Source of the DNA: a virus
Length of the DNA: 35,816 nucleotides
Direction: 5' to 3' (one strand)
IMG/VR virus record: IMGVR_UViG_3300021335_000046
Span: 1 to 35,816 of that record
Part shown: positions 1 to 35,816 of the stretch, in pieces
Numbering within the stretch: position 1 is the first letter of the stretch
Layout of the letters: every line of letters begins with the position of its first letter
Made by a program: the position numbers and the translations under genes
Notes under the pieces: generated by a model
Told to the model about the DNA's origin: nothing
The model's input: the letters and a program-made list of their open reading frames with translations, nothing else
Database searches by the model: none

Positions 1-39
1 TATAAAGATTTATATATTAATAAAATAAAATCTAATACA
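1..39 (+). other. AT-rich leader before first gene
   Basis: These 39 bases contain only five G or C residues and directly precede the first ATG. There is no Shine-Dalgarno-like purine run. The reading frame of the first gene stays open to the window edge, so an upstream start cannot be excluded. The composition looks like the A/T-only leaders seen before other genes here, and I read it as untranslated leader. No promoter is claimed. Confidence 0.35.
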
Positions 40-657
40 ATGCACATAAACGCGACAGAGCAGACTTCTACGTTCCCGTGTCCAGAATCTAAACTTAAAG
101 GTAGATTAATGGATAACATGGGTAAAACGTGGGAAACAGTACACGGTACATTTGAAATTAATATGCAAACTATTGATTGGATAATGGATAACGTAACAAC
201 ATCTCAATACACAATGGAGAGATGTTATATATATAATAAAGCATTTGCTAAATATTTTCAAGTTAAAGGTCAAGCAGAAAAAGATGCTTACCAAGCATAC
301 TTTGACACTTTAAACAATAGATCTAATAGAAATGGTAATTGGAGATATGATTCATCTGAAAGTGAAAGGTTTCAAAAGATAAGAGACTGGGCTGGTGAAA
401 GAGGTCTTTATACTAAAGGCGATACTAAAACACAGTTTGCTAAACTAATAGAAGAAACTGGTGAATTAGCTCAAGCTATACTTAAAAAAGACGATGCAGA
501 GTTTGCAGATGCTATAGGAGATATGGTAGTTGTATTAACTAATATGGCTCATCTCGGCGGTACAACTATTGAAGAGTGTATTGACGCAGCATACAAAGTT
601 ATTTCTAAAAGAACTGGTAGAATGGTTAACGGAACATTTGTTAAAGATGAAAAGTAA
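40..657 (+). CDS. MazG-like nucleotide pyrophosphohydrolase
   Basis: A 205-aa protein whose C-terminal third is a MazG-type all-alpha NTP pyrophosphohydrolase domain (about residues 128-195). This fold hydrolyses nucleoside triphosphates to monophosphate and pyrophosphate, using Mg2+ held by acidic helices. Visible signature: KLIEETGELAQA with E138, E139 and E142, then ADAIGDMVVVL with D157 and D161, matching the EExxE...(E/D)xxxD metal-binding pattern. The first 125 residues are not recognised; they are polar, rich in Asn and Tyr, and have no membrane segment. The frame is open to the window edge, but the ATG at 40 follows a pure A/T leader and is the best start. The gene overlaps the next, also MazG-like, by 11 nt. 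Likely role: sanitising or balancing the dNTP pool during replication, together with the downstream reductase. Domain assignment is fairly firm; substrate is unknown. Confidence 0.8.
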   Translation: MHINATEQTSTFPCPESKLKGRLMDNMGKTWETVHGTFEINMQTIDWIMDNVTTSQYTMERCYIYNKAFAKYFQVKGQAEKDAYQAYFDTLNNRSNRNGNWRYDSSESERFQKIRDWAGERGLYTKGDTKTQFAKLIEETGELAQAILKKDDAEFADAIGDMVVVLTNMAHLGGTTIEECIDAAYKVISKRTGRMVNGTFVKDEK

Positions 658-979
658 GACTATATTATTCAGAGATCCTGTTGTGGAGAGAGTCTGCGAT
701 AAGTTCGTTAAACGTTCAGATGTTGGCTATGCTAAGTATGGCAGAACATTACACGATGAAAGAACAGGTAAACATAAAGATCTAGCTGGATACTTAAACG
801 ATGTTCAAGAAGAGTTAATGGATGCTATACTTTACATTCAAGCTGCTAAAGAAGAGCTTAATGATAGTTCAGTTAATGAAGCTATAACTGAAGTTAACAA
901 AGCTTCATTTAGACCACCTCATCCTTCACATGCTAGCACAGCGCAACAAGACTGGGACGATGCGATCTCACCAGTATAA
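647..979 (+). CDS. Second MazG-fold-like NTP pyrophosphohydrolase
   Basis: A 110-aa protein. The segment with KYGRTL, a GYLNDVQEELMDA helix and a following Ile/Tyr-rich helix resembles the compact all-alpha dNTP pyrophosphohydrolases of phages (MazG-like / DUF550-like), in which EExxD residues bind Mg2+. Only one clear acidic motif (QEELMDA) is visible, so the assignment is weaker than for the gene upstream. The frame could start earlier at a TTG at 569, but the ATG at 647 overlaps the previous stop by just 11 nt and gives a protein that begins at the recognisable domain, so I chose it. The C-terminal tail after about residue 85 is Pro/Ser/Ala-rich and probably unstructured. Position between a MazG-like gene and a nuclease fits a nucleotide-metabolism cluster. 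Confidence 0.6.
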   Translation: MKSKTILFRDPVVERVCDKFVKRSDVGYAKYGRTLHDERTGKHKDLAGYLNDVQEELMDAILYIQAAKEELNDSSVNEAITEVNKASFRPPHPSHASTAQQDWDDAISPV

Positions 980-1409
980 AAAGCGCGGTCCTGTTAGATC
1001 TAAGAAGGTTAGACATGACGGCATAACGTTTCAATCAGGTCTTGAAAAATATATGTACATAGCTTTAAAAAAAGCTAAGATAAAAGCTAAATACGAGGGA
1101 CAAACTTACGAGCTTGTCCCTTCTTTTAACTTAAAAAATAAATGTTATGAAAGACAAGCGAACTCTAAAGGAGAGTTCAAAGATAGAAGCGATAAGAAAA
1201 TACGTGGAATACGTTATACGCCTGATTTTATTGGAGATGAGTTCATCATTGAATGTAAGGGTAGACCTAATGAGTCTTTCCCAATACGCTGGAAGTTATT
1301 TAAAAAATATATCGCTTATAAAATGCCGAACTATACGTTATATAAACCTCAAAATCAAAAGGAATGCGACGAAACCGTGAACTTAATACTTGGGAAAAGA
1401 AAGACTTAG
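960..1409 (+). CDS. PD-(D/E)XK endonuclease, DUF1064 / T7 endonuclease I-like
   Basis: A 149-aa basic protein with a PD-(D/E)XK nuclease core: SGLEK with E29, RYTPDF with D89, and IIECKGR with E98 and K100. The order E...D...ExK and the roughly 9-residue gap from D to ExK match T7 endonuclease I, a resolvase of branched DNA, and the phage DUF1064 family. Probable role: cutting Holliday or branched intermediates before packaging, or degrading host DNA. The N-terminal 20 residues are Arg/Lys-rich and could contact DNA. Two ATGs are in frame (930 and 960). I prefer 960 because it overlaps the upstream gene by only 20 nt and the ten residues lost are not domain-like. The 3' end overlaps a 58-aa gene by 46 nt. 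Confidence 0.72.
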   Translation: MRSHQYKKRGPVRSKKVRHDGITFQSGLEKYMYIALKKAKIKAKYEGQTYELVPSFNLKNKCYERQANSKGEFKDRSDKKIRGIRYTPDFIGDEFIIECKGRPNESFPIRWKLFKKYIAYKMPNYTLYKPQNQKECDETVNLILGKRKT

Positions 1410-1540
1410 CCCGAAGAAAATATGCCGAACGTCAGTTGCAAAAGTTTATAGACTGGAGCATAGAAGCTAAGGGATATTTAAAATACAAAGACTTAATTAA
1501 ATACTCAGAAAAATATGGCGCGTCAACAGATAATCGCTAA
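1364..1540 (+). CDS. Small basic helical protein (58 aa)
   Basis: An ATG-initiated frame of 58 codons that starts inside the end of the nuclease gene (46-nt overlap) and ends 26 nt into the next gene. It encodes a charged, probably helical protein beginning MRRNRELNTWEKKDLARR and ending in a Tyr/Lys-rich segment. It fills what would otherwise be a gap of about 100 bases in a tightly packed operon. Its amino-acid make-up (Lys, Arg, Glu, Tyr; no runs of rare residues) looks like a real protein. I do not recognise a family. It could be a DNA- or protein-binding accessory factor, but that is a guess from charge alone. Confidence 0.6.
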   Translation: MRRNRELNTWEKKDLARRKYAERQLQKFIDWSIEAKGYLKYKDLIKYSEKYGASTDNR

Positions 1541-1649
1541 AATAGATAAGCCGAAAGTTAGAAGAAAAGGTGTTCATGCAAAAACTAAAACATCTAAATC
1601 TAAATCAAGTAAGCTTTATATAAAAAAATATAATGGACAAGGTAGATGA
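1515..1649 (+). CDS. Very small Lys/Arg-rich protein (44 aa)
   Basis: A 44-aa protein with about 40 per cent Lys plus Arg: it begins MARQQIIAKIDKPKVRRKG, continues through a KTKTSKSKSSK run and ends KKYNGQGR. Small proteins of this appearance recur in AT-rich marine phages (memory, not a search). No function is established to my knowledge. It overlaps the 58-aa gene by 26 nt and the SET-domain gene by 17 nt, so three frames are read in succession in this stretch. The composition suggests nucleic-acid or nucleotide-polyanion binding, or ribosome association; none is proven. The ATG at 1515 is the only start. Confidence 0.65.
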   Translation: MARQQIIAKIDKPKVRRKGVHAKTKTSKSKSSKLYIKKYNGQGR

Positions 1650-2037
1650 ATCTATAAAGGACTGGTGGAAATTACTTAAAGATAATAATATAGACTACTA
1701 TAAATTAAAAGAGTATTTAAACTCTGATTTGTGGATAAAAGAAGTTGGTGAAGTTATTGATGATGAAAATAATAACTATACAATTAAAAAATCTCTTATA
1801 CACGGCAAAGGTGTATTTGCAAATTACAATATAGATAAAGGTAGAATTATTGGTTTAGGTTATTTTAATAATAGCAGAACTATGCTAGGTAGATATACTA
1901 ATCATTCGCATTTGAATAATGCTAAGTTTTACTATAAAGAAGATGCTATAGTTTTAATGGCTGAATCAAACATAGCTAAAGATGAGGAAATATTAGTTGA
2001 TTATAGACATCATTTATTAAACAAAAGTTTTATATGA
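1633..2037 (+). CDS. SET-domain protein methyltransferase-like protein
   Basis: A 134-aa protein with the three hallmarks of a SET lysine-methyltransferase domain. SLIHGKGVFA (residues 54-63) is the first beta element that contacts S-adenosylmethionine. RYTNHSHLNN (87-96) carries the NHS motif that binds the cofactor and forms part of the pseudoknot. EEILVDY (118-124) carries the catalytic Tyr region. The domain is compact, with no post-SET cysteine cluster and a short insert between halves. The first 45 residues are an unassigned acidic helical segment. Family knowledge says SET enzymes methylate protein lysines; a phage copy could modify a host ribosomal, chromatin or transcription protein, or a phage protein such as its Lys-rich small proteins. 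The target is unknown. It overlaps the 44-aa gene by 17 nt and joins the next gene by an ATGA overlap. Confidence 0.8.
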   Translation: MDKVDESIKDWWKLLKDNNIDYYKLKEYLNSDLWIKEVGEVIDDENNNYTIKKSLIHGKGVFANYNIDKGRIIGLGYFNNSRTMLGRYTNHSHLNNAKFYYKEDAIVLMAESNIAKDEEILVDYRHHLLNKSFI

Positions 2038-2249
2038 AAGAACAGACTTTAATTGAAATGAAAAATAAAATTCAATCACTAACAAATGTTGTACAACATT
2101 TATATACAGAGATAGAATATTTAAGAACAGTATCATTTGGTACGTTAGAAACAATGAAGCATATGTCTGACTATGACGATGCTTTAGGTAAAGTAAAAGA
2201 TAAAGTAAAAGAAACAAGCAATGGAGATAAGCAACAAGATACTAAGTGA
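2034..2249 (+). CDS. Small coiled-coil protein, unknown function
   Basis: A 71-aa acidic protein with a predicted helical/coiled-coil centre (heptad-like spacing of Ile, Leu, Val and Tyr between about residues 8 and 45) and a polar C-terminal tail ending DKQQDTK. It begins in an ATGA overlap with the SET gene and its 3' end overlaps the ribonucleotide reductase start by 29 nt, which suggests translational coupling. I do not recognise a family. Possible roles include a small partner of the adjacent reductase, but no sequence evidence supports this beyond position. Confidence 0.6.
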   Translation: MKEQTLIEMKNKIQSLTNVVQHLYTEIEYLRTVSFGTLETMKHMSDYDDALGKVKDKVKETSNGDKQQDTK

Positions 2250-4083
2250 TATAACTGTTTACATGAAGTATGCTAAGTACATACCTGAATTAAATAGAAG
2301 AGAAACTTGGGATGAGTTAGTTACTAGAAACAAGAACATGCATATTAAAAAATATCCTGATCTTGCCGACTCTATTGAAGAAGCTTATAAATTAGTATAT
2401 GAAAAGAAAGTTTTACCGTCTATGCGATCGCTACAGTTCGGAGGTAAACCGATTGAGATCTCGCCTAATCGAGTTTATAATTGTGCTTATCTACCTATTG
2501 ACAGCATTGAGTCTTTTAATGAAATAATGTTTTTATTATTAGGTGGTACTGGAGTAGGTTATTCTGTACAAAACCATCACGTTAATAAATTGCCAGCAGT
2601 TAATCAACCTTATAGTAAAAGAACTAGAAGACATTTAATCGGAGACAGTATTGAAGGCTGGGCTGACGCAGTTAAGGTTCTGATTAAGTCTTATATGGGT
2701 CCTAAGAGATCATCTAAGATAACATTTGATTATTCTGATATAAGACCAAAGGGAGCTCAATTAGTTACATCTGGAGGCAAAGCTCCAGGTCCACAGCCTT
2801 TAAAAGAGTGTCTAGTAAAAGTAGCAGGAATTTTAAATGATGTAGAAGACGGAGATAAATTAACTACATTACAAGCTCACGATATTGTTTGTCATATAGC
2901 TGATGCTGTATTAGCGGGTGGTATACGTAGAGCAGCTTTAATTAGTTTGTTTTCAGCAGATGATGAAGCAATGATAGGTTGTAAGTCTGGACACTGGTGG
3001 GAAGAAGCACCTCAACGAGGCCGAGCAAATAACTCAGCTGTACTTATGAGACATAAGATAAGTAAACAATTTTTTATGGATTTATGGAAGCGTGTTGAGC
3101 TATCAGGAGCAGGCGAACCAGGTATTTATTTTAATAATGATAAAGACTGGGGAACAAACCCATGTTGTGAAATAGCTTTACGACCATATCAGTTTTGTAA
3201 CTTATGTGAGGTAAATGCTAGTGATATAGTAGATCAAAATGATTTTAACAAAAGATGTCAAGTAGCTTCTTTTATAGGTACACTACAAGCAGGTTACACT
3301 GACTTTCATTATTTAAGAGACATATGGAAAGATACGACAGAGAAGGACGCCCTTATAGGTGTATCAATGACAGGAATAGGCTCTGCCGCTGTGCTGCAGT
3401 TGGATATGACGGACGCTGCAGATATAGTAGTAAAGCAAAACAGAAGACTAGCTAAGCTAATTGGTATTAAACCAGCTGCAAGATGTACAACTGTAAAGCC
3501 TGCTGGGACGACATCTCTGGCACTGGGAACTTCATCTGGTATTCATGCATGGCATAATGATTATTACGTCCGTAGAGTTAGAGTTGGTAAAAACGAAAGT
3601 ATGTATAAATACTTAATTGAAAACCATCCTGACTTAATTGAAGATGAATACTTTAGACCTCATGATACTGCTGTGATTAGTATACCACAGAAAGCTCCGG
3701 CTAATGCTATACTAAGAACTGAGTCACCATTTGATTTACTTGAACGTATAAAAAAAGTAGCAACTGAGTGGGTGAAACCAGGCCATAAACGTGGTAGTAA
3801 TACTCACAATGTTTCAGCTACTGTTAGTTTAAAAGCAGATGAGTGGGATAAGGCAGGTGATTGGATGTGGAAAAACAGAGATTATTATAATGGGCTATCT
3901 GTCCTACCGTATGACGGTGGTACATATACTCAAGCGCCATTTGAAGATATAAATAAATCTAAATATGAAACTATGATGAAGAGTTTAACTGATGTTAATC
4001 TTACTGATATAGTAGAAGTTGAAGATGAAACTGATCTAGCTGGTGAATTAGCTTGTGCAGGAGGCGCGTGTGAGATAGTATGA
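2221..4083 (+). CDS. nrdJ: Class II (B12-dependent) ribonucleoside-triphosphate reductase
   Basis: A 620-aa monomeric adenosylcobalamin-dependent reductase that converts NTPs to dNTPs. The active-site set is complete. C88 in NRVYNCAYLP is the first reducing cysteine. C315 and E317 in NPCCE are the thiyl-radical cysteine and catalytic glutamate. C326 in QFCNLCE is the partner cysteine. C612/C617 in CAGGACEIV form the C-terminal redox pair that is re-reduced by thioredoxin. The 11-residue spacing C315-C326 equals that in the Lactobacillus leichmannii enzyme (408-419). KPAGTTSLALGTSSG is the conserved phosphate-binding loop. At 620 residues it is shorter than the roughly 740-aa prototype, as is usual for phage copies. 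It needs cobalamin, so the host must make or import B12. It supplies dNTPs for phage replication and sits beside two dNTP pyrophosphohydrolases. Start at ATG 2221 overlaps the previous gene by 29 nt. Confidence 0.93.
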   Translation: MEISNKILSDITVYMKYAKYIPELNRRETWDELVTRNKNMHIKKYPDLADSIEEAYKLVYEKKVLPSMRSLQFGGKPIEISPNRVYNCAYLPIDSIESFNEIMFLLLGGTGVGYSVQNHHVNKLPAVNQPYSKRTRRHLIGDSIEGWADAVKVLIKSYMGPKRSSKITFDYSDIRPKGAQLVTSGGKAPGPQPLKECLVKVAGILNDVEDGDKLTTLQAHDIVCHIADAVLAGGIRRAALISLFSADDEAMIGCKSGHWWEEAPQRGRANNSAVLMRHKISKQFFMDLWKRVELSGAGEPGIYFNNDKDWGTNPCCEIALRPYQFCNLCEVNASDIVDQNDFNKRCQVASFIGTLQAGYTDFHYLRDIWKDTTEKDALIGVSMTGIGSAAVLQLDMTDAADIVVKQNRRLAKLIGIKPAARCTTVKPAGTTSLALGTSSGIHAWHNDYYVRRVRVGKNESMYKYLIENHPDLIEDEYFRPHDTAVISIPQKAPANAILRTESPFDLLERIKKVATEWVKPGHKRGSNTHNVSATVSLKADEWDKAGDWMWKNRDYYNGLSVLPYDGGTYTQAPFEDINKSKYETMMKSLTDVNLTDIVEVEDETDLAGELACAGGACEIV

Positions 4084-4235
4084 AACGATTAGCAATTATA
4101 GGCGGTATTGGTATGATGACAATGGCTGGTACTAATATGATTTGGCATAAACAAAAGCCAAACTTTAATGCAAACACACTTGCAATAGCAAGCGGCGCTT
4201 TTATAGTGTCAATAGGTATAACTATTAAAATATAA
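4080..4235 (+). CDS. Small two-helix membrane protein (51 aa)
   Basis: A 51-codon frame joined to the reductase by an ATGA overlap. The protein has two hydrophobic segments, about residues 4-22 (LAIIGGIGMMTMAG) and 32-50 (ANTLAIASGAFIVSIGITI), separated by a polar loop HKQKPNFN. It begins with MKR, so an N-in hairpin in the inner membrane is likely. Size and topology would fit a small holin-like or membrane-anchoring protein, but no family is recognised and the early position argues against a simple lysis role. No stop or frame problem is visible. Confidence 0.65.
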   Translation: MKRLAIIGGIGMMTMAGTNMIWHKQKPNFNANTLAIASGAFIVSIGITIKI

Positions 4236-4238
4236 CTT

Positions 4239-4277
4239 ATGTGTCCAATTTGTAATGGCTACTGTGGTAGCTGCTAA
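4239..4277 (+). CDS. 12-residue Cys-rich micro-ORF with two CxxC pairs
   Basis: An ATG three bases after the previous stop opens a 12-codon frame, MCPICNGYCGSC, ending 10 nt before the tRNA. It has two CxxC pairs (C2/C5 and C9/C12), the pattern of a minimal zinc knuckle or metal-binding loop. A chance frame of this length is common, but four cysteines in that exact spacing within an AT-rich genome is not expected from base composition. Cys codons TGT and TGC are rare in the neighbours. Treat as a candidate microprotein; conservation in relatives would decide. Confidence 0.35.
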   Translation: MCPICNGYCGSC

Positions 4278-4287
4278 CTAAAGGTTT

Positions 4288-4361
4288 GGGGAATTAGCTC
4301 AGCTGGCTAGAGCGCCTGCCTTGCACGCAGGAGGTCATCAGTTCGACTCTGATATTCTCCA
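4288..4361 (+). tRNA. tRNA-Ala (anticodon TGC)
   Basis: A complete cloverleaf. Acceptor GGGGAAT pairs with ATTCTCC (one G-U). The D arm is GCTC/GAGC with an AGCTGGCTA loop. The anticodon stem CCTGC/GCAGG holds loop CTTGCAC with anticodon TGC, the variable loop is AGGTC, and the T arm ATCAG/CTGAT has loop TTCGACT. The discriminator base is A and the following bases are CA, so the full CCA end is not encoded and must be added by the host. It is the last gene of the + strand operon, 16 nt upstream of the terminator hairpin. A UGC anticodon reads GCA and, when modified, GCU, the Ala codons favoured in the AT-rich virion genes. Confidence 0.95.
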
Positions 4362-4377
4362 CATCTAAAAATAAAAA

Positions 4378-4405
4378 GGGGACCTCGATTGAGATCCCCT
4401 TTTTT
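4378..4405 (+). terminator. Bidirectional rho-independent terminator between convergent operons
   Basis: A 9-bp stem (GGGGACCTC / GAGATCCCC around GATT, 4378-4399) is followed by six T on the + strand and, on the - strand, by TTTTTATTTTT. The single C-A mismatch on the + strand becomes a G-U pair in the - strand transcript, so the hairpin is fully paired for the late operon and nearly so for the early one. It lies between tRNA-Ala and the last late gene, where two transcripts meet head-on. Confidence 0.9.
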
Positions 4406-4450
4406 GGTTACAGGAACTTTTGGGTATGGTGCCCAGTTTTTTCGTGTTCC

Positions 4451-4702
4451 TTATTTTTCTCCACAAGGTTTACCTGTAGCTACATTAATCCAGTTTTCTT
4501 TTTCAAACCAGTCTCTAAGTGTAGCATCTTTCTTCCTTGCTCCTTTAACATTACTCTTAGCACTACGTCTATATTTTCCTCTAGACGCTGCATTCTTTTT
4601 AGCATTAACTACTTTTTGTCTTTCTTCTTTAGACATTGATCTTACCTTTGCAGCAGGTAGACAAACTTTTTTGGTGCCTCCACCTTTAATTTTTTTAGCC
4701 AT
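4451..4702 (-). CDS. Small Lys-rich basic protein, DUF5872-like
   Basis: An 83-aa very basic protein. The N-terminus AKKIKGGGTKKVCLPAAK, an Arg/Lys-rich middle, and the C-terminus DWFEKENWINVATGKPCG resemble the DUF5872-type small basic proteins I recall from large DNA viruses and marine phages. Two cysteines lie in the conserved VCLP and KPCG motifs. The ATG at 4702 shares its A with the upstream TGA (TGATG), which favours it over a GTG one codon earlier. It is the last gene of the late operon, 46 nt before the shared terminator. Function unknown; charge suggests DNA or polyanion binding, perhaps in the virion. Family naming is from memory. Confidence 0.68.
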   Translation of the reverse strand: MAKKIKGGGTKKVCLPAAKVRSMSKEERQKVVNAKKNAASRGKYRRSAKSNVKGARKKDATLRDWFEKENWINVATGKPCGEK

Positions 4703-5013
4703 CACTTTCTTTTACAACCAAAGTTTTTAGCGTAGTTAGCCATTTTAACCACTCGCGGTGTGTACTTATTTTTATTTTTCATTACTGCACTAGCCGCTGC
4801 ACAAGTAGATTTACCAGGCATATTTTTTTCTACCCATTTAGTAAATTTACCTTCGTTCTTTTTATCTATTTCTGGAAACTTTTCTTCTTTCATTGCAGGT
4901 GCTTTTGACCTGTTCATTTCCTTAATATGCTTTTCAACTGTCTTAGCTTGTTTGCCATGAGCAACTACAGCAGCTTTGAGTTGTTCTACAACTTCCTCTA
5001 AATTCTTTGCCAT
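4702..5013 (-). CDS. Small basic protein with KYTPRVVKMANYAKNF motif
   Basis: A 103-aa protein. The first half is a charged helix (EEVVEQLKAAVVAHGKQAK and following). The second half is a compact basic domain with GKFTKWVEKNMPGKSTCAAA and then NKNKYTPRVVKMANYAKNF, ending GCKRK. This second half resembles small basic domains found beside DUF5872-like proteins in phages and large viruses (memory, not searched). It carries two cysteines. The gene is coupled on both sides by one-base stop/start overlaps (TAATG upstream, TGATG downstream), so the three small proteins at the operon end are likely made together. Role unknown; abundance late in infection and charge would fit a virion DNA-binding protein. 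Confidence 0.65.
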   Translation of the reverse strand: MAKNLEEVVEQLKAAVVAHGKQAKTVEKHIKEMNRSKAPAMKEEKFPEIDKKNEGKFTKWVEKNMPGKSTCAAASAVMKNKNKYTPRVVKMANYAKNFGCKRK

Positions 5014-5168
5014 TACTTTTTCTTTTTACTTTTACCCATTTTACCTGGACCACCAGCCTTAGTACATCTAGTTCCCCATCCAGAAGCGTAAGCACTAGGC
5101 CACACTTTAAATTTCTTTTTAGCGGCTCGTTTACAAGCTGGACTTATCTTCATTGTTTTTCTTGCCAT
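5013..5168 (-). CDS. 51-aa basic protein with KVWPSAYASGWGTRC motif
   Basis: A 51-codon frame encoding a Lys-rich protein: MARKTMKISPACKRAAKKK, then FKVWPSAYASGWGTRCTKAGG, then a basic tail GKMGKSKKKK. The WPSAYAS block followed by a Cys is a recurrent short motif in phage and large-virus small basic proteins, as I remember it. It starts two bases after the stop of the giant upstream gene and its TAA overlaps the next ATG by one base. With the next two genes it forms a set of three small, Lys-rich, Cys-containing proteins. Function unknown. Confidence 0.7.
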   Translation of the reverse strand: MARKTMKISPACKRAAKKKFKVWPSAYASGWGTRCTKAGGPGKMGKSKKKK

Positions 5169-5170
5169 GA

Positions 5171-8100
5171 TTAGTTTCTTGTTCGTTTTCTTCTTGTTCT
5201 TGTACGTTTCTTTCTTGTTTTAACTTTAGGTTTATCAGCTTTATTTTTGCTACCTTCAAGTGTCCATTTAGGCCAACCACCAGCCATAGCTATTCTTTGC
5301 CACCAGTCATTTTCATCGTCTAACGCGCCTTCTAAATTTTCATATTTTAAAAGTACTCTATCTAAAGGTATGTTAGTTGTAGCAGACACTACTTTAGCAG
5401 CAGCTAAATAAGCTGGATTATCTAAAGCAAAACCTTTATCAAACATTTCTTGTCGTCTTTTCTTACTATCAAACTGCCAACCAGCTTGTCTTAATTTAGA
5501 TATTTTAGAACTAATTGGTGGAGCAAACTGTAATAACTTCCATACAGCATCTGTATATTCAGGTCTTGATCTACCTGATCTTTCGTATATGTCCATTAAA
5601 AAGTTTTTACCTACAGAAACTAAAGCACCTCCAATACCTAAACCTCTAAGTGTAGAATCTAACATACCATTTAAAGTGTTATAAACTTTATCATTGTCAT
5701 CATCTTCTTCACCAAAACCTAAAGCAAACATTGCCTGTTGTAGTGCATTGAATATTATATTTTGTACTACACCATAGTATATTATTTTACTAACATTAGC
5801 TTTACTACTGCCTCTACCAGCTGCTAAATCTTGAAAAGCTCTTTTTTGTAATCTAGCATATTGCATAGGTGTATTAGCAAACATAAGTATTAAACGACCA
5901 ATATCACTTGACTGTTGTTGAGATATTCTATCAGGTCTACTAGACTGTTGAGACTCTTCAGATATTTCTCTAAATTCTGTCATGGCTTTTGCTTTAGCCT
6001 CTGTCTCTGTCATGCCTTCATTCTCCATTAAATCTATTATTCTATTACGATAAAATGTAGCACCACCTAAAGCTATAGCAAAACTATCCGCGTATTGAGT
6101 TGGTAAATAACCTTTTTCCATTATGTAAGACAAAACAGCTTTAGCTTTATTTTTCGATGTTTTAGCTAAGTCAGCTATCTCAGACTCATTTATATTTATT
6201 CTAAGACCATCTCGTCTATCTCTTAAAAAATCAGAGTTCATCAACGTCATAAAGTCTTTCCAATATTGACCTTGATTAGCAAATGCTTTACCTGCTTTTA
6301 TAGGGTTATTAAAACCCCAATTTAAAAAGTTAACTGCAGATATTGTTTGAAGTATAGCTGATCTAGTATTAAAGAACATTATAGCAGCATTAGATCCGTT
6401 TATATAGTTAAGTATTCTATTGCTTAATCTATTGCCTGTGCTAGTTTTATTTCTACCACTCTTCATTCTTTGTAAAGAGTTTTCTAAAGCTTCTCTAAAC
6501 TTAGGTCCGTATATTGCTTCTATCTTGTTTAAATTTTCTTTACTAAATATAACATCTGCATTATCTTGCCACTCTTTTAATAAAGCAGAACGTTTAGTAG
6601 TGTTTAAACCATCTATTAAATCTGTAGTTATAGTTCCAGCTAACCACCCTTCTTGTGGCGCAGGGTATGGATCTTTATTTATCTGAGCTAATTGATCTGC
6701 AAATTGCTTTAATACAGGATCACTTTCAACTACATCAACTAATTCTTTAGTATCTGTTTTTGATAGTCCAGGTATAGTTACTCCTTGTTTATTCCACAAG
6801 TAAACTCTTACAGCTTGTTCATTAGTAAAGCCATCAACAGCGTCTTTAGCTAATGTTTTAGGAACATTTAAATCTTTCTTTAATTTTCTAAAGTCGTTCA
6901 TTAAATTAACTCTAGCTGTAGATAAATTTTCCATAGCTCTAGCAAAAGGATCAAATAAGTTTTCTTTATACCAAGCCATTTGTGCATCGCCTAGTTTTCC
7001 TTTACCTAAAGTTTTATATAATAAACCTGTAAAATCTTCAGCAGAAGGTGGTATCCAAAATTTAAATCTACCTTTGTTTGCACCTCTAACTTTTGCCTTA
7101 GCTTCTGAATATCTTTTTTCAGAAGCAATACCAGATTTTTGTTCTAGTATTTTATTAAAATCTCTATCTAAATCTTTAGCAGCTTTAATTTTAGCTTGCT
7201 GTACTTTAGACTTAACATCAATAACTTCTAGCGCGTCTCTAACAGCTTTAACATTTTGATAAGCGTCGTCAGCAAAATAAAAATCATTATATCCATCAGC
7301 TGCTTTATCTATTATCCAGTTAGCTTTTGCTTCACCTGTAGAGTTGCCTAGACCTGTTATATTTTCTATAGGTATATCAAGACCTTGACTATCTAAAAAT
7401 TCTTTAATAGCAGCTTGAGATTCAGGTGCTCTTGCCGTTAACACGAAAACGTCTTCTGTACCTCTAGCTTCTTGTATTTTTTTAGCTATATCTATTAGTG
7501 GACCAGGTTTACCTTTAGTTACTTTATTAAACTCAGAAAAGTCAAATACATAACCTTGCTCTAATAATGATTTACCTTGTGTTGCAAACTCTTCAGCATT
7601 TAATTTACCTTCAGTTCCATCAGGCGCAGTAAATAATACGTCGCTTTCTGTAGTAGCTAGAGTATCGTCAAAATCAAACACTCTGATTTTTTTAACAGGA
7701 GCATTAGGATCACGAGCTATTTTTAAAGCTTCATCAATTGTTTTAGCTTTACTAAGTACCTCAAACATACTCATGTCTTCTTCAAGATTTAGTACACCAG
7801 TTTCTTTTAACATTTCTTGATCAACTCTAGATGCTTCGTCTTTTGAAGCCATTAATCTTTTAGTGTTTAATTTCTCTTGTAGTTTACTTTTAGCAAACTC
7901 AGATTTATTTTGACCTGTTATTGGATTTTTAAAGTTATTTTCTAAATCGTTAATTACTTTACTTCTTAAAAAAGATAACTTACTAGTAGTACCAAAAGCT
8001 TTATCTTGCACGTCAAACAATACTTTAGGTCCTAGTTCTTGATCGTAGTCTACCATAAGCTCTAAAGCTTTTTCATTGAAAGCTTTTAATATAGATATAC

Positions 8101-11100
8101 GTTTGTAAGCTCTACCATTTTTAATTTGCTTAGCAAAATCTATCATAGCTTTAGTAACCTCGTAATTAACTAAAGCAGAAGCCTCCATATGTTCACCCTT
8201 AAATCTTAATACACTCATCAATACTTTAGGATCTAAATTACCATTAGTATATTCTACAGCTGCTTTATAGTCAGGGTGTTTTTTATTTATTTCTAATCTT
8301 GCTTTTACTTCAGGTTTTGCACCAGGTGGATTTAAACTCATATAATATTTACCCGTAACTGGATCAACAACAGGAGCTTGACTAACACCTTCAATTATTT
8401 GAACAGATGTTAATCTACTTAAACCTCTTGGCCCGTTTACGTTGTTAGTATTAGACTCATTTAATCTTAATATGCCAACTAAATTATCAGGATTATCAGC
8501 TATAACATCTAACATTCTAGTTTGTAAATAAGCTAAAGCTGGTACGTTGTTTGCATTGGCGGCTTCTATTCTACTACCAAATTTATCTTGTATCTCTTGT
8601 AACTTGTTACTAGAATCTGATATTAATATTTTTTGTATACCTAAAAATAAACCTTTGCCAGCATTTAATATTTCTATTTTCCTAGGATCAAATCCGTTTT
8701 TCTTTTTAAATGCTTCAACATCTGCTTCAGAAACTTTAGAAGTTATATTATTAAATTGTTTTTCTAAGTCTTCATATATTTTAATATCTTCTTCACTACC
8801 TTTTCTTAGATCTTTTAAAGCTCTATCAACCATACCAAACATAGACTTACCAAAATACTTAACAGCAACTGGATCTAGATTATTCATTAAAGCAGAAGAA
8901 GCTGTAGCCATTTGTTTTAGAGATCTTATATGAGTATCTTTATTTACTCTACTAAAATTATCGTCAGCATACTCTTGTCTTTGCTTAGCAAACTCTTCGC
9001 CAAATAGTTCTGCTTCATTTATTAAAGGTCTTCTAAATCCCATTATAGCTCTACTTAGCAAGTAAGATATTTGAGGATTTTCATCTATTGCCTTTATAAC
9101 AGCTGCAGGTAGCTTCATTTTTTCTAAATTAAATTTAGCTACTCTCCAACCTTTTCTAGCGCCATCATTCAAAAACTCTTCAATTCTATTGCCTACATCT
9201 TTTGAAAATTTAAAATCAACACCTCTGCCTACTTCACTAGCTATTTCTAACATCTCATCTGCTACTACATCGTCACCCATTAGCATATCTCTTTTCTCTC
9301 TTATATCTTCACTACGTAAAACTTCTTGTGCTGCGTCTAATCCTAGTTCTTCGCCTATTACTTCTGCTAATGCTGTTTGTTTTGAGGCAGGCCTACCAGT
9401 TGGCGGATCTAAATGATATTCAATAAAACGCTCTTGATTATAAGGAGCTTTTTCAAAAACTAAATTACCAGCTTTAGGATCTTTAACTCTTGTGCCAGCT
9501 TGTTGAGACTGATCTACAGTCATACGCTTTTGCTTGCCAGTTTCTTGATCTATAACAGGTTTTTTAAATGGCGCAAATCTTTTATTAAAAGTACGTTGTG
9601 GTACTTTATTATATATAGCTTCACCGTAAGTTTCTAAAAACTGTCTGTACTCAGGCGAGCTTGGCTTGCCCATAAGCTTTTTGACATCAGCCATTAAAAA
9701 TTTTCTAAACTGTTTTTCTAGCTCTGTAATAAACTTTCCTGACTCTACAGTTGGTAGCTTAGTTCCAAATGTCCTAGAAACAGTATTAACAACTTTCTCA
9801 AACAACGGATCTCCTTCTTTTATGTCTAATTGTTTACGTAAACTTTCAACTTCTTCTTCTAGTTTAGTATCTAGCGCTGTTTCTTCTTCTACAGCTATAT
9901 CAACTCTTTCAGAAATATCTTGAGTAAAGTCTGTGCCAAAATACTCATTAGCTATTTCAATAGCTCTTACTCTATAACCTGTTCTTTGATTATTAACAAA
10001 CTCACCAAGTGTTACATTTTCTTTGTACTCATCTGGCTTAGCATTATAAGCATCTATTAAATTAACAATACCTCTTGCACCAGTTAATATTTCATCAACT
10101 ACTATATCTTGATACAGATCAAAATCAGGTACATTACTATATTTGTTTCTTACATATCTTTCTACCTCTGGTCTAAACTCTTCTGCTATTTCAAAAGCAT
10201 CAGCACCTTCATCTTGTAGTTGACGTATCACAGTATCTTTAGCTCCTTTAATACCACGCTTTTCTCTAACAGCTTGACGTTTGCCTGCTAATTTTTCAGT
10301 GCTTTGTTTTCCTCTAGTTTTTAAATCTTCTGATATTTCTATACCTTCTTTCGCAGCACGTCTTATTGACTTGGTTAGTTTACCTTTTTTAAATGATCTA
10401 TTATAATCTCTTAAAAATCTAAATACATCTTCTTCAGTTTCAAACTTTAATTTACCAAATCTATCAGGCATTACTGTTGCTGCTAATCTTTGTACAAAGT
10501 CTTTTATTTGTTCTGTAAAAGTTCTATCAAACTTAATCTCGCCATACTCCATAGCTTCACTCATAAGTGTCATAGCTTCTTCAGCAGCTTCTGCGTCTTT
10601 AACTTCTGGATCTTTTAAATAGGCGTTTAATCTTTTATAAAATGTAGCAAGCTCAGCTCTTTTACCAGGATTACTAGTATCTATTGTTTTAAGTTTGTCT
10701 TTAATAGCTCGAGCCATACCTAAAGCATTTTCATCACCTTTAGCTATTGTAGCATCTAATACAGCGTGTAATACTTCATGTGCGCCTGTAAAATAACCCT
10801 TACTATCTTTAACTCTCTTTTTATTTATTAATACAAATTTTTCATTAGTACTAGGATCTACAAAGAAATTACCTCTATTACCTGCAGCTTGCTTACCGCC
10901 TGATAAACCTCTTTCATTTATAAAAGACTCAACAGCTGCATCGTCTTCTAGCTCAACAAACTTTGTGTTTAATCCTTCAGATATTCTAGCACCTTTTTTA
11001 TTTATATCCCCTGCTTTTACAAACTCAGTTTCTACAAAATTTATTTTTTTAAGCTTAGCTTTTTCTGCTTTTATTCTTTCGTCAATGTCTCCTTGAAACT

Positions 11101-13714
11101 CAGGCTCTAATCTTTGCTTTTGTCTTTCTAAAGATTTAATTTTAACCATAGATTCTATAGCTTCCTTCTTACCTTCTTGACTGAATTTTTTAGGCACTTT
11201 ACTACCAGAGTTTCTAGTATCAGCTATAGCATCCATCTCATCTTGATACTCTTGTTCTGTAAATGTTTTTTGAGTAACAGGATTCATTTTAAAAGTACCA
11301 TCTTTATTTTTGTACTTTTCATCTACGCCTTTTATTATTTTTTCAAATACTTTATTTTGCTGTACTAAATTGCTACCATCCCAGTTCCACTTGGTCATTA
11401 GATCTGTGGCAGCTGCTCTAGCTTCTACACCTAGTTGAGTTGTAGTTCTACCAGCAAAAGGTAATACAGCACCTATAATACCTCCAGCTTTAGCTGATTG
11501 TAATATAACATTAGGATCAACAGCTCCACGAGCTGCACCTAAACCTTTTGAAGATATACTACTACCAACAGCATTTAAAGTTTCTTGACCTGCTTCTGTA
11601 AACGCCTCTATCAAACCTGCCTTACCACTTGTCTTCATTAAATCTAAAGCTCTAGGTAAAACTTTATCAAACTCTCTTCTATATATAGAACCTAGAGCAC
11701 TTTTAACACCGTTTTTACTCACGTTTTTACCTAAGCCGCTTAACATCCCTTTGAATATTCTAGTTTGACCTAACTGTTCTAAACTAGCTTGAGCAATAGC
11801 TGATCCAGCTAACACCGCAGTGTCAGTGTATTTACCATTTAACACAGCATCAATATACTGTTCATTTGTAGGGTTTTTAACACCTAAATCTGCTTTTATA
11901 CCTTTTTCTATAGCATCTGAAAAACCATCACCAAAAAATGTAGTAGCATTTGCAAGAACTCCAGCAGTTGTTATTCCGGTAACTATCCAAGCAGGAGCAC
12001 CTACTGTACTAGCTACAGCAGCAGCAGCGCCACCTACCATATAAGGTAATGATTCACCAGTACCTAAAATAATATCATCAATACTAGGTATACCTTCCCA
12101 ATCAGCTTTTTTAGCTAAGTTTTTCCAAGCTTCTGATTCGTATTTTTTTAGTAAGTTTTCTTTAACATCTGATTCTAGTTCTGCTACTTTTTTATTTTGA
12201 GCATCTAGCATTTCCTTTAACTTAGAACCATATTGAGATCTATCGCCATACTTGTCGTAGAGTCTTTGCATCCTGTCTCTTTCTGCTACAACTCCTTTAC
12301 CTGCAAACGTATCTATATACCAGTTATCTAAGTTTTGTTTAGTTCTTACTCCAATATCTACTGCTGAAGATATAGCAGACTCACCTAATAAAGCTGTAGC
12401 TTGTGTAAGATCTGCAGCACCTGGAACGTAAGGTATATCAAATTTAGAAGCAAAATCATAAACAGCATCTGTAGTGCTATATAAATCACTAGTAGCTCTT
12501 CCTAATTCTCTAGCTTTACTTGTATATACGCCTCCTACAGCTTCACCTATAGCATCTACTCTTTTACTAAGTAAAGTATCGTCTTTTAATTTACCAGCTA
12601 ATAATGATTCTCTGTACTTGTAGAAGTCTTCGTTAGCTGCGTTTACACTAGCTTCAGTATCTAATTTGTATTTTTTTAATATAACATTTTTCTTATACTC
12701 TTCTAACTGAGGTTCTATAGCTTTAGCATAGCCTTTTATTTTAGCTTGTACTAATGGATCTGTATTAACCGCATCTGACTGAGCTGTTTTAAAATCTAAA
12801 TCTAAATCTTTTAATGTAGTAATATATTGATCTTCAGCATCAAGAGCTTCTAGTTCTTCTTCAGTATAGTCTTTAAAAAAACCACCAGATAAATCTTCAG
12901 GATTTATATCTCTAAATTTTGATTCGGCTCTTTCTTTAGTTTTGTTCTCTACACCTTCTCTATATTTAGCAGAAAGTTTAGGCTCACCACCACCTTCTTT
13001 TAATACATCACCTCGCCTCATAGCTTCTTCGTCCATAGCAGCCCACTCAGGTTCATACTCATATTCTACTTGTATATCACCACCAACTATAGAAGGCATG
13101 TTTTTAACATACTCTGTCTTTTGATCTTCACTTAAATTATCATTATCAAATATTTGTGTTATTTGATTTTCATAAACCTTAGTTGCATCTTCTCTATCAA
13201 ACTCTACTTCTTCGCTATTAACTTCAGATTCATACTTATATATCTCAGGGTATTGTGCTTTTCTAATATCAGCTATTGCTTTAGTAGCATCTGCTATAGC
13301 TTTGTTATCTTCTAACGAAGCTAATTGCATTTCAAAGTTTTGGCCTGGCAAGTTTAAACCTGTTTGATCAGATTTTAATTCCATACCACCTGTAAATATT
13401 TTATTATCACCTACAGTAGTATAGTTATCGTCTTCAAACTGTTGTTGCTTTTCTTCTTTTCTTTTATTATATTCCTTTTCTTGATCTGCTAAATTATCAA
13501 ACTCTTTTTGAACGTCTTCAGTACTGCCCATTTGAGTAGTAACACCACCACCAAACACAGCACTTTTCCACGTATCATAATCGTCATCGACGCCTAAGTG
13601 CCCATGTAGCCCTTGTAAATATTCACCGTTATCTTTTACAGCGTTTACCCAAGTGTCGTAATCATCATCAACATCTAGGTGACCGTGTAAACCTCTTAAA
13701 TATTCTTCATTCAT
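5171..13714 (-). CDS. Giant multidomain internal-virion / polyvalent-type protein (2847 aa)
   Basis: One uninterrupted 2847-aa frame, a quarter of the window. Order: two 27-residue YLxGLHGHL-VDDDYDTW repeats (4-53); charged helical region; Gly/Ala-rich hydrophobic segments near 556-595 and 735-757; a zinc-metallopeptidase motif HEVLH (H979-H983) with a possible third ligand at E1045/E1046; a helical region near 1190-1250; long coiled-coil stretches; a HAD-phosphatase domain about 2010-2180 (D2014-F-D2016-D-T2018, LTAR, then FADD with D2149/D2150); and a C-terminal region with FFNTRSAILQTISA near 2447-2460 resembling large polyvalent-protein domains. Hydrophobic helices lie near 2640-2675, and the tail is Arg/Lys-rich. 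No RNA-polymerase DxDxD loop is seen. Probably packaged and ejected with DNA, forming a conduit and carrying enzymes; inference from size, position after tail genes, and architecture. It follows two smaller internal-virion candidates. Confidence 0.8.
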   Translation of the reverse strand: MNEEYLRGLHGHLDVDDDYDTWVNAVKDNGEYLQGLHGHLGVDDDYDTWKSAVFGGGVTTQMGSTEDVQKEFDNLADQEKEYNKRKEEKQQQFEDDNYTTVGDNKIFTGGMELKSDQTGLNLPGQNFEMQLASLEDNKAIADATKAIADIRKAQYPEIYKYESEVNSEEVEFDREDATKVYENQITQIFDNDNLSEDQKTEYVKNMPSIVGGDIQVEYEYEPEWAAMDEEAMRRGDVLKEGGGEPKLSAKYREGVENKTKERAESKFRDINPEDLSGGFFKDYTEEELEALDAEDQYITTLKDLDLDFKTAQSDAVNTDPLVQAKIKGYAKAIEPQLEEYKKNVILKKYKLDTEASVNAANEDFYKYRESLLAGKLKDDTLLSKRVDAIGEAVGGVYTSKARELGRATSDLYSTTDAVYDFASKFDIPYVPGAADLTQATALLGESAISSAVDIGVRTKQNLDNWYIDTFAGKGVVAERDRMQRLYDKYGDRSQYGSKLKEMLDAQNKKVAELESDVKENLLKKYESEAWKNLAKKADWEGIPSIDDIILGTGESLPYMVGGAAAAVASTVGAPAWIVTGITTAGVLANATTFFGDGFSDAIEKGIKADLGVKNPTNEQYIDAVLNGKYTDTAVLAGSAIAQASLEQLGQTRIFKGMLSGLGKNVSKNGVKSALGSIYRREFDKVLPRALDLMKTSGKAGLIEAFTEAGQETLNAVGSSISSKGLGAARGAVDPNVILQSAKAGGIIGAVLPFAGRTTTQLGVEARAAATDLMTKWNWDGSNLVQQNKVFEKIIKGVDEKYKNKDGTFKMNPVTQKTFTEQEYQDEMDAIADTRNSGSKVPKKFSQEGKKEAIESMVKIKSLERQKQRLEPEFQGDIDERIKAEKAKLKKINFVETEFVKAGDINKKGARISEGLNTKFVELEDDAAVESFINERGLSGGKQAAGNRGNFFVDPSTNEKFVLINKKRVKDSKGYFTGAHEVLHAVLDATIAKGDENALGMARAIKDKLKTIDTSNPGKRAELATFYKRLNAYLKDPEVKDAEAAEEAMTLMSEAMEYGEIKFDRTFTEQIKDFVQRLAATVMPDRFGKLKFETEEDVFRFLRDYNRSFKKGKLTKSIRRAAKEGIEISEDLKTRGKQSTEKLAGKRQAVREKRGIKGAKDTVIRQLQDEGADAFEIAEEFRPEVERYVRNKYSNVPDFDLYQDIVVDEILTGARGIVNLIDAYNAKPDEYKENVTLGEFVNNQRTGYRVRAIEIANEYFGTDFTQDISERVDIAVEEETALDTKLEEEVESLRKQLDIKEGDPLFEKVVNTVSRTFGTKLPTVESGKFITELEKQFRKFLMADVKKLMGKPSSPEYRQFLETYGEAIYNKVPQRTFNKRFAPFKKPVIDQETGKQKRMTVDQSQQAGTRVKDPKAGNLVFEKAPYNQERFIEYHLDPPTGRPASKQTALAEVIGEELGLDAAQEVLRSEDIREKRDMLMGDDVVADEMLEIASEVGRGVDFKFSKDVGNRIEEFLNDGARKGWRVAKFNLEKMKLPAAVIKAIDENPQISYLLSRAIMGFRRPLINEAELFGEEFAKQRQEYADDNFSRVNKDTHIRSLKQMATASSALMNNLDPVAVKYFGKSMFGMVDRALKDLRKGSEEDIKIYEDLEKQFNNITSKVSEADVEAFKKKNGFDPRKIEILNAGKGLFLGIQKILISDSSNKLQEIQDKFGSRIEAANANNVPALAYLQTRMLDVIADNPDNLVGILRLNESNTNNVNGPRGLSRLTSVQIIEGVSQAPVVDPVTGKYYMSLNPPGAKPEVKARLEINKKHPDYKAAVEYTNGNLDPKVLMSVLRFKGEHMEASALVNYEVTKAMIDFAKQIKNGRAYKRISILKAFNEKALELMVDYDQELGPKVLFDVQDKAFGTTSKLSFLRSKVINDLENNFKNPITGQNKSEFAKSKLQEKLNTKRLMASKDEASRVDQEMLKETGVLNLEEDMSMFEVLSKAKTIDEALKIARDPNAPVKKIRVFDFDDTLATTESDVLFTAPDGTEGKLNAEEFATQGKSLLEQGYVFDFSEFNKVTKGKPGPLIDIAKKIQEARGTEDVFVLTARAPESQAAIKEFLDSQGLDIPIENITGLGNSTGEAKANWIIDKAADGYNDFYFADDAYQNVKAVRDALEVIDVKSKVQQAKIKAAKDLDRDFNKILEQKSGIASEKRYSEAKAKVRGANKGRFKFWIPPSAEDFTGLLYKTLGKGKLGDAQMAWYKENLFDPFARAMENLSTARVNLMNDFRKLKKDLNVPKTLAKDAVDGFTNEQAVRVYLWNKQGVTIPGLSKTDTKELVDVVESDPVLKQFADQLAQINKDPYPAPQEGWLAGTITTDLIDGLNTTKRSALLKEWQDNADVIFSKENLNKIEAIYGPKFREALENSLQRMKSGRNKTSTGNRLSNRILNYINGSNAAIMFFNTRSAILQTISAVNFLNWGFNNPIKAGKAFANQGQYWKDFMTLMNSDFLRDRRDGLRININESEIADLAKTSKNKAKAVLSYIMEKGYLPTQYADSFAIALGGATFYRNRIIDLMENEGMTETEAKAKAMTEFREISEESQQSSRPDRISQQQSSDIGRLILMFANTPMQYARLQKRAFQDLAAGRGSSKANVSKIIYYGVVQNIIFNALQQAMFALGFGEEDDDNDKVYNTLNGMLDSTLRGLGIGGALVSVGKNFLMDIYERSGRSRPEYTDAVWKLLQFAPPISSKISKLRQAGWQFDSKKRRQEMFDKGFALDNPAYLAAAKVVSATTNIPLDRVLLKYENLEGALDDENDWWQRIAMAGGWPKWTLEGSKNKADKPKVKTRKKRTRTRRKRTRN
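13556..13705 (-). repeat. Tandem 27-residue coding repeat in giant protein N-terminus
   Basis: Two copies, residues 4-26 and 31-53, share EYL-x-GLHGHL-x-VDDDYDTW followed by a small AV-containing spacer, with an exact 81-nt period. Protein identity is very high but many synonymous third positions differ (for example the DDDYDTW codons), so the duplication is old and held by selection on the protein, not a recent slippage event. The acidic, aromatic motif at the extreme N-terminus would suit a docking or packaging tag. Confidence 0.85.
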
Positions 13715-13716
13715 AT

Positions 13717-15366
13717 TTAGCCTTTATAACTGTTTGGATTAAAACCAGTTCCTTTGTTTTTTACTTTAGATCCTTTTTTCTTATCTAAATAATTATTGTA
13801 ATCTTCTTTACCTACTTGATACTCTGCGTATGATGTAGCTCCTTGACCTATATCTTTAAATAAATCTTCTTTTAAACTTTGTGTTACAGCATCAAAATCT
13901 AAAGCATCTATTTCATCTTCAAAATCTTCTTCAGCAAAACCATAAGAAGTTATTAAACCTATCAATGCAGCTTGTTGTGCAGCTTCATCACCAACCATAG
14001 CTTTTCTCATTTTATCATCAACTTCTTCTTCCATTTTAATACCTGCTCTAATAGAGTTAGTAGCAGATTGTCCATATTCTTTTCCAGTATCAGTAGTGAA
14101 TTTTAAAGACTCACCACTACCACTACCACTACCACCACTGGTTGAAGCTTTTGGTGGAGTTGCTATTTTACGTTTGCCTATTGTTTTAGACGCACCAGCG
14201 GTTAAAGAGTTTTGATCCCAAGATAAATTAGACATGTATCTTTTAGATACTGCTTTTTGATTTTTATCTATTAAAGCTTTTTGTTCATCTCCAACATCGT
14301 CTGGATATTCACCATATACAGAGTTTTGCCACTCATCCATTGTTAATCCCATAGCGTCTAAATCTATATCTAAATTAGGATCACCACCACTAGCAAAAAA
14401 ACCTAAAGAGTTTGGTGGATATTCACCATTTTCATCTGGCTCACCATCAGGTATTTCATCTTGCCAAACACTAAGCATTTCTTTTTCATTACCTAGTATA
14501 CCGTTAAAATAAGCACTTGATTCTATCTCATCTATATATTTATCTCTATTTTCAGTTACAGGTACTCTTATTACTTGTTCGTAGCCGTCTTCTAAACCAC
14601 TAATAGTTTCACCTGTAACAGGATGCTTGTCGCCATTTTTAACAGCTATAGTTTTAACATAGTCACTAATACCTGTTTCTTCACCACTAAATTTATTCCA
14701 ACCTTGGCTTATTAAACCGCTTATATCAGATTTAGTATTAAATAAAGGTTTGTCAGCGTTAGCATATAGTTCAGCTCCATTTATCATAGATCCAGAATCT
14801 GGTATAACATTGCCATCTTCATCTACATCAGGCGCCCAGTAATATATAGCACCATCTTTTTCTACTATTCTTACGTCACCATTATTACCTAACCTATTTA
14901 ATATTTCTTTGTTACCAACAGATCCTGTAGACGAAAAAGTACCGTCATTTAAGGCTTCTTTCTGTAATGCAGCGTTACTAGCTAAAGTAGCAGCATTTTG
15001 TTTAAACTGAGGCAATAATCCTTCTATCTTTTTATTTCTAAGCATAGCTTCTCTTTGAGTTATTTCTCCATTAGCAGCTAAGTTCATGTTATTAACATAG
15101 TCTTCTATCTTAGTATCCCAAAATTCTATAATACTTTTATCTATTTGACCAGCGCCGGGTGTTGCAAACTCATTAACTTTATCTCTTAACGCAGACTCTT
15201 TTTCTACGTTTGACGCTTCTAGTTCTTTTTTTTGTTTCTTTTGTTCTATAACAGTATTAGCAATAGAAGCAGTAGTGTTCTGTATAGTGTTTTGAAGTTG
15301 TCTATTAGCTTTAGCTCTAACATCAAATTCTTTATTTATTATTCTTTGTGGATTACTATAACTCAT
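13717..15366 (-). CDS. Internal-virion-like protein (549 aa), unknown family
   Basis: A 549-aa acidic, soluble protein. The first 120 residues are helical and charged with coiled-coil character (EQKKQKKELEASNVEKESAL). The middle has repeated short acidic Gly/Pro loops such as DEDGNVIPDSG and DGEPDENGEYPPNS. A low-complexity linker SGGSGSGSG sits near residue 410, and the tail is basic. No signal peptide or membrane helix. It lies two bases before the giant gene and 15 bases after an Ala-rich internal-virion candidate. The block of three genes between the tail genes and the operon end corresponds in position to the ejection-protein block of podoviruses, which is my reason for the call. No motif proves it. 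Confidence 0.55.
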   Translation of the reverse strand: MSYSNPQRIINKEFDVRAKANRQLQNTIQNTTASIANTVIEQKKQKKELEASNVEKESALRDKVNEFATPGAGQIDKSIIEFWDTKIEDYVNNMNLAANGEITQREAMLRNKKIEGLLPQFKQNAATLASNAALQKEALNDGTFSSTGSVGNKEILNRLGNNGDVRIVEKDGAIYYWAPDVDEDGNVIPDSGSMINGAELYANADKPLFNTKSDISGLISQGWNKFSGEETGISDYVKTIAVKNGDKHPVTGETISGLEDGYEQVIRVPVTENRDKYIDEIESSAYFNGILGNEKEMLSVWQDEIPDGEPDENGEYPPNSLGFFASGGDPNLDIDLDAMGLTMDEWQNSVYGEYPDDVGDEQKALIDKNQKAVSKRYMSNLSWDQNSLTAGASKTIGKRKIATPPKASTSGGSGSGSGESLKFTTDTGKEYGQSATNSIRAGIKMEEEVDDKMRKAMVGDEAAQQAALIGLITSYGFAEEDFEDEIDALDFDAVTQSLKEDLFKDIGQGATSYAEYQVGKEDYNNYLDKKKGSKVKNKGTGFNPNSYKG

Positions 15367-15381
15367 TACTTTAATTTTTAT

Positions 15382-16086
15382 TTATGAAAATGCTCCTCCT
15401 GCTGCAGCAGTTGCAATACTACCTGCTGAACTTGCTACTGACTGTCCTATTCCAGATATAGCAGCTGTTCTAGCAGCTCTAGCATCTGCTGCGTTTTGCA
15501 TAGCGTTATCCATTAAACCTGCAGCTCTATCCATTTGTTTTTCTTTAAATGCAATAGCATCTTCTTGAACTGTTATATCTGCTTGACCCATTAATTGTTG
15601 TAAATTAGCGGCGCCTTGTGCTTTTGCTTTTTCAACACTAGCTTGGCCTTCAGCTCTCATTTTATTGTTTTGTGTTTCTTGAGCGTTTATACTAGCTGCA
15701 ATACCACGTTTACTTTGTAAAGCAGCTTGTGCTAAAGCAGTTGCACCACCTGCAGCTTGACCAGTTTCCATCATAACATCTAAACTGTTAGCAAGAGCTT
15801 GATCAGCTTGTTCTGCTTGCATTTTAAAAGCTTCAGTAGCAACAGTTAAATTAGCATAAGGATTACTTAAATCTTCAAACTGATTCTGCATGTTCTCATA
15901 CGGGTTTTTCATTACTGGTCTTTCAGCTTCTAAAGCTGTTAAAGCATCTTGTTGAGTCTGAGCTTGAGCATCTTGCCTTTGACCTTCTTTTTTAGCTTTA
16001 TTGGCTGCTATAGCACCACTGGTTATACCAGCGGCTGCTGATACTCCAGCTCCAATAAGTATTGCTGTTCCTGTTAATACTGCCAT
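15382..16086 (-). CDS. Ala/Gln-rich internal-virion (ejection) protein candidate
   Basis: A 234-aa protein opening with a hydrophobic glycine-rich segment (residues 4-27, LTGTAILIGAGVSAAAGITSG) followed by a long Ala/Gln/Lys/Glu helix, and closing with a second small-residue hydrophobic stretch (SSAGSIATAAAGGAFS). This layout, a membrane-inserting head plus an Ala/Gln-rich coiled coil, is typical of small podovirus ejection proteins that help form the trans-envelope channel, similar in style to T7 gp14 or P22 gp7. It is located directly between a GNAT-like gene and two larger internal-virion candidates. Sequence similarity to a named family is not claimed. Confidence 0.6.
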   Translation of the reverse strand: MAVLTGTAILIGAGVSAAAGITSGAIAANKAKKEGQRQDAQAQTQQDALTALEAERPVMKNPYENMQNQFEDLSNPYANLTVATEAFKMQAEQADQALANSLDVMMETGQAAGGATALAQAALQSKRGIAASINAQETQNNKMRAEGQASVEKAKAQGAANLQQLMGQADITVQEDAIAFKEKQMDRAAGLMDNAMQNAADARAARTAAISGIGQSVASSAGSIATAAAGGAFS

Positions 16087-16090
16087 ATTA

Positions 16091-16495
16091 TTAATTTAAT
16101 GTTTTAACTATTTCGTACGATGGCTTGTCATCTACGTGCCATCCTAATTCTTTATGTTTTTTAATAAGACTTTTATTTCTACCAATTGTGAACATATATT
16201 TTTTACCTGCGTTTTTAACAACTTGCTCAGCACCTAAAATTAAAGATGTTATAGCTGCATCTCTATCATCTTCTTTATATTTTGGATTAGATATAATCCA
16301 CTCAAGTAAAACTGCATTAGAGTTTGTCATATATAAAAACCCAGCAACGATAAGTGTTCCATCTTCAGCTTCAACCATTAGTCCACTTTCACCATCTTCT
16401 GGTAAAAAATCTTTTTTAATTGGTGGCCAGTCCCATGCCTTCCACCACTCTTCTAAAGTCTTATAATCAGACTTTGTTAATTTTCTTATTTTCAT
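16091..16495 (-). CDS. GNAT-like acetyltransferase-type protein
   Basis: A 134-aa protein that looks like a compact GNAT fold: an N-terminal KIRKLTKSDYKTLEEWW motif (first beta strand and helix), a central hydrophobic strand pair (EDGTLIVAGFLYMTNSNAVLLEWIISNP), an acidic helix with DRDAAITSLILGAEQVV, and a C-terminal IKKHKELGWHVDDKPSYEIVKTL. GNAT enzymes move an acyl group from acyl-CoA to an amine. The usual glycine-rich (Q/R)xxGx(G/A) CoA loop is not obvious, being replaced by NPKYKEDDRDAA, so it may be catalytically altered or structural. It sits inside the tail/ejection gene block with tight spacing (4 and 10 nt), suggesting a virion-linked role. Substrate unknown. Confidence 0.55.
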   Translation of the reverse strand: MKIRKLTKSDYKTLEEWWKAWDWPPIKKDFLPEDGESGLMVEAEDGTLIVAGFLYMTNSNAVLLEWIISNPKYKEDDRDAAITSLILGAEQVVKNAGKKYMFTIGRNKSLIKKHKELGWHVDDKPSYEIVKTLN

Positions 16496-16505
16496 TTAAT
16501 TTAAT

Positions 16506-18440
16506 TTATCTTGATGATATAGAGTAGTTTAATCCTACAGAATATAATTCTTTAAAACCACCTGGATCTGTTGTTGTATCTGTTGTAAATTCAACATCTA
16601 AATAATAGCCTTTTACACCTGATATTACATTACCAAATCTAATTTCGCCTTCGGCTGCAGGACTAGTATTGACTATATTAGCAACATATTTGTTTTCTTT
16701 TCTATTAAAACCAGCTCTAAGTAAAGGTGCATTTTGTGGGTTTGCAGATATTCCAGTATTACCAGCATTATCATAAGCTCCTTCTACGTAGCTTTTTATA
16801 TTTACAGCTACGTCATTACTTCTTTCCCAAGTACCTGTCCATGCGCCGCCTGTTGTTCTACTTGCTGAAGCTCCTGTTTTGTCAGATATAATTATACTAG
16901 CTTCCCAACCACTATCTCCTTCATATTCCATTGTTAAAAAATTCTTTTGTAATGAAGGTTGTGAATTTGCAACAACAGATACTTTAGCTCTATTATCTAT
17001 ACCATAAAATTGAGCATGAGGAATTGTATTATTATAATGTTGATACATGCCTTGTGTTATTTTAACAGTTGAATCACTATTCCAGTATCTATTGTTTAAA
17101 GTTAAAAAAGTATTTTTACTACTACCTATAGCAATAGGCGCATAACTATAAAAGCTAGGCCAACCTCTAACTTGCTCATCGTAACCTAAAGTATAATATG
17201 ATGTATCTGGTTTAGGCACAGTAGCTGTTGCGGGTTGCGTGTAAGTAGAAGCTTTATTTTCTTGTATAGATAATACGTATTGTTTGTTATAAGCATCCCA
17301 ACCTCCATAAACTCTACTTCTATTATCAGATATTAATCTTATTTTAGTTATACCTGTTATTTGACTTGATGGTAATGTTCTATTCATAAGCAAAAACGCA
17401 TCATTATTATTACGTCTCATGCCTATACATATAACATTTAAATCTACAAAGTCGTTTGGAGCAGAGCTATATGCTACTAATATTCTTTTACCTAAAGTAC
17501 CTATTTGTTTTGTTGGGTTTATAGGATCATTTGGCGTACCAAAAGATAGGCAGCTTTGGTTAAAGCTAGCAGTTGAAGAAGCACCTGCACCTAAGTTTAA
17601 GTTTATTTCAAAGTAATTAGTATACTCATCATTTAAAGGACTTAAATTATCTCTAAACCAATCACGCATACCATACTCAGATATTTCAGTAATACCATCA
17701 TGTGACAATCTTAATACAGCATTTCTATTTCTATCTACAAAATACTTTCTAAAAGCATATATAGCAAAACTTTCTGGGTTTTTACTTATACCATATTCAC
17801 CTGCATAAGGTACTAGTTCACCCATTACCTGCCTTTGCGTAGTTACACTACCTCCACCTTCAGCATTATATATAGCATTTTTATCTATTAGCGCTCTACT
17901 ACATTTATTCTCTTGTAATACTATTAAGTTGTTTTCTTCAGCATAAATTTTCTGTATAGAGCCAAAATCAGGATTAGCAGCTTTAGTTATGTTTGTGCCT
18001 ACTGGAAACTCATTAGTTCTATTTATACCTGTTCTAGAATTAAATATACCTGAATATATTAAAGCATTTAATCTATGCTGTTGTAGTGGCTCCTCTTCAT
18101 CTAAATAAGCTCTAACACCCAAAGACATAGAGTTGTTGTTAAAACCGCCTCTAATGTACATTTCTTCAATAATAAAGTTTTGTATTGTAACTGACTCATC
18201 TAACGTTATACCAGTAGGATTCCAAGCAGCTACATCAGCTGGCGTTCCGCTAGTTGATAAAAAAGTTAACGGCGGAGCTAACACATTATTAAGTGGCCAT
18301 ACTCCATAAGCAGCAGAAACACCGCTACCGCCTGGTACTATAGTAGCTCCAGTTTGTTTAATAGGCTGTGGTGTTAATATTTTCTTATTCCAAATACAAT
18401 TGTAATAGTCTACTTCTATAATAGGTAACTGATTAGCCAT
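16506..18440 (-). CDS. Tail-hub / stabilisation-type structural protein (644 aa)
   Basis: A 644-aa beta-rich protein. The N-terminal VDYYNCIWNKK strand is followed by IQNFIIEEMYIRGGFNNNS (about 86-104), then HRLNALIYSGIFNSRTG (122-138), and a highly ordered block with IYAEENNLIVLQENKCSRALI (165-185) and AVLRLSHDGITEISEYGMRDWF (241-262). This resembles proteins annotated as phage stabilisation or muzzle/hub proteins in crAss-like and marine podoviruses, which form the closed lower part of the short tail. Immediately downstream of the 1483-aa protein of the same style, it probably forms the tail tip with it. No catalytic motif is visible. The leader shares a 15-nt block with another intergenic region of this operon. 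Assignment is from remembered family style. Confidence 0.62.
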   Translation of the reverse strand: MANQLPIIEVDYYNCIWNKKILTPQPIKQTGATIVPGGSGVSAAYGVWPLNNVLAPPLTFLSTSGTPADVAAWNPTGITLDESVTIQNFIIEEMYIRGGFNNNSMSLGVRAYLDEEEPLQQHRLNALIYSGIFNSRTGINRTNEFPVGTNITKAANPDFGSIQKIYAEENNLIVLQENKCSRALIDKNAIYNAEGGGSVTTQRQVMGELVPYAGEYGISKNPESFAIYAFRKYFVDRNRNAVLRLSHDGITEISEYGMRDWFRDNLSPLNDEYTNYFEINLNLGAGASSTASFNQSCLSFGTPNDPINPTKQIGTLGKRILVAYSSAPNDFVDLNVICIGMRRNNNDAFLLMNRTLPSSQITGITKIRLISDNRSRVYGGWDAYNKQYVLSIQENKASTYTQPATATVPKPDTSYYTLGYDEQVRGWPSFYSYAPIAIGSSKNTFLTLNNRYWNSDSTVKITQGMYQHYNNTIPHAQFYGIDNRAKVSVVANSQPSLQKNFLTMEYEGDSGWEASIIISDKTGASASRTTGGAWTGTWERSNDVAVNIKSYVEGAYDNAGNTGISANPQNAPLLRAGFNRKENKYVANIVNTSPAAEGEIRFGNVISGVKGYYLDVEFTTDTTTDPGGFKELYSVGLNYSISSR

Positions 18441-18469
18441 AACTTATAATCACTTGTTTTTTAAAGAAT

Positions 18470-21400
18470 TTATATTTTAAATCTTACTATAAAGTTAGAT
18501 ATTAAGGTTTTAATACCTCTACCACCATTATCTGTAGCATATATGTTTACATCTATGTTTTCATAGTTATATATAGAACCTCCTGAAGTAGCTAATACTA
18601 CACTACCGCCATCTGTGCCACTATCTCTTAAAAATAAACCTATACTTTCTATTTTTTCAGCGTTTTGATAACCTTGTCCATCATTTAAATCTACTTCTAA
18701 TGTCCACTTTATTTCTTCAGTATTACTATTTTGAGATGTGTTATTAACATTACTACCATTAGTAGCAGAACTTAACGTTGTACTTGTACCATTATTATTA
18801 GCCCAAAATTCAGAAATTCCAGCTACGTTGGTTGCTGCAGGATCAAAAGCAAAAGTGTTGTTCAAGTAATACACAGTACTAGCGTCGTTAATAAAGTCTG
18901 TATTTTTAGCTGGAGCAACATTATCAATATATATAGTTATAGGTATTTCATAATCACTAGTTATTTGCTGACTACCAAAAAGAGCACCACTGCTATTAGA
19001 AAGTGTATGACTTATTATAGCATTGAAAGTTATATAATTTAAATCATCATTACCACTGTTATATCCAGGAAAATTACTATTAAGTTTTAATAACAATCTT
19101 TGACTAGTATCACTAGCAGAAAATAATTCTAAAGTAATACCTGAACCAGCAACAGGTGTACCATCTCTATACAAAGGCGTTGTAATACCTGTAAGATTAT
19201 ATACGTCACTTCCACCGTTGTAGTCTAATATATTAGCATTTTGATCTACTAAATTTATAGTAGCTATAGTAGGTGTTGTAGTATAATCTACATTTTCTTT
19301 TACTTCTACTAATTGAAATATATTTTGAGTACCAAAAAATAAAAAGTTAGTTGGTATTGATAACGTGTTTAAAACTAAATCATTTAAATCAGATATTAAT
19401 CCACCTGTACTAGTTTCATAGTATATATCTATTTCAGATATAGTTGGAGTAGTTTCGTATACAGCAGGAACAAATTCAGCTTCAGATGGTGGTTTAGCTG
19501 TTTGAGAACTTTCACCTAAGTTAAAATGATTTTCTATAACAGCAGTTGGTGGATCTGTGTCTGCCTTGTATAATCCATTATAACTACCTCTTTTATATAA
19601 AGCTTCAAAATTACCTATAGCTGTTACTTTAGAAGTAACTGGTGATATACCCGGGAATACAGACATTGCTTCTGTAAGTGTTTGATATATAAGACCTGTT
19701 CCGCTTGGAAACCTATCTGGATTTCTAGCAGCTCTAGGTATTAGCTCTACATCACTAGTAGAGTATTGAACCTGCACCGGTGTTGTTTCGTTTAAAGCAG
19801 GTGGAACTTTATTAGCATTATCAGTTAGTAAAGTAGTTACGTTTAATACGCCATCACTAGAATTAGTACTAAACACAGCATCTACAGTAGCGGTAGCGAC
19901 AGCATTAGTAGTTAACTCAAATTGTTCGTAATTCAATATATTATTTATGTAATAAGTATTCGCACCTGCAACAACCTTCATGCCTTCTAACAAAGGAAAT
20001 GTTAAATATTCTATACTACCTATAGGTGAAACAGTTACTAATTTACTACCTGAAGTAAATACACAATTTAAATCAAAAGGTTTTATAACTGGTGTACCAT
20101 CAAGTAAGCTTGGCAAGTATACATTGTAATAATCTTGTTGATTTTGCTTAACAACTACTTTGTAACTATTAAAACCTAAAGGTTTATCTTGTATGTAAAA
20201 GTTAACTACGCTACCAGTTGCTGGCATCTCGGTAGCAGCAAAACTACTACCATCTTCAGGCCTTAATGTTATTAAATTTTGTGACGAGCCGTTTAACACC
20301 ATATAAACAAAAAGAACAAAGTTGCCGGTTGCACCGCTAACTTTAGTTGTGTATTCTACTCTCATACCAGGAGCTATATTATCGCCTAAGCCACCTGATG
20401 TAACTCTAATAAAATCAAAAGAGGTAGTACCTAAAGTAGTAGTTAAAAAAGCTTCTTTATATAAACCTGGATAACCAATTAAATTAGGTAATGAAGAAGG
20501 TATAGTAGTTGTAAATAATATTTTTAAAGAATCACCAGGCCAATTAACATAACCAGACTTTGGATTTGGCTTGCTTGGTATTGTACCACTGTTAGTATTA
20601 GGTGATGTTGCTGTTGTGTTATACGGATGATATATAGTTGATCCACCAAAAGTTATAGGATTATCTTCAAACGTAGTGCTTGTGCCACCAGTGCCTAAAG
20701 TATAATTAGCATCTAAAGTACTTGACAGTATTACGTCAGAAGACCTGCCATATCTGTCTTGAAGTATTAAACCTACTTGATAGTTTCTATTTTGTTTTAA
20801 ACTATGGTTAGGATATGAAACATTAGAATACTTATTAGGTAATAAATCTGAAGGAAAATCACTACCACTACTAACTACTTTAGATGTTTCAGTAGGTGTA
20901 AATTTTCTACTAGCACCTACTAAGTAATTCAAAGTATTAGGCGCTGAGTGTCTATCAAAATAATTACCAAGTATTACTCTATTACCAGCAGAAGATAATG
21001 TTTTAGCTCTCACAGGAACATTGTCATATACTCTAGTTGTTTCAGTAGATCTTAATGTTTTAATAGGTTTTCTAGCGTCGTATGTATATGTAAGATTATT
21101 AGTAGAATTATTTATTATTAATGGATCAGTTGCTTCAATAGATTTTATTACATTTATATTTTGACTCATCGAATCTTTATATAATATATCTATTTCAGAA
21201 ACTTTTAAATTTTCTTTTAAAGTGTTTATAGCATACTCGCAAGGTATTTTAAGACCTATTTGAGTAACTTCATTTTCCATGTGAGCTACTATAGTGTTTT
21301 GACCTGCTACTCTTTCTTGAGGTATATAAGCATTTTGATCACTACCTGTTGAATCTTGTTTTCCTATGTTTTTTAAAAAATAACCTTTTTGTTTAGGTAT

Positions 21401-22921
21401 AAATACTTCTTGAGTAAATGGAGATATTAAAGAGTATTCGCCATCATCAAACTTAAATCTGTAAGCAAACCTAACAAATTTATCTTTTAAATTATCTGGA
21501 TCTCCACTGTAGTTAGCATCGTAATACTTGTTAGGGTAATGTATTTTTAATCTATCACCCACAACTAAATTCAATTTAGCAAGATCTAAAGCACCAGCAG
21601 TATAAGTACCATTTTGCAAAGAACTTAATTCGTAAATTTTAAAACTTAGTTGAAACGCCGTTGAACTGCTAGGATCTCTTGCTACATAATATTTTCCTGG
21701 ATCTAATTTAGGGTGCGTTACTCTACAGTAACATTTTTTATTAGCAGCTAAAGTGTTCTTTGTAAAATGATTATCTCTAAAAAAAGCTTCTGTTCCTATA
21801 CCTGTAGCCGTGCCAGTTGATGCTGATCTAGTGCCATGTAAATACAAAGCAGGAGCATAATCATAATTAGTCCCTGAACTAGCCGCTGTATATTCTGCTA
21901 CTAAATTACTACCTGTTATTGCAGTTAGTTGTAATGTAGCTTGATGTTCCCTAAGCCAAGGTGAGCTTACATCTTTTGAGTTTTCCTCTATAAATACTAT
22001 TTGTAAATTTTTACTAGCAGCTTCTACTGTTTGTGGTGTGCTAGCAGTTGAAAAATCTCTATTAGGTACTACAAAAACATCATTACCACCCATTCCTTCT
22101 CTACTTGCATACTGGACGGTAAAATCCCAAGACTCATCGCCTATTTGTAAAAAAGCTTTTAAACCTAAATTACCTGCTCCTTGACTATTTTCTGTACCTA
22201 ACATTTTTGATAATGCACTGCCAGTAGCAGCTGTAACAGCAAACGCGGGATACATGGTATTAAACGAGGTTCCGTAAAATGCCCAGTTTGTAGCCAACAA
22301 AGCAGCACTTGTTTGTAAAGTATTGTTTAGCTGTATAGGTTTGTGAGGATAGTATTTAGCTAAAGATATATGATCTTCATTAAAGTAATATGATGGATTA
22401 TTTTCAGCAGTTTCAACATTTATAACTCTAGGTTGATTTCTATTATCAGTCCAGAATAATAAATTTTCTATCATTGTAGAATCAAGCACTGGGCTATTAG
22501 AAGAAAAGTTTAAAAATCTACCTTGAACTATAGTTAAAGTTGTTTCTGCTAAAAGATCACACATTACTATTTTATTTCTTATACCTATTGGGCAGAAGTT
22601 ATTTATTTGATTTGAAGAGTTGTCTTGATAGTTAGTTATAAATACATATACTTTACTAGTGTTTTCATTTATATACCAACCTATAATTTGAGATAAGAAA
22701 GCATCATAACTAGCTGTAGCACCATCTACTATATCAGGTATATTTAAAGAATTCAATATTTTATTACCTAGTATATTTTCTAATGCACCTACGTCATCAG
22801 ACTCTGCTCTGGATACAGCAATGTTTTGCCCATCTCTATATTCATCAGGAGCCAATAATCTAGAATCTAAGTCTTTATTCATTTTAGACTTAGTAAATGT
22901 ATGGTTAAATTTTCTTTGCAT
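18470..22921 (-). CDS. Large stabilisation-type tail protein with Ig-like C-terminus (1483 aa)
   Basis: A 1483-aa protein. The start FNHTFTKSKMNKDLDSRLL followed by YRDGQNIAVSR and DVGALENILGN is the typical opening of phage stabilisation proteins (P22 gp10-like beta-propeller family) found in crAss-like and marine podoviruses. WYINENTSKVYVFITNY is a propeller-blade type motif. After residue about 500 the protein continues as Gly/Ser/Thr/Asn-rich beta structure. The last 250 residues contain repeated strands ending in DYEIPITIYIDNVAP and YENIDVNIYATDNGGRG, which look like cadherin- or Ig-type domains. Such domains are often exposed and bind host carbohydrate. It lies between the ring proteins and the hub protein. 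As no separate fibre gene is visible, this C-terminus may act in host recognition (inference). Confidence 0.7.
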   Translation of the reverse strand: MQRKFNHTFTKSKMNKDLDSRLLAPDEYRDGQNIAVSRAESDDVGALENILGNKILNSLNIPDIVDGATASYDAFLSQIIGWYINENTSKVYVFITNYQDNSSNQINNFCPIGIRNKIVMCDLLAETTLTIVQGRFLNFSSNSPVLDSTMIENLLFWTDNRNQPRVINVETAENNPSYYFNEDHISLAKYYPHKPIQLNNTLQTSAALLATNWAFYGTSFNTMYPAFAVTAATGSALSKMLGTENSQGAGNLGLKAFLQIGDESWDFTVQYASREGMGGNDVFVVPNRDFSTASTPQTVEAASKNLQIVFIEENSKDVSSPWLREHQATLQLTAITGSNLVAEYTAASSGTNYDYAPALYLHGTRSASTGTATGIGTEAFFRDNHFTKNTLAANKKCYCRVTHPKLDPGKYYVARDPSSSTAFQLSFKIYELSSLQNGTYTAGALDLAKLNLVVGDRLKIHYPNKYYDANYSGDPDNLKDKFVRFAYRFKFDDGEYSLISPFTQEVFIPKQKGYFLKNIGKQDSTGSDQNAYIPQERVAGQNTIVAHMENEVTQIGLKIPCEYAINTLKENLKVSEIDILYKDSMSQNINVIKSIEATDPLIINNSTNNLTYTYDARKPIKTLRSTETTRVYDNVPVRAKTLSSAGNRVILGNYFDRHSAPNTLNYLVGASRKFTPTETSKVVSSGSDFPSDLLPNKYSNVSYPNHSLKQNRNYQVGLILQDRYGRSSDVILSSTLDANYTLGTGGTSTTFEDNPITFGGSTIYHPYNTTATSPNTNSGTIPSKPNPKSGYVNWPGDSLKILFTTTIPSSLPNLIGYPGLYKEAFLTTTLGTTSFDFIRVTSGGLGDNIAPGMRVEYTTKVSGATGNFVLFVYMVLNGSSQNLITLRPEDGSSFAATEMPATGSVVNFYIQDKPLGFNSYKVVVKQNQQDYYNVYLPSLLDGTPVIKPFDLNCVFTSGSKLVTVSPIGSIEYLTFPLLEGMKVVAGANTYYINNILNYEQFELTTNAVATATVDAVFSTNSSDGVLNVTTLLTDNANKVPPALNETTPVQVQYSTSDVELIPRAARNPDRFPSGTGLIYQTLTEAMSVFPGISPVTSKVTAIGNFEALYKRGSYNGLYKADTDPPTAVIENHFNLGESSQTAKPPSEAEFVPAVYETTPTISEIDIYYETSTGGLISDLNDLVLNTLSIPTNFLFFGTQNIFQLVEVKENVDYTTTPTIATINLVDQNANILDYNGGSDVYNLTGITTPLYRDGTPVAGSGITLELFSASDTSQRLLLKLNSNFPGYNSGNDDLNYITFNAIISHTLSNSSGALFGSQQITSDYEIPITIYIDNVAPAKNTDFINDASTVYYLNNTFAFDPAATNVAGISEFWANNNGTSTTLSSATNGSNVNNTSQNSNTEEIKWTLEVDLNDGQGYQNAEKIESIGLFLRDSGTDGGSVVLATSGGSIYNYENIDVNIYATDNGGRGIKTLISNFIVRFKI

Positions 22922-22925
22922 TCAA

Positions 22926-24134
22926 TTAATGTTTAATCCACTTAGATTGACCTCTTAACACTTGTGATAGCTCATCTAGTTTTAAATTAGATAATCTTAT
23001 TTTAGCATTTCTAGTTTTAGCATAAGCATCTCTTTTGTAAAATTGTTTAGTTCCACCATCTACATCTCTACGAGAAGCACATATATTGTACATTATCTTT
23101 GAATATAAGGCATCTTCCACAAACTTAGGTACTAAAGAGTTTAAATCGTAAGCTAAACCATCAGATATGTATTTTAATTCTATTACTTTATTAACTAAGT
23201 TACTACTAAAACTAAATGTTCCAGTTCTTTCATTTACACTAAACCATCCATTACGTTGACTTATTTCAGGTATTAATCCATATCTTTGACCATAAGCCAT
23301 TTTCCACCACGTATAATCATAAACACCACTAGTGTTGTAAGCATCATAATTACCTGTAATATCGTTGTCGTTAGCGTTTTTCCATCTGTCTTCTATTATA
23401 GACTGAGATGCTTCTAGATTAGTATCGTAGCTACTTTGTGTAGGTATACCTGTAGCACCATCAATTATTGGTAGTTCAGTTGGGTTACCACTTAAACCTT
23501 GTAGCGGATATAAAGTATGTAGTATACCGTTAGGATCAGCATAACATAAGTTTACGTAGTTTACATAATCAATAGGTATAGGTACTGACAAGCCTGTAGG
23601 AACAGTTAGTTCTTGAGCTTTAAAAGCTTTTAACGTGTCGTAAGACAACTCCTGCATAGCTCTTCTTGCATGAAATAGCACCTGTGTTCTAGCCACTGTA
23701 GTTAATATTTGACCTTCACCTGTGTAAGCTACTAGAAAATTACTAACAATATCATTTAATGTTAAATTTCTATAACTACCCCAATTATCGCCTCTTGCTA
23801 TATCTGTTAATTGTATAAAAACAAAATTAAAAGGAAAACCTGCAGTTCCAATACGTATACCATTTTGAGTATTGTCCCATATTATGACTTGATTAGCAGG
23901 TATTAAGTTACCAGCGCCTGGTACATCAGTAGAATTAAAAAGCCCATGTACTTGAAAGTTTCCAGTATCTCTAACTTGAGCACCTCCTAGTGCATCATAA
24001 TTACTTATAAGTTTAGTATTAAACTCTGGAAAAGTGTATAATTGATTAGCTACTGCTGCAACAGGACCAGCTTGCCCAGCATAGTAATTTGAATCATTTT
24101 CTGTTAATGGAATTGTAGCTGCTGTTTTAGTCAT
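22926..24134 (-). CDS. Ring/adaptor (head-tail connector) protein, crAss-like type
   Basis: A 402-aa protein. A beta-rich N-terminal half (SNYYAGQAGPVAAVANQLYTF onward) precedes a helical core ARRAMQELSYDTLKAFK (about 155-171), then VPIPIDYVNYVNLCYADPNG, and a C-terminal helix KFVEDALYSKIMYNICASRRD. The combination of a helix containing QELSYD, a PIDYVNYV strand and a terminal helical segment is shared by ring proteins below the portal in crAss-like phages, as I recall them. It probably builds the neck ring that bridges portal and tail. The preceding gene is also ring-like and the following gene is the stabilisation protein. No frame or start problems; ATG is 4 nt after the next gene boundary. 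Confidence 0.62.
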   Translation of the reverse strand: MTKTAATIPLTENDSNYYAGQAGPVAAVANQLYTFPEFNTKLISNYDALGGAQVRDTGNFQVHGLFNSTDVPGAGNLIPANQVIIWDNTQNGIRIGTAGFPFNFVFIQLTDIARGDNWGSYRNLTLNDIVSNFLVAYTGEGQILTTVARTQVLFHARRAMQELSYDTLKAFKAQELTVPTGLSVPIPIDYVNYVNLCYADPNGILHTLYPLQGLSGNPTELPIIDGATGIPTQSSYDTNLEASQSIIEDRWKNANDNDITGNYDAYNTSGVYDYTWWKMAYGQRYGLIPEISQRNGWFSVNERTGTFSFSSNLVNKVIELKYISDGLAYDLNSLVPKFVEDALYSKIMYNICASRRDVDGGTKQFYKRDAYAKTRNAKIRLSNLKLDELSQVLRGQSKWIKH

Positions 24135-24140
24135 AATCTA

Positions 24141-24881
24141 TTAGCTTTGTTCTAGTTGGTCTTGAGCTGCCGATGCCTGAGCTGCAGCTTGTATTATTTC
24201 TGGGTCTCTTATTATAACACCAGTATACATTAATATTTTTGTAATTAACTCTGTTTGATCTACGTCAGATATTTCAAAGTTTGTTGAACCAGCCGCATTA
24301 TATACGTAAGCGCCAACACTATTAACTGTAAAAGCCCACACTGGATCTACAGGTTTTTTAACATATTCTACCATATAAGTTTTAGGCGCAACACCTTGAG
24401 CTGCTGCTACAGTGGCAATACCTGGTAATATATTTAATGTATTTCCCTCTATATAGCATATAGGATAATCTTGTGTTGGGGATGTTAATTGAGAACGTCT
24501 TGCTTGTAAAAACATATGACGTGATAGTTTTTCTACTTCAACCGGAAGTTTAGCGCTGTCTGTAAATTCTAGCATGCCAAATCTATGCAGATCTGCAGGT
24601 AAAGTAGTTTGGCCAAATTGACCTGATAAAGCCACAGTAACAGTTGCAGCTGTTTCAAATGTAGATATTTTTTCTTGTAGCAATTTAACACGATTAGCGT
24701 ACTCAGTGTTATTTTGAGGAGTTCTTAATTGTTGATTTAAGTTTTCAAAATAACTTTCAAATATCTCTAATTGTACTTGTGTACCTACCTTGTTGAACTC
24801 GTCAGGTGTTAAGTAACCTCTTTGTTCTTTATTAAGAATAGCTAGCACAGTTGTATATACTGTGTTTACATTAATTGCCAT
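24141..24881 (-). CDS. Ring/adaptor protein with NKEQRGYLTPDEFN motif
   Basis: A 246-aa protein. The N-terminal helix VNTVYTTVLAILNKEQRGYLTPDEFN is the typical opening of a class of crAss-like and marine-phage neck proteins; it is followed by a long helix (QLEIFESYFENLNQQLR) and a beta-rich domain. The frame can be extended 12 codons upstream to a GTG, but that start would lie inside the terminator hairpin (24900-24921) and adds an unrelated hydrophobic stub. The ATG at 24881, preceded by TTTAAATATATAAAT, is therefore preferred. It is the first gene after that terminator and probably forms the ring attached directly to the portal (inference from order). Confidence 0.65.
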   Translation of the reverse strand: MAINVNTVYTTVLAILNKEQRGYLTPDEFNKVGTQVQLEIFESYFENLNQQLRTPQNNTEYANRVKLLQEKISTFETAATVTVALSGQFGQTTLPADLHRFGMLEFTDSAKLPVEVEKLSRHMFLQARRSQLTSPTQDYPICYIEGNTLNILPGIATVAAAQGVAPKTYMVEYVKKPVDPVWAFTVNSVGAYVYNAAGSTNFEISDVDQTELITKILMYTGVIIRDPEIIQAAAQASAAQDQLEQS

Positions 24882-24893
24882 ATTTATATATTT

Positions 24894-24921
24894 AAAAAAA
24901 AGGGTGGCGTATACCACCCTT
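24894..24921 (-). terminator. Intra-operon rho-independent terminator
   Basis: On the - strand, AAGGGTGG pairs perfectly with CCACCCTT across a TATACG loop (24900-24921) and is followed directly by a run of T (24894-24899). It lies 16 nt past the stop of the 266-aa gene and 13 nt before the ATG of the ring protein. All genes around it run the same way, so it must be partial, be bypassed, or separate two promoters. Confidence 0.9.
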
Positions 24922-24936
24922 AATTATAATCACTTG

Positions 24937-25737
24937 TTATTTGAATTTTTTCTCTATTGATCTATAAACTTCTAAACCTTCATCAGTTTTAAACCAAGAG
25001 GCCATAGCTGAATAAGGGTTTTCATCAAAAGGAACATTCATTAATTTTCTATTATTACTAGCCCAAGTGAATGATCTGTTGTCTGGACTAAGAGCTATAA
25101 TCTTTTCTTCAGCTGCTCTAATAGCAAAGTTTCTTAACTGTACGTTTTCATCTTCTGCTAAATCTATAAACAACGAAGGATTTTTCTTAGCAAATAATAA
25201 TAAATCTCTTCTAAGTTCTTTAGATGATAAATTAGAAACACCTGATCCAACTTCAACTCTTAATATAGCTTCAGCGTGATCTATCTCCATTTCATAAGCC
25301 ATATTCATAGCTTCTATTTCTATCTCTAACATATCAAATTGATCTTCTGCTTCTACAACAGGATCAAACTTTTTAAACACTACATTGTTATGTGGGTGTT
25401 TTTCTAAGAACTCTTGTAAGTTTCTTTTTTCTTTAGGTACATATAAATGACCTTTTTCAAAGACAATATGCTTTAACGTTGTTTGACCTTTTTGTTCATC
25501 AACAAATACTGACTTTTGATTTGTAGCATATCTTAATTCTCTTTCATAACCTAAGTCTGGATCAAACCAAACTAGTGGATACCTTAGAGAATGTCTACTA
25601 GGCAGTGTATAAGTTAAAGGCGTTTTATTACCTACTAAGTAATAATTTCTATCTTTGTATTCCCAGTTGTCTACTGGCTTTTTTTCTACAGGCGTAGCCT
25701 TCTTGGCTGGAGCCTTTTTTACTTTTGTTTCTTCCAT
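24937..25737 (-). CDS. Conserved-looking head-associated protein (266 aa), unknown function
   Basis: A 266-aa protein. The first 25 residues are a Lys/Ala/Pro-rich flexible tail (KVKKAPAKKATPVEKK), then a beta domain with WEYKDRNYYLVGNKTPLTY and RYPLVWFDPDLGYERELRY. An acidic helical part EAEDQFDMLEIEIEAMNMAY follows, and the end is YSAMASWFKTDEGLEVYRSIEKKFK. Such a layout appears in proteins encoded between capsid and neck genes in marine phages, but I know no function. It is bounded by hairpins on both sides: a UUCG hairpin upstream and a T-tailed terminator downstream, so it may form its own transcript unit. Its start codon is preceded by a 26-nt leader identical to that of the scaffold-like gene. 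Confidence 0.6.
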   Translation of the reverse strand: MEETKVKKAPAKKATPVEKKPVDNWEYKDRNYYLVGNKTPLTYTLPSRHSLRYPLVWFDPDLGYERELRYATNQKSVFVDEQKGQTTLKHIVFEKGHLYVPKEKRNLQEFLEKHPHNNVVFKKFDPVVEAEDQFDMLEIEIEAMNMAYEMEIDHAEAILRVEVGSGVSNLSSKELRRDLLLFAKKNPSLFIDLAEDENVQLRNFAIRAAEEKIIALSPDNRSFTWASNNRKLMNVPFDENPYSAMASWFKTDEGLEVYRSIEKKFK

Positions 25738-25763
25738 AATATAATATAATATAAATTAATAAA
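25734..25763 (-). promoter_or_regulatory. Duplicated AT-only start-codon leader (copy 1)
   Basis: Thirty bases, from the fourth base of the 266-aa gene through 26 bases of leader, are identical to 28847-28876. On the - strand the leader is TTTATTAATTTATATTATATTATATT followed by ATGG. It has no Shine-Dalgarno. It may be a promoter, a translation-enhancing leader of Bacteroidota type, or a recent duplication; the sequence alone does not decide. Confidence 0.6.
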
Positions 25764-25785
25764 GACCCCGCCGAAGCGGGATCTT
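25762..25785 (-). terminator. UUCG-loop hairpin after capsid-associated gene
   Basis: The - strand transcript forms AAGATCCCGC-UUCG-GCGGGGUCUU, a 10-bp stem with one G-U and the extra-stable C(UUCG)G tetraloop. It lies 14 nt beyond the stop of the 117-aa gene. The following bases, TATTAATTTATATT, lack a clean U-run, so it may be a weak terminator, a 3'-end stabiliser or a processing site that sets capsid mRNA above downstream mRNA. Confidence 0.75.
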
Positions 25786-25799
25786 AAATATAACCTTAA

Positions 25800-26153
25800 T
25801 TAAGTTAAAGCTGATGTAAGCTTTAAAGTAATTACTGGCGCGATACTTCCTACTAGTACTCCAGTAGCTGTAACTTTTTGTTCAACAACTGGTCCAACAA
25901 TAGCTGGTCCAGATGTTCCTGCAGCATTACCAAAAACACCTGCAAACAAGTCTAAATACTCTGCTTGCGTCTTAGTGAAAGAGTTAGATGCACCTTTAGT
26001 ATAGACAACATTAGCTTTTGCTAATTTGTTTGATCCCATATCTAAAGCGTAAATAACATCAATAGTAAGTGTGTTACTTGATATAACAGCTGTAAGTTGC
26101 AATATGCCATCAGCTTGTGCAACTTGATTAACGTCTAATTTTACTAAACCCAT
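25800..26153 (-). CDS. Small capsid-adjacent protein, possible decoration/head protein (117 aa)
   Basis: A 117-aa protein of mostly beta-strand character with Ala, Gly, Val, Thr and Leu dominant and no cysteine. It has a mid-protein helix-like segment TKTQAEYLDLFAGVFGNAAG. It lies 30 nt downstream of the major capsid gene and just before the UUCG hairpin, so it shares the capsid transcript. Codon use is similar to that of the capsid gene (more C-ending codons than in most neighbours), which suggests high expression. These points fit a head decoration or minor head protein, but I recognise no family. An alternative is a head-completion protein. Confidence 0.55.
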   Translation of the reverse strand: MGLVKLDVNQVAQADGILQLTAVISSNTLTIDVIYALDMGSNKLAKANVVYTKGASNSFTKTQAEYLDLFAGVFGNAAGTSGPAIVGPVVEQKVTATGVLVGSIAPVITLKLTSALT

Positions 26154-26183
26154 AATTTCTATATTTTAAATGTTAATAAATAA

Positions 26184-27662
26184 TTAAGCTCCTTTGAATA
26201 ACACGAAGTTATTAGCAGCTTGTGTAATTAAACATCTTTCAGATAAGAAATTAACTCTTAGCGTATCTAAATCAGTAGTGTAAGCACCACCTACTGAACC
26301 AGTGATCCAAGCTTTGAATCGTCTGTCTTCAGTCTCAGAAGCTCTAAATCTTACGTGTAAGAAAGGTCTTCTAATATTAGATCCTAACATTTGGTCATAT
26401 ACTGTAGATGTACCAGCTGGTATCATAACACCATCAATAGCGCTAGATAAACCTCTTGTAGTAGCATCGTTTAAGTATTTCCAGTCAGTTTTATAGAAGT
26501 CATAAGAACCTCTTCTGAAACCAGAGAAACCAAAGTTAAGTGCCATTTCAGCTTCGTTATCAAATAAACCGTAAGAAGCAGCTTGAGTTGAAGCAAAACC
26601 ACCATTAGTAGCAGCTAACATATCATCAAAATCTAGAGCAGTAGCTCTTGATAAGAATAACATGTTTTCTTCAATAGCACCTTGCTTGTCTAATTGCTTT
26701 AATATCTCATCGAAATCAGCTAAAGCACCTGAACCAGGAGCAGCAGCACCAGCAAAACCAGAGTATACATTACCTCTTGCTTCGATAGCAGCAAATAAAC
26801 CTTCAGTACCTTTGATGTTTTGAGCAGCACCACCTGGTCCAAAGTTACCACCAAAAGCAACAGTGTTAGCTTGAAGTTCACCTTCAACCATTGCCATTTC
26901 TAAATAATCTTCAAATCTTAGTCTAGTTTCAGACTCAGCTTTTAGATACCATAAGTATCCAGAAGTTCCGTCTTCAGTAGCAACCTCGATCCAACCAATT
27001 TGCGCAGCATCAGAACCACTTAACTCATAGTTATCTTTCAAGATAATTGGTGAGTTAACAAAAGTTGTAACACCTGGCTCGATAGCTCCAGCCATACCAT
27101 TACTTCCTTTTGGAAATTCAGATCCATAAACAAATAAGCTACAAGCACCACCTGTTATAGCAGCTGGTAAAGCAGCAGAAGTTGTTTCATATAATATACA
27201 GTCAACAGTATAACCGTTAGTAGTTACACCAGAAGTTCTATCAGTTACTAATGCTTTAGCAGATACAAGACCTGTAGCGTTATCAGTAATTAAGATAGTG
27301 TTACCATCTCTGATAGCAGAAGTAGCTGGGTTACCAGCACCTGGCGTAATAGTAACTGTAATACTAGATCCAGCGTTAGCTGCAACAGCACAGTTATCAT
27401 ATGCAATGTGTAATCTATTTTGTTCAGACCAAACAACTTGATCTGATGTCATCGGCATCTCTGCACCGACCATTCTTAGGAAACCAGATAATGTTCTGTT
27501 TCCATATCTTTCTACCTCTTGCTCATAAAGCTCTGGTAGATATTGTTGCGCCCACTGATTAAATGCACCGTCGTTAAAATCAATATAGTTATCCTGTACG
27601 GTAACCTGATTTGGCATCGGCTTAATTGAAGCAGGGAACGATCCTCCATTTACAAAACTCAT
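26184..27662 (-). CDS. Major capsid protein
   Basis: A 492-aa protein, placed after portal and scaffold-like genes. The N-terminal helix FNQWAQQYLPELYEQEVERYG followed by RTLSGFLRMVGAEMPMTSDQVVWSEQNRLH is typical of HK97-fold major capsid proteins in crAss-like and related marine podoviruses, as I recall. A long insertion of Gly/Thr-rich strands follows (about 80-170), then the axial-type helices FAAIEARGNVYSG and FDEILKQLDKQGAIEENMLF, and the C-terminal strands. No pro-region cleavage site is evident. Codons end in C and G more often than in most neighbours, typical for the most abundant phage protein. The 117-aa gene follows closely on the same transcript. Confidence 0.85.
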   Translation of the reverse strand: MSFVNGGSFPASIKPMPNQVTVQDNYIDFNDGAFNQWAQQYLPELYEQEVERYGNRTLSGFLRMVGAEMPMTSDQVVWSEQNRLHIAYDNCAVAANAGSSITVTITPGAGNPATSAIRDGNTILITDNATGLVSAKALVTDRTSGVTTNGYTVDCILYETTSAALPAAITGGACSLFVYGSEFPKGSNGMAGAIEPGVTTFVNSPIILKDNYELSGSDAAQIGWIEVATEDGTSGYLWYLKAESETRLRFEDYLEMAMVEGELQANTVAFGGNFGPGGAAQNIKGTEGLFAAIEARGNVYSGFAGAAAPGSGALADFDEILKQLDKQGAIEENMLFLSRATALDFDDMLAATNGGFASTQAASYGLFDNEAEMALNFGFSGFRRGSYDFYKTDWKYLNDATTRGLSSAIDGVMIPAGTSTVYDQMLGSNIRRPFLHVRFRASETEDRRFKAWITGSVGGAYTTDLDTLRVNFLSERCLITQAANNFVLFKGA

Positions 27663-27680
27663 TTTAGTTTGTTTTTATTA

Positions 27681-28850
27681 TTATGATTTTTTCTTAATTT
27701 TCAATTTAGAACTATCAACACCGCTTATAGCGCGTATCTTCCAACCATTAGGTAATGTTTCACCAGCAGCTATTGGTTTTGGATCTTGATTAATGTTTTT
27801 AGATTTAGCAACTATATCTCTAGTAGCATCGGCTTTACCTTGCTCATAAAAATGCTCTGCTAATTTATCAACATTTCTCGCCGCGTATAATGCTTTATGA
27901 TAACCATTCAAATCTACAATGTTTCCAGTATCATCAGTATATTTACTAATAATCTTTCCTACATCACTTTGAGTATCTATCATAGCGGATGGGTTATTTA
28001 TTTTATACTTAAATCTTTTTTCACCAACCTCAAAATTGAAACCTTCAAATTCATTAGTAAAAAAAGTTTTAGTTTTATTTAAAAACTCACTCCTTGCTTG
28101 CGTTAGCGTTTCTTGTTCTTTATTGTATCGTTGGAAAAAGTCCATAGCTTTTTTCTGCTCATTAGTAACAGATGGCCTCAACTTGATTTCATCATAATAT
28201 TTACTTTTCATTTGCTCTAAAAAGTTCTTGGCTTTCGCAACTTCTTCTTTGTATGCAAGCTTTTGCTTACGTACAAATCTTTCTTCGTCCGCTTCTTCGT
28301 CAAAAGAAAAGTTATCTTCCATAACAAAAGTAACTTCTTCATCTGTAAGATGCGGTCTAGTCTTTTTATAATATTCTCTAACAAGTAGTTTATCGTCATA
28401 CTTGCTATAATCTTTGTTTAAAGTAACATAATCTTCTACAGTTCCTCCTGTTTCAGACATAAAGTTTACTAATTTTTCTATGTTTTCTGGTAATTGTGTA
28501 CCTGATACCTTTTCGTCTCTTATAGCGTCTTGAGCTTCTTTTTGTAGTTCTTTAGCTTCTTCTTTTACAGTTTCTTCTATTACTACTTCTTCTTTACTCT
28601 CTTGCGTAGACTCTTCAAGTTTTGGTTCGGATGTTCTCTCCTCCACTTTTTCCACATTTTCGGTTTGTTTATCCGCATCCACGATTCCTGTGCTTGACTC
28701 TTGAACGGTATCTTCTTCTTTTTTGTTTAGTTCAACTTTTGTTACTGCTGGTTTTTCTACCATTTTTCTAGGTCTACCAGGCTTTTTCTTTATTTTTAAA
28801 CCTTCCTTTTCTTCGTTTACAGGCAGGTCTACTTTTTCTTTTGTTGCCAT
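27681..28850 (-). CDS. Scaffold-like protein with AT-hook-like N-terminus
   Basis: A 389-aa protein, extremely rich in Glu and Lys. Residues 1-115 are low-complexity and probably disordered, and include KKKPGRPRKM (21-30), close to an AT-hook (core GRP flanked by basic residues). The middle is helical and charged (DEEADEERFVRKQKLAYKEEV), with long coiled-coil potential. The end is basic, SSKLKIKKKS, as in many scaffold proteins where the C-terminus binds capsid protein. It lies between portal and major capsid genes, the standard place for scaffold. I see no Ser-His-Asp protease set. Start ATG at 28850 is preceded by the duplicated 26-nt leader. Confidence 0.68.
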   Translation of the reverse strand: MATKEKVDLPVNEEKEGLKIKKKPGRPRKMVEKPAVTKVELNKKEEDTVQESSTGIVDADKQTENVEKVEERTSEPKLEESTQESKEEVVIEETVKEEAKELQKEAQDAIRDEKVSGTQLPENIEKLVNFMSETGGTVEDYVTLNKDYSKYDDKLLVREYYKKTRPHLTDEEVTFVMEDNFSFDEEADEERFVRKQKLAYKEEVAKAKNFLEQMKSKYYDEIKLRPSVTNEQKKAMDFFQRYNKEQETLTQARSEFLNKTKTFFTNEFEGFNFEVGEKRFKYKINNPSAMIDTQSDVGKIISKYTDDTGNIVDLNGYHKALYAARNVDKLAEHFYEQGKADATRDIVAKSKNINQDPKPIAAGETLPNGWKIRAISGVDSSKLKIKKKS

Positions 28851-28876
28851 AATATAATATAATATAAATTAATAAA
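28847..28876 (-). promoter_or_regulatory. Duplicated AT-only start-codon leader (copy 2)
   Basis: Identical over 30 bases to 25734-25763. It fills nearly all of the 29-nt gap between the portal stop and the scaffold-like start. Both copies end at an ATGG start and contain only A and T in the leader. Confidence 0.6.
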
Positions 28877-28879
28877 TGT

Positions 28880-31264
28880 TTAAATTTCTAAACCACCTTC
28901 ATTTTGGTTTTCAAAATCTATTGGTAATAAATCATTTTTCTTTTGATCTATCATTGCACTCTGTTGAGAGCCTACTATTCTAGCTCTTTTATCTTTTCTT
29001 TCTTCTATATCAGCTTCTCGCTGCGCTTCTTTTATAACTTTTTGTTCGCCTAATTGCATATTGTAATTAAACTCTAATTCCATTAATTCACGTTTAATCT
29101 GTGACTCAACTCTCAGACGTTCTATTTCAAAGCCAGACTTACCTTTTTCAAATTTAAGTTTAGTATCTAATATAGCTTGTTGTTTTTGAACTTCTGACAT
29201 TGCTGCAGCTTCACTCGCTTGTGCATTAGCTTGTGCTTGTGCTTGTATATTTGCTTGTTGAGCTGCTTGTGCTGCTTCAGCAGCTTTTTTACGTTTTAGC
29301 TTAATCATTTGATTAGCTAGTTTAAGATTATTTATTTGTCTAATATCTATAGCGTCTTCTAAATTTATACTACCACTAGATAATGCAGCTTGTATATTAG
29401 CTTCTAGTTGTTCTTTTTCTCTTTCATCTGGTATTAAATCAAAGTATATACCAAAATCAGCCATGTGTATTTGAGACGTATCTGTTAGTTGACCTACGCT
29501 CCAAGTTGATATACTGTTTTTTAAAGCTTCTTCAGTTAATTCAAACTCAATACTATCAGAAGTTCTTAGTACAATATTTTCACAAGTTCTAACTGTTAAG
29601 TATAAATAAGAATTTAATATATGTTTAGTAGCTGTATTAGAATTAGCAGCAGCTAGCTTCTGTAAACCTACTAATGAATCAGAATTAGGTACACTACCAT
29701 CTCTAGCTTCATTAAGTCCCGTTACATCTCTTATCATTTGTAAATAATATTGATAAGTATTTATAAGTGAAGCTACTTTATTACCGCCGTCACTTTTAAC
29801 TAGCTCTTGTATTGGTATTCTACCTGGATTAGGATCACCTTCAGTTGTCATTGATCTACCTAATATACTACCAGTTTGAAAATACATATTTAAAGCTTCT
29901 TTAGCGTTATAGCTAGTTCCATTACCTAAATCTACTTCTGCTAAACCATCTACGTCTAAATAAACACCATCTGGTATTACTTTAGATATTACTTGTTGTA
30001 TTTTTAAATGTGTTAATTGTATCATGTCAGCAAAGCCCATCATACGACCTACTAAACTTTCAACTCTACCTTGATATAATTTAGGTGCACATATGTTATA
30101 ATTCATATTAACCTTAACTAAATTAGACTTTGGCCTTGTCATATTTTCTGCAAGCTTCCACTCTAACATCATATCGTATCCTAGTACTTTAGCACCGCTA
30201 TATAAAGTTTCTATAGATCTACTAACTTTATCAAAGTTTTCATTAGACTCAGGATTAAAAGTATCTGGTTTTTCTAATGACTTTTCTAAACCTGTTGCAG
30301 TCTTTTTAATTTTAAATACTTGTTCGCTATAAGTTTTATATTCAAAAAACAAAATATAAATAGCATTACCATCTCTCCTACCGTTCCAATTATATAAAAA
30401 GCTACTATTACCTTGGTATTGCTCTAGTTTTTCTAGTTCTGAATCTGTTAAGTCAGGAAATTGTTTTTTACACTCAGCTAGAGATAATGGCTTAACTTCG
30501 CCTACATACCATAAATCTTCAAAATTAGGATCTTCACTATATGAATGTACCATACGAGCTGGATCAACATACTCAACTGTAACACCTTCAGATTTATTCC
30601 AGTTTGTTTTAACAGCTCCAATACCTAATACTACTAAGTCTTCAATAATTCTTTTCTTTGTTAAGTCATATTTATTATAAGCTAAGGTATTATTAATAGC
30701 TTCTTCAGCAGCTATTTCAGTAGCCTGCTTGTAACTTAACTGCATATGCAAATCTAATTCATCTTTGTTTTCAGGTAACTCCTCTGGATTATCTGAATTA
30801 AATAAATTTAAATTTAACTCTGACTGTAAAGAAGTTAGAAACTGTTTTGCTTGCATATCTCTTAATATGTCTTGTGCATATTTAGATCTTACTCTTCTTG
30901 ACTCTGGATCTTGAGCAAAAGCTTTTACATCATATAGCTTGTCATCCATACCATTAACTACAATATCTACAAATTTAGGTATTATAGGAACTGGTTTCCA
31001 GTCTAGGTTTAAATAGCTTAAATCGCCATTTATAGCTAATTCATCTTTGTATTTTTGCACAGGTTGTTCTGCTCTAGCATATAACCTACGCATTCTAAAA
31101 TTATTGTAATTAGTATTAAATCTGTTTTCAACTCCAGATCTAGTCCCACTAAACCAATCGCCTTCTATAGCTTGAGCAACTTGCTTGCCATAGTCTATGC
31201 TTGATTTAACCTCATCAGGTACTACCTGATCTGGGAAAGAGCTATAAGTGTTCGTTATCTTCAT
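28880..31264 (-). CDS. Portal protein
   Basis: A 794-aa protein, directly after the large terminase gene. The N-terminal region with NNFRMRRLYARAEQPVQKY and WKPVPIIPKFVDIVVNGMDDKLYDV resembles the opening helices and wing of portal proteins of crAss-like and related podoviruses. The central part (GRMMGFADMIQLTHLKIQQVIS and GLNEARDGSVPNSDSLVG) fits the stem/clip region. Residues about 655-775 form a long Ala/Gln/Lys/Glu coiled coil, the expected C-terminal barrel helix. It forms the twelve-subunit DNA channel at one capsid vertex and binds the terminase. It is separated from terminase by 3 nt and is encoded on the same strand. The call rests on order and family style. Confidence 0.82.
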   Translation of the reverse strand: MKITNTYSSFPDQVVPDEVKSSIDYGKQVAQAIEGDWFSGTRSGVENRFNTNYNNFRMRRLYARAEQPVQKYKDELAINGDLSYLNLDWKPVPIIPKFVDIVVNGMDDKLYDVKAFAQDPESRRVRSKYAQDILRDMQAKQFLTSLQSELNLNLFNSDNPEELPENKDELDLHMQLSYKQATEIAAEEAINNTLAYNKYDLTKKRIIEDLVVLGIGAVKTNWNKSEGVTVEYVDPARMVHSYSEDPNFEDLWYVGEVKPLSLAECKKQFPDLTDSELEKLEQYQGNSSFLYNWNGRRDGNAIYILFFEYKTYSEQVFKIKKTATGLEKSLEKPDTFNPESNENFDKVSRSIETLYSGAKVLGYDMMLEWKLAENMTRPKSNLVKVNMNYNICAPKLYQGRVESLVGRMMGFADMIQLTHLKIQQVISKVIPDGVYLDVDGLAEVDLGNGTSYNAKEALNMYFQTGSILGRSMTTEGDPNPGRIPIQELVKSDGGNKVASLINTYQYYLQMIRDVTGLNEARDGSVPNSDSLVGLQKLAAANSNTATKHILNSYLYLTVRTCENIVLRTSDSIEFELTEEALKNSISTWSVGQLTDTSQIHMADFGIYFDLIPDEREKEQLEANIQAALSSGSINLEDAIDIRQINNLKLANQMIKLKRKKAAEAAQAAQQANIQAQAQANAQASEAAAMSEVQKQQAILDTKLKFEKGKSGFEIERLRVESQIKRELMELEFNYNMQLGEQKVIKEAQREADIEERKDKRARIVGSQQSAMIDQKKNDLLPIDFENQNEGGLEI

Positions 31265-31267
31265 GCA

Positions 31268-33490
31268 TTATATTATTTGTGACATAGATCCGTCATTGTT
31301 GTATTTTCTTATTCCTAAGTTAATTTCTTTTCTAGTTCTTAATGGTATAGGTCTATATTTATTTTTATTACAAGCCATAATAGCTAAACCAGAACTAATA
31401 GATGCATCATATTTTGTTCTAGCATTTATGTTAAATCTAGACCAATCATCTAATGTTCTTTGAAAATACATATTTCCATAACCATTTTCAAGTGCACCTA
31501 CGTGGTTTTCTATATAAAATTCTATAGCAGCCGCGTGTGCTTGTTTAATATCTTCACTAGAGTTAGGTATTCCACCTATTTCTCTTTCAGCTGGTGATAG
31601 TTTATTGTACAGCTTGTCAGGTCTGTTAATACTAAAACCTCTATAACCTCTACGCTTTAAATAATACAACAATCTTGGTTTGTTATTTTCAGCAAGTAAT
31701 GGCATACCATAAAAAACTAAAGCCATTAAAACATCTTCAAAGAATACTTCTGCAGTATCAGGTCTTGCTATGTATTCTAAAAAAAATTGATTTGGTGGTG
31801 CATCTTCCATGCTAAACTTAGTTAGTCCATGTAATGCTCCTTTAGAACCTTTACCATCCACAGTACCGCTAATGTCGTAACTGTCACAGCCAAAAGCTCC
31901 AATGTGTTCGTTACCAGGATATTTTGTTCCATTTTTTAATAATACTTTATTTTGTAATTCAACTGGTGGTACCCATGATACTTTAAATCTACCATTTTTG
32001 TTAGGGTAAAATGTTACTTGCGTATCTTTAATACCGTTAAGCCATTGAAAGCTTCCTTGGGTAACAGATACAAAATGATTAGCCTCTTCGTTATAATCTA
32101 TTTGTTGATATATTTTAGTTAAATTAAATAAGCTATCTTTTGTTTCATCTCTAAAAGCATGCTTTTCAGTTCTTGGAAACTGTCTATAGTATTCATTTAA
32201 CGCGTCTTGATCGTGTTTTAATCCTTCAACTTCGTTTTCCCAGTGTTTGATAACCCCTGTCGTAATAGTTGAACCATCAATTGTTTTGATTGGATTTTTT
32301 GGAGATGTGAAGACAGGTAATCCATGAGTATCCATGAATCCTTCGTAGTTCCACTCCATAGGTATGAACAAGCTATAGAGTCCAGAAGTAGTTTGTCCGT
32401 TTTTATTTCTTTTAGTAACGTCTGAATTGTTGTATAGTTTTTTGAAGTTGTCTCCACCTTTGTCTAAAGCATTTGAAGTTGAGCCCATCATACACTTACC
32501 TACAACTCTTGATCCTAGACGCAATGTAGTTTTTGTAACTCTCCAGTTATTTAATATATTATCAGGTCTTTCCCATTTACCACTTTCATCATGAGCTAAT
32601 ATTTTTAGCTTTTCACCATCATAAGAGTTATCACCTGTATTTTTCCAGTCAATAGTTGTATCAAGTCCTTCTAGTTCTGCAAGTTGTTCATTCGTTTCCA
32701 GCTTTCTTCTAGTAAGTTTGGATGCCGGAACCCTATATGCCAACTCAGTCTTTGGCCTATCCATACCGTCTTGAATTGGTTTGAAGAAAAACGGATAATT
32801 AACGGATATTGGGACAACTTTATCTGTAAACATTTTTTTGGCATCGGCACCAGACTTGGAAAGTATACCGAATCTAGCATCGGAAGATATTGTAGCTTGG
32901 TTGACAAGTTCTGCGCTTGCCATAAAAGAGAATCCAGATCGTCTGTTTTTGAGGTAACACATACCGTAACATCTTTTGTCTGCTTTGCAAGCTTCCCAGA
33001 ATATAAAGAAGAGTCTGTTTGACTCTCTATATTCAGGTGCTCCAATGTCGATTTTTGACCATTGCAAGTACATGTAATGAGTGCCAGTAATGTAAGTAGT
33101 AACACCATTGTTATAAAAGTAAAATCCTTGCTCTCGTCTAGTAAATTCATCATCTATATAATCGTACCATTTTTCTTTAAAATCTAATGGGTATTCTTCC
33201 CAATCAAATCTACTTTTTATTCTTTGTAGTTCTTTTGGATATTCAAATCTTTCCCAGTGTTGTTCCTCTTGTTTTTTGCTTCGTTTATACGGTTCATCTG
33301 CTGTTGGTAAAGCAATGCGGAGACCTTGTATTTCAATAACTGATCCAATTTTACCTGTTTTACTTATTACTACAAAATCATACTCCACATTATAACCATA
33401 CTCCCACTTTTTATATCTGTTGTTTTTAGCTAATATCTTAGGATTAACAACGTCCTTAACCTCTTTCCAAAGCGTTTGCTCGTAACTCAT
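31268..33490 (-). CDS. terL: Terminase large subunit
   Basis: A 740-aa DNA-packaging motor. Visible ATPase elements are an atypical Walker A, KNRRSGFS (181-188), Walker B LKILAHDE with D301 and E302, and a coupling motif KCMMGSTSN (332-340). The C-terminal RNase H-fold nuclease contains GAFGCDSYD (D536), EVFFEDVL (E585/D586 region) and acidic residues near DDWSRFN. It cuts concatemers and pumps DNA through the portal. The start overlaps the small terminase gene by ATGA. Codons between about 32220 and 33070 (residues about 140-423) favour CTT/CTC, TCC, TTC, GTC and GGA instead of the TTA, TCT, TTT, GTT, GGT bias on both sides, and long alternative frames are open only there, suggesting a mosaic gene. 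Confidence 0.9.
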   Translation of the reverse strand: MSYEQTLWKEVKDVVNPKILAKNNRYKKWEYGYNVEYDFVVISKTGKIGSVIEIQGLRIALPTADEPYKRSKKQEEQHWERFEYPKELQRIKSRFDWEEYPLDFKEKWYDYIDDEFTRREQGFYFYNNGVTTYITGTHYMYLQWSKIDIGAPEYRESNRLFFIFWEACKADKRCYGMCYLKNRRSGFSFMASAELVNQATISSDARFGILSKSGADAKKMFTDKVVPISVNYPFFFKPIQDGMDRPKTELAYRVPASKLTRRKLETNEQLAELEGLDTTIDWKNTGDNSYDGEKLKILAHDESGKWERPDNILNNWRVTKTTLRLGSRVVGKCMMGSTSNALDKGGDNFKKLYNNSDVTKRNKNGQTTSGLYSLFIPMEWNYEGFMDTHGLPVFTSPKNPIKTIDGSTITTGVIKHWENEVEGLKHDQDALNEYYRQFPRTEKHAFRDETKDSLFNLTKIYQQIDYNEEANHFVSVTQGSFQWLNGIKDTQVTFYPNKNGRFKVSWVPPVELQNKVLLKNGTKYPGNEHIGAFGCDSYDISGTVDGKGSKGALHGLTKFSMEDAPPNQFFLEYIARPDTAEVFFEDVLMALVFYGMPLLAENNKPRLLYYLKRRGYRGFSINRPDKLYNKLSPAEREIGGIPNSSEDIKQAHAAAIEFYIENHVGALENGYGNMYFQRTLDDWSRFNINARTKYDASISSGLAIMACNKNKYRPIPLRTRKEINLGIRKYNNDGSMSQII

Positions 33491-33762
33491 TTACTTCTCC
33501 CCTCTGCGAAACCTCTAAAAGATTTTTGTTCTTTAACTTCTTTTACAGTTCCATTTAGTATATCCTCTTCCTCTTCTATACGTTGAAGTATTTCAAACGC
33601 ATCCATAATACATAGCTTTTTAGTAGCTGCTGCGTTTTTTAATCTATCAGCTGAAACATCTTCACCTGTATCTACTATAGGTTCTTTAGCAACCTTAATC
33701 AACTCATCAACTGCCTTTCGCCCAGCTTGGATTATATTCTTTCTCGTCTCCTTTGTTTTCAT
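33487..33762 (-). CDS. Probable terminase small subunit
   Basis: A 91-aa acidic/basic helical protein directly upstream of the large terminase with a 4-nt ATGA overlap. RKNIIQAGRKAVDELIKV forms a first helix, then SADRLKNAAATKKLCIMDAFEILQRIEEEE forms a second, and the tail SFRGFAEGRSK is basic. The block AAATKKL-x-I-DAFEIL-RIEEE appears in small terminase-type proteins of marine phages (memory). Small subunits recognise the packaging site and stimulate the large subunit. The gene begins 56 nt inside the preceding GroES-like gene. No in-frame later Met gives a sensible N-terminus, so this long overlap is real. Confidence 0.65.
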   Translation of the reverse strand: MKTKETRKNIIQAGRKAVDELIKVAKEPIVDTGEDVSADRLKNAAATKKLCIMDAFEILQRIEEEEDILNGTVKEVKEQKSFRGFAEGRSK

Positions 33763-34300
33763 GAGTTATAGCTATATCATTTGATTTCATACAATACAAA
33801 CGCTCATCACCTATTATAAACTCAAACTCAGAGCTTGGTGTAAACGTTACAAGTGTTCCAGGTGTTATTCCTATGGCTTCTAAGGAACTATTAGTATATT
33901 TTATTATACCAACATTAGGTTGTTCTTTTATAACGTCTAGATTATCGTTATTTAAAACAGGTTTAACAAAGCAATAGTTTAAATGGCATTTGTCATTGTG
34001 CATATAAATTTGATCTATTGAAGCAAAATATAAATCATCTTTAAAATAAGATGAGCTGTTTCTTTCATTGCCTTTTTGATCATACCATCTTCTAAATAAA
34101 TTGTGATGTACGTAAACTTTATCACCTGGTTTTATTTGCGAGTCGAAAGCAGCTGGCACCGAAACAACAACTGCTTCTTTACTCACGAATCGGTGGTTCT
34201 CTATTGTGGTATTAATGATAAGCGTTTTGTCACCTATCTTTCTTATATTGTCATACCTAGCTTTGTAAGGTTTAACAATAAAGTTGTATAAACTTTTCAT
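33707..34300 (-). CDS. Tandem GroES-like protein, putative co-chaperonin
   Basis: A 197-aa protein that appears to contain two GroES-type beta modules. Module 1 (about 40-115) has AVVVSVPAAFDSQIKPGDKVYVHHN, with the GroES-like PGDKVY turn, and ends DDLYFASIDQIYMH. Module 2 (about 128-180) has GIIKYTNSSLEAIGITPGTLVTF and ends GDERLYCMKSNDIAIT, similar to the GroES ending in which an acidic loop precedes DI-A-I. Phage co-chaperonins such as T4 gp31 fold capsid protein with host GroEL, and location upstream of the terminase and capsid genes suits this. An alternative is a structural protein with a GroES-like fold. A single GroES is about 97 aa; this is twice that. Assignment is from motif style only. 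Confidence 0.45.
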   Translation of the reverse strand: MKSLYNFIVKPYKARYDNIRKIGDKTLIINTTIENHRFVSKEAVVVSVPAAFDSQIKPGDKVYVHHNLFRRWYDQKGNERNSSSYFKDDLYFASIDQIYMHNDKCHLNYCFVKPVLNNDNLDVIKEQPNVGIIKYTNSSLEAIGITPGTLVTFTPSSEFEFIIGDERLYCMKSNDIAITHENKGDEKEYNPSWAKGS

Positions 34301-34527
34301 TAATATTTTAAATCGTACTCTACTGATATTGCCATATTGTTGTTAAACTTTTTCCAAGGCAACACTTCATTATTTTTAATTATATAAATATTGTACGATT
34401 GATCTGTGTCTTCAAATAAAATATCACTAATAGTATGTCCACCGTACACTTCTTGTCCTGTTGAATAATGCATTGCATCGTTTTTGTAATCAGAACCTAT
34501 ACTAATCTTCCTTATTATCTTCGACAT
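34300..34527 (-). CDS. Small hypothetical protein (75 aa)
   Basis: A 75-aa protein starting SKIIRKISIGSDYKNDAMHY after the Met. The frame could begin 12 codons earlier at a TTG, but the ATG at 34527 overlaps the previous gene by only 26 nt and starts with a plausible soluble sequence. The protein is mixed alpha/beta (TISDILFEDTDQSYNIYIIK is a clear strand pair), without cysteine or membrane segment. Its stop is contiguous with the next ATG (1-nt overlap). I do not recognise the family. It is part of the tightly packed block between methyltransferase and terminase. Confidence 0.6.
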   Translation of the reverse strand: MSKIIRKISIGSDYKNDAMHYSTGQEVYGGHTISDILFEDTDQSYNIYIIKNNEVLPWKKFNNNMAISVEYDLKY

Positions 34528-34774
34528 CTTTATGCATTTTCCACTCTCCAGTAGTAAGATCAATATCTATATGCCCATACCTATCTTGCAACTCTTTCTT
34601 AGTGCTATTAATAATTTCATTTGTATCAGCTAAATCATGTAACAAAGCGTGCTTTCTTGATTCTTGGTAGCCTATTTCTACTAAGATACTGTTTACTTTA
34701 TTTTGTTGATCTTGAATTAGCTTTAATTCGTCTGCAGTAATTTTACCAATTTGCCTGCCTTTTATATTACTCAT
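34502..34774 (-). CDS. Small coiled-coil protein (90 aa), unknown function
   Basis: A 90-aa helical protein. The stretch KITADELKLIQDQQNKVNSILVEIG, then ESRKHALLHDLADTNEIINSTKKEL, shows two long amphipathic helices with heptad-like Leu/Ile spacing. The end, YGHIDIDLTTGEWKM, is a short hairpin, and the tail is acidic (KDVEDNKED). I recall similar small proteins near packaging genes in marine phages but cannot name a function. It overlaps the next gene by 26 nt. The leader AAATTAAATTAAATAAA is A/T-only and resembles the leader of the GNAT-like gene. Confidence 0.65.
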   Translation of the reverse strand: MSNIKGRQIGKITADELKLIQDQQNKVNSILVEIGYQESRKHALLHDLADTNEIINSTKKELQDRYGHIDIDLTTGEWKMHKDVEDNKED

Positions 34775-34784
34775 TTTATTTAAT

Positions 34785-35354
34785 TTAATTTTTAATATAT
34801 GCCCATGAAGAATCTAAGAATACTAATACTTCTTGTGGGTTAAACTTTTCGTCAACTACTTTTTTGACATCTGACCAACTATAATCATGGCCAGCAATTA
34901 TGCCTTTGTATTTTAATTTTGGTAGGCATAATTCAATATCTTTTTTTACATCTTCATACTTGTGACTTGCATCTATGTATATAAAATCAAATTCGCCGTT
35001 AGGGAACTTAGGCACTTCATCATAACTATAACCTTGATGATGATATATATTGTCAAAGTATCTTGTGTTTTTATTATACTCTGATTTAACTTTTGACCAC
35101 GTATAACCAAACTCTTTATTAAACTCTTCAGTGCCTTTAAATGGATCTACACTATGTATTTCACTAAATACACCACTAGAAGCTATCATTTGAGTTGACT
35201 CACCCATATAGCTACCTATTTCTAAAGCTTTACCATAATCAGGTAAGTTATCGCAAACATAATTTAATAAAAATGCAAAGCCAAAAAAATGATTATTTTT
35301 AGCTCCTCCACTCAATCTCCAAGGAACATGAGTGTTAAATCTTTGGGTTATCAT
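34785..35354 (-). CDS. Class I SAM-dependent methyltransferase
   Basis: A 189-aa Rossmann-type methyltransferase (Methyltransf_24-like). Motif I is KALEIGSYMGESTQMIA (E45, G47, G51), which binds S-adenosylmethionine. Motif II is HSVDPF (D70), and the catalytic-side strand is FDFIYIDASHKYEDVKKDI (D128), followed by KGIIAGHDY (H156, D157), typical of this family of small-molecule or sugar O-methyltransferases. Substrate is unknown. Being expressed with head genes, it could modify a virion protein or glycan or a cell-surface compound. It abuts a small virion protein (1-nt overlap) and precedes small genes of unknown role. No truncation is seen. Confidence 0.85.
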   Translation of the reverse strand: MITQRFNTHVPWRLSGGAKNNHFFGFAFLLNYVCDNLPDYGKALEIGSYMGESTQMIASSGVFSEIHSVDPFKGTEEFNKEFGYTWSKVKSEYNKNTRYFDNIYHHQGYSYDEVPKFPNGEFDFIYIDASHKYEDVKKDIELCLPKLKYKGIIAGHDYSWSDVKKVVDEKFNPQEVLVFLDSSWAYIKN

Positions 35355-35710
35355 TAATAATACGCTATTATATCTGCAGCAGTAGTTCCACTAGTACCGT
35401 CTTTACCGTATATCTTTTTAACAAGTATAGGCATAAAAGTACCAGCAGGTACGCCTACAAATTTAACAGCAGCGCTATCCCCTTCTAGTAGTACTTTAAC
35501 ATTGCCAGTACTGCCTACATATAAGCAAGCTCCTCTTTTTAACACAGCAACTTCATCAGCTGCAGGTGCAGGTAGCACATCTTGAGCTACGTCGTTTTTA
35601 CCAGTTCCACTCGCTATTGTTATAGTATTAGCAGAGTGTGCAAATCGTCTTGGCTCAGCTGCCATGTTACCTTCTAATCCAGCAATATCTATTTCTATTG
35701 ATCCAGCCAT
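35354..35710 (-). CDS. Small beta-rich virion protein (118 aa), possible head decoration
   Basis: A 118-aa protein, Ala/Gly/Val-rich, with no cysteine cluster or membrane segment. The C-terminal block CLYVGSTGNVKVLLEGDSAAV, then FVGVPAGTFMPILVKKIYG, then TTAADIIAYY is a recurrent beta module in phages, often annotated as a small head or spike protein of unknown fold; I recall it from many marine phages. It lies at the start of the visible late operon just after the holin-like gene (2-nt gap). The function is inferred only from this resemblance and from the position. Confidence 0.6.
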   Translation of the reverse strand: MAGSIEIDIAGLEGNMAAEPRRFAHSANTITIASGTGKNDVAQDVLPAPAADEVAVLKRGACLYVGSTGNVKVLLEGDSAAVKFVGVPAGTFMPILVKKIYGKDGTSGTTAADIIAYY

Positions 35711-35712
35711 TT

Positions 35713-35816
35713 TTATTTATTTATTTTTGTTATTTTTTCAGCACCACGACTTCCGAAGTATGCTACATAAACTGTTACCAGTAATGTTTTTAATAAGTTT
35801 ATCCAAGCATCATCAA
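35713..35816 (-). CDS. Truncated holin-like membrane protein (3' end only)
   Basis: The last 33 residues of a protein that runs off the window: DDAWINLLKTLLVTVYVAYF, then GSRGAEKITKINK and TAA. It shows one membrane helix (LLKTLLVTVYVAYFGSRG) and a basic end. Small phage proteins ending in YFGSRG-EKI are typical of 3-TM holin-type proteins (similar to GTA holins). The N-terminus lies beyond the edge, so helix number cannot be checked. It is two bases before the 118-aa gene, in the same operon. A holin would release lysis enzymes, which are not visible here. Confidence 0.6.
   Translation of the reverse strand, partial: DDAWINLLKTLLVTVYVAYFGSRGAEKITKINK

Follow-up and report, generated by a model that had tools for sequence, protein, structure and literature searches.

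A candidate polyvalent, ejection-type giant protein of a marine flavobacterial phage combines an exchangeable Pnkp-like slot with a possible sigma-like domain

The best-supported reading of the giant ORF described here is that of a polyvalent, ejection-type protein whose domains have predicted functions and which includes an exchangeable Pnkp-like slot and, possibly, a sigma-like domain. The ORF lies in a 35,816-nucleotide stretch of viral DNA (IMG/VR record IMGVR_UViG_3300021335_000046; referred to below as the window), where an initial annotation, made from the letters alone, had noted one open 2847-aa frame without stating its strand. The frame is on the minus strand and runs uninterrupted for 2847 codons, from 13714 to 5171. 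A search with the giant protein retrieved an 89% identical ORF in one IMG/VR relative (L002) and partial matches in 13 further ones, and dozens of ORFs of 2200-3900 aa are found at the same place in relatives, full-length homologues ranging from about 2200 to 3900 aa. Together, the near-identical ORF and the dozens of equivalent large ones rule out a giant frame open by chance. When a profile of the C-terminal 675 residues was used instead, at least 568 IMG/VR stretches proved to encode this part of the protein, and 80 relatives were kept from among them. Metagenome-assembled genomes, several of which are Bacteroidota, contributed 12 contigs with a match to the same profile.

Terminase, portal, scaffold-like, capsid and tail genes make up a minus-strand structural module that closes with the giant gene. 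By its TerL and portal, the phage lies close to Flavobacterium elemo, Cellulophaga phi38:1 and phi13:2/18:3/19:3, Tenacibaculum and Maribacter phages, and the Manatee Spring genome MW202828. Judged by sequence, this is a marine phage of flavobacteria, with a structural module akin to those of Cellulophaga, Flavobacterium and Tenacibaculum podoviruses. The giant gene is followed immediately downstream (4451-5168, minus strand) by three small Lys/Arg-rich ORFs of 51, 103 and 84 aa, which may bind DNA; the first of them reads MARKTMKISPACKRAAKKKFKVWPSAYASGWG...KKKK. A tRNA-Ala (TGC) gene (4288-4362) separates these ORFs from a ribonucleotide reductase gene, and a 134-aa ORF at 1633-2037 (plus strand) contains a stretch judged by eye to be SET-domain-like (HGKGVFANYNIDKGRIIGLGYF). 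The genes at the giant's end of the module are as follows.

5171..13714, minus strand: giant ORF P0001, 2847 aa
13717..15366, minus strand: 549-aa internal virion candidate in gp15-like position; positional match to phi38:1 gp100 (549 aa) and phi18:3 gp121 (MS-detected)
15382..16086, minus strand: 234-aa internal virion candidate in gp14-like position; positional match to phi18:3 gp120 (MS-detected)
16091..16495, minus strand: 134-aa GNAT-like protein in gp13-like position; homologous to elemo gp21 and to an MW202828 protein annotated as acetyltransferase
16506..18440, minus strand: 644-aa structural protein matching the crassvirus muzzle C-terminal domain (crAss_MUZ_C, E 4.1e-5)

As had been proposed from the sequence, the giant directly follows two smaller internal-virion candidates, the 549-aa and 234-aa genes. 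If the 134-aa GNAT-like protein is included, in the place of T7 gp13, the gene order (134, 234, 549 and 2847 aa) mirrors the gp13-gp14-gp15-gp16 ejection cassette of T7. Late virion genes flank the giant, and adjacent small, middle and giant genes follow the tail genes in the T7-type arrangement. Cassettes of small, middle and giant ejection genes have been described in T7 and DEV (PMC10925440). No Pfam or named PHROG family, those of T7 gp13, gp14 and gp15 included, matched the three smaller cassette proteins, which are therefore not filed as T7 homologues; tblastn with the 549-aa neighbour likewise gave no matches. The muzzle C-terminal match in the 644-aa protein hints at a tail-end part common to flavophages and Crassvirales.

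Syntenic giants are present in MW202828, elemoF, phi38:1 and phi18:3. The records of phi18:3 gp120, gp121 and gp123, the last being the syntenic giant, bear the note "experimental MS/MS proteomics analysis", and phi38:1 gp101 and elemo gp18 are labelled structural. Because BLAST yielded no direct match between the window giant and the giants of MW202828, elemo, phi38:1 and phi18:3, its presence in the virion is argued from position and from a chain of segment homologies: a relative with the same C-terminus as the window's (L009) matches the MW202828 giant (E 9e-27), which matches elemo gp18 (2e-9), which in turn matches phi18:3 gp123 (2e-10). The MS-detected gp123 is without HExxH and HAD, having only other segments in common.

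Searches of the whole giant protein against Pfam, PHROG and PDB sequences returned phrog_415, on the HAD domain, as their sole match, and tblastn of a phage collection returned a single weak match, also on the HAD. From the N-terminus to the C-terminus, the following segments can be distinguished.

13544..13714, minus strand: N-terminal tandem tag (aa 1-57), EYLxGLHGHLxVDDDYDTW twice; also in L002, L018, L043 and L056
11981..12037, minus strand: moderately hydrophobic, Ala/Gly-rich segment (aa 560-578)
11453..11509, minus strand: moderately hydrophobic, Ala/Gly-rich segment (aa 736-754)
10415..10939, minus strand: zincin-type metallopeptidase-like domain (aa 926-1100); HEVLH 979-983 at 10766-10780, E1046 at 10577-10579
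9881..10261, minus strand: sigma-70 region-2-like helical segment (aa 1152-1278), from hhalign and a fold match to 5yix_A, sigma70 domain 2
9203..9763, minus strand: conserved domain (aa 1318-1504) with LMGxPxSxxY...NKRF...VID..TGKQ, from segment profiles
8453..8935, minus strand: confidently predicted helical bundle (aa 1594-1754), a module common mainly to L002 and L019
7943..8416, minus strand: divergent domain (aa 1767-1924) with a near-invariant EH (aa 1841-1842, DNA 8189-8194)
7160..7783, minus strand: Pnkp-like HAD phosphatase domain (aa 1978-2185); DFDDT 2014-2018 at 7661-7675
5222..7159, minus strand: all-helical conserved C-terminal module (aa 2186-2831), helical in the model and 50-65% identical across the family

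The HAD motif of the initial annotation was confirmed, DFDDT at aa 2014-2018 being accompanied by the remaining conserved HAD motifs (DxDxT, T, K, DD); of 92 giants with a HAD, 87 keep DFD[DE]T. With a model of aa 1950-2800 (pLDDT 73), the two top-ranking folds were Pnkp1 (4xru, Z 11.1, rmsd 2.6, 122 residues) and T4 Pnkp (2ia5, Z 10.5, rmsd 2.4, 111 residues), tied with non-Pnkp HADs whose Z-scores lie within 1 of theirs, so that the fold does not fix the substrate class. The domain matched phrog_415, "polynucleotide kinase", at 5e-8; its profile had no match among PDB sequences. A Walker A or 5'-kinase P-loop is absent from the window giant. In relatives L007, L076, L086 and L132-L137 (two of the last being contigs of L086 and L076), the HAD is split right behind DFDDT by a P-loop kinase of Zeta/Pnk type, always at the same cap-loop junction; this nested kinase matches Zeta_toxin/AAA_33 at about 3e-12 and phrog_505, polynucleotide kinase, at 1e-9. 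Two other giants (L138, L139) have the kinase directly before the C-terminus and no HAD. An ART-PolyVal-like domain is nested at the identical HAD cap site in L063 (E 0.001, under the cut-off), and L009 and L061 carry a different insert between HAD and C-terminus, DUF6934-like in L009 (E 1e-4). In L052 (aa 2131-2229) the HAD is degraded, the catalytic DFDDT and the middle of the domain being missing.

A phosphatase and a kinase that share a slot are what one would expect of end healing, and the alternation of HAD alone, HAD with nested kinase, HAD with nested ART-PolyVal-like domain and kinase alone suggests an end-healing cassette. An ATP-dependent DNA-ligase family scored over the cut-off in 16 of 19 long phage records and Rnl2-type RNA ligase in none of the 19, which weakly favours DNA ends; a search for T4 Rnl1-type ligase, run without a positive control, found none.

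The metallopeptidase motif also stood: HEVLH at aa 979-983 is joined by a distal glutamate, E1046, and H979, E980, H983 and E1046 are the sole invariant columns in alignments of 31, 39 and 50 sequences. Matches of giants to the SprT-like Pfam family are weak (E 0.04-0.09). When an AlphaFold model containing aa 905-1125 (mean pLDDT 70) was compared with known folds, this region resembled the N-terminal zincin-fold domain of anthrax lethal factor at Z 5.8 (rmsd 4.9, 161 residues), a score below the tool's quoted noise level and reported only because it agrees with the HExxH motif. Of the two enzyme-like parts for which the initial annotation had asked for a structural match, the HAD has one, and that of the metallopeptidase lies at noise level.

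By profile and by comparison of the model, aa 1145-1315 resembles sigma-70 region 2 weakly but specifically, and we lean towards accepting the likeness. A pattern in the relatives, GILDLIRAYDPESGVPLAAYINKFLPSRAI, was recognised as region-2-like before any structure. The fold search then placed sigma70 domain 2 (5yix, Z 5.3, rmsd 4.1, 87 residues) on model residues 248-355, corresponding to aa 1152-1259. Pfam and PDB profile searches for sigma region 2 in this segment were negative. Compared profile to profile with 15 bona fide sigma sequences, the segment gave E 0.01; once phage sigma factors were included, the value was 0.0019 over 67 columns, a better result than any of 100 column shuffles produced. 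When 57 windows from aa 905-2800 were ranked, first place went to the three that cover aa 1145-1315 (best E 0.0012, score 22.5; next unrelated 15.6); the reversed sigma-like profile scores 10.2 and a true phage-to-bacterial sigma comparison 32. These E-values are optimistic, because several alignments were tried and in one of them, the first sequence subset compared by hhalign, the sigma match was not above its shuffles, as it was in the wider set. Pfam scans of 15 members for region 4 (Sigma70_r4, r4_2) gave no match. A stand-alone sigma factor, about 250 aa long, is encoded in nine long phage records of the family (L175-L183).

The giant had been set apart from the multisubunit-type RNA polymerase of crAss-like phages on the grounds that no DxDxD loop was visible. 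Five D.D.D strings do exist, but none stands in a conserved RNAP-like setting. There was no RNA polymerase among the fold matches of the modelled giant segments, and a PF00940 search without positive control did not find a T7-like enzyme elsewhere in the family's phages.

Beyond its own relatives, the C-terminus is matched in Foldseek by phage proteins, several of them named ART-PolyVal-like, MuF C-terminal or large polyvalent protein-associated, in agreement with the polyvalent-type C-terminus originally proposed. HMMER found no Pfam LPD on the C-terminus and none in 15 members. Foldseek of aa 905-1965 against PDB gave nothing significant, and the VIA lists for aa 1300-1960 held no convincing known fold, a result uninformative in either direction. 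Matches of relatives to Pfam DUF and repeat families at E 0.01-0.1 were regarded as chance.

The repeats noted earlier are real: a 27-aa tandem repeat occupies aa 2-53 with 19/24 identities, and 19 of the set's 89 distinct N-termini bear repeats, compared with 0 of 89 internal control windows. The two hydrophobic segments are likewise present but only moderate, their Kyte-Doolittle value of 1.5 falling below the usual transmembrane threshold of 1.6. Tags of about a dozen or more unrelated types, roughly one fifth of them in tandem, are swapped among relatives with near-identical C-termini (L002-L107); L041 and L045, for instance, have close C-termini and different tags. The phi38:1 giant, gp101, has a tag of its own, LDEFGIPxKK twice. 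In other phages, a search for the tags found only the MW202828 giant, for one tag class. Possibly the variable tag is an address for packaging or ejection.

Segment profiles run against about 107 giants detected the C-terminus in nearly all, by construction, the HAD in 92, the metallopeptidase region in 63, aa 1100-1310 in 36, aa 1310-1560 in 32 and aa 1560-1960 in 4. On a tree of the C-terminal module, at least 5 state changes were counted for the HAD, at least 5 for the kinase and at least 40 for the coarse tag class; these counts are rough, as they come from a quick FastTree with several long branches and from tag classes defined by regular expressions, many tags falling under "other". As far as the sequences tell, N-terminal tags are exchanged at a high rate and hundreds of relatives swap the giant's parts in and out.

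It is probable that the giant belongs to an ejection cassette, is carried in the virion and delivers early functions that include a zincin and Pnkp-type end healing. In the scheme that we infer for its packaging and delivery, its cleavage, its substrate and the function of each domain, the giant would be the last member of the cassette (134, 234, 549, 2847 aa) and, on infection, would leave ahead of or with the DNA, supplying the cell with a set of early-infection functions. The two smaller proteins of 234 and 549 aa would most likely form a trans-envelope conduit, the variable tag would most likely dock the giant for packaging or ejection, and the helical C-terminus would most likely anchor it in the virion. 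The HExxH...E domain most likely acts as a zincin, cleaving the polypeptide to release domains. The slot before the C-terminus would be a Pnkp-type end-healing enzyme, a HAD 3'-phosphatase here and a nested 5'-kinase or a kinase alone in relatives, cleaning up broken DNA or RNA ends left by host nucleases and making them fit for resealing by a ligase. The delivered, multi-domain, polyvalent-type protein originally envisaged is thereby supported by context, the virion MS of phi18:3, the HAD fold, HExxH+E, the C-terminal folds and the ART-PolyVal-like insert of L063, delivery itself being presumed. New beyond the initial annotation are the Pnkp flavour of the HAD, the kinase and ART nesting in relatives, the sigma-like segment and the tag swapping. 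A more far-reaching proposal, which we consider doubtful, is that the ejected giant carries in a sigma-70 region-2-like domain, which the neighbouring metallopeptidase cuts loose and which steers host RNA polymerase to early phage genes and replaces the virion RNA polymerases of N4 and crassviruses, in addition to the exchangeable end-healing slot (phosphatase, kinase or kinase nested in phosphatase).

Other readings differ in what they make of the HAD or of the virion context. The protein could be polyvalent and ejected while its HAD acts on proteins or free nucleotides, as a host-takeover phosphatase or nucleotidase, and not on polynucleotide ends. This less likely possibility draws on the proximity in Z of non-Pnkp HADs (the Legionella effector phosphatase Lem4, Z 9.4, and several small-molecule phosphatases), on weak matches to phrog_1238 and DUF2608, and on the fact that zeta-type kinases can act on nucleotide sugars, one relative being annotated as UDP-N-acetylglucosamine kinase. 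However, the two top folds and the best PHROG are of Pnkp type, and the kinase that nests in or replaces the HAD also matches a polynucleotide-kinase PHROG. That the giant is mainly structural, a tape-measure-like or gp16-like channel protein in which the enzyme-like domains are inactive relics, would suit its large helical fraction, its Ala/Gly-rich hydrophobic segments, its position as last ejection gene and the degraded HAD of L052; it is improbable, since few positions are as conserved as the catalytic residues of HAD and HExxH, and kinase and ART-like domains have been inserted repeatedly with motifs that look intact. An HExxH domain could also belong to an assembly protease, and the giant might then be a late-expressed, non-packaged scaffold or protease that merely adjoins virion genes. 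We hold this to be very improbable in view of the virion MS/MS annotation of the syntenic phi18:3 gp123 and a cassette order matching known ejection genes.

In the very abundant marine flavophages, the results describe a repeatable architecture of giant, putative virion proteins in a family of at least 568 IMG/VR stretches. The phosphatase, kinase or nested slot in this family points to end repair brought from the virion, a plausible counter to nuclease-based defence, and the sigma-like segment, if true, would be a new way to start early transcription.

In gene order and sizes (small, middle, giant), the cassette is like T7 gp14-gp15-gp16 and gp73-gp72-gp71 of the Schitoviridae (N4/DEV), whose giant also carries an enzyme. 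The window giant differs from these ejection proteins in having no detectable sequence homology to them; no RNA polymerase domain was seen in it, and Pfam found no transglycosylase. With the Crassvirales cargo system (phi-crAss001 gp45-gp50, PMC10172136) the phage shares a podovirus-like virion of Bacteroidota and cargo genes that follow the tail genes, and the muzzle C-terminal domain recurs in the window's 644-aa protein; crassvirus giants are RNA-polymerase-associated (PMC10172136), whereas nothing of that kind was seen in the window. The end-healing kinase-phosphatases T4 Pnkp and bacterial Pnkp1 have the HAD phosphatase domain in common with the window giant, to whose slot relatives bring a P-loop kinase as well. 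In those relatives, unlike in T4 Pnkp and Pnkp1, the kinase is nested in the HAD cap loop or replaces the HAD; the window has the phosphatase alone, fused into a giant virion-type protein, and RNA ligase was not found. The words phosphatase, haloacid, P-loop kinase and sigma factor are absent from the main text on polyvalent proteins (Iyer et al. 2017, PMC5512222), and the Pnkp-type slot and the sigma-like segment therefore appear, relative to that main text, to be additions to the polyvalent repertoire. The window giant is also without a sequence-recognised Pfam LPD, in contrast to the proteins described there. It resembles them in combining disparate domains in one large protein, in its setting among late virion genes and, with less certainty, in its putative metallopeptidase-like domain and in a helical C-terminus similar to LPD-labelled phage proteins, and a relative may have an ART-PolyVal-like domain. 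At least two domains of unrelated activity are predicted in one polypeptide (HExxH+E and HAD in the window; kinase and ART-like in relatives), and on architecture and context, though less clearly on catalogued domains, the giant belongs with the polyvalent proteins.

Follow-up and report, generated by a model that had tools for sequence, protein, structure and literature searches.

The window analysed here, a 35,816-base stretch of DNA from a marine phage (positions 1-35,816 of IMG/VR record IMGVR_UViG_3300021335_000046), encodes a giant protein of 2847 amino acids and of the polyvalent-protein type (5171..13714, minus strand, as are all features below unless marked otherwise), and within this protein lies a domain (residues 2008-2175; 7190..7693) that is, with high confidence, an active HAD phosphatase. 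For the combined reading, in which this competent phosphatase is an effector module of a polyvalent protein, is probably delivered with the genome and acts likeliest on nucleic-acid ends, we see an even balance of probability. Polyvalent proteins are regarded as carriers of the earliest enzymes that a phage brings into its host, and only part of their cargo has been catalogued. With a conserved phosphatase in a swappable slot, sometimes fused to a Pnk-like kinase, the cargo would come to include end-healing or nucleotide clean-up, and an early, pre-transcription counter-defence would become directly testable; phages with such a giant may deliver an end-repair enzyme at infection.

Catalytic motifs and their conservation

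The domain carries four HAD motifs: motif I, DFDDT (residues 2014-2018; 7661..7675), in which we take D2014 to be the nucleophile and D2016 the acid/base, as is usual for the HAD family; motif II, LTAR (residues 2092-2095; 7430..7441), with T2093 and R2095; motif III, K2130 (7325..7327); and motif IV, D2149-D2150 (7265..7270), within FADDAYQN (residues 2147-2154; 7253-7276). A small cap lies between motifs I and II (approximately residues 2026-2063; 7526..7639), as judged from the secondary structure of the AlphaFold2 (AF2) model. An earlier note on this DNA, made from the letters alone, had placed motifs I, II and IV at these positions and missed motif III; its call of a HAD phosphatase-type module is borne out by the four motifs, the predicted HAD core and the conservation of the catalytic residues described below.

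When searched on its own, a 221-amino-acid segment containing the domain matches phrog_415 ('polynucleotide kinase') with an E value of 3.4e-8, Pfam DUF2608 at 2.5e-4 (under the family's cut-off) and, weakly, the DNA 3'-phosphatase family TIGR01664 (0.0097, far under the cut-off). The whole 2847-residue protein gave no HAD match in Pfam or NCBIfam, PF08282 was not found in the window record, and tblastn of the full protein against 50,697 phage records returned no match at 1e-5; at the sensitivity used, no giant with a HAD was found in this phage set.

Relatives were collected in two scans. The first, over viral contigs, kept 80 of 261 loci encoding a relative, and in all 80 the domain lies within an open frame of 1891-3597 amino acids (8 of these frames run off the 3' end of the locus). 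D2014, D2016, T2018, T2093, R2095, K2130, D2149 and D2150 are identical in all 81 aligned domains (the window and the 80 loci). The second scan avoided selection for the HAD by using C-terminal residues 2331-2800 as the query, and kept 80 of 97 loci. Seventy of these encode a HAD domain in the same frame; in seven (L118, L124, L138, L147, L148, L160 and L161) the HAD is absent and the HAD profile matches only a downstream stretch; one locus is cut by the contig end (L157) and another inside the HAD (L117). In the remaining locus (L141) the giant breaks just after the HAD into two open frames (2326 and 676 amino acids), with the HAD in the adjacent frame, which is either a real split or a sequencing error. 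No second HAD copy was found by profile in the seven HAD-less records (28.7-67.7 kb, possibly incomplete). Because these seven relatives lack the HAD, we regard it as an accessory part of the giant.

Pooled, with no reduction beyond the removal of exact duplicates, the sets amount to 142 unique proteins, which are therefore not independent; nine loci from metagenome-assembled genomes (MAGs) and one stand-alone HAD (L174) are among them. The HAD profile matches 140 of the 142, and 132 cover the catalytic columns. D2014, D2016, T2093, R2095, D2149 and D2150 are kept in 132/132 of these domain-bearing proteins, T2018 in 131/132 (one has Cys) and K2130 at all 131 aligned letters; the catalytic positions are intact even in relatives that are at most 48% identical to the window domain. 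Loss of D2014, to which the earlier note had drawn attention as the change to look for in relatives, occurs in none of those that keep the domain. The nine loci from bacterial and archaeal genomes are read as phage contigs within MAGs because eight lie in open frames of 1178-3024 amino acids and the contig stops short in the other. Diverged members of the giant family occur on two Woesearchaeota MAG contigs (L169, L170), where binning contamination is the probable explanation.

Fold, slot and candidate substrates

AF2 applied to 51 aligned domains gave a model with a mean pLDDT of 81 and a pTM of 0.70, in which an alpha/beta HAD core is predicted at a pLDDT near or above 90 across most of residues 2008-2165, followed by a low-confidence tail from segment residue 184; the structure prediction that the earlier note had proposed thus returned a Rossmann-like HAD core. 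Sequence searches of the PDB were uninformative (E values of 0.3 and worse for the single domain, and only unrelated rows for the 51-row profile), so a comparison of folds was needed. In Foldseek's own ranking, which held no row at E <= 0.001, class B and C acid phosphatases come first (E 6e-3 and worse), several of them solved with nucleotides or nucleosides. VIA-align 2, run over Foldseek's best 1000 chains, placed the T4 Pnkp 3'-phosphatase first (5uj0; Z 10.3, rmsd 2.6, 120 aligned residues, 16% identity), ahead of bacterial Pnkp1 (4xru; Z 10.0), T4 Pnkp (2ia5; Z 9.0) and other HAD-fold proteins (Z 8.7 and lower), so that in these model comparisons the lead of Pnkp over general HAD folds is modest.

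Profile comparisons point in the same direction. T4 PseT scores 420 bits against phrog_505, and its residues 154-298 match phrog_415, the family matched by the window segment, at 3e-24. A nine-row set of the window family (including two stand-alone HADs) aligned by hhalign to nine T4-type phosphatases at 93% (E 2.8e-7), and the 51-row profile did so at 90% (1.6e-6); against T4 alone the value was 37%, covering motif I only. The motif II arginine is common to both sides (TAR in 9/9 window-family rows, SGR in 9/9 T4-type rows). At the places of the RxPYD and DDR arginines, which are invariant in the nine T4-type phosphatases, the window family has no Arg, and the window protein contains no P-loop of the form GxxGxGK[ST] and no fused N-terminal kinase. 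Membership in the T4-type Pnkp family was rejected because the two arginines are missing, and for the same reason we call the domain Pnkp-like. The comparison with polynucleotide 3'-phosphatases suggested by the earlier note therefore yields T4 Pnkp as the closest solved fold and phrog_415 as a family common to both, and by sequence profile and predicted model the domain appears to be distantly related to the T4 RNA/DNA-end-healing phosphatase.

A second enzyme was found inside this domain in some relatives. Pfam AAA_33 (PF13671) matched one of 23 records, within the giant open reading frame of genome G020 (L114), and this match led us to a P-loop kinase of about 200 residues, which inspection of L106, L114, L171 and L172 places after HAD motif I and ahead of the cap. 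The nested kinase matches AAA_33 at 1.1e-13, Zeta_toxin at 1.8e-13 and phrog_505, the family of T4 PseT itself, at 1.3e-9; in the PDB its best sequence match is a zeta toxin (0.0059), and T4 Pnk chains are matched as well. On these similarities the kinase would be classed as Pnk/zeta-like, equally close to Zeta_toxin and to Pnk. A kinase-aimed scan yielded 11 loci, with the nested form on seven contigs (two being those of L114 and L106; in L180 it is cut before motif II), a kinase directly before the conserved C-terminal module and without a HAD in L185 and L186, and a kinase in other contexts in L187 and L188. GGPG[SA]GK and NQD are present in 11/11 aligned kinases.

The slot may thus hold a HAD, a HAD with nested kinase (nine proteins), a kinase alone (two) or neither (seven); because nested kinases were found by motif and by a kinase-aimed scan, their frequency is biased. 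A FastTree phylogeny of 141 C-terminal modules gives at least three changes for the HAD state and at least seven for the kinase state, counts that are rough (a FastTree tree only, with long branches flagged and L185 left out) and that fit repeated module exchange at the slot. Other inserts of about 45 residues occur in or near the HAD cap (L128, L129, L135 and L155; also L091, L096, L113 and L153), and the cap looks like an insertion hot spot. The 'minor head protein' of Cyanophage PSS2 (GQ334450.1 18959-19324, H50) also holds a relative of the nested kinase, which is another virion-linked copy.

Because the fold is closest to T4 Pnkp and relatives combine it with a Pnk-like kinase, we favour nucleic-acid ends as the main substrate, tentatively and at slightly under an even chance; small nucleotides or sugars stay in consideration because of the zeta resemblance, the missing arginines and the lack of a detected ligase. 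The RNA ligase family PF09414 was found in 0/23 records (the control was positive in 6/14 genomes); PF09511 was likewise found in 0/23, but its control matched nowhere, so that this result is uninformative. A stand-alone HAD of Ruegeria phage RpAliso (L193), found by its similarity to T4 Pnkp, lies five genes from an RNA ligase.

Two other substrates bear on the same evidence. A nucleotidase or signal-nucleotide phosphatase, destroying defence-made nucleotide messengers or small phosphates at infection, would agree with the acid phosphatases at the head of the Foldseek ranking, with the polyvalent-protein survey PMC5512222, which proposes that 2H and InPase domains have counter-nucleotide roles, and with the MazG, a nucleotide pyrophosphohydrolase type, that the window also encodes; we nevertheless judge it unlikely, if worth keeping in view, since the finer aligner puts Pnkp phosphatases first, phrog_415 also spans the phosphatase half of T4 PseT, and relatives carry a Pnk-like kinase within the same module. 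Less credit goes to action on sugar phosphates or proteins, that is, on cell-wall precursors together with a zeta-type kinase, or in dephosphorylation of virion or host proteins at entry. The zeta toxin matches of the nested kinase would suit it, as would the name UDP-N-acetylglucosamine kinase carried by one UniProt relative of the C-terminal module and the presence of a Legionella effector HAD, among others, in the lower-Z VIA-align rows, but the kinase also matches phrog_505 and T4 Pnk chains and Pnkp ranks first for the HAD fold, which makes this reading improbable.

The giant protein and its virion cluster

The giant gene stands at the end of a cluster that includes the terminase large subunit (31268..33490; phrog_6681, E 2.5e-164), the portal protein (28880..31264; phrog_6547, E 1.3e-131), a 492-residue virion structural protein that is probably the major capsid protein (26184..27662; phrog_13704, E 7.6e-90) and a 234-residue neighbour of the giant (15382..16086). 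Homologues of this neighbour occur in 144/159 relative loci, and in 144 of the 147 loci with enough DNA they lie upstream of the giant on the same strand (loci on the same contig being counted apart). Besides the terminase and portal genes, seven or eight more structural genes have counterparts in MW202828, elemoF, Panino and phi18:3, all in matching order, and the giant is the last gene of the cluster in the window and in all four reference genomes. In the giant's gene position, Cellulophaga phage phi18:3 encodes gp123, noted as detected by MS/MS, which has no detectable sequence similarity to the window giant. The giants in this position (elemoF gp18, those of MW202828 and Panino, and phi18:3 gp123) contain no HAD that we could find (HMM E values of 0.034 and worse, no motif I), and their C-termini gave no significant match to the window-family profile; elemoF gp18 has a 137-residue match in the zincin region (E 3e-4 in a six-sequence database).

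Several other features of the window were recorded. The proteins of 16506-18440 and 18470-22921 match different parts of the 1474-position structural family phrog_14478, and both match one long open reading frame in the reference phages; the pair is a split or duplicated virion gene. A GroES-like co-chaperonin (33707-34300) lies close to the terminase, and in flavophages one is likewise annotated beside the terminase. On the opposite strand are a MazG-like pyrophosphatase (1-657, plus strand), a Holliday junction resolvase (930-1409, plus) and a ribonucleotide reductase (2221-4083, plus), and a tRNA-Ala (TGC) gene (4288-4362, plus) lies near the 3' end of the giant gene; in Maribacter phage Panino a large tRNA array is found next to the giant.

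Within the giant, conservation is strongly uneven: mean blastp coverage by 80 relatives is 0.89-1.00 for residues 2001-2800, as against 0.01-0.52 per 50-residue block for residues 1-1950, a hypervariable N-terminal cargo region (7865..13714). This region contains a zincin-like metallopeptidase motif, HEVLH (residues 979-983; 10766..10780), and HExxH is present in 129 of 139 proteins longer than 1800 amino acids. In 22 aligned N-termini the motif is largely invariant, with no exception at its Glu, its second His and a further Glu that follows 50 residues later; such a combination of HExxH and a later Glu is described for polyvalent zincins in the main text of PMC5512222. The zincin-like region itself has no Pfam match; among the 22 N-termini Pfam detected P-loop kinases in three, its remaining matches being single and scattered. 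An EHxxPA motif (E1295-H1296 of L160), between the zincin and the HAD slot, is nearly invariant in the same 22 sequences.

The conserved C-terminal module (residues 2186-2847; 5174..7159), delimited by the conservation profile, is predicted by AF2 to be all helical (residues 2201-2847, pLDDT 80). Searching BFVD with this model gave close relatives in the top four rows (41-47% identity), and, in later rows at E values between roughly 2e-5 and 5e-4, several proteins named PolyVal ADP-ribosyltransferase, ART-PolyVal-like and Large polyvalent protein associated domain; row 50, a weak match (E 4.5e-3), is a structural protein from the Flavobacterium phage elemoC. The same model retrieved nothing convincing from the PDB, and no Pfam LPD domain was found in the giant. 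The family as a whole combines several unrelated enzymatic domains, namely the HAD and zincin-like motif of the window giant and the kinase of its relatives.

The claim of the earlier note that the HAD sits in a virion protein accordingly holds up as very probable virion association, on the analogy of the last cluster position, the polyvalent-type fold and the position of phi18:3 gp123, and we consider it highly likely that the giant is both polyvalent and virion-associated. The giant would instead be a late cytoplasmic or assembly protein, neither packaged nor ejected, only in a quite improbable case, to which the missing sequence link with the MS/MS-detected gp123 lends some weight but against which stand the conserved last place in the virion cluster, the C-terminal polyvalent fold and the weak match to the elemo phage 'Structural protein'. 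That the HAD is a non-catalytic structural or regulatory remnant in a virion protein is scarcely credible: seven relatives do without it and the flanking module is all helical, like structural proteins, but the retention of the catalytic positions in 132/132 proteins, including rows at most 48% identical to the window domain, is not expected of a dead domain.

Proposed role and comparison with known systems

Under the virion-associated, catalytically active reading, the giant is produced alongside the structural proteins of the virion, probably enters the particle and would probably reach the host with the genome. Its zincin-like metallopeptidase motif may free individual modules, as in the published polyvalent-protein model, and by the chemistry of the HAD family phosphate would be removed through a phospho-aspartate intermediate at D2014. 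The likeliest substrate would be a phosphorylated nucleic-acid end, as in T4 Pnkp; tRNA or DNA could in this way be mended where a host defence has cut it, ahead of phage gene expression. A host ligase could act together with a phosphatase brought in by the virion, and in some relatives the remaining half of end-healing would come from the Pnk-like kinase in the cap. The fullest version of this proposal, in which marine phages package an end-healing enzyme with its phosphatase half in a dedicated swappable slot, in some lineages a kinase-in-HAD Pnkp of new topology with the kinase inserted as the cap, and eject it to heal tRNA or DNA ends before expression, is speculative and in our estimate doubtful.

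The literature drawn on comprised parts of PMC5512222, PMC7824862 and PMC9503650. The giant resembles the polyvalent proteins of Iyer et al. 2017 (PMC5512222, as described in its main text) in being a giant multidomain protein with variable enzymatic cargo, an HExxH...E motif and a virion-cluster context, and its C-terminal fold is common to proteins annotated PolyVal ART or Large polyvalent protein associated domain. It differs from that catalogue in its HAD phosphatase: no such domain was found in the main text, where 'phosphatase' and 'haloacid' occur 0 times and 'had' three times, as a verb where discernible. A literature search, with most subscription papers outside its scope, brought up no paper recognised as describing a HAD phosphatase, either in a virion protein or in a polyvalent one. 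We regard the HAD as an effector, or cargo, variant that is new within the known polyvalent class; the nesting of a kinase in the HAD of relatives was unexpected.

Among phage HADs, the stand-alone proteins L174 (LR756500.1) and L176 (IMG/VR) match phrog_415, as the window domain does, and have in common with the window family the cap signature LTxxEF...DxxxF; unlike the virion-cluster fusion of the window they are separate genes of about 180-210 amino acids, and L174 shares only about 26% identity with the window domain. The PKN-HAD and 'Swiss-army-knife' HAD families, jumbo-phage HAD phosphatases assigned to RNA-end processing in the part of PMC7824862 drawn on here, are described there as kinase-fused or stand-alone and without a polyvalent link, and are set apart from the window domain by this description only. 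With T4 Pnkp, the window domain has in common phrog_415 and the motif order D-x-D, [ST]-x-R, K, DD, and some of its relatives add a kinase partner; it departs from T4 Pnkp in its extra small cap and in being embedded in a giant protein. Whereas the kinase of T4 Pnkp is N-terminal, that of the relatives, when present, is nested inside the HAD, which would be a new build for a bifunctional kinase/phosphatase.
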